A stretch of DNA of 64,000 bases, taken from Planctopirus ephydatiae. Lineage in GTDB: Bacteria > Planctomycetota > Planctomycetia > Planctomycetales > Planctomycetaceae. The stretch spans positions 682,001 to 746,000 of the forward strand of contig NZ_CP036299.1 in assembly GCF_007752345.1 (NCBI RefSeq). Reading direction: 5' to 3'. Below the pieces are notes generated by a model. The model was given only the letters and a program-made list of their open reading frames with translations. It ran no database searches and was not told where the DNA came from. The position numbers and the translations under genes were made by a program. This document shows, piece after piece, positions 1 to 64,000 of this stretch (the first letter of the stretch is position 1; the number at the start of each line of letters is the position of its first letter).

Positions 1-190
1 GTCTTCAGTGTTGTTATTGCTTCATTTCCTATTGTGATCAAAGGAGTGGCTTCAGACGATCAACCACCTGGCAAATGATCTCATCCGCCTAGTGTCAACT
101 GCAGACATCATCCCTGCAACTGGACGGAAAGATTTCACACGGGTTGAGGAAACTCCCTTGATGGAACAGTTTTGCGGGGAAGGATTCATC

Positions 191-3100
191 TTACGCGGGT
201 GGTTCGTCTTTCTTCTGCTGTTGTCGCTTGATCTCGAGCAGTTTTTCATAGGTCGATTTGGCAGCACCTGGTGATGGCTTTTCGGTCTGCGTTTTATCTG
301 AAGTGGGGGGAGTCTTTGCAGATGGTGATGGCGGTGGAGTCACCGGTGGCTTGCGAATGACGGGTGGCCGCTGGGGTGGTGTTTTCCGCGATGACAATAC
401 CTCAGCGGCAGGTTTTCCGGTCTCAGTGGTTGTCTGCTGCGAACCGGACTTTTTCTGATCGAGCAAGGTTGACATGGTCGAGGTGACTTCCCGGCGGGGT
501 CTGAACCAGCCTTCCACGACAGACCAATCCCACTGAATGCGCCTCAAACCGACATCGAGGGGGACAAGACAGGCCAGCGCCACAAGAAACCAGTCAAAAA
601 TTGGACGTGAACTCTGGCGGGGTTCGCGCTCTTTCGGGAAGAGTTCGTCACTTTCTGGATCACCCGTCAAGACGCGCCCACCTGTCCTTTGGGCAATCTC
701 TTCGAGTAACTGGCGATTCGATCCAAACCGCAGATATTCCGGCGAGTAGGCCAGCACGAATCCGCCAAACGTCGATTCCTTCCGCTCAGCCGGTTGACCG
801 TCCACGCCGATTTTTGTTCCCGCACCTGCCACCGAAACGTAGTAGCGGCCTTGCCCCCAGAGCGGAACCAGCGCCTGATAGCGACGCGGCCCCACCTGCC
901 GGAAAGTGAGGCTTTCCGAACGATCATTCGGGCCACCGACGCGTCCGGAGATTTCCAGAAAGCCCTCTTCCGGGGCAAAATCTTCGACAATAACGACTCC
1001 CTGCGCTCCTTCGACATACGTGCTCAAGCGGAGTTGTGTGTCTTTGCGGATGCGGGCGATATCCGTGGTGAGCTGATTGAGGAAATCCTCATACTTGCCC
1101 CATGCCACCCAGTCCTTTCCCCAATTCTTGCCAAGTTCCGAAGTGAAAGCCGCCGTCTTCCCTAACCCGTGCTGGCGAATCGCCAGAAGTGGATCCAGCT
1201 GCGACTCTTCCTCTTTCGAACCGGGCGGAACTTTGAGCACAACCTGAGCATCGGGCTTGGCGGTCGTGAGTACATACCCTTTCAACTCCGGTAATGAACT
1301 GATGCCTTTCAAAACTGGCGAACTCGAAGCAACTTCCGGGAAGAAATCGCGGTTTTGAAGCATCGACCGGCGGAGTGTCTTCGATTCTTTGATGAAGATC
1401 GCTGGTAGCTGATTCGGATTGGTCGGCTTGTAATAACGCCCGCCAGTAATTTGTGCGATCGATGTCATCGTCGGCGTATCGACATCTCCGTGTGGAAACA
1501 CAGCGACGGTACTGATGGTCACTTTGGCGTCAATGAATCGCTTCAGTAGATCGGGCGAGGCTGGTGAAGGATCTCCATCGGAGATGATGATCATGTGTTT
1601 CGACGAAGCATCGCTCGCTTCGAGTCCATCGATTCCCAGTTGCATCGTCTGCTGAAAACTGGGCATATCACCAATCTCGGCCGAGTTAATCAGCAACGAC
1701 AGCTCTTCGTACTTTCCTGCGGGTGTGAGTTCAAAAATCCATTTCTCACCATCGTTGTAGTCATAGGCCAGAACGCCCACTTCATCCTGTTCGCCCAGAA
1801 CCTTAATGGCCTGCTTGGTGATTCGCTTGCCCCAGGTATTTCCTTCCGGGAATTCACAGGTATGCAGAATGATGGCCAGTGCTCCCTTAGGAAGCACCTT
1901 CTTTTGTGTGATATCCATCGTGACGGGAAGTATCTCTTCGACAGCCGTCCGGTGATATCCCCCGGGGCCAAAGCTCCCTGGCCCACCGACCATCAGAAAG
2001 CCAGTTCCCAGATCGAAAACACTGTCCTTGAGTGCCTGCAATTGAACGCCATCGAACTCATTGGCCGGGACATTGACAAACAAGATCGAGTCGTAAGGAA
2101 TCAGTGAGGAAGGGTCTCGCGGAAAGTCGACTCCAGCCATCACATCGACCTGTTTTTTGGCCTTGTTGAGAGTTTCGACCAGTGGTTCCCAATCGAGTGG
2201 ATTCCCCGTGGGATCGTAAACAACGAGGATTTTCCCCTCCCCTTCGACGACAATCCCACCCATGGCCATATTGTTTTGCGCCAGGCTGTCAGCTTCTGCC
2301 TCGGGTTCAATGGTGGCGGTATATTCATAGTATCCGGGCCGGCGTAAGGCGAGCGGGACTGCCAGGCGTGTCTTCCCTTCGCGATACGAAATCGTTTCTT
2401 CCACAATCGGCTGGCCGTTCTCGCGAACAACCAGCTTGCCCTGACCAGCCGACAAGGCCGAGACGATCACCGCCGCTTCATAGGTCTCGCCAATCTTGAC
2501 GTTGCTCGGAAGATCAATTCGCTCGACCCAGACCTCATGTTCGTAGTCATATTCAATAGGCACCACATCGACAGAAATCTTGCGGGATTTCAGTTCGTCG
2601 AGAATCCGGTCGAGACTCCCTTCAGTCTGAGATCCATCGGAAAACAGTACAATCTTCCCCGCCTGATCATCCGGCAGCATGGCACTTGAAAGGGAAAGTG
2701 CCTGCTCGATATTGGTGGCATCACCACGAATATCGGTATTGAGTGCCTCGGCCAGAAACGTGGTACGAGGTGGTAATTCCACAGCCGCGTTACGCCCGAA
2801 GACTGACAGCCCGGCTTCATCGCGAGCCGGTTTCTTTGTGACAGTTTCTGCAATATAGCGCAGCACCTGATCCTTGGCTGAGCGGCCGATCGAATCGGAC
2901 GTATCCAGCACATACATCAGTGATTGTCGGTCGTTCTCACGAACAGCGCGGGGTTCAGCCAGCAGAAATGCCAGAACTCCGACCATTGCCAGACGAACCC
3001 ACAGTGCCATCCAGGATCGCAGCCAAGGTAAGCCCGGCATCCCCGCCATGTGCAGCCACCAGACCCAAACACTCAATAGCACCAGCGAGAGTGACCATGG

Positions 3101-3259
3101 CCGGGTCAATAGCAACACCCGACTGGCCTCCAGCCAGAAGACAATGCCCACGGTCAAGGCCATCGAAATGAGTAATGGCGCAACAGTCCAAGGCGTCACT
3201 GGCTTGCGAGCCGGTGGAAAAAGTCGCATCAGCAGGTACTGTGCTTGTTGCCACATCAC
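191..3259 (-). CDS. Large membrane-anchored VWA-domain protein with glutamine-amidotransferase-like middle region
   Basis: A 1022-aa protein. Three hydrophobic segments lie in the first ~105 residues (about 27-47, 56-75, 84-104), followed by a von Willebrand A domain whose MIDAS motif DTSDS is at 119-123. The middle (about 340-450) contains LVVYDPTG and FLMVGGPGSFGPGGY, which resemble the GATase1-like fold often joined to VWA domains. A second VWA-like stretch (about 455-640) with IIISDGDPSP follows. A further hydrophobic segment lies near 880-900, and the last ~60 residues are Pro/Lys-rich and probably disordered. The architecture matches large bacterial VWA/BatA-type membrane proteins with most of the chain outside the membrane; the precise function is unknown. 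It is the last gene of a minus-strand run behind an ABC importer (88-bp gap), so co-transcription is plausible but not shown. The start gives N-terminal residues MMWQQAQ directly before the membrane segments. Confidence 0.85.
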   Translation of the reverse strand: MMWQQAQYLLMRLFPPARKPVTPWTVAPLLISMALTVGIVFWLEASRVLLLTRPWSLSLVLLSVWVWWLHMAGMPGLPWLRSWMALWVRLAMVGVLAFLLAEPRAVRENDRQSLMYVLDTSDSIGRSAKDQVLRYIAETVTKKPARDEAGLSVFGRNAAVELPPRTTFLAEALNTDIRGDATNIEQALSLSSAMLPDDQAGKIVLFSDGSQTEGSLDRILDELKSRKISVDVVPIEYDYEHEVWVERIDLPSNVKIGETYEAAVIVSALSAGQGKLVVRENGQPIVEETISYREGKTRLAVPLALRRPGYYEYTATIEPEAEADSLAQNNMAMGGIVVEGEGKILVVYDPTGNPLDWEPLVETLNKAKKQVDVMAGVDFPRDPSSLIPYDSILFVNVPANEFDGVQLQALKDSVFDLGTGFLMVGGPGSFGPGGYHRTAVEEILPVTMDITQKKVLPKGALAIILHTCEFPEGNTWGKRITKQAIKVLGEQDEVGVLAYDYNDGEKWIFELTPAGKYEELSLLINSAEIGDMPSFQQTMQLGIDGLEASDASSKHMIIISDGDPSPASPDLLKRFIDAKVTISTVAVFPHGDVDTPTMTSIAQITGGRYYKPTNPNQLPAIFIKESKTLRRSMLQNRDFFPEVASSSPVLKGISSLPELKGYVLTTAKPDAQVVLKVPPGSKEEESQLDPLLAIRQHGLGKTAAFTSELGKNWGKDWVAWGKYEDFLNQLTTDIARIRKDTQLRLSTYVEGAQGVVIVEDFAPEEGFLEISGRVGGPNDRSESLTFRQVGPRRYQALVPLWGQGRYYVSVAGAGTKIGVDGQPAERKESTFGGFVLAYSPEYLRFGSNRQLLEEIAQRTGGRVLTGDPESDELFPKEREPRQSSRPIFDWFLVALACLVPLDVGLRRIQWDWSVVEGWFRPRREVTSTMSTLLDQKKSGSQQTTTETGKPAAEVLSSRKTPPQRPPVIRKPPVTPPPSPSAKTPPTSDKTQTEKPSPGAAKSTYEKLLEIKRQQQKKDEPPA

Positions 3260-3347
3260 TTAGAAAAATCTTGACCACTCAAGGAAAAACGAATCTGCCG
3301 AATCGTGCCATGAAAATGGCTTGGTGAATACCCTGAATCTCCGGCTT

Positions 3348-4268
3348 TCAACGAGAAATTTTCCAGCAGATAATCCGGCGATTTCCCGTATCGGCCACAT
3401 ACAGCCTTCCCTCGGGATCGTAACACACTCCCCAGGGAGTCCGCAGTGGTTCGGCAGCAAAACCTCGTCCCAGAAGTTCACCATTCGCGGAAAGCCTCGT
3501 CACCTGCCCGCTTGCATATTCGACAATCCAGAAATCAATCGCTTTTCCTGCCTCTCTTGAACCTGAGGCAATGTCATAAGGATAAGCCAGTTCGGCCTGG
3601 TTAAAATCGTTTTGCAGGAGCTTCCCCGTCTGTGCATCAAAGACCTGCACCCGACTGTTGAAGGCATCGACAATGTAGAGTCGGTTCTCTGACCAGACGA
3701 CACCGCTGGGCCTTTGAAATTCTCCCGGCCCCAGACCAAACCGACCCATTTCCAGCACCATCTGGCCCTCGGTTGTCAGCTTCTGACAGCGATCATTCGA
3801 GCCGTACTCGCAAACATACAGAAAGCCTTCCGGGTCTTGTGTAATCGCCACCGGATAAATGAACTCCGCTGGCCCTTTCCCTTCCTGCCCAAAGGTGTGG
3901 CTGAGAGTTCCATCGGGATGAAAAATCACCACTCGGTGATAGTGCGTATCTGCGACGGCAATCCGCCCGTCATTCAGCACACAGATCCCTTCGGCTTTCC
4001 CGACCGAATACTCGGGCATGTGCCACTTCCGCACGAGCTGATGCTCGCGGTCATACACGAGCACACGGCCGGCTGTATCGAGCACCAGCAATTCCCCTGC
4101 GGAGGAAACACATAATCCGCGTGGCGCGGGAACAAGTGGCCCATCGGCCGGGAGCATCCAGCGCGTTTCCTCTGCGATGGCCACCCGGGGTTCATCAGCT
4201 TTCCAGCAACCAGATAAGTTGAGCAGCAGCGCAATGAAGAGCAGCAGTGGCAGCCACCGCAATCTCAC
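3348..4268 (-). CDS. Possible separate NHL-repeat lipoprotein from an internal GTG start
   Basis: Alternative reading of the second half of the ATPase frame. GTG at 4268-4266 starts a 306-aa product whose first 21 residues have a textbook lipoprotein signal: Arg-rich start, hydrophobic core LPLLLFIALLL, lipobox LSGC. A GGGAG lies very close upstream (about 2-3 nt), a short spacing that weakens this start. The mature part is an NHL-type six-bladed propeller. Family knowledge: such propellers usually bind ligands or proteins and act outside the cytoplasm when lipidated. Whether one fused or two nested products are made cannot be decided from sequence alone. Confidence 0.45.
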   Translation of the reverse strand: MRLRWLPLLLFIALLLNLSGCWKADEPRVAIAEETRWMLPADGPLVPAPRGLCVSSAGELLVLDTAGRVLVYDREHQLVRKWHMPEYSVGKAEGICVLNDGRIAVADTHYHRVVIFHPDGTLSHTFGQEGKGPAEFIYPVAITQDPEGFLYVCEYGSNDRCQKLTTEGQMVLEMGRFGLGPGEFQRPSGVVWSENRLYIVDAFNSRVQVFDAQTGKLLQNDFNQAELAYPYDIASGSREAGKAIDFWIVEYASGQVTRLSANGELLGRGFAAEPLRTPWGVCYDPEGRLYVADTGNRRIICWKISR

Positions 4269-5267
4269 ACGGCTCCCAACCGGTGGAAAACTTCGCTGCC
4301 CGGCAACCCACAGAGTTCTTGATGTTTTTGGGCCATCTTCCATTCTGCGGGCATCAGGTTGGGTTGCCTGTTCTCGAAGAGCACGCAGTTCCAGCATAGA
4401 GAGCGGCCCGACGGTCTCCAGACTCTCCATCACAATGGAGGAATCGCTCGCTGCCAGAACCTCGACCTGTTCAGGACGTATATTCGCATGGGGCAATTCT
4501 TCACTCCACCAGAGTGATTGCTCTGTCTTCGAGAACCAATTGGTCGCCCCCAGCATCCAGGCCACTTCCTGCGTCTCTGGTGATCGGTAAACGTCGACAG
4601 GCCGACCACTGGCCACCAATTTTCCCTCTTCGAGGATCAATAGATGATCGGCACATCCCAGCACGAGTTCCGGCTGATGAGTGCTGTAGATCACATTCGT
4701 CTGTTGTTCCTTCCAAAAACCAGTCAAACTCTTCCAGAGTGAATGTGTCAGACTCGCCTGCAGATGAACGCAAGGTTCATCGAGGACAAGCACCGGTGCT
4801 TTCGAAATGACGGCTCGCGCCAGGCTCAGCCGGGATTGTTCGCCTTGCGAGAGCTGGCTGGGCAACCGATGTGCAGGGTGGAGTTCAAACAGTGAAATCC
4901 AGTCTTCCACCTGTGCCTGGCTTGAACCAACTGGGGCTGTGGCCTGCAAATGCTCGGCAATCGTCAAGTCGGGCCAGAGCCCGAAATCTGCAGGCATCCA
5001 GGCGATCGACAGAGTCAAGGGTTCATGGATTGCTTGATTGTGAGCCGTTTGATTCCAGAGGAGCTTCCCGGAACTCGGCTCTTCGAAGCCAGCCAGCAGA
5101 TTCAATAGCGTCGTCTTCCCAGCTCCGGATGGCCCCATGATGGCTGTCAGACCACAGGGTATGGTCGTGGTGATCGTCTCCAGCCGTTCACGACGGGCAC
5201 TGGCCGGAACAGTTCTCGCCAGGGCCAAAACGTGATCAAGCTGGCAAAGACCAGAAGGAGCTGACAA
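3348..5267 (-). CDS. ABC importer ATPase fused in frame to an NHL-repeat lipoprotein
   Basis: A single 639-codon frame. Residues 1-~330 form an ABC ATPase: Walker A GPSGAGKTT at 45-53, signature LSQGE at 139-143, Walker B LVLDEP at 160-165 and H-loop STHQPE, then a TOBE-like tail as in ferric/sulfate-type importers. At residue 334 the frame enters a perfect lipoprotein signal (RLRW, a run of leucines, lipobox LSGC with Cys ~354), followed by an NHL beta-propeller to the end (repeats such as GRIAVADTHYHRVVIF and GRLYVADTGNRRII). A cytoplasmic ATPase and a lipidated extracytoplasmic propeller should not be one polypeptide. A GTG at 4268, in frame and preceded by GGGAG, could start a separate 306-aa lipoprotein inside the ATPase gene. 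The ATPase end VGSRVRLRW then doubles as the signal-peptide start. The gene lies 80 bp after the permease, in operon order. Confidence 0.85.
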   Translation of the reverse strand: MSAPSGLCQLDHVLALARTVPASARRERLETITTTIPCGLTAIMGPSGAGKTTLLNLLAGFEEPSSGKLLWNQTAHNQAIHEPLTLSIAWMPADFGLWPDLTIAEHLQATAPVGSSQAQVEDWISLFELHPAHRLPSQLSQGEQSRLSLARAVISKAPVLVLDEPCVHLQASLTHSLWKSLTGFWKEQQTNVIYSTHQPELVLGCADHLLILEEGKLVASGRPVDVYRSPETQEVAWMLGATNWFSKTEQSLWWSEELPHANIRPEQVEVLAASDSSIVMESLETVGPLSMLELRALREQATQPDARRMEDGPKTSRTLWVAGQRSFPPVGSRVRLRWLPLLLFIALLLNLSGCWKADEPRVAIAEETRWMLPADGPLVPAPRGLCVSSAGELLVLDTAGRVLVYDREHQLVRKWHMPEYSVGKAEGICVLNDGRIAVADTHYHRVVIFHPDGTLSHTFGQEGKGPAEFIYPVAITQDPEGFLYVCEYGSNDRCQKLTTEGQMVLEMGRFGLGPGEFQRPSGVVWSENRLYIVDAFNSRVQVFDAQTGKLLQNDFNQAELAYPYDIASGSREAGKAIDFWIVEYASGQVTRLSANGELLGRGFAAEPLRTPWGVCYDPEGRLYVADTGNRRIICWKISR

Positions 5268-5347
5268 AGAAAATCCTCAGTTCACACAGGCGGCATGAAA
5301 CGAAGTCATGCACTCCACGACAGTTGATGCAAGCAACACCCTTCAGC

Positions 5348-6955
5348 CTAAGAATTTCGAGTCTGTCGGGCAATCACCATCGACGGCCCGGGGATTGTGT
5401 GCCGGGAATCGTATGACCTGGGACGTATGCCCGAGGATCGCATGCAGATAGAGATCAGCATCGCCAGCACTGAGAGCAGGGCGAACGGTAGGATCGCCAG
5501 CAGCAAAGCTTCTGCTGTCAATGCCGCCGAATGCCCGTAATGCATAAAGTTGTAGAGCCTGACTGTGCCAGTGGCCATCCCGGTGGGTGCCAGTAAAGCG
5601 GTCAGCAGCACATCCGCACAGGCGAACGTCGCGATCAGCACTCCGAGCCACAACCTGGGCTTGAGGGCCACTTGAAACCGCCAATTGGCCAGTTTCTGAA
5701 AAGTTGAACCTGTGTGGAATACTTCGGGAATCATTCGATCGAAACCCATTTCTGTATGGGCCACTCGACGCAATCTCCACTGGCCCTTCAGCCTGAGCAC
5801 TTGATCTGCCAGAGAGAGAGCAGCGGCCGGTTGCCTCGATTGCAACATCGATTCCACCAGCCATGCCAGAGGAAAGATTTTGATCACCACACCAGCGAGC
5901 AGCCAGAGAGGCAGGCTCATGCGCCAGCCTGTGGCATCTGCTAGAGTGACACTCAGACCACGAAGCATCAGCCCGATGGTCAATGCTCCCAATAGGCCCA
6001 GCGTCAACAGCCCATACCCTAACCATCTGGCGAATTCAAACTGCCGATGACCTTCAGAATGTGTCAGACTCCTGGTCGTGTACTGAGCCAATCCCAGGGC
6101 GATCATGGTGGCAGTTGTTGCAAGCAGCAGGCTGGTCACCACTTCGTTCAATAAAATCGAGCGCTGTCGGCCACCTTGCCACATGTATTGTCCCATCCCC
6201 CCAGCATCTTGAATGATCAGCCAGACGAGTGGCGAGAACATCACACCCGCCAGTACCAGCCACAGGCCTCCTCCGACAACACTCAAACTTTCCAGCTTCG
6301 AGTGACGATTTTCAGTCGAATTTTGATGTGGCTGAAAATTGCCTGTGACGAAAAAGCTGTGCTGAGTTTGACCAGCGAGTGCCAGCAGTAACGCGATCAC
6401 GGCTGGAAAAATCACCAGTTTTAAGGTCTGGTTCAACGGTAAACCTCCCGCATGATCGACAAAGAGATCATCAGTCCATGTTCTCACCCCCAGAAGTGCA
6501 CTCAGTTCAAACTCCTGAAAAGTGAACAGCAGCACGAGAGCGAGAGCCCATTTCCAGCGCGACCATGAGCCGCGAAACCGAGACCATAGAGGTAAGGGGC
6601 GATGCTTTCGGGCCAAGTCCCGACCGAGCCACTCCGCAGAGGATGTTGACTCTTGCCGAGGCCCGCACCAAATCAGCAGCAGGGCCAGAGGCGTCATCCG
6701 CGTCAGCAGTAACCCCTGATAGACCAGTTCGCCTTCGATAATGGAAAGTCCGGTACGATTCCATGCGTATGTCAGGAGCAGGGGAGGCACCATCCACACG
6801 ATGACAGCAAGGGCTGCGATCAACGGTCTGATGAGCACAGAAAATCTGGTCTCAGTTCGCCAGAGAGAGGCCATCGACCAAGCCAAAGGCCACGCGAGAC
6901 TCGTGACGAGAATCGCTCGCAATAACGTGAGGATGACCGATTCTGTCATTCTCAT
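5348..6955 (-). CDS. ABC transporter permease, Fe3+/FbpB-type double-length
   Basis: A 535-aa polytopic membrane protein with roughly a dozen hydrophobic segments in two halves, as in FbpB/AfuB-type permeases. The start chosen is ATG 6955, whose last two bases form the stop TGA of the binding-protein gene (ATGA overlap), indicating translational coupling. A longer frame reaches back to 7069 but its extra 38 residues are hydrophilic and overlap the upstream gene out of frame. Another ATG lies at 6949. The second half contains an EAA-like cytoplasmic loop region before GVLIATFACADVLLTALLAP. The partners are the solute-binding protein upstream and the ATPase downstream. The substrate is not readable from sequence; ferric iron is the commonest for this family, but others are possible. 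Confidence 0.87.
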   Translation of the reverse strand: MRMTESVILTLLRAILVTSLAWPLAWSMASLWRTETRFSVLIRPLIAALAVIVWMVPPLLLTYAWNRTGLSIIEGELVYQGLLLTRMTPLALLLIWCGPRQESTSSAEWLGRDLARKHRPLPLWSRFRGSWSRWKWALALVLLFTFQEFELSALLGVRTWTDDLFVDHAGGLPLNQTLKLVIFPAVIALLLALAGQTQHSFFVTGNFQPHQNSTENRHSKLESLSVVGGGLWLVLAGVMFSPLVWLIIQDAGGMGQYMWQGGRQRSILLNEVVTSLLLATTATMIALGLAQYTTRSLTHSEGHRQFEFARWLGYGLLTLGLLGALTIGLMLRGLSVTLADATGWRMSLPLWLLAGVVIKIFPLAWLVESMLQSRQPAAALSLADQVLRLKGQWRLRRVAHTEMGFDRMIPEVFHTGSTFQKLANWRFQVALKPRLWLGVLIATFACADVLLTALLAPTGMATGTVRLYNFMHYGHSAALTAEALLLAILPFALLSVLAMLISICMRSSGIRPRSYDSRHTIPGPSMVIARQTRNS

Positions 6956-8094
6956 CGAACGACATCCTCTTGCCTTAACCAGTTGACGGCCTGCTGACGG
7001 GCCTTGGTCAGCTCTCCATTTTCGACCATTGTCGCGAGGGGCCAGGCCTGTCGGCGAAGAGTCATCCACGGCTTCACTTCTTCGGGAAGCTGCTCTTCAG
7101 CGACTGTTCCCAGTGGTATCTGCCGGGCTCCCGATTGAGCAAGTGCCAGTTCGATTTCCGGTGAAAGGAGATACTCGATAAGTTGGATGGCTTCCGGCCT
7201 GAGCTGATTTTCCTTCAGCCGACGATGAGCAATCAAGGCCACAGTATTCGGGATGAGGATGGGTCGATTTCCATAAAGAAGCGGAAACATGGAAACAGCC
7301 GCCCCTTCGTCAATCGCCGAAAACGCATCATCAGTATCGGTCCAACCCAATGCCGCCGCATTTTGAGCCACGAGGTTTTTGACGGCACCATTTCCGGCCA
7401 CCACTCGCAAATGCCGCTGACTCACGGCCTCCCGCAGGGACTTCTGAATCGTCTCCAATCCCACCTTCTGTATCATCAGGCTCACTTGAGTCAACGTCGT
7501 ACCGTACAGTGGCCTGGCAATGGCAACGCGCGAAAGATCGCCCTGCTTTTCGAAATACTCGGCGAACAACTCGGCCGGTGCTCGGTCGGGCTGTTCCTTC
7601 TTTAGCTGTGAAACGAATTCATCCGTCGCGATCCAGACACGCGCCCGCGCGGCAAAACCTGTCCAGCGGCCCCGAGCATCGCGATCTCCAGGCGATCGCG
7701 CTTTCCAGCCAGGCCCCTGATGTGCGATCAGCCGGTCTTTCTCGGCGAGTGCGACCATGCCTAAAAGCTCGTTGTTCCAGAAGAGGTCGCATTCTGTCGT
7801 GGCACCTTCACTGATCAATTGATCGACTAGACCCAGGGATTTCGTGGCCTCTGTGTCATATCGCACAACCACCGGGATTCCCGTTTTTTCCGTGAACTGA
7901 CGGAGAATCGGCTCGGCGTAGACGGCATCATGCGCACAGAACACAACGAGTGATGTCGGAGCCGGTTGCTGGATCCAGCTCCAGAAGATGAAGAGCCCCA
8001 GAGCACCGACCATCGCCAGAGGCCACCACAGTCGAGCGGAATTTTCACGATGATTTGATCCGCTCAACCTTGGTGCCCCGTGTGCAAGTTCCAA
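6952..8094 (-). CDS. ABC transporter periplasmic solute-binding protein (FbpA/AfuA-like), membrane anchored
   Basis: A 380-aa protein. A single hydrophobic segment at about 23-41 (LAMVGALGLFIFWSW) looks like an uncleaved anchor or signal peptide; no lipobox follows. The rest is a type 2 periplasmic binding fold: SLVVFCAHDAVYAEPILRQF at the start, ATECDLFWNNELLGMVAL in the first lobe, AALGWTDTDDAFSAIDEGA in the second, and a C-terminal helix with YLLSPEIELALAQSGARQ, all typical of family 1 iron-type binding proteins. It is the first gene of the importer operon; its stop overlaps the permease start. I cannot assign the ligand: the paired tyrosines of ferric-binding proteins are not obvious. Confidence 0.87.
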   Translation of the reverse strand: MELAHGAPRLSGSNHRENSARLWWPLAMVGALGLFIFWSWIQQPAPTSLVVFCAHDAVYAEPILRQFTEKTGIPVVVRYDTEATKSLGLVDQLISEGATTECDLFWNNELLGMVALAEKDRLIAHQGPGWKARSPGDRDARGRWTGFAARARVWIATDEFVSQLKKEQPDRAPAELFAEYFEKQGDLSRVAIARPLYGTTLTQVSLMIQKVGLETIQKSLREAVSQRHLRVVAGNGAVKNLVAQNAAALGWTDTDDAFSAIDEGAAVSMFPLLYGNRPILIPNTVALIAHRRLKENQLRPEAIQLIEYLLSPEIELALAQSGARQIPLGTVAEEQLPEEVKPWMTLRRQAWPLATMVENGELTKARQQAVNWLRQEDVVR

Positions 8095-8154
8095 AACGTC
8101 GTTCTGCCAGCTGGATTCAACATTTTATCGCTGCGAGCCTTGTGTCTCCACGCT

Positions 8155-8183
8155 CTGTTATCAGTAAGGAGCTGACATAACAG
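8155..8183. promoter_or_regulatory. Inverted repeat between PQQ gene and importer operon
   Basis: CTGTTAT (8155-8161) and ATAACAG (8177-8183) are perfect 7-bp arms with inner CAG/CTG pairs in the loop. It lies 33 bp past the stop of the 608-aa PQQ gene and 61 bp before the importer start, all on the minus strand. It could terminate the former or act as an operator for the latter. There is no T-tract, so the assignment is weak. Confidence 0.3.
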
Positions 8184-8215
8184 GAATCGTTCGGCAGTTT
8201 CGCTTTCGCTCAGCT

Positions 8216-10042
8216 TCAATTTCCATGTTGTACCACACTCTGTGACTGCTGTTCTGGAAGATGATCCAATGCCAGCTCATAACATGCCGCCATCTCGGCA
8301 TTGCGTAGATAAAGTTTGGAACCAATCAACACGGGATGATTCCAGGTCTTGCCTTCGATGGCGGGGATCCGGGCCAGCTCGACAGGCTTCGCAGGATCAG
8401 CCTTCAATAACACGACTTCGCCTGTTTCGCTGGTGACCAGGAGTTGACCCGCATCGGGAAGCAGCAAAACCTGGCCATTCCCGTAGCGACCCCGCTTCCA
8501 CGCACGCTTGCCGGTTTCTAATGAAACACAGGTAAAGATGTTGCCATCAAATCCATAGAGGTAGTTCTGATATTCAACGAAGTCATTGAAATCCGGCTTC
8601 AAATCGCGAGAAGTCCAGTCTTCAGTCACTTCCCACTGATCACCCTTTTGACATGCTGTCACCTTGCGGGTTCCCAACCCTAAGCTCGTTGCAATGAAAG
8701 CCGAGTTTCCCACCACCAGTGGCTGCAAGGCCCGATAATTGTCGCCAGCCCAGCGGTGTTCCCAGATTGTGTGACCATCTGCGACATCCAGAAATTGCAG
8801 ACCCACATTCGTACTCATGAGCAACCCGCTCACACCATCAAATGACGCCAGTTGAGCTGAACTGTAGCTGTGATCTCCCGAAGGGACTGACCACGCCAGT
8901 TCGCCATCAGCCGCCCGATATGCCAGCACACCCTTATTTTCCGCGCCACCGGCATGCACAATCACCAATCCCTGCACTACTAAAGGTGATGAGGCAAAAC
9001 CCCACATGGGTGGTTTTCTCCCGGCATCCTGCTGAAGATCGCGCGTCCAGCGCTTGGTTCCCGTGACGGGATCCAGCGCCAGGAGCACTCCATTGGCACC
9101 CAGGGCAAAGAGGCCTTCATCGGCAATCGTGGGCGTCGCCCGCGGACCGGCTCCCGCCACAGCTTCCCAGAAGCGGCTCGGATATGTCGTGGCCCAGATC
9201 GTCTCACCAGTGGTCGCATTCAAGCAGACCACAGCTTCTTCTTCGCCGCGCTGTTCCTGAGTGAAGAGCCGATTTCCTGCGACAGAAAATGATGACCAGC
9301 CGGGGCCAATCGGTTTCTTCCAGAGCGATTTCGGAGGTGTCTCCTCCCAGTTCGACTTCAGGACAATCCCCGGTTGACGACCATCACGAGCTGCCCCTCG
9401 AAAGGCTGGCCAGGCGGCATCTGCCAGCAGAATCTTCTCCGATGGTGCAGGGCTGGCAGTCTCAGCAGCCTTGCTGGCGACTGTTTGCAGATACCGCTCT
9501 TCTGCTGTCGGGATCCACCGCCAGGAGAGTTCGGGTTGAAAGGTTCCGTCCACCCCTGCCGATTGCAATGAATCCCAGTATCCCAAGGTGAGAGCCACTG
9601 CTCCCAGTGCCACTGGCAACCGCCATTTCGGCTGGGCTGCCAGAAGGCATAGACTCACGGCAAATGCGCCCGCTCCGTAAGGCACGACATACATGATGGC
9701 ATTCATGTTGGCCAGACTCGGATGCAGCAGTGTGATGGAAATCCCAATCATGGCGATGGTGAGCAGGGCACCCAGCAGCCGTTCGCGAATGCTTGAGCGA
9801 CTGAATGTGACCCACCACACAAGGATCAGGACACCTGCGACGGCTGGGCCCAGAAAACTCGCAAAAATCACAGGTAAAGAGGGCGACTCCACCAGGGCAG
9901 GAATCATGCGCAGCAGAAACATCAGCACCACCAGGCATGCCGCCGGCCACCAGCGTAAAGTGCGCGGCTGAACCGCAGGAGTCGATACTCCTTCCGGATG
10001 GCTTGCCAGTTCCGGAGGACTGGCTGATGAATCCGTCTTCAT
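8216..10042 (-). CDS. Membrane-anchored PQQ-like beta-propeller protein
   Basis: A 608-aa protein. The first ~165 residues contain about five hydrophobic segments (roughly 31-47, 57-80, 90-106, 115-135, 143-160). A linker and then PAFRGAARDGRQPG open a BamB/PQQ-like beta-propeller with repeats such as LLALDPVTGTKRW, GVLAYRAADGELAW and FTCVSLETGKRAW. Family knowledge: this planctomycete-rich class is secreted or periplasmic and often lacks true PQQ binding, so enzymatic activity cannot be assumed. Ribosome binding by AGGA about 9 nt before ATG 10042 is overlapped by a palindromic operator that matches the one in front of the neighbouring Rrf2 gene, so repression by that regulator is likely. 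Confidence 0.85.
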   Translation of the reverse strand: MKTDSSASPPELASHPEGVSTPAVQPRTLRWWPAACLVVLMFLLRMIPALVESPSLPVIFASFLGPAVAGVLILVWWVTFSRSSIRERLLGALLTIAMIGISITLLHPSLANMNAIMYVVPYGAGAFAVSLCLLAAQPKWRLPVALGAVALTLGYWDSLQSAGVDGTFQPELSWRWIPTAEERYLQTVASKAAETASPAPSEKILLADAAWPAFRGAARDGRQPGIVLKSNWEETPPKSLWKKPIGPGWSSFSVAGNRLFTQEQRGEEEAVVCLNATTGETIWATTYPSRFWEAVAGAGPRATPTIADEGLFALGANGVLLALDPVTGTKRWTRDLQQDAGRKPPMWGFASSPLVVQGLVIVHAGGAENKGVLAYRAADGELAWSVPSGDHSYSSAQLASFDGVSGLLMSTNVGLQFLDVADGHTIWEHRWAGDNYRALQPLVVGNSAFIATSLGLGTRKVTACQKGDQWEVTEDWTSRDLKPDFNDFVEYQNYLYGFDGNIFTCVSLETGKRAWKRGRYGNGQVLLLPDAGQLLVTSETGEVVLLKADPAKPVELARIPAIEGKTWNHPVLIGSKLYLRNAEMAACYELALDHLPEQQSQSVVQHGN

Positions 10043-10045
10043 ATT

Positions 10046-10064
10046 CGTAATCCTAAAAGTTACA
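10046..10064. promoter_or_regulatory. Probable Rrf2 operator before the PQQ propeller gene
   Basis: CGTAAT-N7-GTTACA at 10046-10064, only 4 bp before the start codon at 10042 and covering the Shine-Dalgarno region. The half-sites and the 7-bp spacer match the site before the Rrf2 gene at 10712-10730. Inferred role: repression by the Rrf2 protein. Confidence 0.55.
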
Positions 10065-10122
10065 ATTCTTGTGACTAAGAATATCGTTTCAAAGTCGTTT
10101 GTGTCAGCTATCCTGCTCGCGA

Positions 10123-10695
10123 TCAGCGTTTGGTTTTGCCTTTTCGTGAACCCGATATAGCTTTGGTCTGTTCAACCAGCCGAGTGGTTTGGGAGTGTTT
10201 TTTGGCAGCCGCTGGTTGGCGTTCTTTCTCCGAGGGGCAGCAGATCCCCAGTTTGATCATGCGATTGACAACCATCTGCGAGAATTCCGCCACACTGGTG
10301 CGTCCCAGATTCCGGCGGAAGACCGCTTCGGCCTCAGCAATCACCTCTCGCAACACAGCTTCAATATGTTCTCCGACCTGGCATTCATCCCGCTCGACTT
10401 CGCGTGGAAAACTGATCAGCGACGTGCCAGATTCCACCACGGCATCAAAAACTTCTCCCAGATGAATCGCACTGGCGGGCCGTGCCAGGCGTGAGCCACC
10501 GCTGGCCCCGCGACGAGTTTCAATCAACCCGGCTTTCTGCAACTGGGTCAACAATCGGCGGACAACCACCGAATGGGTATTGATACTTCGCCCCAACTCA
10601 TCCGAAGAAACCCACTCCACACCTTGCTCACCCTGCCAGGCCAGATAGCCCAGCACATGAGCCGCAACAGTAAACCGCGTATCCATCAAATCCAC
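10123..10695 (-). CDS. Rrf2-family transcriptional regulator without an obvious Fe-S cysteine triad
   Basis: A 190-aa protein (or 187 aa from the ATG at 10686). The N-terminal winged helix is typical of Rrf2: SSDELGRSINTHSVVVRRLL followed by LQKAGLIETRRGASGGSRLA, the DNA-binding helix and wing with the GxxGG turn. The usual IscR/NsrR cluster of three cysteines in the 90-105 region is absent; only one Cys (RDECQVG) and a later CC pair are seen. It may therefore sense something other than a [2Fe-2S] cluster, or be a simple repressor. A Lys/Arg-rich tail of ~30 residues extends beyond the usual family length. The site at 10712-10730 suggests autoregulation. Confidence 0.88.
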   Translation of the reverse strand: MDLMDTRFTVAAHVLGYLAWQGEQGVEWVSSDELGRSINTHSVVVRRLLTQLQKAGLIETRRGASGGSRLARPASAIHLGEVFDAVVESGTSLISFPREVERDECQVGEHIEAVLREVIAEAEAVFRRNLGRTSVAEFSQMVVNRMIKLGICCPSEKERQPAAAKKHSQTTRLVEQTKAISGSRKGKTKR

Positions 10696-10711
10696 ACCGC
10701 TTCAGCATAAA

Positions 10712-10730
10712 TGTAATTCTTTCAGTTACA
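10712..10730. promoter_or_regulatory. Probable Rrf2 autoregulatory operator
   Basis: TGTAAT-TCTTTCA-GTTACA at 10712-10730, with perfect outer arms TGTAA/TTACA, 16 bp upstream of the Rrf2 start at 10695. The same half-site pattern with the same spacer occurs before the PQQ gene. Two matching sites flanking the regulator support a local regulon. Confidence 0.6.
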
Positions 10731-10887
10731 ATAGGGACCTTCTCTCGTCTTTGTCAAGATCCGATTACTTGGGGAAACGAGGACGTCTAAGGTCTCCCCT
10801 TCAGTGTAAAGTGGTGAAAAGAGCTGAGAAGCGGAAAAAATGGTGGGTACTCATGGTAAGTAAGTTTTAAATACCAAACAGTCGGAG

Positions 10888-10909
10888 CACTGCTGGCGAG
10901 CCAGTAGTG
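10888..10909. terminator. Hairpin downstream of Gfo/Idh/MocA gene
   Basis: CACTGCTGGC (10888-10897) pairs with GCCAGTAGTG (10900-10909) with one mismatch and a 2-base loop. It lies 31 bp past the stop at 10941 on the minus strand. There is no T-tract; it may be a terminator or a member of a dispersed palindromic repeat class. Confidence 0.4.
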
Positions 10910-10940
10910 GCACGCGATCATGAAGCGGAGGTCGTAATCC

Positions 10941-12335
10941 TTACATCTGCGGTGCAAAGCCGGGGGCGTAGTGGGGGCGGGTCCAGAGATTGTTGATTTC
11001 GGGTGTGGTGTTCCATGATTGGCTGATGCTGGAAGGTTCTGCATTTCCCTTGAGTGATTGGGAGTGGAGTGTCTGACCCAGACGCCAGGAGATGTTTCCC
11101 AGGTGGCAGAGCATGGTGCTTTTCTGGCCTTCTTCAATCTCGGCCTGGAGAGGTTGGTTGCCGCGAATCGCTTCGATGAAGTTCTCGAAGTGAATCAGAT
11201 CGCCACCAGTCCCCGTGTTTTTCGCGATTTCCGCACCATCCATATCGAACGCGCGATAGCCTGAGCCTTCGATGGAGAGGGAACCCTGCTCGCCATAGAA
11301 CTCAACAAAGGGGAGCTTATCGGGCCGGCGTGCGTGAGAACTGCTCCCTTCCCAGAGAATGCCATGTGTCCCGTAATCAAAGAGGCAGCCGCCGGTATCG
11401 GGGGATTCCTGCGTTTTTCCCAGATGGTAATGCCCACCCAGATAGCTGACGGCCTGCAGATGATCTCGCTCACCTTGCTTTCCACTTAACCCCCAGCGGG
11501 CCAGATCGAGAGCATGAATGCCGTTGTTGCCCAGCTCGCCGTTGCCGTAATCCCAGAACCAGTGCCACTGATAATGGACGAGGTTCTCGACGTAATCCCG
11601 GCGGGGGACAGGCCCTTGCCAGAGCTCGAAATTCAACCCGGCAGGAATGGCGGCCGGTGATTGCGGGCCCACCGGTTTTCTCAAATTGTTGTACCAGCAG
11701 CGGGCGTAAGTGAGTCGGCCAATAACTCCTTCATGCAGCTTGCTGATCGCTTCCTGAATGGCAGGCCAGCTGCGCCTCTGGTTGCCCATTTGAACGAGGC
11801 GTTTGTGTTTGCGGGCCGCTGCGACCATCCAGATGGCTTCCTGGGGATCGTGACTCCCCGGCTTTTCGACGTAAACATGCTTGCCGGCGGCACAAGCGAG
11901 AATGGTGGCCGGGGCCTGCCAGAAGTTGGGAGCCGCAATGACGAGTGCATCGACGGTCCGATCATCGAGAATGCGACGAAAATCGTCGGTGGTCTGAGGG
12001 AGAACTGCTTTGGCGGAAGCTTGGTCATGTTTGGCTGCGATGGCTTTGAGAGCGCTATTGAGCCGTTTTTCATCGACATCGCAAATCCATGCCAGTTCGA
12101 CGCCGGGAGTCGCCAGAGCCGACTGCACATGGGCCATCCCTCGTCCGAGACCCATGACACCGATACGAACGCGGTCTGATGATTTCGGGGTGGTTTGGCC
12201 GGTGGCTGTTGTTGATTGCGCTGAGGGTTTGTCTTGAGCACTGATGGGGTTGGTTGCGCTGCGGGCAGCCAGGATGCCCAGTGAGGTTGCTGCGAGAAAT
12301 TCTCGGCGATCGAGCGGAGAGGGGAAGGTGTTCAT
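10941..12335 (-). CDS. Gfo/Idh/MocA family oxidoreductase, twin-arginine signal
   Basis: A 464-aa protein from ATG 12335, chosen because GAGGAAAA sits just upstream and the product then begins with a twin-arginine signal (DRREFLAATSLGILAARSA). A longer frame to 12488 adds 51 unremarkable residues. The Rossmann motif VRIGVMGLGRGMAHV follows, and the catalytic-lysine motif YVEKPGSHDPQEA is the planctomycete variant of the family EKP motif. The C-terminal half (FWDYGNGELGNNGIHALDLA) is the alpha/beta substrate domain. Known family role: NAD(P)-dependent oxidation or reduction of sugars or related polyols, here probably exported folded to the periplasm. The specific substrate is unknown. Confidence 0.9.
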   Translation of the reverse strand: MNTFPSPLDRREFLAATSLGILAARSATNPISAQDKPSAQSTTATGQTTPKSSDRVRIGVMGLGRGMAHVQSALATPGVELAWICDVDEKRLNSALKAIAAKHDQASAKAVLPQTTDDFRRILDDRTVDALVIAAPNFWQAPATILACAAGKHVYVEKPGSHDPQEAIWMVAAARKHKRLVQMGNQRRSWPAIQEAISKLHEGVIGRLTYARCWYNNLRKPVGPQSPAAIPAGLNFELWQGPVPRRDYVENLVHYQWHWFWDYGNGELGNNGIHALDLARWGLSGKQGERDHLQAVSYLGGHYHLGKTQESPDTGGCLFDYGTHGILWEGSSSHARRPDKLPFVEFYGEQGSLSIEGSGYRAFDMDGAEIAKNTGTGGDLIHFENFIEAIRGNQPLQAEIEEGQKSTMLCHLGNISWRLGQTLHSQSLKGNAEPSSISQSWNTTPEINNLWTRPHYAPGFAPQM

Positions 12336-12629
12336 TGAAGGTTTTCCTCGCAGAGCATTCGCAAGATCAATCTTGAAAACGGGCTGGGTGACGGGAAATC
12401 GTGGAAGCTCGTTACGGCTCACCGTGGCAGGGTTAAAGCCGGTATTCAAGCGATTTTTTCCATTTCTCGATGATACCGGCGAACGCAAGGCCTCTCCCTT
12501 GGATGAAATTCACACGAAATCTTCATCAGAAGATGGTCTTCTGAAGTGGCAGCTTGTCGGCATTCCGCGCTAAGATATGGCGTCGGATAAGGGGATGATT
12601 TTTTCTTGACCAGCAGATAGGAACCACGG

Positions 12630-13568
12630 GTGGCTGATCTACATGCACTTGTTGCCAGGCTGGAGCAGAATATCAGTCTGGCGCTTCTGGGTAAGCCCGA
12701 GCCTGTCCGTCAATCGCTGGTGGCCTTGCTTGCTGAAGGGCATCTTCTGGTAGAAGATGCGCCAGGCGTGGGTAAGACTTCGCTGGCGAAAGCGATATCG
12801 AAAAGCCTGGATTGCAAGTTTACTCGCCTGCAGTTCACGCCTGATATGCTCCCCAGTGATATTCTCGGGTCGAGTGTGTATCTGCCGAACCTGGGAAACT
12901 TTGAGTTTCGTAAAGGGCCGATCTTTACCAACGTTCTGCTGGCCGACGAAATCAATCGCACGACTCCTCGTACGCAAAGTGCTTTGCTGGAGGCGATGAG
13001 CGAAGGGCAGGTTTCGATCGAAGGGACGACTTACGCTCTCGAGGCACCATTTTTTGTACTGGCCACGCAAAATCCGTTCGAGTTTGAAGGGACCTATCCG
13101 CTGCCAGAGAACCAATTGGACCGCTTCATGATCTGCATTGAGATCGGCTATCCCGCTCGTGAAGTCGAGAAAGAGGTGCTGGTCAATCATCGGAGTGGTC
13201 AACCGGTCGATCGCATTGGGCCTGTCATTAGCGGTGACGAATTGCGACAACTGCAACTGGCCACACGCGAAGTCAAAGTGGATGACTCGATCAACGACTA
13301 TATTCTCGATCTGGTGACGGCCACGCGGACTCATGAAGAACTGCAATTAGGAGTCAGTACACGTGGGGCCATTACGCTGTACCGGGCCGTGCAGGGCCAG
13401 GCCTTTCTGAGTGGGCGGGATTACGCCATTCCCGATGATGTGAAGGCCCTCGCAGGGCCTGTGCTGGCCCATCGCACTGTACTAAAAGGGGTAATGCGGG
13501 AAGGCCAGAGAGAGCGATCCAAGGCCGTGATCCGTCAGATTCTCAACAAGACTGCCACACCGTCGTAA
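12630..13568 (+). CDS. MoxR-family AAA+ ATPase
   Basis: A 312-aa protein starting with GTG at 12630. Walker A APGVGKTSLAK, sensor/Walker B VLLADEINRTTPRTQSALLEAM and the MoxR signature ATQNPFEFEGTYPLPENQLD are all present. The C-terminal AAA lid (STRGAITLYRAVQGQAFLSG) completes the usual MoxR length. Family role: a chaperone-like ATPase that remodels or inserts cofactors into VWA-domain partner proteins, usually encoded with DUF58 and VWA genes. Here no DUF58 or VWA gene is adjacent; the nearest VWA protein is the 1022-aa one about 9 kb away on the other strand, and a thioredoxin/PDZ gene follows 187 bp downstream. Confidence 0.93.
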   Translation: MADLHALVARLEQNISLALLGKPEPVRQSLVALLAEGHLLVEDAPGVGKTSLAKAISKSLDCKFTRLQFTPDMLPSDILGSSVYLPNLGNFEFRKGPIFTNVLLADEINRTTPRTQSALLEAMSEGQVSIEGTTYALEAPFFVLATQNPFEFEGTYPLPENQLDRFMICIEIGYPAREVEKEVLVNHRSGQPVDRIGPVISGDELRQLQLATREVKVDDSINDYILDLVTATRTHEELQLGVSTRGAITLYRAVQGQAFLSGRDYAIPDDVKALAGPVLAHRTVLKGVMREGQRERSKAVIRQILNKTATPS

Positions 13569-13755
13569 GCGATGATTACCTGCAATTTCTCTTCTTTGGC
13601 AGACCAGCGGCAGGAAGTTTTTGCTTTTCTCCGCGTGATTCGATAACCCTTGGAACGTGGCCAACATCACCAGCGAACCAGATAAGCAAGTGCGAACAGG
13701 CCTTGCCATCTCGAATGCTTTGTCGTTGAGCAGCTTCCTTGCGGAAAGGGTCATC

Positions 13756-15102
13756 ATGAAGTGTGGCGTTCAAATCCTGCTGTTGTCTTGTCTGGTGCTC
13801 AACGTGGGGTTACCTGCGGCTTATGGCCAGTCGAAGCCGACTCGCGAAGAGAAAGTGCGGGCTGATAAAGCGAAGGTCGAATCGGAAGGTTTCTGGATTT
13901 ACAACGACCTTGCGCGAGGATTGGAAGAGGCCAGAAAGACGGGCAAACCACTGGTGGTTGTGCTTCGCTGCATTCCTTGTGAGGAATGTGTCAAACTCGA
14001 CGACGACCTCATGGAAAAAGATCCTGTCGTCCGGCCACTGCTCGATCAATTCGTCTGCGTACGCATTGTGGGAACGAATGGACTGGATCTCTCGCTGTTT
14101 CAGTTCGATACAGATCAATCGTTCGCTGTATTTTTTCTGAATGCAGATCAAACCATCTACGGCCGGTTTGGCACCCGCTCGCATCGCACAGAATGGGTGG
14201 GTGATGTTTCGCTCAAGGGGCTTGCCAAAGCACTGCAGAAAACATTAAGCCTGCATGCTGATTTTAAGAACGTGAAGTCGTCGTTGGCGGCCAAGCGTGG
14301 GGCCACTCCCGAGTTTGCCACACCGGAGCAGTTTCCTGCCCTGAAAGCTCAGTATGGCCCCAAGCTGGATTACTCGGGGAATGTGGTCAAAAGCTGTATT
14401 CATTGCCACCAGATTGGCGATGCCAAGCGAACTCTGCAGCGATCGCGATCGGAACCATTCCCTGAGGAACTGATCTTTCCCTATCCACATCCGGCATCGA
14501 TCGGGTTGATTCTTGATCCTCATGAATGTGCCACCATCAAAGATGTGGTCGCTGGTTCGTGGGGACAGAAGGCCGGCCTGAAGGCAGGTGATCAGTTGCA
14601 AACGATGAATGGGCAGCCACTGCTTTCGATGGCTGATGTGCAATGGGTGCTGCATCAGACAGACGCTGCCGGGGCGTCGATCTCATTAGAAGTGCTCCGC
14701 AATGGATCAGTGAAGAAGGTCTCGTTGAAGTTGCCAGCCGGCTGGCGAAAAACAGGGGATCTCACCTGGCGAAGTTCCACATGGGGATTGCGGCGGATGA
14801 CGACCGGCGGGTTGGTGCTCGAAGAACTGACGAGTGCCGAGAGACAAGACCTATCGATTGAAGAAGACAAAATGGCCTTACGGGCCAAGCATGTTGGCCA
14901 ATATGGGCCCCATGCCGCCGCAAAGTCGGCAGGTTTTGAAAAAGGGGATGTGATTGTCGCTTATGACAACCAGACTCATCTTCTTCGAGAGGCGGATCTC
15001 ATTGCGTATGGACTCCAGCAGACCAGGCCACGGCAAGTGATTCCGGTGAAGGTCATACGCAGTGGAAAAACGCTCACACTACGTCTTCCCATGCAGGAAT
15101 AA
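13756..15102 (+). CDS. Secreted thioredoxin-like protein with one CxxCH motif and two PDZ domains
   Basis: A 448-aa protein from ATG 13756, preceded by GGAAAGGG and followed by a clear signal peptide (LLLSCLVLNVGLPAAYGQ). Residues ~50-170 look thioredoxin-like (GKPLVVVLRCIPCEEC, cysteines ~72, 75, 78). Residues 214-218 are CIHCH, a c-type haem attachment signature in a short linker. Then comes a first PDZ domain (~245-335: AGSWGQKAGLKAGDQLQTMN) and a second, shorter one (~375-448: AAKSAGFEKGDVIVAYDN). Inferred role: periplasmic redox or protein-quality function; the haem is hypothetical. A frame open back to 13657 adds a hydrophilic stretch before the signal peptide and is rejected as start. 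Confidence 0.85.
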   Translation: MKCGVQILLLSCLVLNVGLPAAYGQSKPTREEKVRADKAKVESEGFWIYNDLARGLEEARKTGKPLVVVLRCIPCEECVKLDDDLMEKDPVVRPLLDQFVCVRIVGTNGLDLSLFQFDTDQSFAVFFLNADQTIYGRFGTRSHRTEWVGDVSLKGLAKALQKTLSLHADFKNVKSSLAAKRGATPEFATPEQFPALKAQYGPKLDYSGNVVKSCIHCHQIGDAKRTLQRSRSEPFPEELIFPYPHPASIGLILDPHECATIKDVVAGSWGQKAGLKAGDQLQTMNGQPLLSMADVQWVLHQTDAAGASISLEVLRNGSVKKVSLKLPAGWRKTGDLTWRSSTWGLRRMTTGGLVLEELTSAERQDLSIEEDKMALRAKHVGQYGPHAAAKSAGFEKGDVIVAYDNQTHLLREADLIAYGLQQTRPRQVIPVKVIRSGKTLTLRLPMQE

Positions 15103-15108
15103 AGCAGA

Positions 15109-15145
15109 CTGCCAGTCGAGGTGAGGAGATCGTCTCGACTGGCAG
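15109..15145. terminator. Bidirectional terminator hairpin between convergent genes
   Basis: A perfect 12-bp stem, CTGCCAGTCGAG (15109-15120) and CTCGACTGGCAG (15134-15145), with a 13-base loop. It sits between the convergent ends of the PDZ protein (15102) and the dehydrogenase (15169). There is no T-run, so termination may need factors. Confidence 0.65.
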
Positions 15146-15168
15146 CACACCGCTGATGAGTTTGGCGA

Positions 15169-16275
15169 TTAATCGCTGGTCACTCGCAGATAGACCTTGA
15201 TGGCCTCTTTGTCTTCGACGAGACGGCGAATCAGTTCGGCATAGTTTTCCAGCCCATCGACCCGGGTGGTGAGCAGCTTTTCGGTGACGCCCGGGAAGGC
15301 CAGTTCCCCATGAGCCAAAGCCTGAATGCCCAACTCGAAGTGGCGGCGGTTGCCATTGACGGAGCCCACGAGGAGTTTATTTCCCAAGACCCATTCGAGG
15401 TTGATTTTGTCGGAAGGGACAGTCGCTGTCCCCTGCCCACCAGTAATGCTGGTCCACACGAGGGCACCGTTGTGCGATAAGACTTCCATGGCCTGAAAGG
15501 CGAGTTGGCTCGAGCCTGTGGCTTCAACGATCAACTGAGGCTTACCCGTTTGCTTGACCAGTTGATCGAGAGGAGTTTCGGCTGTGCTGACATAGGTGGC
15601 GCCGTAGGCTTCGGCGATCTCGGCTTTTTTGTTGCCAGCTTTTCTGGACCGGGCCACTGTATAAACTTCGAGACCTTTGAGGCGAAGCATCATGGTGGAA
15701 AGCAGGCCAATCTGGCCGGAACCCATCACGTAGGCGACTTCGGGCTTCCAGACCTGCAGGCGCTGCTGTGCCAGATAAGCCTGTTCGATCGCCTTGGCGC
15801 AGACGCTGGCCGGTTCACTGAGAACACCCAGGTGCTTGAGTTGTTTGGGAACTTTGACCATGAATTCACAGTCATCGACCCAACGCTCGGTGAGAAAGCC
15901 ATGCCTTAAGTTGATGCCGCGTTCGTAATAGGTTTCTTCGCTGGTGATATCGTTGCGGCCAATCTGGTCGTAGATCGAACCACCAGGCCGGCGAACTGTA
16001 CAGGAGACATAATCGCCCGGCTGCAGATCTTTCACATTCGGGCCGACGGCCTCGACAATGCCGAAACTTTCGTGGCCTAAAACCAGATAGTCGAATCCGG
16101 TGGGGGCATTGCCATAGAGGGCTTCGTTGATTTCGCGATCCGTCGCATCGACACCAATTTCCAGCGACCTGACCAGAACTCCCCGGCCACCGGGAATCGA
16201 ATCGAGTTGCGGGGGTTCGATCTCCCGCAGATGAATGCTGTGAGGTTTGCCAGGGTAAACAGCGACCGCTTTCAT
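15169..16275 (-). CDS. Zinc-dependent medium-chain dehydrogenase, glucose 1-dehydrogenase-like
   Basis: A 368-aa protein from ATG 16275 ([10 protein letters not shown]), the usual start of the family; an upstream frame adds 50 residues that look non-coding. [11 protein letters not shown] carries the Asp that replaces the catalytic zinc-ligand Cys in archaeal-type glucose dehydrogenases. LGHESFG gives the zinc His and [12 protein letters not shown] the conserved Glu. The dinucleotide motif is [10 protein letters not shown] followed by [11 protein letters not shown], where basic residues may favour NADP. Family reaction: oxidation of glucose or related aldose to the lactone. The ribosome-binding site is weak. 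The gene is alone between a convergent neighbour and a divergent small gene. Confidence 0.86.
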
Positions 16276-16747
16276 GAGCGAAGAACTTTCTAGCCGAAGT
16301 GGGTGGGTTAAGCCACATTTTGTTGATGTCAGGTTTATCCTGATGGAACTGGCCGCACAATTCAGAAGATTACCTGTTGAAGCATGATTCGAACAATCGA
16401 ACTCCTGGTTTCCTTCAGGTTTCAATGGGGCAGGTTTGGTGAAGGGACACTTTCCGTGCAGGATGAATCTCTGTGTTTGCGGGTAGCGCCATCATGAAAT
16501 GACTGGGGCCTCACCTGAAATGGAGGGGGGATGGCAAGTCTGTTGGAGTGATTTGAAACCCTTTGCCGCTTGACACTTCGGTCAATCAAGAGAACAATCG
16601 CCGCGCAATCATCCTTGATCTGCTGAAATGCGTTGACCATGAGTGAGTTGATGTATCTTCACAGCAGGTAAGCCCTATTGTTTAAGGCTGAGTAGATCAG
16701 CCGGTTCGAATCATCTGGTAGAACTCAGGAAGAGAAAGCGTTTTTAC
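16276..16747. other. Divergent intergenic region, no gene seen
   Basis: 472 bp between the dehydrogenase and the Lys/Ala-rich small gene, which are divergent, so both promoters should lie here. Short frames in it have no recognisable features. GGTTCGAATC near 16703 looks like a T-loop but no cloverleaf surrounds it. Confidence 0.6.
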
Positions 16748-16978
16748 ATGAGTGGTCCAATTATCCGCAGCGGTGCGAGCCCGAAGTTTTCCGAGAACTA
16801 TGACCGAATTTTTGGTGGTACCAAGAAGCCAGCAGCCAAGAAAGCTGCTGCCAAGCCAGTAGCCGAAGCAAAGCCTGCTGCCGCCAAGGCCTCGAAAAAG
16901 GCTGCTGTCAAAGCCGTGGCAAAGAAGGCTGCTCCTAAAAAAGCGGTGAAAAAAGCGACGAAGAAAGCTGCGAAGTAA
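16748..16978 (+). CDS. Small histone-H1-like Lys/Ala-rich protein
   Basis: A 76-aa protein. AGGAAGAGAAAG is an adequate ribosome-binding site before ATG 16748. The N-terminal ~25 residues (SGPIIRSGASPKFSENYDRI) form a short conserved-looking block that I recall from many planctomycete small proteins, followed by FGGTKKPAAKKAAAK and ~45 residues of Lys, Ala and Pro in short KAAxK repeats, like the tails of histone H1 and Hc1/AlgP-type proteins. Inferred role: binds nucleic acid electrostatically; the head could bind another partner. Database names for relatives (for example a sigma-factor label) are probably over-annotations. Tandem KKA codons make the tail length evolutionarily unstable. Confidence 0.85.
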   Translation: MSGPIIRSGASPKFSENYDRIFGGTKKPAAKKAAAKPVAEAKPAAAKASKKAAVKAVAKKAAPKKAVKKATKKAAK

Positions 16979-17003
16979 TACGAATTGCCACTTGAAATCG
17001 CGT

Positions 17004-17063
17004 GTCGTGGCTCACAAAAACATGCTTGCCCAAGGCTGCAAACATGGTACATAGAGCCACGAC
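17004..17063. repeat. Dispersed intergenic palindrome, copy A
   Basis: An outer perfect 10-bp inverted repeat GTCGTGGCTC (17004-17013) / GAGCCACGAC (17054-17063) encloses an inner imperfect one, CATGCTTGC (17021-17029) / GCAAACATG. The inner 37 bp match copy B near 27002 at 32 positions. It lies after the histone-like gene and may also terminate it. Confidence 0.7.
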
Positions 17064-17124
17064 TCCATAGATCGCGTGCAGCAGATCGGTAAGCCTCGTT
17101 CTAAGTGGTTGCCGGAGGTTTCCC

Positions 17125-18834
17125 TTGGTTTTTGAACCGGCAAATCGCGCAGTGAACCCTCATGATGACATAGTAATCATCACAATAGCGTCGTGGAAAA
17201 CCTGGGTGGTGGGCTGGCTGGGATTACTCGTTGCAAGCCTGATACTGGCCCCGATACCTGCGGTGAATGAAACACATTACCTGGGCAAAGCTCGACACTT
17301 TGCAAATCCTGCCTGGTGCGAGAACGATTTCTTCCTGAATTCTCCCAGCGTGCATGTCGTGTTTTTTGCGAGCACCGGCTGGCTGCCCCCATTTTTCGGC
17401 ATGACAGCCACTGCCTTACTGGTGCGAGCTGCTGGCCTTTTCGTGCTGGCTTATGGGACTTATCGCCTGAGTCAGGTGCTGGGGTTGTCTAGTGGCGGTT
17501 ATCTTTCCGGACTGTGGTTATGGCCGGTCCTGGTGGCGACGATCAATGTTTCTGGCGAGTGGATTGTCGGTGGAGCCGAGTCCAAAGTTTTTGCCTATGG
17601 TTTTTTGTTCTGGGCGATGGCCAGCCTGTGTGATGATGAATCGCTTCTGACGAAATTATGGGCCAGTTTGTCGCTGCTGGCGTGGTCCGTGGCGTGGCAT
17701 CCGATTGTCGGATTGTGGGGGGCACTGATCATTCTCGGCAGCCTGGTGCTGCAATCGATCTTGAATAAAGATCGACCGCTTCGAAGCGCAGATCCTGATA
17801 CGAGTGCCGGAACACGATCAAGTGGTCTGCTGGCAAACCTGTTCCTGTTGGCCGGCTGGCTGGCCGCCTTATGGTCGATAGCAGCGGCTCTGCAGGTCAG
17901 CCTGATGAGTGGGGCCGATGAAACTATTCGGTTTCAGGCCAACTACCTGCAGGTGTATTACCGCCTGGCCCATCATCTTGACCCCATGGCCATTCCCGCA
18001 ACCGCATGGCTGCGCGGGATCTCGGCGGCGGGATTAACTTTTGCTGCCTGGGTGGTGCTAACTCACAGTGTCTTTTTGAAAAGTGCTACATTCACCCAGC
18101 GCAGGGCGTGGCACCTGCTGGGTTGGTCGGCTCTCCTGGCGATTCTGCTTTCCATTGCTGGATTTCTCATAGGTTTTGGCCCGCGTCCGGCTGAGAAAAT
18201 GGCGGGCTATGCCTGGCGCATGGTGCTCCTGAAGTTCTACTTCTTTCGTATGGCCGATGTGCTGGTGCCCTTGCTGCTATCGTTCTCACTTGGCGAGTTG
18301 TCGATCATGGCCGCATGTCGAATGAAGCGACGAAACAATGTGACTCCCTGGCTGTTGAACAGATTCGCACTTGTGGTACCGGCCATGATGCTGGCTGTGC
18401 TGGTGAGTTTTGCGGTCAGCAGGCATGGCTCGTGGAAAGGGATTTCGGTGGCGATCAAGCAGCATCATGATTGGCAAGCGACCTGTGATTGGATTTTCCA
18501 GAACACGCCTCGAAAGACTTTGTGCTTCGCACCGACGGGGCACACTTCACTCAAGTGGTATGCCGAGCGGCCGGAATATGTTTCATTCAAGGATTGCCCG
18601 CAAGATGCGGCTGGAATTGTTGAATGGAACAACCGCCTGCTGATCATTACCAACTGGCTGCAGACACAATGGGGCAATGGTTTGGATGCGAAACCCGCTT
18701 TGATCACCAAAGCGGGATTAAAAGATCTGCATGAACAGACAGGTTTGCAACTGTTGATTACGGATCGACTCGGGCCGTTTGAATCAGAGCCCGTCTACCA
18801 GAATGACTCTTACCGCATTTACGAACTTCCCTGA
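17125..18834 (+). CDS. Multispanning membrane protein, DUF6798-like
   Basis: A 569-aa protein. The start is TTG 17125, supported by a perfect GGAGGT at 17114-17119 with 5-nt spacing. About ten to twelve hydrophobic segments run from WVVGWLGLLVASLIL near the N-terminus to about residue 435. The soluble C-terminus (~440-569: WQATCDWIFQNTPRKTLCFA, SLKWYAERPEYVSFKDCPQD) resembles the DUF6798 region found in planctomycete membrane proteins, which look like glycosyltransferase or O-antigen-type integral proteins. Its reaction is unknown. I see no catalytic motif. The neighbour 178 bp downstream is another membrane protein of unknown function. Confidence 0.83.
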   Translation: MVFEPANRAVNPHDDIVIITIASWKTWVVGWLGLLVASLILAPIPAVNETHYLGKARHFANPAWCENDFFLNSPSVHVVFFASTGWLPPFFGMTATALLVRAAGLFVLAYGTYRLSQVLGLSSGGYLSGLWLWPVLVATINVSGEWIVGGAESKVFAYGFLFWAMASLCDDESLLTKLWASLSLLAWSVAWHPIVGLWGALIILGSLVLQSILNKDRPLRSADPDTSAGTRSSGLLANLFLLAGWLAALWSIAAALQVSLMSGADETIRFQANYLQVYYRLAHHLDPMAIPATAWLRGISAAGLTFAAWVVLTHSVFLKSATFTQRRAWHLLGWSALLAILLSIAGFLIGFGPRPAEKMAGYAWRMVLLKFYFFRMADVLVPLLLSFSLGELSIMAACRMKRRNNVTPWLLNRFALVVPAMMLAVLVSFAVSRHGSWKGISVAIKQHHDWQATCDWIFQNTPRKTLCFAPTGHTSLKWYAERPEYVSFKDCPQDAAGIVEWNNRLLIITNWLQTQWGNGLDAKPALITKAGLKDLHEQTGLQLLITDRLGPFESEPVYQNDSYRIYELP

Positions 18835-19012
18835 GCGGATCACGCTGAGGATTTGCTGTAAGTTTTTTTGTTACCGGCAGTAATTCCTCGCATCCAACCA
18901 AGTTGAATTCTCTGAGCAGGACTCGTCGGCTCGTTGCTGACAATTCCTGAAATTCGCAGCACCTATTCTTCAGAAGTATGAAGATTCCACGGAATCAATT
19001 GGGATTTTCGCG

Positions 19013-20002
19013 ATGCCACCACTCCCTCCATTCGAAGTGATTCAAGACAAGATTGTCTATCTGATTCTGCCAGCACTTCTGGGAGGTTTCCTGATCCCGC
19101 TTGCGAGCATTAGGTGGCCAAGGCTTGCCAGAGCCGCTCTGCCTGTTGGCATTTTGACTGGTTTCGCGTTCCCCAACCTTTTTGAACAACGGCTCAACTG
19201 GTGGCCTGTGAATCCGAATCAATGGTTGTCGTTCGAGCACAGTTGGTACAGCCTGTTCCCGGCCACCGCTCTGTGTCTCATTGTGGGGGCATTGACCACA
19301 TTCTTTGCGGAAAGGTTTTCCGCCAGAGCGATCATGGGCAGGGTGGCATTGGGCTTGAATGTTGCCGCAATGGTGTTTGCGGGCTGGTGGCTCGCACCAG
19401 GCGATTTGAAGTGGAATCAAACGCTGATTCCACAGCCAGTCGCAGCTGGCATTCTGGGTATCACCATGATTGCTATCGCTTGTTTACTGACGATGGTCTG
19501 GCAAGCAACTGCCGGATCAAAGGCGTGGATATGGCTGGCGTTCCTGTGGGGGCTGGCCAGTGTCACAGTGATGATTCACGCGCATTCGCTGGTCTTTACC
19601 GATCTTGCGATTGCCATGAGCTGTGGCTTGTTTGCTGCGGGGATTGTTCCTGCATTCCAGGTAAAAAAATCGAGCGAGAATTGCGACCTGGGTGGAGAGG
19701 CTCACGGATCGTTCCGTGAGAAAGTTTTCGCTCTGGGATCTTCGATCGGTAGCTGGACAGGCCCGGCGGTGTTTTATCCTGCGTTAACGCTGGGGGCTGC
19801 GACCAACACCTATAGCGATCTACCACTACTGACATTCTTTGCTGCGGGCATCATGCCTTTGAGTTTGGCGATCTTTCTCATCCCGGCCCTTTGGCCAAAA
19901 TGTCCTCACCGCAGGCTGATCTATGTGACGATCGTGCTGGCACTGCCGGGGATATTGGCCATGATCCTCGCCGTCTCGAATGAGTCGATTGGTGTGGGAT
20001 GA
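19013..20002 (+). CDS. Multispanning membrane protein of unknown function
   Basis: A 329-aa protein with about eight to ten hydrophobic segments (for example LPALLGGFLIPLASI, IMIAIACLLTMVW-type stretches and LVFTDLAIAMSCGLFAAGIV). No family is recognised with confidence; it has the look of planctomycete-restricted membrane proteins. It ends at 20002, 33 bp before the rsmH start, so the two may be co-transcribed. Confidence 0.75.
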   Translation: MPPLPPFEVIQDKIVYLILPALLGGFLIPLASIRWPRLARAALPVGILTGFAFPNLFEQRLNWWPVNPNQWLSFEHSWYSLFPATALCLIVGALTTFFAERFSARAIMGRVALGLNVAAMVFAGWWLAPGDLKWNQTLIPQPVAAGILGITMIAIACLLTMVWQATAGSKAWIWLAFLWGLASVTVMIHAHSLVFTDLAIAMSCGLFAAGIVPAFQVKKSSENCDLGGEAHGSFREKVFALGSSIGSWTGPAVFYPALTLGAATNTYSDLPLLTFFAAGIMPLSLAIFLIPALWPKCPHRRLIYVTIVLALPGILAMILAVSNESIGVG

Positions 20003-20035
20003 TTGTGCCAAGCGGGTTGGTATGATGGAAAGATC

Positions 20036-21172
20036 ATGACCGAGTCAGATCCGCCATTTCCCGATGAAGTTCCCGAATCTTCTCCCGTTGAGCCTCATGC
20101 ACCAACGCCTGTGCCAGGACAAGATCCGGGGAAGCGTCCTGCGCGGAGGGTGCGTTATGCGGGGACACATCCCCGAAAGTTCCACGAGAAATATAAGGAA
20201 CTGGCCAGAGATCGTTACGCGGCAGATGTTGAGAAAATCCTGAAGAGTGGCAAGACTCCTGCAGGAACCCATCGGCCGATTATGGTCGATGAGATTCTGC
20301 AGGTTCTCGCTCCTCAAGCGGGTGAGCGGGGTATTGACTGCACATTGGGATTTGGTGGCCACGCACAGCAGCTTTTAAGAGCAATCCAGCCGGATGGTTG
20401 CCTGCTGGGAATTGATGCAGACCCCATTGAACTCCCGAAGACCGAAGCCAGATTACGGAATGCAGGTTTTCCTGCCGAAACGCTGATTGTGCAGCGAACC
20501 AACTTTGCTGCGTTGCCAGGCTTGATCCCTGCTCTGTTGCCTGGTGGTGCCGATTTTTTACTGGCCGATCTTGGTTTATCTTCCATGCAGATTGACGATC
20601 CGGCACGGGGATTTACTTTCAAAGTCGATGCCCCACTGGATATGCGGATGAATCCATCGCGAGGGCCCAGTGCTGCTGAGTTTCTCGCGAAGATCGATGT
20701 GAAAGGATTCGCAAAACTGCTGGAGGATGCTGCTGATGAGCCGTTGGCCGAACCCTTGGCCAGAGGTTTGTTGGCTGCACAACAGAAATCTGCCTTTGTG
20801 ACGACGGGACAACTAGCCGAGGCTGTGCGCAAGGTTCTGGCGACAATTGGTTCATTTGATGAGGAAGACGTGACCGCGACCATTCGTCGGGTGTTTCAAG
20901 CCATACGAATTGCTGTGAATGATGAGTTTTCGACGCTGGAAATTCTTCTCAAGTCGATTCCACACTGTGTAAAGGCAGGTGGCCGGATTGCCATTCTGAC
21001 ATTTCACTCAGGTGAAGATCGGCGTGTGAAGAAAGCGTTTCAGGCAGGCTTGGCAAGCGGAGTCTATCGGGAAATTTCGAGCGAAGTGATTCGAGCGACT
21101 CCTCGGGAACGGCACGATAATCCCCGCTCAATCCCTGCAAAACTTCGCTGGGCCATCCGCTCCAGTTCCTGA
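20036..21172 (+). CDS. rsmH: 16S rRNA (cytosine1402-N4)-methyltransferase RsmH
   Basis: A 378-aa protein from ATG 20036 with GGAAAG upstream; the frame is open to 20003 but that extra piece lies in the gene junction. All RsmH landmarks are visible: RPIMVDEILQVL, SAM-binding TLGFGGHAQQLL, ADLGLSSMQIDDPARGF, PLDMRMN, VFQAIRIAVNDE, AILTFHSGEDRRVKK and the C-terminal NPRSIPAKLRWAIR. It methylates C1402 of 16S rRNA in the ribosome decoding centre. The family is usually ~310 aa; here ~80 acidic/Pro-rich then basic residues precede the core. The usual mraZ/dcw partners are absent from both sides. Confidence 0.95.
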   Translation: MTESDPPFPDEVPESSPVEPHAPTPVPGQDPGKRPARRVRYAGTHPRKFHEKYKELARDRYAADVEKILKSGKTPAGTHRPIMVDEILQVLAPQAGERGIDCTLGFGGHAQQLLRAIQPDGCLLGIDADPIELPKTEARLRNAGFPAETLIVQRTNFAALPGLIPALLPGGADFLLADLGLSSMQIDDPARGFTFKVDAPLDMRMNPSRGPSAAEFLAKIDVKGFAKLLEDAADEPLAEPLARGLLAAQQKSAFVTTGQLAEAVRKVLATIGSFDEEDVTATIRRVFQAIRIAVNDEFSTLEILLKSIPHCVKAGGRIAILTFHSGEDRRVKKAFQAGLASGVYREISSEVIRATPRERHDNPRSIPAKLRWAIRSSS

Positions 21173-21195
21173 ACTGATGCGGGGCAATCACGCTT

Positions 21196-21226
21196 TCTTG
21201 CTCCGAGCCGCAAGCATGCCACACAG
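21196..21226. repeat. Dispersed intergenic palindrome, degenerate copy C
   Basis: CTTGCTCCGAGCCGCAAG followed by CATGCCACACAG lies between the convergent ends of rsmH (21172) and the twin-arginine propeller gene (21233). It matches the core of copy B, with TTGC/GCAA arms kept and the leading CATG lost. It may act as a terminator for either gene. Confidence 0.5.
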
Positions 21227-21232
21227 CAAAAT

Positions 21233-22522
21233 TCAGGCTGGATCGTGATAAAGCTGCAGAACGGGCTCGAGATCGATGAGATAAAGCTGGCGACCATTCC
21301 CCCCATGAGGTGAATCGATGCAGGCGAGTCGACCATTGGGGCTGCTGCGAGGGTGATTGTCGCAGCGCCATTCGCCAGTGTACGCCGGTGGTGAATGAAA
21401 ATGCCCCAGTGGATATCGCTGTCCAGTGGGGACATGAAACAGGTAAGGATGCTGCAGACGTGCTTGATCGGGGTACGTATCATTCAGAATCCACGCGGTC
21501 GGTGCCGCTTCAATGCCTGTGAGATAAGTGTTATGTCCATTGACCGTCATCACTCCGGCACCTACTGCTTCGACTTCAGCCGTGCGGTCGCGCAGATGAT
21601 AGAAGCCAAACGGCTTTCCTTGAGGTTTTGTCCAGGCGGTAATGGTTTCGGGATCACGCCACACAAAGTGGGAGGTTTCCCCCGAGGGATCGATCACGAA
21701 CAGATCGCTGCCATCACGCCTGGCTGTGAGCATGCGAGTTCGAAAAGCGACTTTCGAATTCACTGGTTTCCAGCGATGCAGGAATGTGAAGCGGCTGCCA
21801 TCGGGATTGATCAACAGATGATTGAACCAGTGCTTGGCCCCCTGCATATCGGGAAGTGAAGGGCCGAGTGCCGCGACCTGAGCAATCGAAATAAGAAGTT
21901 CGGATGTTCCTGTCTGCAGGTTAATGTTCCAGATGCCGGACGCTTTGGGTGTCAACTCGCCTTTGAAAGGGTCGGCCAGACCGGTATATCCGTATCCTGG
22001 GCGGACATCATTCAGGCGGCGGAAGTCGGTCGTGATGGCCGACTTTCCATCGGGTGCCAGCGTGTAAATGGCCGAATCGAGCAGTTGGCTATCACCTGTC
22101 GAGAGATCATAGATTCGCGATTGATAGTGGTGGGAACCGCGTTCATTCCAGATCACTTTGGAGTTCGAACCAGGGAGCCACTGCAGCATACATCCCTGCT
22201 GCCAGCACCAGGCGGTCGTCGCACCTAAGCGGACCCACTGATCGTTGTTGGCCAGATCGACATAGCCGATCTCGATTTCGTCATCGGGCTTCAGGGAGCG
22301 ATGCTCGAATTTCGTTTTCATCCCCAGCACTTTGGTATTGGTGGGGTCGAATTGCAGCTTGTCGTAATAACCAAACCAGTGGTGGCCTGGCGCGTGCGTG
22401 ATGGCACGGACAGGAGGTAGTTCTTCCGCTGGAGTGCCGCTGCACCAGCCATTTCGATTCAATCCCGCGGTTAATAAGGCGAGTGCAGCCGACTGTTTGA
22501 GGAACTGGCGACGATGCAACAT
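21233..22522 (-). CDS. Twin-arginine exported beta-propeller protein
   Basis: A 429-aa protein. It starts MLHRRQFLKQSAALALLTAG, a twin-arginine type signal. The remainder has repeated propeller blades with SRIYDLSTGDSQLL, APDGKSAITTDFRRL, NPDGSRFTFLHRW and RDGSDLFVIDPSGE, which resemble TolB/WD40-like or oligogalacturonate-lyase-like propellers. A His pair in GHHWFGYYDKLQFD and HLRDRTAEVE may hold metal, but this is speculative. No catalytic assignment is made. The gene converges with rsmH and is followed upstream by the PNPOx-like gene on the same strand (140 bp gap). Confidence 0.83.
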   Translation of the reverse strand: MLHRRQFLKQSAALALLTAGLNRNGWCSGTPAEELPPVRAITHAPGHHWFGYYDKLQFDPTNTKVLGMKTKFEHRSLKPDDEIEIGYVDLANNDQWVRLGATTAWCWQQGCMLQWLPGSNSKVIWNERGSHHYQSRIYDLSTGDSQLLDSAIYTLAPDGKSAITTDFRRLNDVRPGYGYTGLADPFKGELTPKASGIWNINLQTGTSELLISIAQVAALGPSLPDMQGAKHWFNHLLINPDGSRFTFLHRWKPVNSKVAFRTRMLTARRDGSDLFVIDPSGETSHFVWRDPETITAWTKPQGKPFGFYHLRDRTAEVEAVGAGVMTVNGHNTYLTGIEAAPTAWILNDTYPDQARLQHPYLFHVPTGQRYPLGHFHSPPAYTGEWRCDNHPRSSPNGRLACIDSPHGGNGRQLYLIDLEPVLQLYHDPA

Positions 22523-22662
22523 GGCGGTGACTCTTCGTGGCTGTGGAGATTTCTCGAAGTGGAAGGTCCCTTATCGTCAGTTAGTGCCTTGGTAGAAATC
22601 AAGTCTCTGTTCAGTTCGATCACAAGCTCCCATCATCCGCAGAAATCGTTTCGAGAAGCAGT

Positions 22663-23340
22663 TCACGTTGCGATCCACTGATGATCGACCTGTTCAGCCC
22701 GGCAGTCGAACTTGAGTCGCAGGTGTCCTGCCGGATGCAGGTCGTACCAGTCGATTTCCAACACCCTCGCCAGAAGGACACAAAAGTTTGGCCGGCCAGC
22801 CAGTAGTTCCTGCTCTGTCAAATCTCGGCCTCGAAGTTCAGCCGGCAAGGTGCTGATGGGCCCGGGAAGTGGAGCACCGGGAGCCTCGGTCGAAAGATAG
22901 CTTTTGCGGCTGGAAGCAGGCGTTTTCGACCATTGGGAACTCGCCAGTTCGTCTTCTGTATGCAGAGAGATCTGGGACATGACGCGTAATTGAATCGCAG
23001 CGGCAGGGTCGTAGAACGTCCAGGATGCGTGAGGATTCCACTGCAACTGGTTGATCTTGGGAGATCGCCGATCGACATGGGCCACGAGTTGACGACTTTG
23101 GGGCATCACGTCTCTGAGGATCACTGTTCGAGCCGCTGGCAAGTGACCATCCAGAGTCGCCCCATCCAGTGTGGCCCCATCCAGTGTGGCCCCATCCAGT
23201 GTGGCCCCATCCAGTGTCGCCCCATCCAGTGTCGCCAGTACAGGTGTTCGCCACGGTGACTGTCGATCTTCGACGGCTGCCAGCAATCGGATCCAGAGTT
23301 GATCCCACACCCAGGCAGGTGACTGACGAGTCTCGTGCAT
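22663..23340 (-). CDS. PNPOx-fold flavin protein with inserted ATLDG repeat
   Basis: A 225-aa protein from ATG 23340, with AGGAAG about 12 nt upstream; a longer frame to 23403 overlaps the next gene. The order PVLATLDG, LPAARTVILRDV, KINQLQWNPHASWTFYDP, AAIQLRVM and C-terminal WYDLHPAGHLRLKF matches FMN-binding pyridoxamine-phosphate-oxidase-like proteins of the AlmA/HugZ-neighbour class. Family role: binding or oxidising with FMN. The residues between LATLDG and HLPAARTV contain six tandem ATLDG units where a typical member has one, so the hairpin is extended by 25 residues. Function may be retained if the loop is exposed. Confidence 0.85.
   Translation of the reverse strand: MHETRQSPAWVWDQLWIRLLAAVEDRQSPWRTPVLATLDGATLDGATLDGATLDGATLDGATLDGHLPAARTVILRDVMPQSRQLVAHVDRRSPKINQLQWNPHASWTFYDPAAAIQLRVMSQISLHTEDELASSQWSKTPASSRKSYLSTEAPGAPLPGPISTLPAELRGRDLTEQELLAGRPNFCVLLARVLEIDWYDLHPAGHLRLKFDCRAEQVDHQWIAT
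23146..23235. repeat. 15-bp in-frame minisatellite, six units
   Basis: Six tandem 15-bp units at 23146-23160, 23161-23175, 23176-23190, 23191-23205, 23206-23220 and 23221-23235. Three are identical (CCCATCCAGTGTGGC); two differ by one base and the first unit by several. Each encodes ATLDG on the minus strand, inside the PNPOx-like gene. Unit length is a multiple of three so the frame is kept. Confidence 0.95.
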
Positions 23341-23393
23341 GTTGGGGATCTTCCTGTTCCTCGGCCACACAAATCGACAGAAAGATTTCCGTC

Positions 23394-24134
23394 CTATTCC
23401 CACATATCCTGCGATGTGCTGAGTTCACGAGCCAGGAAGGGACGAAACGAGACTAAGGTGGCGAGTGCATCGTTCCCTTCGAGCCCGAATGAGCCGTAGA
23501 GGATTTCGAGAGCGTCGTTGACGCTGGCCAGCCTGACATCTTCGACAAGTTGCCGGGCATGATCGAAAAACCCTGCATCCTGATCGCATCGCGCCAGGAA
23601 GTGTGAGGCCGCCAGTTCGGCCCGTTCCATAGGAAGAGCACTCATCAAGGCAAATGCCTCGCCTGCTGCCAGGATATCCCGGCAGCGAATTTGTCGGAGA
23701 AATTGCCCCCAGGTCGATTCAAAATCCGACGCCTGAAGATTTGAAAACTCTCGTTGATCTCGATGAGAAGTTTGTTCGGTCGGGCTTTGGTTTATGGGGC
23801 TCGCATTTTTGGGAAGATCAAAACGCACCTCCAGAGATTTGTAGGTTGCGAAATCTTTGGAGGAAATCAGATCTTCAGAGCGAAATTCTTCGGCGTCGAA
23901 ATGAGGTGGGGGCTGAGGAATATTGTCGACCGGGAAATTCCCGATGATCTGGTTAATTAACATCAGTTTGGAGCCGTACTGCTCATAGAGCAGATCAATT
24001 TCGCCGCGATAGGATTCACCCATGGCGTCATCGATGAGATCATCGAAAGAGTCGATGATCTGTTCGGACATTCGATCTGCAAGACTCTCGCGAAGTTTAT
24101 GCAGAATTTCCAGTGCTTCCGCACGGCGTTGCAT
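23394..24134 (-). CDS. Hypothetical soluble protein
   Basis: A 246-aa protein, charged, alpha-helical, with no signal or membrane segment. It starts at ATG 24134 (MQRRAEALEILHKLRESLAD) with an internal motif SFDDLIDDAMGE. A middle acidic/polar part (EEFRSEDLISSKDF) and a C-terminal helical region (AAGEAFALMSALPMERAELA) follow. No family is recognised. The stop at 23394 lies 53 bp before the PNPOx start on the same strand, so the two could form an operon; no function is inferred. Confidence 0.65.
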   Translation of the reverse strand: MQRRAEALEILHKLRESLADRMSEQIIDSFDDLIDDAMGESYRGEIDLLYEQYGSKLMLINQIIGNFPVDNIPQPPPHFDAEEFRSEDLISSKDFATYKSLEVRFDLPKNASPINQSPTEQTSHRDQREFSNLQASDFESTWGQFLRQIRCRDILAAGEAFALMSALPMERAELAASHFLARCDQDAGFFDHARQLVEDVRLASVNDALEILYGSFGLEGNDALATLVSFRPFLARELSTSQDMWE

Positions 24135-24566
24135 GCTGATTTATCCTCTCTTTAGGGTGCCGTATCCTCACCTTAGGATGATGGGAAGTCCACTAAAACT
24201 GTTGCCACATGTTGCTTTTTTGCGACATTGTCTACGAAGCACAACATCAATCATTACGTTCGCCAGAAGCGACGCAATCGTTAAAACTTGACGCTGAAGT
24301 GAGGCAGAACTGAAGTCAAGTTGATCGCCGAGCGGCCAGAAATGCCGAAGCTCGGAGCTGATTCAAAAATCAAGAAAATCACAAGTTGTTGCTTTGTAAT
24401 TCGTTGCGTAAATCAGAGTTCCTCTTGTGCCCCGTATGGCACGGCGACTGCGTTAGCTGTCTCCCATCAGATCATCATGAGCGAAACGAAAAAAATCGCG
24501 TCTTGACTGGCTCCGAGGGTGTGTGGCCGGCGCGATTTGCAAGAATTCTTGATCAGGAGATGCATC
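24135..24566. other. Divergent intergenic region, no gene seen
   Basis: 432 bp between the 246-aa protein (minus) and the Tyr/Gly-rich secreted protein (plus). Short frames here have no start context or protein-like composition. It probably holds two divergent promoters; nothing else is seen. Confidence 0.6.
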
Positions 24567-24875
24567 ATGTTTCGTAGTCTCATTCTGAGCGCAGTCATCG
24601 CAGGCGCAACCATTTGGGGGACTTCTCAAACTGCGGATGCCGGTGTAAGAGTGCGAGTGGGACCACAGCCCAGGGTGGTTGTGCGGCCGGTAGCAAGGCC
24701 TGTCTACCGCAATGTCTACGCACCACCTCGCTACGGCTGGTACGGCAATCAGGGCTATGGATATCCGGGTTATGGATATCGTAACGGTTACTATCAGAAC
24801 TGGTATGGTCCACGTTACGGATACCGTAGCGGGTTCGGCATCAACACACCGGGTTTCGGGATTTATGTCCGATAG
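24567..24875 (+). CDS. Small secreted Tyr/Gly/Arg-rich protein
   Basis: A 102-aa protein from ATG 24567, with AGGAGA just upstream. The signal peptide MFRSLILSAVIAGATIWG ends near TADAG. The mature part is dominated by Arg, Tyr and Gly: VRVRVGPQPRVVVRPVARP, then YGYPGYGYRNGYYQ repeats. No Cys is present. Similar low-complexity secreted proteins occur in planctomycetes; a wall or surface role is possible but not shown. A strong intrinsic terminator follows, so it is a monocistronic and probably well expressed gene. Confidence 0.83.
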   Translation: MFRSLILSAVIAGATIWGTSQTADAGVRVRVGPQPRVVVRPVARPVYRNVYAPPRYGWYGNQGYGYPGYGYRNGYYQNWYGPRYGYRSGFGINTPGFGIYVR

Positions 24876-24905
24876 ACACTTGTGATCGACAGTTCCAATC
24901 CTTTT

Positions 24906-24951
24906 GCCCTTGTCAACTGCGTTCAAGACGCAGGCATGACAAGGGCTTTTT
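24906..24951 (+). terminator. Rho-independent terminator of the Tyr/Gly-rich protein gene
   Basis: GCCCTTGTCA (24906-24915) pairs perfectly with TGACAAGGGC (24937-24946), followed by TTTTT at 24947-24951. Inside the loop CTGCGT/ACGCAG (24917-24922 / 24928-24933) forms a second stem. The stop codon is at 24875. Confidence 0.9.
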
Positions 24952-25075
24952 CGTTGCATACTGCGAGAGAATAGTGCTTTGTTGCCCGAGGGTGTCCGTC
25001 AGAGGTTCCACTTCCAAGATCACTGCAGCACCGATCTTCAAAGCGTTATCGAGCTGACGTTTACGGACAAAATAC

Positions 25076-25333
25076 ATGCAAATTGATGAACTCAAGATGA
25101 AGACCGTTGTAGACTCGGAATTCCGGGTGCCGGAGTTTATCCTTATTGAGTACGGTGGATGGTTAACCTTGGAAGTCGATCTGCTCGCTAACCCAGGCAG
25201 ATCGAATCGAATCATCAACCAGATTGATGGTGAACCAAGCCCAGACAGAACATGGCGTAGCGGCCAGCTCGAGTGCTGGAATCTCGATAGTAGCGCTGAA
25301 TTTCATCGTTCTTTTGCCCTCGAATTGCCTTGA
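25076..25333 (+). CDS. Possible small hypothetical protein
   Basis: An 85-aa frame starting at ATG 25076 with GGAC about 8 nt upstream. It ends 11 bp before the pyrophosphorylase start, which would fit an operon. Sequence includes FILIEYGGWLTLEVDLLAN, plausible as a beta-rich domain, but third-position GC is near 50 percent, lower than nearby genes. No family is recognised. It may be a real but low-confidence gene or chance. Confidence 0.35.
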   Translation: MQIDELKMKTVVDSEFRVPEFILIEYGGWLTLEVDLLANPGRSNRIINQIDGEPSPDRTWRSGQLECWNLDSSAEFHRSFALELP

Positions 25334-25344
25334 CGGAATAACAG

Positions 25345-26814
25345 ATGACTCGGCCTTTCCCTGCTGATGCAGAACACAAAGAGATTGAACAAGCGCGCGG
25401 TTTGCTGGTCGAGGCGGGGTACGGCAAACTCGCGGGTTGGCTCCAGACTTTGCCTGCTGTCAGCCGGTCGAAGCTTGCCAGAGAAATCCTCGCAATTGAC
25501 TGGCCGCTACTCAAACATGCTGTGGCTGCAAAGCAAATCACAACGGCCCCTGCGAATGGAGCCAATTCTCCACCCTCGCGAGCTGTCGCGCCCGAGCAAT
25601 TGATCCGCCAGCCGAAGGACTCGAACGATTTTTCGGCCTGGCGCACTGCTGCGGAACGTGGCCGTGACCTGCTCAAGAAGGGGCAGGTTGTGCTGATGGT
25701 GGTGGCTGGTGGACAAGGCACGCGACTGGGCTTTTCGCATCCGAAGGGGCAGTATCCGATTGGTCCTGTCAGCCAGGCCTCGCTCTTTCAGATTTTCTGC
25801 GAGCAGATTCGAGCACTCGAGAAAGAGGTAGGGGTTGTTTTACCCTATTGCCTGATGACCAGTGATTCGACACACGAAGCGACGATGCTTTTTTTTGAAG
25901 CCAATGAGTTTTTTGGTTTGTCGAAGGAACAGGTGCATTTCTTTAAGCAAGGGAATCTTCCGGCACTCGATAGCCGCACGGGTGAACCCCTATTGGCGAC
26001 TGCGGATTCACTGGCGATGAGTCCGGATGGGCACGGCGGCATGTTGCGTGCATTCCGGGAAAGTGGGCTGCTCGACAAGTTCCTCTCGGAAGGTTGCACC
26101 ACTCTCTATTATCACCAGATCGACAATCCTGCAGCGATTCTGGCTGAACCGGCTTTTCTCGGTTGGCACGCCCGATATGACTCACAGGTCTCGACCAAAG
26201 TGGTGGCTAAGACCAGTGCGAGCGAGCGGATGGGTGTGGTGGTCTCGATTGATGGTGCCACACAGATTATCGAATACAGCGATATGCCGGCCGAACTCGC
26301 CCAGCGAGTCGATGCTCGCGGGCAGTTGCAGTTATGGGCCGGAAATACGGCCATCCATCTTTTCGACCTGGCCTTTCTGAAAGGTCTGGATGGCGATTGT
26401 GCTTTGCCACTGCATGTGGCCCACAAGCCTGTCGGCTGTTTTGATATCGAGAGCCGACAGATGATCTCGACAGCCGAGCCAAATGCCTGGAAGTTTGAGC
26501 GATTCATTTTCGATACACTGCCGCTGGCTAAGAGTTCACTCGTGGTGGAAGCCGATCGGTCTCGCGAGTTTCTGCCGGTCAAGAATCGCGATGGGGCGGA
26601 TTCGCCCGCCTCCGTGAGACAAGCCTTACTCGACCTCCATCGAAGCTGGCTGCTGCAGGCAGGTGCGAAAGTTTCCCCCGGTGTGAAAGTGGAGATCAGC
26701 CCACTGGTGGCCCGCGACCTGGAGACTTTGGCCGGTAAACTGCCGCCGGGCATCGAGTTCCATCAGGATGTCTATCTTGATGAGAAGTTTCTGCAGTCGC
26801 TCAAGCGGGCTTGA
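25345..26814 (+). CDS. UDP-sugar pyrophosphorylase (eukaryotic UAP1/UGP-like)
   Basis: A 489-aa protein from ATG 25345. The nucleotidyltransferase signature AGGQGTRLG at 121-129 and HPKGQYPIG (Lys 134) bind UTP and the sugar phosphate. NPAAILAEPAFLGWHARYDS, VVAKTSASERMGVVV, the sugar-binding GNTAIHLFDLAFL and KFERFIFDTLPLA follow, as in the UDP-N-acetylglucosamine/galactosamine pyrophosphorylase family (PF01704). The reaction is UTP plus sugar-1-phosphate to UDP-sugar. The exact sugar, GlcNAc, GalNAc or glucose, cannot be told by eye, so no symbol is given. The first ~115 residues form the usual helical N-terminal part. Neighbours do not name the pathway. Confidence 0.92.
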   Translation: MTRPFPADAEHKEIEQARGLLVEAGYGKLAGWLQTLPAVSRSKLAREILAIDWPLLKHAVAAKQITTAPANGANSPPSRAVAPEQLIRQPKDSNDFSAWRTAAERGRDLLKKGQVVLMVVAGGQGTRLGFSHPKGQYPIGPVSQASLFQIFCEQIRALEKEVGVVLPYCLMTSDSTHEATMLFFEANEFFGLSKEQVHFFKQGNLPALDSRTGEPLLATADSLAMSPDGHGGMLRAFRESGLLDKFLSEGCTTLYYHQIDNPAAILAEPAFLGWHARYDSQVSTKVVAKTSASERMGVVVSIDGATQIIEYSDMPAELAQRVDARGQLQLWAGNTAIHLFDLAFLKGLDGDCALPLHVAHKPVGCFDIESRQMISTAEPNAWKFERFIFDTLPLAKSSLVVEADRSREFLPVKNRDGADSPASVRQALLDLHRSWLLQAGAKVSPGVKVEISPLVARDLETLAGKLPPGIEFHQDVYLDEKFLQSLKRA

Positions 26815-27001
26815 CGACTCAGGTCTTCTGGAAGGCTCAAAATTCTGGGAACCATTGGTGGGGAAGGTTCTTTTTGAGACTATCCGAGTGAGAGATGAAG
26901 GCTAAAATCGACGTGAAGACGTAGCGGAACTTTCCGCAGTCTCCAAAATGTGTGTCTTACATGGTTCCCAGGAAACAACTGCGCGTTGTTGGTCGCGAAG
27001 A

Positions 27002-27038
27002 CATGCTTGCCCAGAGCTGCAAGCATGGCACACAGAGC
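27002..27038. repeat. Dispersed intergenic palindrome, copy B
   Basis: CATGCTTGC (27002-27010) and GCAAGCATG (27019-27027) form a perfect 9-bp inverted repeat with an 8-base loop, followed by GCACACAGAGC. It matches copy A at 32 of 37 positions. It lies between the pyrophosphorylase gene and mnmA, about 60 bp before mnmA. Confidence 0.7.
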
Positions 27039-27096
27039 GTTTCTAAATGTTTGGATTCGTATTCATTACCTCAGTCGGAATCAATTGGGATACGGC

Positions 27097-28263
27097 ATGT
27101 CGAAAGAGCGTGTAGTCCTCGCGATGAGTGGCGGTGTGGATAGCTCTGTGGCTGCCGTTCTGCTGCAGCAGCAAGGCTACGAGGTCATCGGCCTCTTTAT
27201 GCGCTCTGGCGAAGCCAGTGCCAGTGCCTGCTCACTCCCTCCCAGTGGCCTGCTGCCCGTTATTGAGCGAAAATCTCATAAGCAGGGATGTTGCAGTGCG
27301 GCTGATGCAGCGGACGCCCAGCGTGTGGCCGATCTGCTGGATATCCCATTCCATGCCCTCAACTTTCGTGATTCGTTCGATCAGATCAAATCGTACTTTG
27401 CGGATGAATATCTCAAGGGCCGCACTCCCAATCCGTGCGTCATGTGCAATGTCTGGCTGAAGTTTGGCCGGTTGTGGGAGTTTGCCCAGCAGGTCGGTGC
27501 GAGCCGGATTGCGACAGGCCATTATGCCCGCATCATTCAAGATGAGTTCGGGCAGACCCGGTTGATGCGGGGAGCTGATCTTTCCAAAGATCAGTCTTAC
27601 GTTCTATTTGGGATTCGCCCGGACATTCTTTCCAAGATACTCTTCCCTGTCGGTCATCAGACCAAAGCAGAGATTCGTGAGATTGCAGCACAGGCCAATC
27701 TGCGAGTTGCTGGTAAACCCGACAGCCAGGAGATCTGCTTCATTCCTGACAACGATTATCGTGGGTTTCTCCGGCGATACCGCGACGTGAGTGACACTTC
27801 CGGGAATTTCGTGGATCCACAAGGGAAGATCCTGGGGCAGCACAGTGGCTTTGAGCAGTTCACGATTGGTCAACGCCGTGGGCTGGGAATTGCCCTGGGT
27901 GAGCCCCGGTTTGTGATCAAGATCGATGCGGAATCGAGAAATGTGACTTTAGGAACTGCCGAAGAGCTGGGCTCGTCCTCACTTGTGGCAGCACGTACCA
28001 ACTGGCTTTCAGCCCCCACGAGCGAAGTTTTTTCCTGCACTGCGCAGATCCGATCGATGCATCGGGCAGCGGCAGCGTATGCACAGGTGGATGCTGATGG
28101 AACATTGCATCTTCGTTTTTGCGAGTCTCAATCGGGAGTGGCGCCGGGGCAAGCGGTCGTGCTCTATGATTCGCTGGAACGAGTGATTTGCGGTGCGTGG
28201 ATTGAAGACTCTCATTCACCACGAGCCGAGGCACTGGCTATGGTCGATTCTCATGCTTGCTGA
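27097..28263 (+). CDS. mnmA: tRNA-specific 2-thiouridylase MnmA
   Basis: A 388-aa protein from ATG 27097; the upstream extension to 26950 would run through repeat copy B and is rejected. PP-loop SGGVDSS at 11-17 binds ATP. Catalytic cysteines are C114 in NPCVMCN and C214 in SQEICFIPDN. The GCCSAADAADAQRVADLLDIP stretch and ATGHYARI are typical, as is FTIGQRRGLGI in the C-terminal domain. It thiolates U34 of the glutamate, lysine and glutamine tRNAs at the wobble position, with sulfur relayed by cysteine desulfurase partners not present here. A zinc-ribbon gene follows closely. Confidence 0.97.
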   Translation: MSKERVVLAMSGGVDSSVAAVLLQQQGYEVIGLFMRSGEASASACSLPPSGLLPVIERKSHKQGCCSAADAADAQRVADLLDIPFHALNFRDSFDQIKSYFADEYLKGRTPNPCVMCNVWLKFGRLWEFAQQVGASRIATGHYARIIQDEFGQTRLMRGADLSKDQSYVLFGIRPDILSKILFPVGHQTKAEIREIAAQANLRVAGKPDSQEICFIPDNDYRGFLRRYRDVSDTSGNFVDPQGKILGQHSGFEQFTIGQRRGLGIALGEPRFVIKIDAESRNVTLGTAEELGSSSLVAARTNWLSAPTSEVFSCTAQIRSMHRAAAAYAQVDADGTLHLRFCESQSGVAPGQAVVLYDSLERVICGAWIEDSHSPRAEALAMVDSHAC

Positions 28264-28277
28264 AGGCCCGGTCTGTC

Positions 28278-28583
28278 ATGTCTTTTCGCAACCCAGAAGT
28301 GCTTCGTTATCTGAAATGTGCGCGCTGTCGTCAGGGGTTGGTACTCCGACAAATTGCATCAGCCGCCCAGACGAACGAGACGACCACTGAGGCAGTCAGT
28401 TCCGAGCAAGAGTTCCTGCTGTGCACGAATGCCGACTGCCGGCTCGAATTTTCAATTCGAGAGGAGATCCCGGTGCTTGTGACGGAGTTTGCCCGGGAAC
28501 GTCCACTCGACCAGTGGCAAACGTACATGAATGATCGTCCAAATGTGGCACCAGTCAGCGAGATCGCTCCTGCCGCTGGCTGA
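28278..28583 (+). CDS. Small zinc-ribbon protein, Trm112/UPF0434-like
   Basis: A 101-aa protein from ATG 28278 with AAGG about 12 nt upstream; a TTG start at 28257 would overlap mnmA. Its first half has LKCARCRQGL and CTNADCRLEF, a four-cysteine zinc-ribbon pair (CxxC ... CxxxxC), followed by IREEIPVLV, the pattern of Trm112-like YcaR/UPF0434 proteins. Family role: in other lineages Trm112 activates SAM-dependent methyltransferases, and bacterial relatives are small unknowns. An RlmI-like methyltransferase gene follows, so a partnership is conceivable, but this is inference. Confidence 0.8.
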   Translation: MSFRNPEVLRYLKCARCRQGLVLRQIASAAQTNETTTEAVSSEQEFLLCTNADCRLEFSIREEIPVLVTEFARERPLDQWQTYMNDRPNVAPVSEIAPAAG

Positions 28584-28652
28584 GAATCTGAGAATGCGGC
28601 CTTGCAGACGTTACTGACAGCAGTCGGGTGAACACAACTTGCGAATTCCCAG

Positions 28653-28682
28653 GGATCGTGCTGTCCGAAACGGGCACGATCC
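28653..28682. terminator. Hairpin between zinc-ribbon and methyltransferase genes
   Basis: GGATCGTGC (28653-28661) and GCACGATCC (28674-28682) form a perfect 9-bp stem with an inner CCG/CGG pair around AAA. It sits 25 bp before ATG 28707. There is no T-tract; it may be a terminator/attenuator or a repeat. Confidence 0.5.
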
Positions 28683-28706
28683 TGATGAGTTGCTATACTT
28701 GGCGGA

Positions 28707-30344
28707 ATGGAGAATTCACCCAACCCACGCCGATCTGCCGCCAAACGCCCTGCTCAGGGCCAGTCCTACCCGAAGTCTTCCCGTCGTCCTGCCACAAATC
28801 AACCGCCAGCGGGAGGTGAAGGTGCGGAGAAGAGGGGCGAATCCGCACGCAATCGGCGTGGAGACAAAACTCCGCAGGGCGACAATCGCGCAGCAGGTGG
28901 GCGACGCTATGGCACCCCATCGCGTGGGCCTGCTCCGCGAAATCCTGCGACGGGTGAATTTCCTACTCATGAAACCAGCAACGCCAGATCTGTCCGCCAA
29001 CGTCGGGCACAGATCGATTCGGGAAGTGAAGTTCAGAGGCGGCTCGCGTTGTACTCGCCCGAGATGTTAAGCCCGCGTCCACTGACGGCAGACAAGATTC
29101 CGGTCATTGTGGCGCGCAGCCCCAGCCGACATCCTTACTACTTCCGCAAGATGCTCGTCAGCGGGATTAAGGCCGCTCAGCCAGGCGATCTCGTGAAGGT
29201 CGTCTTGGAAGAATCGCAGCAGACACTCGGCTACGGGCTCTACAATCCGCGGGCCGAGATGACTGTCCGCATGCTGACGCGGGGTGATCAGATTCCTGAT
29301 GAAGCGTGGTGGAAATCAAAGCTTGAGGCGGCTGTCAAATTCCGCACAGAGACTCTGGGACTCGAACAACAGGGCAATGTCTATCGACTGGTGCATGCCG
29401 AAGGAGATGGATTGCCGGGACTGATGGTTGATCGTTATGGCGATGTACTTTCCGTCGAGGCCTTCAACCTGGGGATGTATCAGCGGGCCGAAAGTATTCT
29501 GGATCTGCTGGCGGCATGCACCGGAGCGAAGCACGGCATTTTGAGGCCTGGCGCTTATGCCGCTCAACTGGAAGGTTTCGATGCCGACCCCTTTGGCTCG
29601 GAGAATGCCCCCGAGAGTGTGCAGGTGGTCGAGAATGGCGTGAAGTACGAAGTTCAGTTTGAAGATGGCCACAAGACCGGCTTCTTCTGTGATCAGCGCC
29701 AGAATCGTGCCAGAGTGGCCGAGTTGGCAGCCGGACAGCGAGTGCTCGATTTGTGTTGCTACTCGGGCGGATTTGCTCTCTCGGCGGCTGTTGCCGGCGC
29801 GAAAAGCGTACACGGCGTCGATCTGGATGAAGCGGCCATCGCTGTGGCCAAAAAGAATGCCAAGCTGAATAAAGTCCAGATTGAATGGGCGCATGCTGAT
29901 ATTTTTGCCTGGATGCGTGAAGCCCAGAAACAGGGGCAGCAATGGGATATCGTAGTTCTCGACCCGCCGAAACTCATCCGCACGCGTGATGATTATGAAG
30001 ATGGTCGCAAAAAGTATTTCGATATGAATCGACTTGCCGCCAGTCTGGTGGCACCAGGCGGCATGCTGATTACCTGCAGTTGTTCGGGGTTGTTATCTTC
30101 TGCCGATTTCACGCGGGTCACGGGCTATGCGATCGACAATGCGGGGCGATCAGCCCGACTGTGTGAACAGACGGGTGCCGGGCCCGATCATCCAGTGCAT
30201 GTGCGCTGCCCGGAATCGCTGTATTTAAAGGTGAACTGGTATTGGTTCGATGAAGCTCCCGTGACAAAGTCCACGCACTTGCCGGAAGGCCTCATGGAAG
30301 ACTTCACAGGCGAGAGCGATTCCTTTACAGACTCAGACGAATAG
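28707..30344 (+). CDS. RlmI-like class I rRNA methyltransferase with long basic N-terminal tail
   Basis: A 545-aa protein. About 115 residues at the start are Arg/Pro/Gly-rich and low complexity. A PUA-like RNA-binding region (~128-205, VIVARSPSRHPYYFRKML) precedes the RlmI/RlmK-type catalytic part with GVLR-like GILRPGAYAAQLEGF, ENGVKYEVQFEDGHKTGFFCDQRQNR, SAM motif VLDLCCYSGGFALSAA (~348) and VVLDPPKLI (~416). Family role: methylation of cytosine C5 in 23S rRNA; the exact target is not provable here, so no symbol. The tail likely helps bind RNA. It overlaps nothing and ends 40 bp before a convergent ATPase gene. Confidence 0.9.
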   Translation: MENSPNPRRSAAKRPAQGQSYPKSSRRPATNQPPAGGEGAEKRGESARNRRGDKTPQGDNRAAGGRRYGTPSRGPAPRNPATGEFPTHETSNARSVRQRRAQIDSGSEVQRRLALYSPEMLSPRPLTADKIPVIVARSPSRHPYYFRKMLVSGIKAAQPGDLVKVVLEESQQTLGYGLYNPRAEMTVRMLTRGDQIPDEAWWKSKLEAAVKFRTETLGLEQQGNVYRLVHAEGDGLPGLMVDRYGDVLSVEAFNLGMYQRAESILDLLAACTGAKHGILRPGAYAAQLEGFDADPFGSENAPESVQVVENGVKYEVQFEDGHKTGFFCDQRQNRARVAELAAGQRVLDLCCYSGGFALSAAVAGAKSVHGVDLDEAAIAVAKKNAKLNKVQIEWAHADIFAWMREAQKQGQQWDIVVLDPPKLIRTRDDYEDGRKKYFDMNRLAASLVAPGGMLITCSCSGLLSSADFTRVTGYAIDNAGRSARLCEQTGAGPDHPVHVRCPESLYLKVNWYWFDEAPVTKSTHLPEGLMEDFTGESDSFTDSDE

Positions 30345-30384
30345 AAAATCGCTGAGCTTCTGCTTCATCGAAGTGAGGTTTTGA

Positions 30385-32793
30385 TTACCAGGTAGGGATT
30401 ACTTTGCCAGAACGATCCTGCTTGAAGGGGACCCAGGCCAGGATCATCCGCTCGACTTTCATATCGGTCTTCTTGGGCGTGAGTTGCGTTTCTTCCAGCA
30501 CATAACGAGAAGGGTCGAGCCCGACGATTTCATCGATCTCGTGCTGGAAGTCGTCCTGCAGTTTTTGAATCTGCAAACGGACCGCTTCCACAGTTTCTTC
30601 AGCACGGCCAACATCCCCCCGCTCTTCGAGAACTCGTGAGGCAGCACGGGCTGAGGTCGCTGCTCTCGAAAGGTTCGTCGTCGAGATCTTCTTTCGGCTG
30701 GTAAAGGCCCCTAACAGTGATGTCCCAAAACTGATGACGGCAGAGAGTGTCTGGGAATTCGCCTGACTTTTCTGCTTTTCAGCCGTCTGCTCGGCTCGAC
30801 GCAGGCGATCTTCGAGCGTCTGCAGTTTGGATTGATACTTGGCCTGAATTTTCGCCTTGGCCAGTTCCCTTTGATCGCGATGTCCCTGATCGAGCCTCTG
30901 GCGGAAATCGCCTTCGGATTCGCCTGGCAGCGAGATCCCTTTGGGATCAGCACATTTGAAAAGCGAAAGCTTTCGCGAGCGATAGAGACAATCTTTCAAA
31001 GCTGTCGCCTGAGATGTGTAAGTCTTCGCCCGAAAAAGTTCAGCTGGAGGCTGAGTAAAGGTGGCATTCGCTTCAGGGCTGCTGGCAAGGGTCAACTCCC
31101 CTTCGAGTTCTTCGGCTGCTTCCCAGTTGAGAGCTTCGCCTTCGTGGGCTGGTAATAACAGGGAAACGGTCTGCCATTCGTCGATCCCACCCGTTGTCTG
31201 TGTAAAGTGAATACGGGCTGTGGCGTAGAGCGCGGGATGATAGATCAGGTTCTCGCCCGTCGAGAGAGCACCCGACCGCTCGATGAAGACTTCCGAAACT
31301 TCGGGCGGAAGGACAGGTCTGGTTCCTGTCGCAGCATCCGCATGCCAGGTCGAAGCGGTGTGATCCTCGGGCATTTGCGATTTGCGTTCGTCCATCAACA
31401 GTTGAATCTGCTCTCTGCTGAGTGGCCCCCGCAGATAGGAAAGAGCCCAGCGCGATTGGAAGACTGTGGGCTGATCATCGTGGACATTGTTCATGAGAAA
31501 CACTCGGCTGCCCAGCGAAGACAGGAGTTTTTCCATCGAACTGCGATCAAAGGCATGGCCAGTGGCTGTCGAGGCTCCTTCGAGACCATCGAGCACACGA
31601 AGTTTATCGCGCTCGGTTTGTAAACGACCGATCAGCCAGGTACCACAATTGGAAAGGCCCTTGTAATCGAGATCGACCGGGTTCTGCGTTGCCAGGACAC
31701 AACCCAGACCAAAGGCGCGGGCCTGCTTGAGTAGCGTGAGCATGGGCTGTTTGCTGGGTGGGTTGGCACTTGGCGGGAAGTAGCCGAAGATTTCATCCAT
31801 GTAGAGCAACGCTCTGAGTGCTGTCGTCCCGGATTGAGCGCGCATCCAGCTGATGACTTCACCGAGCAGGATGGTGACAAAGAACATGCGCTCGGCATCA
31901 CTCAAATGAGCAATCGACAGGATTGCAATGCGGGGTTTGCCTTCGGGGGTGTAGAGCAGACGCTGAATGTCCAGTGGCTCGCCAGTCATCCAGGCTTGAA
32001 ACCCGGGCGAAGCGAGCAGGTTGTTGAGCGACATGGCAAACGAGAATCGATCTTTAGCCGGGAAGAAACTTTCCAGATCTAGAAAGCCAACTCGATCAAA
32101 GGGGGGCTGCTGGATATCGCGAATCAACCGGCCCAACTCAAGATTCTGTCCGTCGCGCCACGACCGTTCGACGAGTGTCGAAAGAAGAATATGTTCTCTG
32201 CTGCGGAGTGGATCGGCATCGACTCCCAGGAGTGCCAGCAGTCCCGAAACAGCACTGCCAATCCTTTCGCGAAAGGCCTCGGCATTATCGCGAATGACGG
32301 GGGGCGGAGCAGAGAGCGATTTGAGAATTGTCAGCGGGACACCGACAGTGCTGCCGGGCGTGTAGATGCAGACATCGGCTGATTCGCGGAAGCGGGAAAT
32401 TCGCTCGGGAGGCTGATCCCAGGCCGCCAGGCCCTCTTTCCATTGTGTGGCAGTTCTGGCAGCGAGTTCATCGACCGTGAGCCCTTTGCGAGTGGCTTCG
32501 CCAGGATCAATCCAGGGTTTGAAATCGGCAGGTTTAAGAGATGGAAACGTCAGGAGGAGATTCCCCAGATCGCCCTTGGGATCGATACAGATGGCAGGGA
32601 GGCCATCAATGGCCGCTTCTTCGAGAAGTGACAGACACAGGCCCGTTTTGCCGCTGCCTGTCATCCCCACGCAGAGGGCATGGGTGGTGAGATCCTTGGA
32701 ATCGTACAGGACGGGAGTATCGCTGAGCTGACCACTTGCCAGGTTGTATTCGCGACCTAAGTAGAACACTCCCAGCTTTTCGTAATCGCTCAT
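30385..32793 (-). CDS. HerA/FtsK-like ATPase with C-terminal coiled coil
   Basis: An 802-aa protein from ATG 32793. Walker A GMTGSGKTG at 43-51 and Walker B LLYMDEIFGYFPP with arginine-finger neighbourhood LKQARAFGLGCVLATQNPVDLDYK define a hexameric HerA/VirB4/FtsK-type motor. The middle includes RDNAEAFRERIGSAVSGLL, and the C-terminal third has a coiled coil (QSKLQTLEDRLRRAEQTAEKQ) and basic linker. Family role: ATP-driven translocation of DNA or polypeptide. No nurA-like nuclease or restriction gene is adjacent, so it is a solo gene with unknown target. It is not clearly a defence gene. Confidence 0.88.
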   Translation of the reverse strand: MSDYEKLGVFYLGREYNLASGQLSDTPVLYDSKDLTTHALCVGMTGSGKTGLCLSLLEEAAIDGLPAICIDPKGDLGNLLLTFPSLKPADFKPWIDPGEATRKGLTVDELAARTATQWKEGLAAWDQPPERISRFRESADVCIYTPGSTVGVPLTILKSLSAPPPVIRDNAEAFRERIGSAVSGLLALLGVDADPLRSREHILLSTLVERSWRDGQNLELGRLIRDIQQPPFDRVGFLDLESFFPAKDRFSFAMSLNNLLASPGFQAWMTGEPLDIQRLLYTPEGKPRIAILSIAHLSDAERMFFVTILLGEVISWMRAQSGTTALRALLYMDEIFGYFPPSANPPSKQPMLTLLKQARAFGLGCVLATQNPVDLDYKGLSNCGTWLIGRLQTERDKLRVLDGLEGASTATGHAFDRSSMEKLLSSLGSRVFLMNNVHDDQPTVFQSRWALSYLRGPLSREQIQLLMDERKSQMPEDHTASTWHADAATGTRPVLPPEVSEVFIERSGALSTGENLIYHPALYATARIHFTQTTGGIDEWQTVSLLLPAHEGEALNWEAAEELEGELTLASSPEANATFTQPPAELFRAKTYTSQATALKDCLYRSRKLSLFKCADPKGISLPGESEGDFRQRLDQGHRDQRELAKAKIQAKYQSKLQTLEDRLRRAEQTAEKQKSQANSQTLSAVISFGTSLLGAFTSRKKISTTNLSRAATSARAASRVLEERGDVGRAEETVEAVRLQIQKLQDDFQHEIDEIVGLDPSRYVLEETQLTPKKTDMKVERMILAWVPFKQDRSGKVIPTW

Positions 32794-33130
32794 GTTTCAC
32801 CTGAGGTAGAAAATCGTCGGATCATGGAGTTTGAGGGTTCGATCTGGGGACTGGCCAGAACGGCTCATGAATTGTGCTATGATCCAAGCACAAACGGCCA
32901 TTTCGAGCAAGTGGGGGCATCAATGATGAAGAGCAGGGGATGAATGAAGGAAGACTCTTACTGTAGAAATCAGCCAGCCGGCTGAGAATTCTGACGGGAT
33001 TGCCGGAAAAGCTCCATCAAACTCCTGATGTTCGAAGTGATCACCAGATAAAATTCTTGGCTGTGGAATCAACTGGAATGTGGTTTCCAACCTGCAAGAG
33101 ATCCTCCCGGGAAAGAAGTCTCGATCTGCC
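32794..33130. other. Divergent intergenic region, no gene seen
   Basis: 337 bp between the HerA-like gene and trpF. A frame open from 33080 precedes the trpF ATG; nothing else is recognised. Both promoters should be here. Confidence 0.55.
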
Positions 33131-33862
33131 ATGCCTGACCTCTCGACGTTTGTCAAAATTTGTGGCGTGACGACTCCCACACAGGCGGCTGCCATTTCGC
33201 AATTGGGGCCGACGGCACTGGGTTTGAATTTTTACAGGCGATCGTCTCGATGCGTGACTTTAGAGCAAGCTCGGGAGATTCGTGCCGCCATGACACCCGG
33301 AGTGCTGGCTGTGGGGGTGTTTGTGAATGAGACGGTGGAGTCCATGCTCACGATCTTCCAGGAGGCCCAACTGGATGTGATCCAGCTTCATGGAGATGAA
33401 CCGGCTCATGTTGTCACTCAAATTCGAGAGGAAGCCCGATCGCAAGGATTGCCTCAACCGGGAATTTACCGCGCCTTTCGTGTGGGTGAGGAAGGTCTCG
33501 TCGATGTCTCGAAACATCTGGAAGAGTTGTCGCAATTGGGCTTCCAGTACGATGGTGTGTTGATTGATGCCAGAGTCGCGACGATCTCTTCTTCGAATCA
33601 AGGCAAAGCTGGTGAAACGATCTATGGGGGAAGTGGACACCAGGCCCCCTGGCCCTTGCTGATTGGCTGGCGGGAAATCTTGAGGCAGACGCCACTTTAC
33701 CTGGCGGGTGGTTTGACCCCTGCGAATGTCGAGGAAGCGATGCGAACCGTTCATCCGACTGGAGTCGATACTGCCAGTGGTGTCGAGGATTCCCCGGGGG
33801 TGAAGGATCTCGCACTATGCAGGCAATTCATTGAGAGAGCGAGATCCATTGTCGCTTCCTGA
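33131..33862 (+). CDS. trpF: Phosphoribosylanthranilate isomerase
   Basis: A 243-aa protein from ATG 33131; a GTG at 33080 adds 17 residues not seen in the family. Landmarks: FVKICGVTT with catalytic Cys 11, ALGLNFYRRSSRCV, AVGVFVNE, LDVIQLHGDEP, YGGSGHQAPW, LYLAGGLTPANVEEAM, and the phosphate loop GVDTASGVEDSPGVKD. It converts N-(5-phosphoribosyl)anthranilate to CdRP in tryptophan synthesis by Amadori rearrangement, as a TIM barrel. Other trp genes are not in the window, so trpF is unlinked here. The ribosome-binding site is weak. Confidence 0.96.
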   Translation: MPDLSTFVKICGVTTPTQAAAISQLGPTALGLNFYRRSSRCVTLEQAREIRAAMTPGVLAVGVFVNETVESMLTIFQEAQLDVIQLHGDEPAHVVTQIREEARSQGLPQPGIYRAFRVGEEGLVDVSKHLEELSQLGFQYDGVLIDARVATISSSNQGKAGETIYGGSGHQAPWPLLIGWREILRQTPLYLAGGLTPANVEEAMRTVHPTGVDTASGVEDSPGVKDLALCRQFIERARSIVAS

Positions 33863-34021
33863 ATTTACGCTCTGGTGAAGGAAGGCAATTCCTTTATTGA
33901 TGATTTGGGATTAACATATCAGGGCCTGCCACGATGATTTGTTCAATGTGGCTGTGTTGTTTTGTCTGATTGTTGAGCGATCGTCGTGATTTCAAGTTGG
34001 TCTGCAAAAAGGTTTCCTAAC

Positions 34022-35317
34022 ATGCTGAGTTTGTCATCATGGAGTGTGTTGTCTTCGACAACGGCTGCGATACTTTCCGGGCTGCTGCTCATTCCGACAA
34101 TCTCGGCCCAGGCTGACTGGCCGACATTCCGGGGTGCCGATCGTACAGCCGTCGCACCCGATACCGGCTTGTTGAAAGAGTGGCCCAAGGAAGGCCCGAA
34201 GCTGTTGTGGAAAACGGAAGGCGCTGGCCGTGGTTATTCGAGCCTGGCAGTTGCCGGCGACAAAGTCTTCACTCTTGGTGATGCTCCGACAGTCGCAGAA
34301 GACAAAGATGAGTATCTGCTGGCCTTCAACCGGGCTGATGGCAAGCTGTTGTGGAAAACAAAGACTGGCCCCGCCTGGAATGAGGGTAAAGAGTCGTGGC
34401 AGAGTTCCCGCAGCACCCCAACTGTGGCGGGTGACGATGTGTTCGTGCTCTCTCCACAGGGAGTGCTGGTCGCTTGTGAAGCCGCGACCGGCAAGGAAAT
34501 CTGGCGCAAAGATCTCAAAGCTGAGTTTGGTGGCAAGAAGGCTGATTCATGGGGCTATAGTGAATCAGTCCTGGTCGATGGCGATCGTGTGATTGTGACT
34601 CCCGGCGGCCCCAAGACGACGATAGCAGCACTCAACCGTGCGACCGGTGCCACGATCTGGACGACTCTCCGTGAGGATGACCGTGGAGCAGGGCATGCTT
34701 CGATTGTCCCTGTGACTGTGGGAGGCGTGAAGGTTTATGTGCAGACCACAGGTTCGGGCCCATTGGGCGTGCGTGCCAACGATGGCCAGTTGCTCTGGTC
34801 ATACCCCATTGAAAAGACGACAGCCGTCATTCCGACTCCGATTGTCAAAAATGATCTCGTCTTCTTCGCTGCTGGGTACAAGCGGGGCGGAGCCCTGCTG
34901 AAGCAGGTTCCTGGGGAGAACGAAACAGTGAAGATCGAGGAGGTTTATCCTCTCAATCCACGTCTGGCCAACAAGCATGGCGGGATCATCCTGATGGGTG
35001 ACTACCTCTATGGTGATTCTGACGATGCGGGGATTCCTTACTGTGCTGACCTCATGACAGGTGAAGTCAAATGGCAAGGTCGCGGTGCCGGGAAAGGTTC
35101 GGTCTCTGTCGTGGGTGCTGATGGGAAAGCCTATTGGCGATTCAGTGACGGGGTGATGGTTCTTTCGGAGACTGGGCCAGAGAAGTACACCGAAATCAGC
35201 TCTTTCCAGATTCCCGGAAGTGGTGATCGCCCCAGCTGGTCGCATCCGGTTATTACTGACGGCAAGCTCTATCTGCGTGAGCAGGACTCGATCCTCTGCT
35301 ATGACCTGAAGCCGTAA
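34022..35317 (+). CDS. Secreted PQQ-like beta-propeller protein
   Basis: A 431-aa protein from ATG 34022 with AAAAAGG upstream; a GTG at 33986 is earlier but unsupported. The signal peptide ends near PTISAQA, followed by DWPTFRGADRTAVAPDTG, the planctomycete start of PQQ-like propeller proteins. Blades include LLAFNRADGKLLWKTKTG, VLVACEAATGKEIWRKDL and AALNRATGATIWTT. Enzymatic PQQ use is not supported by sequence; it may be a scaffold. Tandem hairpins downstream end the gene. Confidence 0.87.
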   Translation: MLSLSSWSVLSSTTAAILSGLLLIPTISAQADWPTFRGADRTAVAPDTGLLKEWPKEGPKLLWKTEGAGRGYSSLAVAGDKVFTLGDAPTVAEDKDEYLLAFNRADGKLLWKTKTGPAWNEGKESWQSSRSTPTVAGDDVFVLSPQGVLVACEAATGKEIWRKDLKAEFGGKKADSWGYSESVLVDGDRVIVTPGGPKTTIAALNRATGATIWTTLREDDRGAGHASIVPVTVGGVKVYVQTTGSGPLGVRANDGQLLWSYPIEKTTAVIPTPIVKNDLVFFAAGYKRGGALLKQVPGENETVKIEEVYPLNPRLANKHGGIILMGDYLYGDSDDAGIPYCADLMTGEVKWQGRGAGKGSVSVVGADGKAYWRFSDGVMVLSETGPEKYTEISSFQIPGSGDRPSWSHPVITDGKLYLREQDSILCYDLKP

Positions 35318-35336
35318 CTTGTCGCTTGAGAAAACG

Positions 35337-35417
35337 ATTGGCCTGAGCCAAAAGGCAGGCCGATACTCTTGTCAAAAGTTGATTCCCCCGGCCTTCTCAT
35401 GAAGAGCCGGGGGATTT
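35337..35417 (+). terminator. Tandem hairpins ending the PQQ propeller gene
   Basis: First hairpin: ATTGGCCTG (35337-35345) / CAGGCCGAT (35356-35364), one G-T pair. Second: TCCCCCGGC (35384-35392) / GCCGGGGGA (35406-35414), inner CTTC/GAAG, followed by TTT. The second is a good intrinsic terminator and lies before the DUF486 start at 35492. Confidence 0.75.
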
Positions 35418-35491
35418 GCATTCATGGCGAGGTCTTGCTTCACTTGCCTGTGATGTCGTTCACAAATTTCTCCGGATCAACGATTCTATCC

Positions 35492-35956
35492 ATGCCACCA
35501 ATTCTTGTTGTTGCCGTCCTGCTGACCATCAGCAATCTGTTCATGACGTATGCCTGGTATGGGCACTTGAAGGATCATGCTCATCAGCCGTTGTGGATTG
35601 CCGTGCTGGTGAGCTGGGGGGTGGCGTTTTTTGAATACCTGGTGCAGGTTCCTGCCAATCGATTCGGGAATGATCATCACATCAGTCTGGGTCAACTGAA
35701 GATTTTGCAGGAAGTGATTACGTTGGCAGTGTTCGTGCCTTTTGCCATTTACTACATGAACCGGCCTTTGTCCTGGAATTTCCTCTGGGCGGGTTGCTGC
35801 ATGCTGGGGGCCGTTTATTTCATCTTTAACGACCCGGCTGCCCAAGCTGAAACGCATGAGTCCGCTGCAGCCAAGCAAGCTGCAAATGAGCCGGTCTCTA
35901 CTCAAGACGTGAGCTCAAAACGGCTGGCCGTCACTCACACATCTCGTGATGATTGA
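35492..35956 (+). CDS. DUF486/DMT-type small membrane protein
   Basis: A 154-aa protein from ATG 35492, since earlier starts fall near the terminator or lack ribosome-binding sites. Four hydrophobic segments are visible: ILVVAVLLTISNLFMTY, WIAVLVSWGVAFFEYLVQV, ITLAVFVPFAIYY and LWAGCCMLGAVYFIF. VPANRFGNDHHISLGQLKILQEVI is the DUF486 signature region. The family is membrane-bound, of unknown transport role. The C-terminal ~40 residues are Ala/Ser-rich and cytoplasmic-looking, longer than usual. Confidence 0.85.
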   Translation: MPPILVVAVLLTISNLFMTYAWYGHLKDHAHQPLWIAVLVSWGVAFFEYLVQVPANRFGNDHHISLGQLKILQEVITLAVFVPFAIYYMNRPLSWNFLWAGCCMLGAVYFIFNDPAAQAETHESAAAKQAANEPVSTQDVSSKRLAVTHTSRDD

Positions 35957-36394
35957 GTTCGGAAAGCCGCCAGACTCGACAGCACCATCGCCTAGGGAGT
36001 GTGCACATCAGTGCATATCCCTATCTCGTGTCGATAATGTTCGATCCATCTCAAAGTGCATCGACTGCCTGGCAAATGTATGCAGCAACCTGCAACGGGT
36101 GCAGCAATTTGCTTCGGAATCACCTGATACAGGTGTGTTTTTCGGTGGGATTCGACTCAATTTTTGTAAGGCCGCAACTCTACGCACGGATTGGCATGAC
36201 CTGTGCATTTCTTTTTGAAATGTTTGAATCGGTTGGGGCTGAATTTTCGTAAATGGTTTGGAGAGACAGTCTCGTATCCAACTTGTTGAATCCCGCAGGG
36301 CTGCCATCGGGATTTCTACTGAGGTTTGAATTTTTCTTGCCGTCGTGGTCAACAAATCGACGGCATCACTCGTGAATGGTGTGGAAGGTCAGTT
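35957..36394. other. Intergenic region before kinase, no gene seen
   Basis: 438 bp. Short frames here are not protein-like. The kinase promoter probably lies here. Confidence 0.55.
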
Positions 36395-37912
36395 ATGCTG
36401 CCATTTCTCAAATCCCCTGGCTCTGGGACTGGCATGACTTTCTCGTCGCTTGCTTCATTTGAAGATTATCTGGTTCAGCAGCAGTTGGTGTCGCCGCGCG
36501 CTCTTGCGGAGGCAGCTCGACATATTCGCGGAACTGATTCGTCGGCCATCAAAGAGTTGATCCGCGAACTGGAACGCCGGATGGAGTTGACGGGTTATCA
36601 GTCGGGGATTTTACTGAAGCATGAGACCGAGGGTTTGCGAGTTGGCAATTACAAATTGCTCTACCGCAATGCTTCAGGAAGTTTTGCCCGGGTCTTCCGT
36701 GGCTGCTCTGTGTTGACTGGAGAGATGATTGGCCTGAAGGTATTGCGCCAGCGTTTTGCCAGTGATCCGCGCGCTGTCAATCTCTTCAAGCGGGAAGGCG
36801 AACTGGGGCGTCGTCTGAAACATAAAAACATCGTGCCCATTTACGAAGTCGGGAGTGATGGTGGCCAGCATTACCTGACGATGGAGTTCGTCGAAGGTGG
36901 TAATCTGAAGGATATCCTGAAAATTCGGGGCAAATTCACCCCCGAAGAAGCGGTCAAGTACATCATCGATCTGGTGGAAGGGCTCGAATATGCGTTGTCG
37001 ATGGGTTTTACTCATCGCGATCTGAAGCTCTCGAACGCCCTGCTTTCAGCACAACGAGTCGCGAAGTTGGTTGACTTTGGTCTGGCGGGAGGCGAAGCCT
37101 CTGGTGTGGCTGATGAAGCCGACCGTGCTGTGGAATATGGCACGCTGGAAAAATTCACGGGAGCTCCTGATGGTGACCCGCGCAGCGATTTGTTTTTTTT
37201 GGGGGTCATGCTCTACGAAATGGTCTCGGGCCAACCCCCTTATCCACCCACAAAAGACATTAACGAGCGGCGGCAGATCAGCAGGTACCGCAACATCCGG
37301 CCGATTTCTTCGGTATGCCCGGGTCTTTCGAGGCCGCTGGTGGACATCATCGACCAGTTGCTGCGCAGCAACCCCCATGAGCGCTATCAATCACCGACAG
37401 AACTGCTGCGAGATCTGCGGAAACTTCAAGCCAGTTTCAGCTCAACAGCAACCAGCAGCGATAGTTCAGGAAGCACCAGCGGGCCCATGCCCGCAATCAA
37501 GAGTTCTGAGGGCGAACCTTCATCCAGTGCCTCCACGGCGAATGACACCTCGACCATCCTGTGTATTGAAGGTCGTGCGACTCAACAGGATCGTCTCCGC
37601 GAATATCTGTCCAAGCATGGATATCGGGTGCTGATGCTCAGTGATACCGATCGAGCACTGCAGCGCCTCGAAAGTATGGCCGTCTCAGGGATTCTCGTGA
37701 CCTGTGAAGCGTTGGCCGATGATGTGGTCGGGCGATATGGGCAATTGAAAAAGTACGCTGATCGTACTGAGACTCCCCTGGTGCTGGCATTATCAGCAAA
37801 ACGAGCCGATCTGTTGCCGCAACTGCCGACTTCCGAATACAGCCAAATCATGCCGCAGCCCGTGACACTTCGCGATCTGCGTGATCGACTGGAAACCATG
37901 AAAGCCAGCTAA
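36395..37912 (+). CDS. Hanks-type Ser/Thr protein kinase with C-terminal receiver-like domain
   Basis: A 505-aa protein from ATG 36395, with GGAAGG at optimal spacing. A ~75-residue helical N-terminus precedes the kinase core: Gly-rich loop RNASGSFARVFRG, Lys 115 (GLKVLRQRF), catalytic HRDLKLSN (Asp 209), DFG at 227-229, then LFFLGVMLYEMVSGQPPYPP. A Ser-rich linker (~350-385) leads to ILCIEGRATQQDRLREYLSKHGYRVLM-type sequence (~390-505), a receiver-like fold lacking a clear phospho-Asp in its acceptor strand (GILVTCEAL). No extracellular sensor or membrane segment is seen, so it is cytoplasmic. The partner is unknown. Confidence 0.93.
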   Translation: MLPFLKSPGSGTGMTFSSLASFEDYLVQQQLVSPRALAEAARHIRGTDSSAIKELIRELERRMELTGYQSGILLKHETEGLRVGNYKLLYRNASGSFARVFRGCSVLTGEMIGLKVLRQRFASDPRAVNLFKREGELGRRLKHKNIVPIYEVGSDGGQHYLTMEFVEGGNLKDILKIRGKFTPEEAVKYIIDLVEGLEYALSMGFTHRDLKLSNALLSAQRVAKLVDFGLAGGEASGVADEADRAVEYGTLEKFTGAPDGDPRSDLFFLGVMLYEMVSGQPPYPPTKDINERRQISRYRNIRPISSVCPGLSRPLVDIIDQLLRSNPHERYQSPTELLRDLRKLQASFSSTATSSDSSGSTSGPMPAIKSSEGEPSSSASTANDTSTILCIEGRATQQDRLREYLSKHGYRVLMLSDTDRALQRLESMAVSGILVTCEALADDVVGRYGQLKKYADRTETPLVLALSAKRADLLPQLPTSEYSQIMPQPVTLRDLRDRLETMKAS

Positions 37913-37983
37913 TTCGGCTCAACGATCCCTTCGAGCTTGAAAATCAGGAAGCGAGCTTGCTCATCTGTGGGCAAGATTGGCGT

Positions 37984-38478
37984 TTATACCGGCAATAAAT
38001 CTTGCAGGTCACAACGGATTTCATTGGAGAGGAGGCTCGCAGGTGTTCGATGCGCCACTCGATCTCTCAGACGCTGCAATTTGCTGTAGAGTTGTTCCCG
38101 TTCCCCAGTGAGAAAATCATTCCGGATGGTGGCAGAGGCGTACGAGGACTGAACTGAATACGTGGATGGAGCGGTCGTGAGACAGGTCGAGAGTCGCTGT
38201 GATAACGACTCTCGATCAGACATCGTTGTGTCTGAATGGATGCTGTCAGAACTCACTGCGGCGCTGTCTCCTGCAACGGAATGCCCAATAGAGCCGCTCT
38301 GTGCTGACTCGTGCCGATTCCCTGCCAGCAGGACATCCAGCAAACTGACGAGCCAGCGATCTCTCAATAAAGTTGAAGGTTCATCCAGCACCTGACGCAG
38401 ATCGCCCAGCAGCAGATACTCCAGGTCCGACCAGTAACCTCGCGGTGCGATTGTTGATTGAACCGCGGTGGACATCAT
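37984..38478 (-). CDS. Hypothetical small soluble protein
   Basis: A 164-aa protein, convergent with the kinase gene (71 bp apart). The N-terminus has YWSDLEYLLLGDLRQVLDEP and RWLVSLLDVLLAGNR, helical; the middle is Ser-rich; the end is basic (EREQLYSKLQRLRDRVA). No signal or membrane segment. No family is recognised; it has a consistent start at ATG 38478 but could be spurious. Confidence 0.5.
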   Translation of the reverse strand: MMSTAVQSTIAPRGYWSDLEYLLLGDLRQVLDEPSTLLRDRWLVSLLDVLLAGNRHESAQSGSIGHSVAGDSAAVSSDSIHSDTTMSDRESLSQRLSTCLTTAPSTYSVQSSYASATIRNDFLTGEREQLYSKLQRLRDRVAHRTPASLLSNEIRCDLQDLLPV

Positions 38479-39133
38479 GATTACGGGGCCGAATGGACTT
38501 TAGGGAGGTAGGACACTTTGAGGCTTTAATGCAAGGGATGTGCCGAGTCAGCTGCCGCGATCGAAATTTTGAGAATTCTGCCATCCCCTGTGCTTCTGCC
38601 AGAGTTAAATGTTGAAAATGAACTGAAAACACATCCTAACTCGCTGTTTTCCCGTGTTTGTGGTCAAATCGATTGATCATCACGGGTTTCTGGCCAAACA
38701 GAGCGCGACCTTGATCTGAACAGAATCTGTTCAGCAATTGCGCCGAAAATGAGCAAACCGCCTCTGGTCGATCCATGAGAACCCTGCACCCATATTCAAC
38801 GGAAAAATACGATATCATCAGCGTTTCGCCGAAAATTCTCAGAGGGATCATTCATCAGCGGGACACATGTAAATATGTAATTACTTTGATGTTTGGCGGG
38901 CGTTCGGGGATGAAGAAAGTTCTGGCGCCGCCTGATACGCAGATTTCCCTCAACAATCGAATCTGCCCGGTGGCTGCCAGGTTATGGTTTGGAGAGTGAG
39001 TTCGGTCGTTCTACTCTTTCGCTTCTGCACGGCTCGTGAGATGATCTGCAGCTAACTTGGCAGGAACTGGAATTCAAACGATTGTTGATCCGGAAGCCAC
39101 CTGCGGGTCTTTAACGTTCCTCAACCAGCGGCG
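38479..39133. other. 655-bp region without confident gene
   Basis: Frames at 38636-38851 (minus) and 38775-38999 (plus) overlap each other and have no family or clear ribosome-binding site. It should contain the ABC exporter promoter. Confidence 0.5.
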
Positions 39134-41428
39134 ATGAGTTTCATCAATCCGCAGCCTTACGATCGGAATATCGACGTGGCGACATCTGTCGACCAGATCC
39201 CCTCCAATTTTCCTGCTTTGCCAGAACCCTGGCAGGCTGTTGTCAGCAAGTTCGTGAGTTCGCAACAACCTGTCCTGCAATGGGCCTGGTCAAATATTGA
39301 TGCCTCGCGACATTTTCAAAAAACGTTGTTAGTCCTGACCAATCAGAATCTGATGGCTTTTGCAGGCTCCCCTGAGTCTCCCCAGATTTCGCAGTGGCCT
39401 CTCAGTCAAATTGAGAATCTGACGACCAGTGACCGAGCTGGGCTGGGAACTCTGGAAGCGCAATCGACAGATCGTCGCCTGGCGATCTGGCATTACACAC
39501 TCGATCTGGGCCCTGCCATTCTGCTGCTGATCGAAGCCTTTCAGATGGCTTCGCTGGGCAGGAAGTCGATTTCGCTGGAAGAGCCAGTGCTGGCTCCGGA
39601 AGCCGAATCGACCACGACTCCGCCGACCACCAAAGCCCTCTGGCGGCTTGCTCGATTTGCCCGACCCCATGCCGCCGCAATTGCAGCAGGTTTTCTCCTG
39701 TCTTTCCTGGCGATGATTGCCGGGCTCATCCCGCCTTATCTTACGGTTCCATTGCTGGATGATATTCTCATCCCCTATCAGACAGCGGCGACGCTTTCGC
39801 GCGAGACAGGTCAGCCAATTCCACCTGCGGTTGACTTTTCGATGTCACTGGCGGGGATGTACCTGGCAGGTTTGTTGCTGGCGGCTATGGCCGCCTGGAT
39901 TCTTGGCTGGCTGCAGGGAGCACTGCTGGCGCGAGTCAGTGAGCGGATTGCGGCAGATCTTCGCAATGCCTCGTATGCCCATCTGCAAAGACTGTCCCTC
40001 GAGTACTTTGGTGGTAAACGGACGGGCGATCTCATGTCGCGCGTCAGTACCGACTCGGATCGCCTGTGTCAGTTCCTCTCGGATGGTGTCGTCGATTTTG
40101 CTGCCGACTGTTTTCTGATTGTCGGGACAGCCGTCGTGCTCTTCTGGATCGACCCGTGGCTGGCCATGGTTTCGCTAATCCCGTTTCCACTGGTGATCTG
40201 GCTCATGTATGTCTCGCGCGACCGCCTGCAATCGGGTTTTCAGAAAGGTGGACGAGCGTGGGCCCATATGACGAGTGTTCTGGCTGACACCATCCCCGGG
40301 ATTCGTGTTGTTAAAGCCTTTGCCCAGGAAACACGCGAGATTCAGCGGTTTGAACAGGCCAATCGAGAAGTTCTTTCGGCCAACGACAAAGTGAATCGAG
40401 TCTGGACATTCTTCTGGCCCATGATCATTTTCCTCAATCAACTGGGTGTGCTGGTGGTGTGGGGCTATGGGATTTACCGGGTTCATGAGCAGATGATTAC
40501 TGTGGGTGTGCTGACCGCATTCCTCGCGTATATCGCGAGGTTTTATGGTCGGCTCGAATCGATGAGCCGCATGGTGAATTCATCGCAGCGGGCGGCTGCC
40601 AGTGCTCATCGGATCTTTGAAATTCTCGATCGTGTCTCGAGTGTTCCTGAGCCGGCTCAACCAGTCCCGCTGAAAGACTTCAAAGGCGAGATCGAACTGA
40701 AGTCGATTGGTTTCCGATATGGAAACCGTAAAGTGCTGGATGGTGTGAATCTGAAAATTGCCGCTGGCGAAATGATCGGGCTCGTGGGCCAGACCGGTGC
40801 TGGCAAAAGCACACTGATCAATCTGGTGTGTCGCTTTTTTGATGTGGCCGAAGGAGCCATCTATGCAGATGGCACAGACATTCGCTCGTTCCGAGTGGAA
40901 GACTGGCGCAAGAATGTCGGGATCGTGCTGCAGGATCCTTTCCTGTTCTTTGGAACCATTGCGGAAAACATTGCGTACGGGAAGCCAGGGGCCTCGCGCG
41001 ATGAAATCATTGAAGCGGCCCGGGCAGCGCGTGCTCACGAGTTCATTCTGCAGTTGCCGGATGGATACGATTCGCTGGTCGGTGAGCGGGGACAGTCGCT
41101 CTCGGGAGGTGAGAGGCAGCGCATTTCGATTGCGAGGGCTCTATTGATTAATCCCAGGCTGCTCATTCTCGACGAAGCGACCAGTGCTGTGGATACCGAG
41201 ACCGAGCGGCAGATTCAGGAAGCCTTGCAGAATCTGGTGAAAGGCCGAACGACCATTGCCATTGCTCACCGTCTCAGTACGCTGCGTCGTGCAAATCGGA
41301 TTGTAGTCCTCGATCATGGCCGACTGGTCGAATCAGGAACTCACGAAGAGTTATTGAAGCTACATGGGGGGCATTACGCGCGGCTGGTCGAAGCTCAACA
41401 GGCACTCACAAAAGACATTGGCTGGTAA
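39134..41428 (+). CDS. ABC exporter (MsbA-like half-transporter) with N-terminal extra domain
   Basis: A 764-aa protein. Residues ~1-160 are an unusual soluble N-terminal part (KTLLVLTNQNLMAFAG, QWPLSQIENLTTSD) that resembles a PH-like domain. The transmembrane domain has six segments (AAGFLLSFLAMIAGLIPPYL onward, then LAGLLLAAMAAWILGWLQG). The nucleotide-binding domain has Walker A GQTGAGKST, signature LSGGERQRISIARAL, Walker B LLILDEATSAVD and H-loop IAHRLST. It acts as a homodimer exporting lipid or peptide-type substrates; the substrate is unknown. A rhodanese-like gene follows after 37 bp, probably in one transcript. Confidence 0.92.
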   Translation: MSFINPQPYDRNIDVATSVDQIPSNFPALPEPWQAVVSKFVSSQQPVLQWAWSNIDASRHFQKTLLVLTNQNLMAFAGSPESPQISQWPLSQIENLTTSDRAGLGTLEAQSTDRRLAIWHYTLDLGPAILLLIEAFQMASLGRKSISLEEPVLAPEAESTTTPPTTKALWRLARFARPHAAAIAAGFLLSFLAMIAGLIPPYLTVPLLDDILIPYQTAATLSRETGQPIPPAVDFSMSLAGMYLAGLLLAAMAAWILGWLQGALLARVSERIAADLRNASYAHLQRLSLEYFGGKRTGDLMSRVSTDSDRLCQFLSDGVVDFAADCFLIVGTAVVLFWIDPWLAMVSLIPFPLVIWLMYVSRDRLQSGFQKGGRAWAHMTSVLADTIPGIRVVKAFAQETREIQRFEQANREVLSANDKVNRVWTFFWPMIIFLNQLGVLVVWGYGIYRVHEQMITVGVLTAFLAYIARFYGRLESMSRMVNSSQRAAASAHRIFEILDRVSSVPEPAQPVPLKDFKGEIELKSIGFRYGNRKVLDGVNLKIAAGEMIGLVGQTGAGKSTLINLVCRFFDVAEGAIYADGTDIRSFRVEDWRKNVGIVLQDPFLFFGTIAENIAYGKPGASRDEIIEAARAARAHEFILQLPDGYDSLVGERGQSLSGGERQRISIARALLINPRLLILDEATSAVDTETERQIQEALQNLVKGRTTIAIAHRLSTLRRANRIVVLDHGRLVESGTHEELLKLHGGHYARLVEAQQALTKDIGW

Positions 41429-41465
41429 TTTGTTCTTACTATCCCTTTGAAGGCAATCGACGAAC

Positions 41466-41843
41466 ATGCAGCACAACCCGCGATTTTTACAGCTTGTGGA
41501 ATCGGTTCGTACCAATATCCGGGAATGCAGTATTGCCGACCTGAAATTACTGCTCGAAAAGAAATCGCCCGTCCTGCTCTTTGACGTGCGTGAAGATCAC
41601 GAATGGGCCAAGGGCCATATTCCGACAGCGAAGCATTTAGGGCGGGGCATTATTGAGCGGGATATTGAAACGTTGATCCCTGATGCAGAAACCGAGATCT
41701 ACCTGTATTGCGGCGGTGGGTTTCGCTCAGCTCTGGCCGCCGACACGCTGCAGAAAATGGGCTACATGCATGTGATCTCGGTCGATGGTGGCTTCCGCGG
41801 CTGGAAAGAATCCGGCGGTGAGATTATCACCCCCAGTGCGTAG
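41466..41843 (+). CDS. Rhodanese-like domain protein
   Basis: A 125-aa single-domain protein. It has a substrate-loop DVREDHEWAKGHIPTAKHL and catalytic loop YCGGGFRS with active Cys in place, then VISVDGGFRGWKESGGE. Family role: sulfur transfer from thiosulfate or persulfide to acceptors. GAAGG precedes ATG 41466. It probably forms an operon with the exporter upstream; the reason for the pairing is unclear. Confidence 0.92.
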   Translation: MQHNPRFLQLVESVRTNIRECSIADLKLLLEKKSPVLLFDVREDHEWAKGHIPTAKHLGRGIIERDIETLIPDAETEIYLYCGGGFRSALAADTLQKMGYMHVISVDGGFRGWKESGGEIITPSA

Positions 41844-41917
41844 CGCGGAACGACTTGTTTATGCCCTGCTGCCTTAACTTATGACAACTCAGGCTCTCTG
41901 ACGACTGGTTGGTCTCA

Positions 41918-43033
41918 CTACTGGGGAGCATAACGGAGAGTGGCTGCGAGCCCGCATGTGCCGGGAACCTGTTCGCTACCAGCTGCGAGAACAGTTCCAC
42001 CAGCCATGATGACGCGAGCACAGATTTCACCTACGACATCGTAACTGACTGGGCAATTGGCCGCCCCTGGCGTAATTTTGCCATGCTCATCGATGGTGCC
42101 GGGAGTGACTCGGGCGACATCAACAATTAAGGATTGCACGGCGCCCTGTGTGGCAGCGACAGCAATCTCTTCGAGATTAGTGGTCGTGCGATTTTGTGTT
42201 TTTCGCTGCTCGAAGGTCGAGAGTGCCAATTGAATGCGGGTACTGGCGAGGTTCTGGAAGATGGTGCGGGCAGCAGCCACAATTTCGACATCGGAAATCG
42301 CATCCGGGCTGTGGCGAATTTCTTCGGCAGAGAGAAATGGATAGGTGGCTAACTGACGATAAATGGAAAGCAGGGGCTCTGTCGCTGCCAGAACCAGAGG
42401 CTCACTGCGTCCATTGAGAACAGGGCGAAGTGCCTGATCGACCAGGCGTGCATATTGGGTCAGACGAACTTTTTTCCCTTCGTCTCCCTGAATTCGTCCG
42501 CTGGGTGAGCGATCCTGAATGGACGACTTGCCGACAGCACTGGCCGCATCTTTGGGCAAGCCGTCGATGTTCAACGTCACTGCGGGCAAATCGGAGCAGA
42601 TCTGCAGCAGCTTGACATTATTCTGACCAAGCACCAGGACAAAGCCTGTTGTGGATGCTGCCATCGGGTGCAGCAATGGCTTGACGTGGAATCGATCACT
42701 GACTTCCACCGACTCTTGGACAGAGTAAGGAAGTCTCAATGTATGAATCTGTGTCGGTGTCACAAAAATGGCCAGGCCATGTGCCTGGTATTCCCAGAAA
42801 GATCCATCATCCACCAGATCAAGAAGTGATTCTTCGATAGCTGCAACATCTCTTTTGGGGCGATCTGCCAACTGATCAATCGCGGCTTTTGTCAGATTCT
42901 TGAGGACAATCCGATCCTGCTGGGCCTGCTGTGAAAGTGGCGTTGTGGGAAGATATATGCTGACTTTTATCTCTCCCCGTGAGTTCATCAAGACGACTAT
43001 TTCATCTCGAGAGGGAAGATCGACGTGAAGCAT
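41918..43033 (-). CDS. Bacterial archaeo-eukaryotic release factor family 3-like (baeRF3) protein
   Basis: A 371-aa protein. SIYLPTTPLSQQAQQDRIVL, DGSFWEYQAHGLAIF, RLPYSVQESVEVSDRFHVKPLL and FVLVLGQNNVKLLQI follow the baeRF3 pattern, a bacterial homologue of eRF1/aRF1 subdomains. The end has ANCPVSYDVVGEICARVIMAGGTV and AATLRYAPQ, also typical. Known inference from the family: ribosome-associated, perhaps rescuing stalled ribosomes; a GGQ-like catalytic loop is not evident here. It is transcribed alone, convergent with the rhodanese gene. Confidence 0.8.
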   Translation of the reverse strand: MLHVDLPSRDEIVVLMNSRGEIKVSIYLPTTPLSQQAQQDRIVLKNLTKAAIDQLADRPKRDVAAIEESLLDLVDDGSFWEYQAHGLAIFVTPTQIHTLRLPYSVQESVEVSDRFHVKPLLHPMAASTTGFVLVLGQNNVKLLQICSDLPAVTLNIDGLPKDAASAVGKSSIQDRSPSGRIQGDEGKKVRLTQYARLVDQALRPVLNGRSEPLVLAATEPLLSIYRQLATYPFLSAEEIRHSPDAISDVEIVAAARTIFQNLASTRIQLALSTFEQRKTQNRTTTNLEEIAVAATQGAVQSLIVDVARVTPGTIDEHGKITPGAANCPVSYDVVGEICARVIMAGGTVLAAGSEQVPGTCGLAATLRYAPQ

Positions 43034-43372
43034 CTGGAATATCCTGTCAGAACATCATGAAGTAGAGAATGCCCGATCTCTAAATCACTCCATTCACCAT
43101 CAGCAAGCAAGTTGATGCTGATGAAAATGCTGAGGAATTCCATAAATTGCAGCTTTTAGCCACCCAGGCCAAGTCAAACATACAGACAATTGAATGTTTA
43201 CGGGTCGCCATGCTGAGAAACAAACGCCTCTCTTCACACTTCGCAAACATTTTGAAAGGTTGAATGACCTTCAATGCCGCGCGCTGGATGGCATCTCCTG
43301 CAGATCTGTCTTGATCGACAAGAGTGGATTCGTTGTCGCATGATTAATAGGTGCGACTGGATGAGGCGCAAC
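43034..43372. other. Intergenic region upstream of baeRF3 gene
   Basis: 339 bp between two minus-strand genes. The only long frame is on the plus strand (43274-43807) and overlaps the lipoprotein gene; it is rejected. Promoter for baeRF3 probably here. Confidence 0.5.
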
Positions 43373-43576
43373 TTAAGAAAGTTGGCGGGCGTGCTGGTGA
43401 TCAACACCAGTGAACTCGGGATCGAGTGCCGGAGCGGGTTGTCGATTGAGGCGATGCAGCCGATGGGGCTGCAGATCGTGAAAGAAGGCACAGCCGCTGA
43501 TCCCACCCAAGACTGCCAATGCCCAAAGTGCCAGCCAGAACCTGTGTTGCATGTTGGTGCTCATCCTTTCGTTCAT
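43373..43576 (-). CDS. Small lipoprotein
   Basis: 67 aa from ATG 43576; ATGs at 43564 and 43552 are alternatives and 43552 gives the neatest signal peptide. MQHRFWLALWALAVLGGISGC is a lipobox signal with Cys after ISG. The mature ~38 residues are CAFFHDLQPHRLHRLNRQPA then an Asp/His-rich end. No family is recognised, though similar small HDLQPHRL lipoproteins are familiar from planctomycetes. Confidence 0.65.
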   Translation of the reverse strand: MNERMSTNMQHRFWLALWALAVLGGISGCAFFHDLQPHRLHRLNRQPAPALDPEFTGVDHQHARQLS

Positions 43577-43637
43577 CGATCCGGTTCCGGATATCTATGG
43601 CGGCGGTGTGGGAAGGTTAGTCTTCAATCCTGCAGAC

Positions 43638-43829
43638 TCAGGTCCATCTCAAGTACGGGTCTTCCCACAGGACGGCTGGATCGTCAAGGTGTCGTTGAGA
43701 TGCAGTTTCGGCAGGAATCGCCAGACGTCTCAGATACTCTGCACGAAGCAGATTCAGTAGAAATGCCCCGGCAAAGATTGCCGCTGAAATCGAGGTGCGT
43801 GCTCTGAATGGCTGCTTTTGCCGCAGCAT
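43638..43829 (-). CDS. Possible small membrane protein
   Basis: 63 aa from ATG 43829: a basic start RQKQPFRAR, one hydrophobic segment TSISAAIFAGAFLLNLLRAEY, then an acidic/aromatic end DDPAVLWEDPYLRWT. It is 61 bp upstream of the lipoprotein gene on the same strand. No clear ribosome-binding site. Longer minus-strand starts run into the FliN-like gene and are not used. Confidence 0.4.
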   Translation of the reverse strand: MLRQKQPFRARTSISAAIFAGAFLLNLLRAEYLRRLAIPAETASQRHLDDPAVLWEDPYLRWT

Positions 43830-43992
43830 AGTGATCGACTTTTTCGATGGCAGAGATTCATCCAGCAGCGATGACTCTTGCGCCGATAGGAGTTTCGTAG
43901 AAGTGTTGCTTCGCTTCAGGGGTTGAATCAAAACTTGCGACCCCTGATGCGAAGCCAATTGGCGGTGTGGTTCCCTGCTCTCGAGAATACCC

Positions 43993-45183
43993 ATGTCTGA
44001 ATCTGCAGAACCTAACCCCGCGACAGATCTTTCACCCAGTTCTTCCGAGAGTTCTGCTGGAGGAGAACAGCTCACTTCTGCCGGCATCGAGCAGTTCGAG
44101 AAGCTCAAATCGACGTGGCTGAGCCACCTGACGGAGAACCTCGAAGCTCTGGTCACGTCGTTTCAACAGGCGACGGATCTGGCCACTCAGTTTCGGGTGA
44201 AGGAACTTTCTGCCGAATGGGTGACACAGCATTTAGCAGTTCAACATGAACCGTGGCCTGCTGGTGAAGCGGCAGGTCTGGTTGTTGAACTCGCCTGTGA
44301 TGAGACATTTTTTGTGGTGTTATTGCCAGAAACGATCGGCTTGCCCGGCTGGTATACGACGCCGGATGCCAGTCAGGAATCACGACTGCAAACTTTGGCA
44401 CAGGAATGGAGCATTCTTCTGCTGCCTGAGTCAATCGAGATAGGTGCCTCAAAAACGATTACGGTCTCGCGCATCGCGGGTCATGTCGAAAACCTGCCAC
44501 TGCATGCCCGCCTGCTGGCTTATGCTCTGGAGGTGACGACTCTCGAGAATCCGCCAGAAGAAGACGAAACACCCGCGATCATCGTGTTGGGGCCATTTCC
44601 TCTATCAGCAAAAGATGGTCAGCCATCGGGGTCGAGTGCCGATGCTGCATCAGGATCCAGCCAGACTGGCATGACGGGAGTCACTCCCCAGAACTTCGAG
44701 GATGAATGGGAAGAGGCCTCAGCAGACCTCGAGACCGAACGTCGTCAGAATTCCAGTGCCGAGCGACAACCGCCCGATTCACAGGCTGCAGTAGCGCCAG
44801 TCGATGGCCCGGTGGATGATCTGCTATCGAACTATGAGGGACTGGCCGCTCAAGATCCAATGGAATCTGAGTCACCATTGGCTCAACAGACGATGCCTCA
44901 GCAATCGGTGACCAGCCAATTGATGCTGCAAAGGCTCTCTGGAGTGCGGGTGCAATTGAGTGTGCGCCTGGCAGAAAAACGCATGCCCCTGGCTGCTCTA
45001 TTGCAATTGTCACCCGGGGCTCTGGTGACGTTCAATAAACCCTGTGAAGACCTGCTCGATATCTATATTGGGAATCGGCAATACGCACAGGGCGAAGCTG
45101 TCAAAATCGGTGAGCACTTTGGCGTGAAGGTCAATCGCTTAGGGCCACCCCCCGAGAAGCCCAGCAGCCTGATTCTGGACTGA
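43993..45183 (+). CDS. FliN/FliM-like SpoA-domain protein
   Basis: A 396-aa protein from ATG 43993. The C-terminal ~80 residues are a SpoA domain: LSGVRVQLSVRLAEKRMPLA, LLQLSPGALVTFNKPCEDLL, IGNRQYAQGEAVKIGEHFGV, as in FliN, the flagellar motor switch and C-ring component. The N-terminal ~200 residues (FEKLKSTWLSHLTENLEALV, EWSILLLPESIEIGA) look like a degenerate CheC/FliM-like domain. A Ser/Glu-rich linker (~215-300) separates them. Family role: torque/direction switching of the flagellum, or type III export. No other flagellar gene is in the window, so it is an orphan copy here. Confidence 0.88.
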   Translation: MSESAEPNPATDLSPSSSESSAGGEQLTSAGIEQFEKLKSTWLSHLTENLEALVTSFQQATDLATQFRVKELSAEWVTQHLAVQHEPWPAGEAAGLVVELACDETFFVVLLPETIGLPGWYTTPDASQESRLQTLAQEWSILLLPESIEIGASKTITVSRIAGHVENLPLHARLLAYALEVTTLENPPEEDETPAIIVLGPFPLSAKDGQPSGSSADAASGSSQTGMTGVTPQNFEDEWEEASADLETERRQNSSAERQPPDSQAAVAPVDGPVDDLLSNYEGLAAQDPMESESPLAQQTMPQQSVTSQLMLQRLSGVRVQLSVRLAEKRMPLAALLQLSPGALVTFNKPCEDLLDIYIGNRQYAQGEAVKIGEHFGVKVNRLGPPPEKPSSLILD

Positions 45184-45417
45184 TGGCCATTGACCTCACT
45201 CATCGGGTTTTCGGCCACCCAATCACATCGATGACTGGCAGGCAGGCGATGATGAAAAATCGATAAAGTCAGCCAGTGCAGAAACTCCCTGTAGAGAACT
45301 CTTGAACATGTTGAGCATAATGTGCCAAGTCCGTTAAGGCTCCTGAGTGGCCTTTGTCTGACATTGCACTTTCATGCCTGACTGTACTCCACAGTTGTAT
45401 TCGACAGGTTGGCCCTT

Positions 45418-47007
45418 ATGAGTTCTGCCGGCATGCCCCAAGACCCCTCCGCTGATCCCGAGAAAACTTTCATCGCATCCGATGTGCCTGATGGTGCTTT
45501 GGCAGCCACGAACATTGCGCCCGACACAGTTCTGACTGGCTCAACAGATGCTGGAGGCGAAGCGACAGGGAAGAGTTCGTCGACTACTGCTCCGCAGCGG
45601 ATTTCTCAGTTGGGCGACTTCCGTTTAATTCGCAAGCTTGGCGAAGGGGGCATGGGAGAAGTTTTCCTGGCTCATCAGGACAGTCTTGATCGGAAAGCGG
45701 CGATTAAAGTTCTGTCCAAGAAAATTGCCGATAAAGGCGACTTCGTGAAACGGTTCTATCGCGAAGCGCGGGCGATGGCGAAGATCGATCATCCGAATGC
45801 CGTGCGCGTTTATGCCGTTGATCAGGATCACGGCGTGCACTTTGTGGCCATGGAGTTCATCGATGGCAAGAGCATGCAATACTGGATCGAGACTCTGGGC
45901 CGACTTTCTGTTGGTGATGCAGTGCATGTCACGTTGCGATGTGCCGAGGCTTTGCAGCATGCCCATGCCATGAATATGGTCCATCGCGATATCAAACCTG
46001 ACAACATCATGCTGACGGCTCGTGGGCAGGTGAAGGTGGCGGATTTTGGCCTGGCCAAAGCCATCGACGATGAAGACAACTCGCTGACACAGAGTGGAAC
46101 CGGGCTGGGAACACCGTACTATATGGCTCCCGAGCAGGCGCGCAACGCCAAACATGTGGATGGCCGATGCGATATCTATGCCCTGGGGGTGACGCTCTAT
46201 CATTTTCTCACGGGAAAACTGCCATTTACTGGCAATACCACCGTCGAACTGATCATGAACAAAGAACAGGGAAAGTTTCCACCGGCGCGAAAGGCGAATC
46301 CCGAGATCCCGGAAAAGCTGGATCTGATCATCGATAAGATGGTGGCTGTCTCTCCTGAACAGCGATTCAAGGATTTCGGCGAAGTGATTCGTTACCTGGC
46401 GATGTTGGGCCTCGAAAACCCTTCACTGAGCTTTATTCAGGCTCCCGACAAGGTGGTGGCCACAGCCAATACGGCCACTGTCAAAAGTCCTGCTGCCGCC
46501 ACGCGAAGCCTGCCCGCGGTGCCGAAGTCTTCCGCTGAAGATGCCGCCCAGCAGAAGCAGGCAGCGGCGAAGGAGATCACCTATGCAATTCAGTTCATCG
46601 ATGCCCAGGGAAAGCCATCGACTGCGAAGATGACCGCCCCAGCAATTATCAAAGGGATCAAAGCCGGCATCATTGACCAGCGGGCGAAGATCAAAAAACC
46701 AGGTGCGAGATCCGCGATTCCGATTGCTCAGCTCCCTGAATTCGAAGATGCCATTCAGGCGATCATTGTTCGGCAGGAAGCGGAGAAAAAAGGCCGGGAT
46801 ATGAAGTCGCTGTATGCCCAGATTGATCGGCAGGAGCGATGGCGAAAGTTCACCCGCAAGATTCGAGCGGCCCTTTCAGGTGCCTTGGGCTGGGTCAGTC
46901 TACTGATCTGGCTGGGATTGATTGCCGGTGCGATTTACGGGGTCTACCTGCTGCTGCCACTCCTCAGACAGAACATTCCGTTTCTTGAAAAGCTGGGTGG
47001 AAGCTGA
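45418..47007 (+). CDS. Membrane-anchored Hanks-type Ser/Thr protein kinase
   Basis: A 529-aa protein from ATG 45418; a TTG start at 45409 adds three residues. The kinase core: LGEGGMGEVFLAHQ loop, Lys 97, HRDIKPDNI (~189-191), DFG (~209-211), GTPYYMAPEQARN activation loop. A ~130-residue linker contains ITYAIQFIDAQGKPS ... AGIIDQRAKIKKPG, which resembles a GYF_2/DUF4339-like domain. One hydrophobic segment near the end (WVSLLIWLGLIAGAIYGVYL) anchors it, leaving only ~15 residues outside, so the kinase is cytoplasmic. It is convergent with the giant envelope protein gene 78 bp downstream. Confidence 0.93.
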   Translation: MSSAGMPQDPSADPEKTFIASDVPDGALAATNIAPDTVLTGSTDAGGEATGKSSSTTAPQRISQLGDFRLIRKLGEGGMGEVFLAHQDSLDRKAAIKVLSKKIADKGDFVKRFYREARAMAKIDHPNAVRVYAVDQDHGVHFVAMEFIDGKSMQYWIETLGRLSVGDAVHVTLRCAEALQHAHAMNMVHRDIKPDNIMLTARGQVKVADFGLAKAIDDEDNSLTQSGTGLGTPYYMAPEQARNAKHVDGRCDIYALGVTLYHFLTGKLPFTGNTTVELIMNKEQGKFPPARKANPEIPEKLDLIIDKMVAVSPEQRFKDFGEVIRYLAMLGLENPSLSFIQAPDKVVATANTATVKSPAAATRSLPAVPKSSAEDAAQQKQAAAKEITYAIQFIDAQGKPSTAKMTAPAIIKGIKAGIIDQRAKIKKPGARSAIPIAQLPEFEDAIQAIIVRQEAEKKGRDMKSLYAQIDRQERWRKFTRKIRAALSGALGWVSLLIWLGLIAGAIYGVYLLLPLLRQNIPFLEKLGGS

Positions 47008-47085
47008 TAGGTCCACTCTCGTCATGCACTCAATCAGTGGATTGCAGAGCCTGACGGCTTCTTGAATCTGTCTCGAAAGGCTTTG

Positions 47086-50000
47086 TTACCCAATTGCTGA
47101 GCTGTTCCAACTGGCCTGAGTCGCCAGGACAACCAGCAAAGTACACAGACCTGCCACACCGAGGCCAGCCAGAATGGCAAATAGAGGTGGGAGAGTCAGT
47201 GCTGCAATTGTGAGGATGAGAATCAAAAGGAGTGTGGTGAGCTGAAGCCAGCGCTGTTTCTTGTCTGGGGTCACAATTGCCACCATCCAGGCTGCCAGAA
47301 CGATGGAAGCGCAGAGCCATAACCATCCCCAGAGAGATCCCTTTCTGCCGGAGGGGACAAATTCAAGTGCCAGGCGGGCGTCGCCACCGGCTTTCGAGAA
47401 TCGCACGGTCTGGCCACTTTGAGGAAGTTCTGCCACAACGGAAAGTCCTTGAGAGACAGCACCTCGACTGGCGGGCAATTCGAAATCGACCATATCACCC
47501 AGACCACCACCTAAGCCGCCCGTGGCAACACTCGTCCCGCCAGAACTGGGAGCCAATTCAGAGAGGACGAAGAAATCGTCGCGTGCAGCTGCGTCACGGG
47601 CTTTATCCTGGCCATCCTTTGCTCTCAGCAGACCCATTTCATCCCACTGAGATGATGTTGACTGAGACGAGGTTGACTGAGCTTTGTTTTCTCCCAGAGC
47701 ACGCTGCTGGAGTGCAATGGAATCAGCCGCATTACGTCTCACTGCTGCTCGACCAGGTTCCACAGCTTGACTTCCTCGATCAAACTCCTGTTTTCGAGCT
47801 GCGGAATCTTCTGACGATGACAAATAGCGTTCCAGCGATTCGCCCGATTTGGATTTTGCCAGATCCAACTGCTGGCGCTGCTGTGACTCTTCCATCCGGT
47901 TCCGCACGGCACTGTTCAAGGAATCGAGCTGCCGATCGTTGAAGGCCTGGTACTGACGACGGGCATCGAGTTGTTCCCGTGCGTCCTGACGATCTTTCTT
48001 GGATGGTGCGGACTCTTGAACAAATTCGTTTTCCGTGAGTTCGGACTTAAACCAGAAGGTTTCACCTTGAGAAAAATGATCCGCCTGAGACTGGCTGCGG
48101 TTATCGGTCAGGATCTGTAAAGCATTCGACTGTGCTTCGAGAGCACCTTCGGAAGGTTGCCCCAGGATGATGCCGTTGACTGCCAGCCCAGAGTCAGCCA
48201 GTGACTGGTTTTGCAGGCTCAGCTTTTCACCTTTTTGTTCGACCTTGCGTTGTAATTCCTGAAGTTGCTTTTGCGTGGCATTCAAACTGGTTTCGTACTC
48301 ATCCACAGCGGCTAAATCTTTGCCTGAAGCACGACTACGGTAGCTGGAACCATCAGAAAGTAATGACTTCAGTGCGATGCCATTTCCCAGAGCCTGTGCC
48401 TGAAGTGAGAAATTGGTCGAATTGTCGGCAATCGAAATCAGATAAGACAGCTCCTGCAAGCGAGCCTGTTGCAGTGATAACTCAGATTGCACCAATGAGG
48501 CGCTATTCAGATTGTTACGCGTGAGGTCGGCCAAGCCAGTTGCCTGCAGATCGTTGGGAATGGAAACCGCCCAGCGTGTGCGGGAAACCGGAATCCCGAG
48601 AGCTTCATCTTTTTCGGGGCTGATGACTTGTGGTGCCGGAATATCGAGTTGGCGGGTTGTCCAACCACCTCGGGCCGGCAATCGGCCATTCAGCTTCCCG
48701 GCAATAGTGATCTGCACGGTAATCGAAAGGTCGGCAGCACTTGTACGGGGTAAAGCCACCAGTTGAATAATTTGGCCGTCTTTCGACGATTGCACCGCTC
48801 GGGAAGGGGCACCATCGATCAAGACCGTGAGGAGTCTGGCTTCCGCAGGAATGGCCAGCGGCAGGAACTGGCGCGAGCGATTTTTAATCAGGTAGGTGGC
48901 ACTGGTTCGATAAGTCCCATCGCGGGAGAGAATCGTTACCAGGTCGGCCAGATTCACACTGGCCGCTGCCAGTCGAGCCTGCGTTAACGCCACGGCTTTC
49001 CACTTCAAAGAGACACCGGAGCTTTTCACTCGCAGAAGTTCAGCAGCCCGTTTAATGAGATCATCATTCAGTGCAATACGCAGATCATCGCGAGTGACGG
49101 CATCGGCCTGTTCGGGAGCTTCACGAGTCAGCACGCTGCGCGAAGGATTGAGCAAGAGGACATAATGAGATTGCGGAATCGACTCGACAGAGCCTGTGTT
49201 GGTGCGGTCTGCCTCAGTCGTTTCAAAGCGTAAGCCGGGCGAATGCACCTGGAGGTCGCGAAACTCCGTCGTCGCGACTGCAGCCAGCGAAAGGCTGCCC
49301 AGAACGGGTGTTCGCAAAGAAATCGTCCAGTGAGGGCGACCATCTTTCCCTTTGGAAGTAGCAATCGACCGGATTTCAGCACCAGAAAATTCGAGTTTGC
49401 CAGCAAATTCAGGGCTCGCAGAAACCTCAACCACATCGGCAGCAGCACGAGCAATCTGCCAGTTCAAAAGGAGTGAATGAGCAATCGCACCATCAGTCAC
49501 ACTGACGATCGATAGCGATTCAGCCGCCAGTTGCGGCTCAAGTCTCGACAGCGAGAGCGAAATGGGACGGGTGGTCTGACTTTCTGAAGAAAACGCGAGT
49601 TGAGGAGCCTGACCGTGTTTAAGTTGAGTCAACCCGGGAGAGAGGGTGGCGGGATCGATGGATCTCCAGCCTTCCAGGTTGGAAAAGTTCGCGGTAATGG
49701 CGGAATCTGTCCAGAGACCGACTTGTGAACTCAATCGATCCACATCGGTTAACTCGGGAAGCTCCAAGGCCATAGACCAGCGGTTCTGACCATTGCGGCT
49801 GAAGGGGACTGCCCCAGCCAGAAGAATCTCCAGAGTCCCTTCACGTGGCGATTTCCATTCGAGAGTCAACAGGTGCTGGCCTTCTGTGCGGGTTTCGTAC
49901 CAGTCCTGTAAGCCTGCACTTTCGACTCTGAGTGGCTGCCAATCTTTAGGAAGACGCAAGGTCAATGTCGCGCGAGGCACACCCGAGACCTGAGCGATAA

Positions 50001-53000
50001 TCCGCGTGGTTTGCTGCTGGCGTGTGGGAGTCATGAGCACGCCATGCTGAGCCTGGGCGGTGATGCGGGACAACTGCCTTTGAACCCGCAGTTCCAGTGC
50101 ATAAGGCCTGGCCGAGAATCGATAGGCGAACTGTGGAGCGGCAGCCGGGCGACTGACAGGGACTGAGCCACTGAAGCGAGAAGTATCAATTTGTGTCAGT
50201 AACTCGGTTTTATTCACCCGCACGTTGAACTGGCGAGCCGCGAAGACACCTAAGGTTCCCGTTTCATGTGTCACACCGACAGGGATCAGCTGTGGCGCTT
50301 TCAAAACAGTCGGTTCTTGCGAGACGGGAAGTTCGAAATAGGCATCGATCGTGAGGCGGGTGGTGTCATCGACATTTCGTCGCAGATAGACTTTCAGTTT
50401 TCGCGCGGGGTCTTCGCCAGAGAGTTCCCAACTGCCGACATCGGGGCCTGTGACCGATTGAATTTTGAGTGCTGGTGGAACCTGAAGATCGAGTTCAATG
50501 ACACTTCCCTGCCGGATCAGATATTCAAGCCCTGTGCTCACCTTCAGGCCGGTGTCATCAAAAGAAAGAGCAGTGAGTGAGTTCAGCGAGACTGTGCGGT
50601 TGGCCACATTGAGTTCACCTTCGGGCTGCCAGGAGATTGACACCTCGTTGTAAGAGCTGAGTGAGACTTCGACCTTTCGCGGCTGGTCGTTTCGGGCGGG
50701 TGTCTGCCGGAAGCCTGTCGTAGCGCCATTGAGCCGGACGAGCAGACCCTCTTTGGGAAGATTCCAGATCAGTTTACCACCGGTCAAAGGTTCGAGGAGG
50801 ATCTGGAACTGGCCAGCCGAGGGTGAGGAGTTGCGATCAATAATCGTTTCCAGATCGAGGACATGCAGTCCTTCTCCAGTGATCAGGATTTGCTGCTGCG
50901 AATCTTTAGAAACCAGCGGGGCTGCTTTGCCATCCAGTTCAGCCCGGTTCCACGCCAGTTGTTTGAGTGGTAAAGCCATCAATTGAGGAGTGCTGGTTCT
51001 CGACAGATAGACCAGCCTCGCTTTTAAGCGAACATCATGTGTCCACTGGCTCTGGGCGGGTGTGGCTTTTTCGTCTGCGGGAGCTGGTTGTGCTGCTTGT
51101 GTGGTATCGGGTGCGGATTTGACCTGTGGTTTAGGTATGAGATCGACCGCTAATGTTGTTTCGGCCAGCCCGCCGGCATGAGGGGCTGCGGCCTTGGGTC
51201 GTTTGTCGGGGTTGGCCTTCAAATACAGTTCGAGGTACTTTTCGTAAGGGATGAAGACCTGCTGACTCCCTTCGAGAATCGCTGGGTCGGTGAGATCACC
51301 ACTCGCCACAGGAATGACTGTTTGATTGACAGGAGGCGAAGAGGGAAGAGGGGCTATTGCCTTCTGAGCTTCCTGGTCGTTTTTTTGAACTTCTTCCTGT
51401 GCTAAAAGTGGAGTGACACAGGCCGACCAGAGACATAACCCTACAAAAAGGCTTGCCAGTTGACCTGGGCCAGACCATCGAGTTTTGCAGCAACGTGAGA
51501 GGCAGCACGTCAGACAGAGATCGATCAGTGAGTACAGCGCGACACCCAGCCACACCATCAGTCCCCCGATCATGGCGGCAAACAAACCATCGAGCCAAAG
51601 CTGTGCACTGGCGGGAAGCACACCACTTAGGCCAATCACGAGGGGAAGACCAATCCCGAGAATCAGCCATTTGCGTGTGGCAGGAAGTTTACGGCAGAAC
51701 CACGCGATGAGTGCTCCCATGCAGAAGAGCCAGCGTCCCCAGAGTGTGATCTCCTGACGGTCAAGATAGGTCAGTTTCAATGAGGCGACTTCTCCTCCAT
51801 CCAGGCTTTCGCCAGTTCCGACATAGCGAAACTCTCGGCTGCGTGTACCGGCAGGTGCCTGCCAGTTCAAAGCCAGTGAGAGCCGGGATGTGCCTGATTT
51901 TATTCGCCACGATTGATCAGCACGACCTGTCAATGTTTCAGCCCCTTCGCCAGCAATCGCAGGACGTACCTCAGGAGTGGGAGTTGCTGGCGTTTTACCA
52001 TTGATCACTTCCTTGCCAGCTTCTGCAGGAACCGGCATGCCGGTAGCAACCGGCTGCGGCTGGTTCAAAGCCACGGCAGAATCGGTTACGGTGCCGAAAG
52101 GGTCACTCAGTTTTGGTAAACCAGGTTCAGCAGCGGGAGCCGCAGCGCTGGGAGGCGCAGCAGGCTTGGCACCAGCCCGCAGCATCTTGCGAGATTCTGG
52201 CATATTCGAGTCAGCCTGTGCTGGAGCATCAAATGCAGGTATGGGGGCATCGATATTGGACATCGGTGTGCCATCCATCTCTTCCAGACGTTTCATCGAT
52301 TTCTCGACAGCCTCACCAGCGAAATTTCCGACGGCAGACTCCGTATAGGAAAATGAGGTTGTGGGCGCTGCCGTGCGGGAAGCGACCGTTCGTCGTTCAG
52401 CCAGGCCACCCAGAAAGAACCAGGGTCCTACGCAGACGAACAGCACCAATCCCAAAGCAAGAAGACCACCGGCACCGGCACAACCCCAGAAACCAGCCTT
52501 GAACCGGAGATAACAGGCTCCCGCAGTGAAGAGAATGATGAGCCCAGCGACCAGCAATAAGGGAATCAGGCGATCCCAGCTCGGTTGTTGGAAGAGTTCC
52601 TTCAATCTGGCCAGTTCTCCCGGCTGATCGAGCGGAGCGGTCGCTTCCAGTAAACCATTCTGCCTGACGAGTAACAGTTTCTCGGGATAGTGGACTTCCC
52701 ACGTCTGCTCGAGCACTTCCACGGTTTCGAGAGCGCTCGATGACGTCACCACATTCAGCACAGGGGTTGTCCCCTCAAATTGGCTGGCCTGTGCCGCTCG
52801 ACCAGCCGTTGCATGATCTGTCTCGTAATAGACGACCACCGACCGTTCCATGCCGCCGACAGCTGAACGTGCAGATGTGTTGTTCGCACCCTCATTTCGA
52901 TTGCTCAGAGGAACCAGAAAGCCTCGTGAGGCAAGCCTGGCTTCTACAGCCCGCCCATCAACCATCACTGCCCACAAGCGGCTCCCCTGACCAGACTGAC

Positions 53001-55572
53001 CGGCATCTCCGGGCAATTGAACACTGAGATTCTGCACATTGGCGACCTGCAACAGGAATTCGGCCCGATGCTGCGCAGCACCGACCAGAGGCAGGTGAGT
53101 ATCGACTTTCAGGCGGCGGCAGATCGCGCTGGGAAGTGCCGATCGATCAAATCGTTGCTCACTCACAACAACCCTGGCTCCTTCGGCCAAAGTTTCGAAC
53201 AAAGCCACCAGTCGCTCGCGAGGAACCCAGTTCGATGGGGGGAGCTCTAGCAGATCGGCTTCTTTCAGAGGCGATCCATCAGCCGCCAGGGCATCAATCG
53301 ATAACTTCTGATCCGGGCTGGCTTCGAGAGCGATAAACCCGCTGTGGAGTTGAGAATCGAGCACCAGCAGTTCGGGAACTTCAAACTTTTCGGCCTCAGG
53401 TCTGGGTTGCTCAATCGTCGCCCAGAGCGTCAAAGCTCCACGGGCACGTTCCGCGAACCGCAGGATCCACAATCTGCGACCTTTCACAACCGGGCCATCC
53501 TGTTGCTGAACGATCCGTCCGCCGGCACCTGCCAGTGAGAACCGCAAATCGGTCCCGACACTTTCCGGCAATGTCAGCATCAGTCCGCGAACGCCACCAC
53601 CTTGAACTTCGACTTGCACGGAAACAAATGACGAGATCGACTGCTGATCGAGTCTCCAGCCGGTGAGACCTTTCGTGATCCAGCGGGAAGGCTGCCTCGA
53701 AATGTTCAAGCCAGCCTTCCAGTTATTAACCTGCGACTGCAGCCTGAGTCGCTCGTCTTCCGCTTTGAGTGGTGCCAGATCAATCGCCACGAGATCGCGA
53801 GCAGTGACATCAAGATCTTCATCCGCACGAACTACGACAGCCGTCTCTGTGAGAGTGGCTTCGGCGATTGGTAACGAAGGTAAGACCAGCGAGACGGGAG
53901 CGTTTTCTTCCACCGGCCAGTTCTCGACAAGCTGCCTGGCTGAGAATCGGATCGACCTTCTCTCACCCGGAAGTAATGGTTTATCGAGGGCCACACGAAT
54001 GCGATTGATTCCTGCATCTCCTGGGATCGTCTGCCAGGTTAACCCCTGACCTTCGGCAGTGCTGGCCTGCAGTAATTTCCATTCAGCAGGAAGATCGAAT
54101 TCGAGATCAAACAGCGAGACATACCGGGTTTCAACCATCGTACTGGCGGTGAGTTCAATGCCACGGGAAGTGATTTCGACAACCATTGCGACCGCTGTAT
54201 TCAGTTCGCGGGCTTTGGGTTCAGTCATGAGGTTTAACTCAAAATCTTCCCGCCAGACTTCAAACTCGATGGAAGAATAGGAGTTGTTATCGCTGGGCGA
54301 GTTATTGGCGGCAGGAGCGGGGTTTTTGGGAGTGGCAGCAACGCCTTCCGAGCGGCGCACTCCGTTTTCTTCTAATGTTCGTAAGCGGACTTCCTGCGGA
54401 TGACGCACGATGAGTTGCCCGATATGACTGGTGGCTCCATCGATCTTGAGTGGTGGTACCGACCAGGCTTCACCCACTTGTGTGGGCATGACGCCACGAA
54501 CTGTCAACGTGCGCTGACCTTCAAATGGTTGCGAGAAGACCAGTGACATTTTTGTTCGCTCGGGATTCGCCGGGTCATCGGAGAGTGTCCACGCTTCGAG
54601 GCCTGTCGATTCGATGGCAGCGACTTCAAGCTTTGATGGGACAGACAATTCGAGTCGATCAATCGAGCGGCCAAAAACCTGCAGGCTGGTCAAGGCCTGC
54701 CAGGAGACTTCACCGGGACTGCTGACAAGACCATAGGCTGTGCTGGCAAAGAGCAGAGCGTCGGTCGCTTTGGCTTCGGCTCGTTCGGTAAGACGCCATT
54801 GAAAGCGGCCCTGCCCGCCAAAGGGGAGGCGATACTCATTCGCTTCGGTGAGTGGTTTCAGGCGATCCAGGGTCATGCCAGAAGAAACGAGTTGTTTCTT
54901 CGGTGGAACAGTCACCACGATTTCCCCGGCAGGGACAGGTGGCAGCACAAAGGCCGCGACCTGATCACTTCCTGCATTGACCAGAGGTGTCGTTAACTGC
55001 AACTCTAAATGATGAGTGCCGATTTCATTGGTCAGGAGTTGCAGAGGTGGAGCGGGCAGTCGAACCGATTTTTGTTGAGTTTTGACCATGGGCTGGATTT
55101 CGAACGCGGGCCGATAGAGTGGTGCAGGTTCTCCATCCAGCCGAGCGGAGTCGATGGCAAGACGTTCAAGTCCAGGGATCTTCCATTCAGCCCAGCCTGG
55201 GGTGAGTTGTTCGAGTTCGAGCTTCAGGTTGATGACGAGGACAGTCCCTTCGATCGTGGCCACAGCCGTGCCGCTGGTAATCACCTGATGAACCGGCGGA
55301 GTGGGGGAGTTGTTTTTGATCTGTGCTTTTTTGAGCAGTGCTTCGTAGTCATCGCGTGAGAGCAGGACACCTCGCTTTTGAGATTCAAGCACGGCCTGCA
55401 GATCTGCCAGAGGGACAAATACTTCTCGTCGGATGCTGGGTGATTCACCACTTTCGACAGAAACGTTCTGTACTGGTCGATTGGTGGGGGGCTGTGCCTG
55501 TGCCCGCTGTGGTGAACTCAAGCCGCACACCATGCACAGCAGAGCAGCCATGAGCCGACAGATATCGTTCAT
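47086..55572 (-). CDS. Giant envelope protein (~2828 aa), two tandem modules
   Basis: About 2828 aa from ATG 55572, beginning with a signal peptide (LMAALLCMVCGLSSPQRAQAQ); a longer frame to 55671 adds 33 residues. Module A (~50-1000) opens with EVFVPLADLQAVLE and has SARLDGEPAPL. A membrane segment follows (~1000-1040, IPLLLVAGLIILFTAGACYL), then a hydrophobic cluster (~1277-1375). At ~1365-1385 a signal-like stretch (LASLFVGLCLWSACVTPLLA) precedes module B (~1400-2360), which opens QQVFIPYEKYLELYLKAN and has RAELDGKAAPL. The last ~450 residues are coiled-coil/Gln/Ser-rich and end in two membrane segments (~2747 on). No enzyme motif is seen. The modules are mainly beta-rich repeats. An envelope or surface structural role is inferred. 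The 1174-aa paralogue lies upstream. Confidence 0.85.
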   Translation of the reverse strand: MNDICRLMAALLCMVCGLSSPQRAQAQPPTNRPVQNVSVESGESPSIRREVFVPLADLQAVLESQKRGVLLSRDDYEALLKKAQIKNNSPTPPVHQVITSGTAVATIEGTVLVINLKLELEQLTPGWAEWKIPGLERLAIDSARLDGEPAPLYRPAFEIQPMVKTQQKSVRLPAPPLQLLTNEIGTHHLELQLTTPLVNAGSDQVAAFVLPPVPAGEIVVTVPPKKQLVSSGMTLDRLKPLTEANEYRLPFGGQGRFQWRLTERAEAKATDALLFASTAYGLVSSPGEVSWQALTSLQVFGRSIDRLELSVPSKLEVAAIESTGLEAWTLSDDPANPERTKMSLVFSQPFEGQRTLTVRGVMPTQVGEAWSVPPLKIDGATSHIGQLIVRHPQEVRLRTLEENGVRRSEGVAATPKNPAPAANNSPSDNNSYSSIEFEVWREDFELNLMTEPKARELNTAVAMVVEITSRGIELTASTMVETRYVSLFDLEFDLPAEWKLLQASTAEGQGLTWQTIPGDAGINRIRVALDKPLLPGERRSIRFSARQLVENWPVEENAPVSLVLPSLPIAEATLTETAVVVRADEDLDVTARDLVAIDLAPLKAEDERLRLQSQVNNWKAGLNISRQPSRWITKGLTGWRLDQQSISSFVSVQVEVQGGGVRGLMLTLPESVGTDLRFSLAGAGGRIVQQQDGPVVKGRRLWILRFAERARGALTLWATIEQPRPEAEKFEVPELLVLDSQLHSGFIALEASPDQKLSIDALAADGSPLKEADLLELPPSNWVPRERLVALFETLAEGARVVVSEQRFDRSALPSAICRRLKVDTHLPLVGAAQHRAEFLLQVANVQNLSVQLPGDAGQSGQGSRLWAVMVDGRAVEARLASRGFLVPLSNRNEGANNTSARSAVGGMERSVVVYYETDHATAGRAAQASQFEGTTPVLNVVTSSSALETVEVLEQTWEVHYPEKLLLVRQNGLLEATAPLDQPGELARLKELFQQPSWDRLIPLLLVAGLIILFTAGACYLRFKAGFWGCAGAGGLLALGLVLFVCVGPWFFLGGLAERRTVASRTAAPTTSFSYTESAVGNFAGEAVEKSMKRLEEMDGTPMSNIDAPIPAFDAPAQADSNMPESRKMLRAGAKPAAPPSAAAPAAEPGLPKLSDPFGTVTDSAVALNQPQPVATGMPVPAEAGKEVINGKTPATPTPEVRPAIAGEGAETLTGRADQSWRIKSGTSRLSLALNWQAPAGTRSREFRYVGTGESLDGGEVASLKLTYLDRQEITLWGRWLFCMGALIAWFCRKLPATRKWLILGIGLPLVIGLSGVLPASAQLWLDGLFAAMIGGLMVWLGVALYSLIDLCLTCCLSRCCKTRWSGPGQLASLFVGLCLWSACVTPLLAQEEVQKNDQEAQKAIAPLPSSPPVNQTVIPVASGDLTDPAILEGSQQVFIPYEKYLELYLKANPDKRPKAAAPHAGGLAETTLAVDLIPKPQVKSAPDTTQAAQPAPADEKATPAQSQWTHDVRLKARLVYLSRTSTPQLMALPLKQLAWNRAELDGKAAPLVSKDSQQQILITGEGLHVLDLETIIDRNSSPSAGQFQILLEPLTGGKLIWNLPKEGLLVRLNGATTGFRQTPARNDQPRKVEVSLSSYNEVSISWQPEGELNVANRTVSLNSLTALSFDDTGLKVSTGLEYLIRQGSVIELDLQVPPALKIQSVTGPDVGSWELSGEDPARKLKVYLRRNVDDTTRLTIDAYFELPVSQEPTVLKAPQLIPVGVTHETGTLGVFAARQFNVRVNKTELLTQIDTSRFSGSVPVSRPAAAPQFAYRFSARPYALELRVQRQLSRITAQAQHGVLMTPTRQQQTTRIIAQVSGVPRATLTLRLPKDWQPLRVESAGLQDWYETRTEGQHLLTLEWKSPREGTLEILLAGAVPFSRNGQNRWSMALELPELTDVDRLSSQVGLWTDSAITANFSNLEGWRSIDPATLSPGLTQLKHGQAPQLAFSSESQTTRPISLSLSRLEPQLAAESLSIVSVTDGAIAHSLLLNWQIARAAADVVEVSASPEFAGKLEFSGAEIRSIATSKGKDGRPHWTISLRTPVLGSLSLAAVATTEFRDLQVHSPGLRFETTEADRTNTGSVESIPQSHYVLLLNPSRSVLTREAPEQADAVTRDDLRIALNDDLIKRAAELLRVKSSGVSLKWKAVALTQARLAAASVNLADLVTILSRDGTYRTSATYLIKNRSRQFLPLAIPAEARLLTVLIDGAPSRAVQSSKDGQIIQLVALPRTSAADLSITVQITIAGKLNGRLPARGGWTTRQLDIPAPQVISPEKDEALGIPVSRTRWAVSIPNDLQATGLADLTRNNLNSASLVQSELSLQQARLQELSYLISIADNSTNFSLQAQALGNGIALKSLLSDGSSYRSRASGKDLAAVDEYETSLNATQKQLQELQRKVEQKGEKLSLQNQSLADSGLAVNGIILGQPSEGALEAQSNALQILTDNRSQSQADHFSQGETFWFKSELTENEFVQESAPSKKDRQDAREQLDARRQYQAFNDRQLDSLNSAVRNRMEESQQRQQLDLAKSKSGESLERYLSSSEDSAARKQEFDRGSQAVEPGRAAVRRNAADSIALQQRALGENKAQSTSSQSTSSQWDEMGLLRAKDGQDKARDAAARDDFFVLSELAPSSGGTSVATGGLGGGLGDMVDFELPASRGAVSQGLSVVAELPQSGQTVRFSKAGGDARLALEFVPSGRKGSLWGWLWLCASIVLAAWMVAIVTPDKKQRWLQLTTLLLILILTIAALTLPPLFAILAGLGVAGLCTLLVVLATQASWNSSAIG

Positions 55573-55820
55573 GAAGAAGTATCGACCCTGCTCAACAGGC
55601 GAAGACTTCGTTCGGAGATTGAAGGCGATGAGTGACATCAGTTTATTCCTGCCAGAATCTGGCTCAGTCATTTCGCAGAATCAACAACATCTCTGGAAGC
55701 ATCGGTATCGATCATCGCTGGTCACTCGGAGTTTTCTGCCCAGCGGAGACTGCTCTCTTTCGTTCACGGCATTCGATGAAGAACGACTCTGAACTTCGGA
55801 GAGCGATATCAACTGAGGAA

Positions 55821-58800
55821 TCAGCTCTGATTTTCACCCGTTGTATTCTGTGAAGGTGGCTCCTCCGGATTGCTGGATGCAGCGGATGAGGCATCTGCAG
55901 TGGACACGGCGAGTGGCTCTTCGGCTTTGGTCTTAACGACGGGCTGCTCAAGTGGAACCTCGACGGGTTTTGGCTTTCCACGACGGCAACAGTTGACAAT
56001 GCTGGCGACCAGCCAGATCAGCACCATGGCCACGAGGCCGAAGAACATGGCGGCGACGATATGTAAGACCAGATCGGCATCGGCAATCGCACTGGCGGCA
56101 GCAATGGTGGCCGCCAGAAGGAGGACTGTCAGTTTGTTTTCCAGCGGCGTTCGCCTGAGGAGCAATGCGACCACAATCAGCACGATGGTGGCGATCCAGG
56201 TGTAGAAGGGTAGTCGCCACCAGACGACGGTGATTTCGTTGCCGCTACCGAGTCGACTGTAAAGTGTGCCGCGACCTTCCCGTGGAAAATCGAACATGCC
56301 ACTGGCAGTCTGACCAATCCATTCATCCAACCCTTCGAGGCTGCCTCGTGAGGTGGTTGGCGACGCGAAGATAAGGTCGTTGAACTTTCGGCGTGTTTCG
56401 AGTGTGTAGCCAGTGGGCGAGCCAACCAGCGAGAATTCATCGGGCACCCAGACAGCGACTCGCGATTGCTGAGTCACGATTCCCTGGGCATCAAGGCCAC
56501 CCCAGACAGGCATTCTCAAGAGGAGTTTGCCTCCATTGCTACCGAATGGTGCCGGTGAGAGTGGTAAGCGGTAGAGAATTGTCACATGAAACAATTCATC
56601 GGCCCCGCTGGCGCGTGCCACGTTGATAAAGTGAGTCGTGTAAGGTCCTTTGTCGCTGGCACCTGGTGTTTTTTCGAGAGCGACAGGCCGATCACCCATG
56701 GCGGCTCCCAGAGGCTGAGCATCGCCTGGTAAATCGATCCGCAGTCGCTGGCGTTCACTGCTCTTGATGGCGTAGCGAGCCCGGCCTGTGACAACACCGG
56801 CTTTATCGACGACAATTTCGACCAGACTGCGAGAAATGACCGTTTGCACCACACCCTGTACATCGAGTTTGCTGGCTTTCAAACTGACTTCCACAGGCTG
56901 GCGGAAGTACCGGAAAGCCGCAAAGCCTTCGGGAACAGGTGTGGTCAATTCGCGGGTATCAATACTTTCGACATCGCCACCTGTGGCGACGGCATCCACA
57001 GCTAAGGCTCGGTCTTTCGTCACGACCACTTCACCCACAATCCGTGTGAGTGGAACTGTCGTCGCGACAGTCGGCATAGCAGGTTTGTTCTCGACTTCTT
57101 CGGTTTTGGCAGCCTCCGCTTCAGCAGGACTGCTTTTGCCAGATTCTGACGAGGCATTTCCGCCCGATTCAGGGAGTGGGGAATCAATCAAGCGGACGAG
57201 CCCCAGAGTTGCGGATTCTTCTGGAGGAGTTCCCGCCGTGGGAGTCACATCAAAGGTGACCACAAATGTCTGGCGGCCCAAGACTTCTCGCTGCAGCACG
57301 ACTGTCCAGGTCACCCACCCATCGACTCCCTTTTCTTCACGGCTTTGTTGTTTGATCGGCGCATCAGCCGTGGAGGTAATCTGCACACTGCTTGCGACGC
57401 TTTCGGGAACCTGAAAACGGAAGGTCGAGAGTCCTGCAAATTCCACGAGATAGCCAATAGTGGTTTGTGAACTGACTTGCCCCTGGCGGACATCGAGACG
57501 AGTGGTGACTTGTGCCGTTAATCGAGAAGGTTTACGAACTGTTGAAACGGGAATGACAACGGGCCTCTGCTGATATCGCCAGGCAGAAACGAGGCGGGCA
57601 TTGCCTGATTGTGCAGGAGCAACAGCGGGATCTGGCTGTGCCGAGATGACCTTCTCGGTCTCTGTGATAACTTCCATGGCTTCGGGGGCAAAAACGACCA
57701 CCTGTCCATTTTCGACTTCAGCGCCACGCGGTTCGATCAGGGGGAGATTCCGGGCAGCAGAAGCAGAGGCCCAGGGGACAAAACCGTTGATGGAGAGATT
57801 GATCTGTCCAAGCCGCTTTTCAGTGAACTGGACAACGAGTTCACGGGTGGTTTCGTTGACATCGAACTGCTTCATTCCCGTCGCCACAACGTTTTCGACT
57901 GTCAGTCCTTCGGGCAGGCCGAATCGCAATTCAAAGACGCCGGCACGCTCGACCAGATAATCGAGCGAGGCGTTCAAGCGGAGCTGATCGTCGCGGAAGA
58001 TCAACTGGGAATTATGATTCACGACCAGTCGAGGTTCGACAGGCCGGGCGCGCAGTTCGAGTTCAAATTCGGGTGAGAAATAGCGGAAATAAGTGGCTCC
58101 TGGCGTTCGAATCGAGGGAGCAGCCCCGGCTTCATCGGTCCGTTGCAGACCACGCTGCAGTTCGACAGTCAGGTTGACATCGGGCCCGGCATGCAGCGCC
58201 AACTGACCACTTTCGCGCAAGACACTCAGAGCATGAATGCCGCGGGATTGTTGATCGACGATCCCGGCAACAAAGAAGTTTTCGGCAGGGACGGATCTCT
58301 CTGTATGCACCTGGATCGTAGCTGGCTTATCGACTCGACCCAGCAGTTCGACCGAGATGATCTGCTGGTCGCCTTCTTTGGAGAGTTTCCATTCGCGAAG
58401 ACGCACGTCGGATGTCACATCGAGAACGCGATGATCTGCAGGAACGGCGATTCGTAAAGAAGCCAGTTGTCCACGAAGAATATCGTATTTGAGCTGGGCG
58501 TGCGTGTGGATAAGCCCATCTTGAACCTGCACGCTGGTGAGGTTCGTGACACTGGCCAGCAGTTCCATATCGGGCCGGGAACCGACACGTGGATGCCAGT
58601 TGACCTTCAGTTGTTCGACTGTTCCAAGATCTGCTCGAATCCGAGTTTCTTTGGAACCAGGAGCGGTGGGGAGCAATTCGAGTGCGGCGGCTGGTGCCAA
58701 CTCGACAACCTGATCGGCTTCGGGAATCGTCAGTTCGAGACTGCTGATCCCGGCATTTGGCAACTGCATTTCGAATCGTCGTCCGTCGGGCGAGATACTG

Positions 58801-59345
58801 ACTTTGGTGACGACTTCGAATTGCACTACATGTTCGCCGGCTTCCGGCATGAGCAGCGCGAGTTTGCTCTGGCCTAAACCTTGAAGAAGAACTCGATTGG
58901 TGCTGGATGAGACTTTGCCAACCGCTGCATCGCCGAATGAAATCGGCAGGACGGCCCAGCCCTGATTCAGAGAGAGAACCTTGAGTTGCACATTCAGTCG
59001 GACGGCTTCTTTCTCCACCTTGGCGGTGTAACGAGCTTCGGAGATGACTGCCGGGACAGGCGGCTTTTCGCCTGGCTTCAAACTCTGTTGATGAGCTTTG
59101 TTCCAGAGTTCGAGATATTCCGAAAGTGGTAATGCAATCGTGGCGTCATTTTTCCCGAAGACCTGCTTGAGGTTCTGATAAGGGATGTAGATCCAGCGCT
59201 GAACCAGTTCCTGATTGGCAGGTGAGGCGGCTGGGGGCCGCGTCGTGCTCTCCTCCTGGGCGAAAACCATTGTGGCTGGTGACAGGGCCAAAGCCAGCAA
59301 AGCCATCATCAGACGAATCACAGTCAATGACGAGGAGGAGCGCAT
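55821..59345 (-). CDS. Large envelope protein (1174 aa), paralogue of the giant's modules
   Basis: A 1174-aa protein. Signal peptide LMMALLALALSPATMVFAQ at the start. RWIYIPYQNLKQVFGKND and LPLSEYLELWNKAHQQ open the module, as in both modules of the giant protein; ARYTAKVEKEAVRLNVQLKV follows. The rest is long beta-strand-rich sequence without catalytic motif, with RDDQLRLNASLDYLVERAGV blocks. Near the end are three to four membrane segments (WIATIVLIVVALLLRRT, LTVLLLAATIAAASAIADA, VLHIVAAMFFGLVAMVLIWL). The C-terminus is short, Pro/Glu-rich and probably cytoplasmic. It lies 248 bp before the giant gene on the same strand; co-expression is plausible. Confidence 0.85.
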   Translation of the reverse strand: MRSSSSLTVIRLMMALLALALSPATMVFAQEESTTRPPAASPANQELVQRWIYIPYQNLKQVFGKNDATIALPLSEYLELWNKAHQQSLKPGEKPPVPAVISEARYTAKVEKEAVRLNVQLKVLSLNQGWAVLPISFGDAAVGKVSSSTNRVLLQGLGQSKLALLMPEAGEHVVQFEVVTKVSISPDGRRFEMQLPNAGISSLELTIPEADQVVELAPAAALELLPTAPGSKETRIRADLGTVEQLKVNWHPRVGSRPDMELLASVTNLTSVQVQDGLIHTHAQLKYDILRGQLASLRIAVPADHRVLDVTSDVRLREWKLSKEGDQQIISVELLGRVDKPATIQVHTERSVPAENFFVAGIVDQQSRGIHALSVLRESGQLALHAGPDVNLTVELQRGLQRTDEAGAAPSIRTPGATYFRYFSPEFELELRARPVEPRLVVNHNSQLIFRDDQLRLNASLDYLVERAGVFELRFGLPEGLTVENVVATGMKQFDVNETTRELVVQFTEKRLGQINLSINGFVPWASASAARNLPLIEPRGAEVENGQVVVFAPEAMEVITETEKVISAQPDPAVAPAQSGNARLVSAWRYQQRPVVIPVSTVRKPSRLTAQVTTRLDVRQGQVSSQTTIGYLVEFAGLSTFRFQVPESVASSVQITSTADAPIKQQSREEKGVDGWVTWTVVLQREVLGRQTFVVTFDVTPTAGTPPEESATLGLVRLIDSPLPESGGNASSESGKSSPAEAEAAKTEEVENKPAMPTVATTVPLTRIVGEVVVTKDRALAVDAVATGGDVESIDTRELTTPVPEGFAAFRYFRQPVEVSLKASKLDVQGVVQTVISRSLVEIVVDKAGVVTGRARYAIKSSERQRLRIDLPGDAQPLGAAMGDRPVALEKTPGASDKGPYTTHFINVARASGADELFHVTILYRLPLSPAPFGSNGGKLLLRMPVWGGLDAQGIVTQQSRVAVWVPDEFSLVGSPTGYTLETRRKFNDLIFASPTTSRGSLEGLDEWIGQTASGMFDFPREGRGTLYSRLGSGNEITVVWWRLPFYTWIATIVLIVVALLLRRTPLENKLTVLLLAATIAAASAIADADLVLHIVAAMFFGLVAMVLIWLVASIVNCCRRGKPKPVEVPLEQPVVKTKAEEPLAVSTADASSAASSNPEEPPSQNTTGENQS

Positions 59346-60013
59346 GGCAGACTTTCTGCGAAATCAACAGCTTCTCCTGTGAGGAAAAGCTTATGGATGG
59401 GTCAATTAAGGGGAATACGCTGTTTGCGCCACCGGTGGCATAGATGTCAAAGATAGCGATTACACACATTGCGGAACATGGTTTGTCTCACAATCGGTGA
59501 TGCAACGTGGGTAGAAAATCTTTTGTTGCCGGACGAGCTGATTGAACCGTCTCACTGTAACGGGGGACCAAAGGGGTCCGTAATGAAGTGAGTTTGTCAG
59601 GAGTAACTGATTTTAATTTCAGTGTTTGCATCATTGTGTGACGTGTGAGTATCGCACTAGAAACAGGCAGTTTCCCTGCGTGTGCATCTGTGACGCGTGG
59701 ACGAACAGAGAAACTCCAGAGATTTTCCGACTTATGCACAGATTTCCGAAAATTGATGTGTTGGCAGCAAGCTCGCGGATCCAATCACTCAGCATCATTA
59801 CATTGTCGCGCCGCGCGACATTTCGATGCAGTGACTTCTCCAATGTCGCTTCGAAGATCATGACTCAGGAATGCGATTGGACACAACCTGTTGATGCACA
59901 ATAGGTTAGTGTTTTTCACCTGCTGTGGCATCAAAGCTGCTTTTCATGATTGGCAGAATGTTGCGTGGCGGCTTTGAGCCGTCCTGAATTCGAAGTTTTG
60001 CCAGAAGATTGAA
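59346..60013. other. Divergent intergenic region with possible sigma-54 site
   Basis: 668 bp between the 1174-aa gene and the DUF1559 gene. Frames here (for example 59626-59904) are not protein-like. A -24/-12-like element at 59926-59942 is listed separately. No RNA gene is recognised. Confidence 0.55.
59926..59942 (+). promoter_or_regulatory. Possible sigma-54 promoter of the DUF1559 gene
   Basis: TGGCATCAAAGCTGCTT has GG and GC separated by exactly 10 bases, close to the TGGCAC-N5-TTGC consensus. It lies 71 bp before ATG 60014. No activator gene is nearby; a single match is weak evidence. Confidence 0.3.
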
Positions 60014-61066
60014 ATGATGATCAACTCAGGACCGTCGCGCCGCCTTCGACCCGGCTTCACTCTGATTGAATTGCTGGTGGTCATCGCAATCATTGCCATT
60101 CTGATTGCCCTGCTCCTTCCCGCAGTTCAGCAGGCACGCGAAGCGGCCCGGCGAACGCAGTGCAAAAACAATCTCAAGCAACTGGGGCTGGCAGTTCACA
60201 ACTACGAGTCCGCTCTCAATGCGTTTCCACCCTCAGCCACCATCAATACCGCTGTAACTTCGACGGGAAACAATGGGTCGTGGTCGATTCATGGGAGAAT
60301 TCTCCCCTATCTCGAACAAGGGAACCTGTATTCGAAAGTCGATTTGAGTATCGCGTGGGATAATCAACTGGCAATCAGCGGATTGAAGATTCCCAGCTAT
60401 GCCTGCCCGAGTGATCCCAAGTCGGATACGGTACGCGATCCTGGTGGTGGACGGGCACTGCTTTATCCCACCACCTACGGCTTTAACTACGGCACGTACT
60501 TTGTCTTCAACCCCACCACGGGTCAGGGTGGCGATGGAGCCTTCTTTCCCAATAGCAAGCTGAGCTTCAACTCGTTTACTGATGGTACCAGCAATACCTT
60601 GCTCGCAGCGGAAGTGAAGGCTTGGACTCCTTACAACCGCAACGCATCGAGTTTCTCAGCGACAACTCCCCCGGGAAATGCCTCGGCTGCGGCAGCTCTT
60701 TTAGCCCAGGGAACTGACCCGAAATACAATCCTTCCACGGGGCACACGGAATGGCCAGACGGTCGAGTCCATCATGCTGGTTTCACCACTTGCATGAATC
60801 CCAATACGAATCTCTCAACAACGCATACCGATGGAGTGACCTATAACGATTGCGATTTCAACTCGTGGCAGGAAGGTCGCAATGGCAGCACAGGTTCACC
60901 AAGTTATGCAGTCATCGTCTCACGCAGTTGGCATGAGGGAATTGTGAATGTCTGTATGGTCGATGGCTCGGTGCGTACGGTGAGTGAAAACATCGACAAT
61001 GGGATCTGGCGGGCCTTAGGAACCCGCAGTGGAGGCAGCAACGAAACCACCGTCGGCGAGTTCTAA
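60014..61066 (+). CDS. DUF1559 (SBP_bac_10) protein with prepilin-like N-terminus
   Basis: A 350-aa protein. [19 protein letters not shown] is the type IV prepilin cleavage/methylation signal; Gly 14/Phe 15 cleavage and Glu 19 at +5. [20 protein letters not shown] and the end [16 protein letters not shown]-type sequence ([19 protein letters not shown]) are the DUF1559 signature, the hallmark of planctomycetes, where dozens of paralogues occur. Role: likely pseudopilin-like surface protein; the exact function is unknown. ATG 60014 is followed by a second ATG at 60017. Confidence 0.95.
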
Positions 61067-61272
61067 CCTGATTCCGTCCGGATTCTGCATCTCTGGCTGT
61101 TGATTGCCTGTTGGTCCGCTTAAAATTGAGTGTCGTGTGTCGAGTGATTTCTGACTGTTTGTATGCTGTGATTGACTGATGGTGAAACGGTCCGTCGTCC
61201 TGGGTCGCGTTCTCAATTGCCAACTCTGGACACAATTGCCCGCTGTTCAACTTGAAGTGATGGGGTCTTCTG

Positions 61273-62376
61273 ATGGTTTGCACTTCTCTCCGCTGCTTGT
61301 TTCTGACTCTCATTGCCGGAGTATGTCTGGTGGCTCAGATTTCTGAGGCCGCCACCCCTGCCGAGATAGCCGCTTCCCGGCAGAAAGCCATTGCGTTTCT
61401 CAAGACATCCCAGGCCGAAGATGGGAGTTGGACAACCAATCAGACTCCCGGCATTACAGGGTTGGTGCTCTATGGTGCACTGAATGCCGGTGCTCCCGCC
61501 GACGATCCGATGATTGCCAAGGGCCTTAAGTATCTCGAATCGTTCCGTCAGCCGGACGGTGGGATTTACAGCCCCAAGGCTCATCATGGGAATTACGAAA
61601 CGGCCATTTCGCTCCTGGCATTTTCGGCAGCGAATACCGATGGCAAATACAACGATCTCATCAAGAAAGCCGAAGCCTATATTCGCGGCGTGCAGTGGGA
61701 TCAGTCGGAAAAGATTGAATCTTCGGATGTTCGCTGGGGTGGTTCTGGCTATGGAAAAACCAGCGATCGGCCCGACCTGTCCAATACAGCTTTCTTTCTC
61801 GAAGCCCTGCAGACAGCGGGTGTGAAATCGGATGATCAGGCCGTGCAGAACGCGCTGGTGTTCCTGTCCCGTTGCCAGAATCTGGAATCTGAGTACAACA
61901 CCACACCGGCAGCCGCCAAGATCAATGACGGTGGCTTTTACTACACCCCCGCTTTGGGTGGCCAGTCTCAGGCAGGTACGACTCCTGAAGGTGGTCTGCG
62001 TTCTTACGGCAGTATGACCTACGCCGGCCTGAAGAGCATGATTTACGCGGGGCTCAGCAAAGACGATCCCCGTGTGAAAGCTGCGACTGAATGGATTCGC
62101 AAGTTTTATACAGTGGATGAAAATCCTGGCCTAGGTGATCAAGGGATCTACTACTATCACCAGGCCTTTGCCAAAGCTTTGGACGCACTGGGAGAAGAAG
62201 TTCTCATCGACGCTCAGGGCAAAGAGCACCGCTGGCGGGAAGATCTTGCAAACGCCCTAATTGCTAAGCAGCAGGCCAACGGCAGCTGGGTAAACAAAAA
62301 TTCCCGCTGGATGGAAGGCGACCCGAACCTCGCGACAGCCTACGCACTGATGGCACTCAAATACGCGACGAAGTGA
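61273..62376 (+). CDS. Secreted prenyltransferase/squalene-oxidase-repeat protein
   Basis: A 367-aa protein with an N-terminal signal peptide (LRCLFLTLIAGVCLVAQISE). Repeats such as LKTSQAEDGSWTTNQTPGIT, FRQPDGGIYSPKAHHGNYET and KQQANGSWVNKNSRW form an alpha/alpha toroid of the prenyltransferase/terpene-cyclase fold. The catalytic DxDD of squalene-hopene cyclases is not evident, and it is exported, so it may be a protein-binding or substrate-binding toroid. It follows the DUF1559 gene by 206 bp. Confidence 0.87.
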   Translation: MVCTSLRCLFLTLIAGVCLVAQISEAATPAEIAASRQKAIAFLKTSQAEDGSWTTNQTPGITGLVLYGALNAGAPADDPMIAKGLKYLESFRQPDGGIYSPKAHHGNYETAISLLAFSAANTDGKYNDLIKKAEAYIRGVQWDQSEKIESSDVRWGGSGYGKTSDRPDLSNTAFFLEALQTAGVKSDDQAVQNALVFLSRCQNLESEYNTTPAAAKINDGGFYYTPALGGQSQAGTTPEGGLRSYGSMTYAGLKSMIYAGLSKDDPRVKAATEWIRKFYTVDENPGLGDQGIYYYHQAFAKALDALGEEVLIDAQGKEHRWREDLANALIAKQQANGSWVNKNSRWMEGDPNLATAYALMALKYATK

Positions 62377-62431
62377 GTGAGCTTCCCGCTCCTCATAGCC
62401 AACTCTTCTTCGGAACTTCTGGCACCAGAGG

Positions 62432-62818
<387 letters not shown>

Positions 62819-62927
62819 TCATCGGATCCTTGAATCTTGCCAAGTCTTGCAGACCGACTGACGACTTCCAGTTCAAGCATGCTGGATTGGGTTTATACGG
62901 CACTCGCCTTGTTTGTGATTTCCAAGA

Positions 62928-63311
62928 TCAACTCAGGTAGTGGCCAAGGGAGACGATCGAGGAGCCGAACCATGCCAGACATGCCAATAGATAACCGCAC
63001 CATGCCAGAACATGCATAGCAAGCGATACTCGGGTCCTTACGAAGACAAATGGCGTCAGAGTAGCGAGCAGCACAACAAACAAGATGGCTGTCCAGAGGA
63101 TGAGCACCGGGGGGCCGCCCATCTCTCCCGAATTAGCAATGGGGCCTGTCATCGGGCCCATAACCACGCCAAGTGCGATTGTTCCAATGTGGAGTGGAGT
63201 CTTATCGGTTCCGGCGATTTCGTTGTAGATGAGACAAGCACGCACAGCGATTGTCGCTGCAATCGCTGCGAACGAGACAAAGGCAATCAGGTGGTACCAG
63301 GAAAGCCGCAT
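62928..63311 (-). CDS. Small four-segment membrane protein
   Basis: A 127-aa protein with hydrophobic segments LIAFVSFAAIAATIAVRACL, IGTIALGVVMGPMTGPI, VLILWTAILFVVLLATLTPF and MHVLAWCGYLLACLAWFGSS. No family is recognised. Start ATG 63311. It is between the VOC and GT2 genes on the same strand. Confidence 0.7.
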   Translation of the reverse strand: MRLSWYHLIAFVSFAAIAATIAVRACLIYNEIAGTDKTPLHIGTIALGVVMGPMTGPIANSGEMGGPPVLILWTAILFVVLLATLTPFVFVRTRVSLAMHVLAWCGYLLACLAWFGSSIVSLGHYLS

Positions 63312-63465
63312 GCCCTGATCTCTTACATGATCATCGAACGCTCACAATTTAATGAGAGGCAACTCACCTCACAGAAATGCTTCAGAAGATACTCATTTGA
63401 AAACGCCTGACGACGTTCGCGAAGTGGCCTCTCGTGCGAAACCGCATGTCAGCAACACAGCCAGA

Positions 63466-64000
<535 letters not shown>

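Follow-up and report, generated by a model that had tools for sequence, protein, structure and literature searches.

ATP-binding subunits of the FbpC, PotA and MalK type (NCBIfam PhnT2, PotA and FbpC; PDB 1oxs, 8zx1, 3d31 and 3fvq) drive ABC importers, and the first half of the locus considered here resembles them in its motifs and their order, in its MalK-type C-terminal region, and in belonging to an operon that also encodes a permease and a ferric-type binding protein. It departs from this type in two respects: its C-terminus runs into an export signal, and the Q-loop glutamine is replaced. No NCBIfam equivalog cut-off is reached by this ATPase, the best score being 119.8 bits against the 457.7 required. 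The second half resembles NHL lipoproteins of the same family that are encoded by separate genes. These share the cysteine-bearing signal and a VWA/GATase1_like neighbour, and among the matches listed and checked their propellers are 43–54% identical to this one; they have a start of their own, whereas here the signal is internal.

Two further systems bear on the arrangement as a whole. FbcH of Bradyrhizobium is a cytochrome b/cytochrome c1 precursor that is cut by signal peptidase. As in the present case, a single chain comprises two proteins that belong to one complex, and the cut is proposed to fall at an internal export signal; here, in contrast, a soluble ATPase forms the first half, and the lipoprotein-type signal would be handled by signal peptidase II. 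PknD of mycobacteria consists of a kinase, a membrane segment and an NHL propeller, and likewise joins a cytoplasmic nucleotide-using domain across the membrane to a propeller, but through a stable anchor, whereas the present protein carries an invariant lipobox cysteine. To our knowledge, there is no example of the lipoprotein pathway splitting a precursor with a large cytoplasmic enzyme as its first half. A literature search for such splitting found none, the portions available of PMC5837995 and PMC10924467 being concerned with other matters.

A single frame from ATPase to propeller

The locus lies in a stretch of 64,000 nucleotides from Planctopirus ephydatiae, referred to below as the window. 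Its central features are as follows.

3348–5267, minus strand: ABC ATPase, internal lipoprotein-type signal and NHL propeller in a single 639-codon frame (ORF reading, Pfam, same frame in relatives)
4269–5267, minus strand: ABC ATPase with a TOBE-like C-terminal domain, residues 1–333 (motifs and Pfam; the TOBE-like part assumed from a sequence pattern)
4257–4277, minus strand: dual-use segment GSRVRLR, residues 331–337, last TOBE-like strand and signal n-region (alignment of 72 loci; G331 invariant)
4206–4256, minus strand: hydrophobic h-region and lipobox LSGC, with the Cys354 codon at 4208–4206 (alignment of 72 loci)
3351–4130, minus strand: NHL beta-propeller domain, residues about 380–639 (Pfam, PDB matches, structure model)

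The frame opens with a TTG codon preceded by GAGGA 6 nt upstream, and an in-frame TGA lies three codons 5' of the start. The initial annotation, which gave no strand, had described one continuous frame holding a complete ABC ATPase and an LSGC lipobox with its cysteine near residue 354, and each of these observations holds. Read from the translation, the ATPase half contains Walker A (GPSGAGKT, 45–52), the signature (LSQGE, 139–143), Walker B with its catalytic glutamate (VLVLDEP, 159–165) and an H-loop STHQ with its histidine. When the product of the frame, read from 5264 and without the stop codon but otherwise whole, was compared with Pfam, ABC_tran matched residues 36–165 (E 1.1e-28) and NHL matched with E 2e-26 (91.1 bits against a cut-off of 20); a TOBE domain was not found in this product, and the TOBE-like label is our assumption from an IRPE...G.RV.L pattern. 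PDB matches of the propeller half include the TRIM71/Thin NHL chains. The structure model, built from an input of two sequences, is poor (mean pLDDT 48.3), with propeller blocks mostly at 55–88 and an unusable ATPase half. The lipoprotein-type signal is found not at the N-terminus of the chain but about 335 residues into the frame. As the initial annotation maintained, the two halves are predicted to belong on opposite sides of the membrane, and the arrangement is indeed unusual.

The gene is flanked by others of the same orientation.

5348–6955, minus strand: putative permease, its ATG overlapping the upstream gene's stop codon (ATGA)
6952–8094, minus strand: solute-binding protein, ferric-iron-binding-like (best PDB match E 2.1e-8)
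191–3259, minus strand: downstream VWA/GATase1_like membrane protein, conserved beside the NHL gene (domain search, neighbourhood comparison)

The operon of the window ATPase therefore contains both a binding protein and a permease, and the system is probably a ferric-iron-type ABC importer, as judged from these sequences, with ferric iron as the putative substrate. The permease assignment is provisional: searched as a single sequence, the 5348–6955 product matched no Pfam family at E ≤ 1, BPD_transp_1 included, and no NCBIfam model. A permease-like frame is present at 65 of the 74 fused loci described below and a binding protein at 29 of the 74, many fetched stretches being too short to reach the latter. 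The VWA gene follows the propeller gene at 72/74 fused loci, at 36/38 loci where the halves are separate but adjacent, and at 9/10 where the propeller has no ATPase in the fetched stretch; it is there with or without a linked ATPase, which hints that the propeller and the VWA protein work together.

Other frames of the window have features of related appearance. A 2861-aa frame (47086–55671, minus strand) has several hydrophobic segments, one of them resembling an internal lipobox in shape, and matched no Pfam family at E 0.01. It adjoins a 1174-aa frame (55821–59345, minus strand) of seemingly similar style by eye, with a signal, a beta-rich region and C-terminal membrane segments. At 45409–47007, the plus strand encodes a serine/threonine-kinase-like protein, also recognized by eye, that has a hydrophobic segment at its C-terminus.

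Fused and two-gene arrangements among relatives

The gene fusion is real and conserved. A first comparison with 40 relatives returned full-length single-frame matches in several genera, and a survey of the family gave a match at 1e-40 in 127 of 170 genomes. The stretches around the family matches were fetched and their frames sorted into fused, split (halves separate and adjacent) and unlinked (propeller present but no ATPase within the stretch fetched). An uninterrupted frame spanning ATPase and propeller is present at 72 loci, the window included, each from a different genome; together they cover 25 genera of the family, and 17 of the genomes are single-contig assemblies. A phylum sample produced matches at 1e-45 in 26 of 294 genomes and, besides members of the family, full-length single frames in three (G380, G208 and G321); a class-level search around G380 gave 1 of 29 genomes. 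A scan of named genomes found a single close relative, L055 from a Planctomyces sp. MAG, which lies on the same contig as L003 and was dropped from all counts, as was L056.

These counts rule out the base-call error that the initial annotation had offered as a way to lose the ATPase stop. More broadly, the chance that a sequencing error, or a stop decayed in this strain, joins the halves is vanishingly small: one related locus (L008, G023) does have a stop, a TAA within the ATPase half, but the same frame recurs across the 25 genera and in the three genomes beyond the family, and close pairs differ mostly by synonymous changes over both halves. This last argument does not extend to the junction of every pair, where counts are small and mixed (2 synonymous and 3 nonsynonymous changes for L001–L002; 10 against 38 for L001–L004). 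Of the 32 other frames of at least 250 codons in the 64-kb window, 2 contain an internal segment of roughly this shape, so it is conservation, not shape alone, that is decisive.

Orthologues are not uniformly of one kind, since fused and two-gene arrangements both exist. There are 38 split and 10 unlinked loci, and the two-gene relatives show that each half can exist alone. Split ATPases end near the same TOBE-like strand in about 32 of 38 cases, by a loose pattern that errs in both directions, passing L098 and L119 despite their earlier ends and missing L016 and L134, which fit by eye. At 13 of the 38 split loci, the ATPase stop and a possible start of the lipoprotein overlap by 4 bases. The locus L095 (G178), whose oddly overlapping frames probably reflect an assembly frameshift, was dropped from the tree and the split counts. 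Among the separate propeller lipoproteins, that of L018 (G022) has a signal of twin-arginine appearance (RRQFL...PTGC).

A propeller tree of 122 rows (74 fused, 38 split, 10 unlinked), in which L008 and L096, both outside the 72, were set as fused by hand, needs nine changes among the three states, and its starred branches force at least two changes of the fused label. With long rows removed (L018, L020, L087 and L008 left out; L146, L021 and L023 also absent), seven changes are needed, and a single origin of the fusion, with all fused loci in one clade, is rejected (AU p 8e-7). Fused G044 has the split G043 as its sister, with an SH-aLRT of 100. The fused state thus appears to have changed several times, with seven to nine changes on long-branched trees of a single gene; because the branches are long, no direction is claimed for any individual change. 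As the fused state is not one clade and changed this often, the covalent link seems dispensable in evolution, which is what would be expected if the chain is cut. Three split ATPases placed among fused relatives, L098 (G043), L093 (G101) and L094 (G102), end before the TOBE-like domain, as if that domain had been lost when the fusion broke.

The Q-loop glutamine is a coupling residue of ABC transporters. In the window it is replaced by alanine at residue 93 (4990–5000, IAWMPADFGLWP). Replacement extends to 66 of the 72 fused ATPases (Pro 28, His 19, Ala 12, Ser 4, Gly 3, with Gln in 6), whereas 30 of 38 split ATPases keep it; G043, G101 and G102, which are placed among fused loci, are among the split ones that lack it. 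The association between fusion and Q-loop loss is strong in raw counts, but it does not go beyond shared ancestry (independent pairs, median p 1).

The junction and the possible fate of the precursor

In the 72 aligned loci, the halves meet without a linker: a conserved G.RV.L strand is followed by 12–18 uncharged residues and then by the cysteine, the distance from the last charged residue to the cysteine having a median of 13. The cysteine occupies the lipobox position in 72 of 72 loci, preceded at −1 by glycine in 70 and serine in 2. No column other than that of Cys354 has a cysteine in at least 60 of the 72 sequences; it belongs to a set of 60 columns that do not vary at all, and within the junction itself it shares this invariance with G331. 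In the ATPase half, G45, S47, G48, G50, K51, S140, G142, E143, D163 and E164 are invariant as well. In separate lipoproteins of the same family, 46 of 48 have a recognizable segment, with a median of 15 residues between charge and cysteine (range 9–27), and in L020 and L102 a lipobox was looked for and not found. The retention of the cysteine at every fused locus argues for lipidation, which is strongly implied by this pattern. The genome of the window has one match each to the LspA and Lgt families, and because LspA normally acts after Lgt, cleavage would be the simplest consequence of lipidation.

The preferred interpretation, which the initial annotation did not consider, is that signal peptidase II probably cleaves the fusion. 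The locus would encode one precursor that is exported in part, lipidated at the cysteine and then probably cut by LspA, a reading to which a probability of about 0.5 is assigned. A single polypeptide would be made, and its ATPase half would fold in the cytoplasm. The positive end of the TOBE-like strand, together with the 12–18 hydrophobic residues, would act as an internal lipoprotein signal; the arginines and lysines of that last strand may have been a preadapted n-region, to which the joining of the genes gave both jobs. The chain would insert with its N-terminus inside, exporting the propeller, and Lgt would add diacylglycerol to the invariant cysteine. LspA would most likely cut before this residue, releasing the propeller as a lipoprotein and leaving on the ATPase a hydrophobic C-terminal tail by which it could be bound to the inner membrane beside the permease. 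ATPase and propeller lipoprotein would in this way be made in a 1:1 ratio for a ferric-iron-type ABC importer.

The main alternative is the uncleaved tether that the initial annotation had raised: the segment would stay as a bitopic anchor, with the cysteine perhaps lipidated, and the propeller, still attached to the ATPase, could pass signals to it. This reading is rather unlikely. The conservation of a single frame agrees with such a tether, as does the positive-inside pattern of charge, with a mean net charge at fused loci of +1.8 over the 8 residues before and −1.2 over the 10 after, which counts in favour of an internal lipoprotein signal too. A plain anchor would nevertheless leave the invariant cysteine and the Gly/Ser at −1 unexplained, and 12–18 hydrophobic residues are short for one. 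Positions −2 and −3 also speak for the tether: a PROSITE-like lipobox pattern fits 43/72 fused loci against 39/46 separate lipoproteins, and the strict form [LVI][ASTVI][GAS]C fits 22/72 and 19/46, although the LSGC of the window itself fits the full lipobox, −2 and −3 included. This looseness leaves room for poor or absent cleavage at fused loci, and LspA would have to accept a precursor with a cytoplasmic domain of 350 residues at its N-terminus. With no linker, it is difficult to see how a tethered ATPase could dock on its permease in the manner of MalK-type proteins, and two-gene relatives are nested among fused ones, as with G043 beside G044.

Separate synthesis of the lipoprotein from an internal start is the other route that had been proposed, at a GTG near the junction.

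4266–4268, minus strand: GTG (Val334), candidate internal start, not conserved as GTG

That the lipoprotein comes mainly from this GTG at 4268, or from a second in-frame TTG at 4262, with the long product minor, is quite improbable. The column is valine in 56 of 72 loci, and 17 of these 56 codons are GTG (30%), compared with 1377 of 3944 valine codons gene-wide (35%). Some usable start, defined as an in-frame ATG, GTG or TTG in the n-region with a basic residue after it, is present at 49 of the 72 loci, but 23 have none. Shine–Dalgarno-like 4-mers precede the candidate start at 7 of the 49, and per codon they are no commoner at the junction (11/115) than inside the ATPase (122/1201). Moreover, no stop follows the ATPase, and ribosomes must read on. 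As a general route, the nested start is rejected on these counts; it may hold for this genus alone, where GTG and TTG are accompanied by GGGAG 4 nt 5' of the GTG, identically in 3 of the 4 genomes examined.

Consequences for the family

Returning to cleavage by signal peptidase II, a fuller picture can be put forward tentatively, at slightly less than even confidence. LspA would serve as a precursor-splitting protease, the spent signal peptide would persist as a C-terminal tail holding the ATPase at the permease, and this arrangement would have been gained or lost repeatedly within the family. Should the chain be cut, the lipoprotein pathway would be a splitting device for precursors that begin with a large cytoplasmic enzyme. 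If it is not, an importer ATPase would be bolted through the membrane to a propeller, which could report on the outside to the motor. Either way, the natural occurrence of fused and two-gene versions in one family offers a ready comparison.
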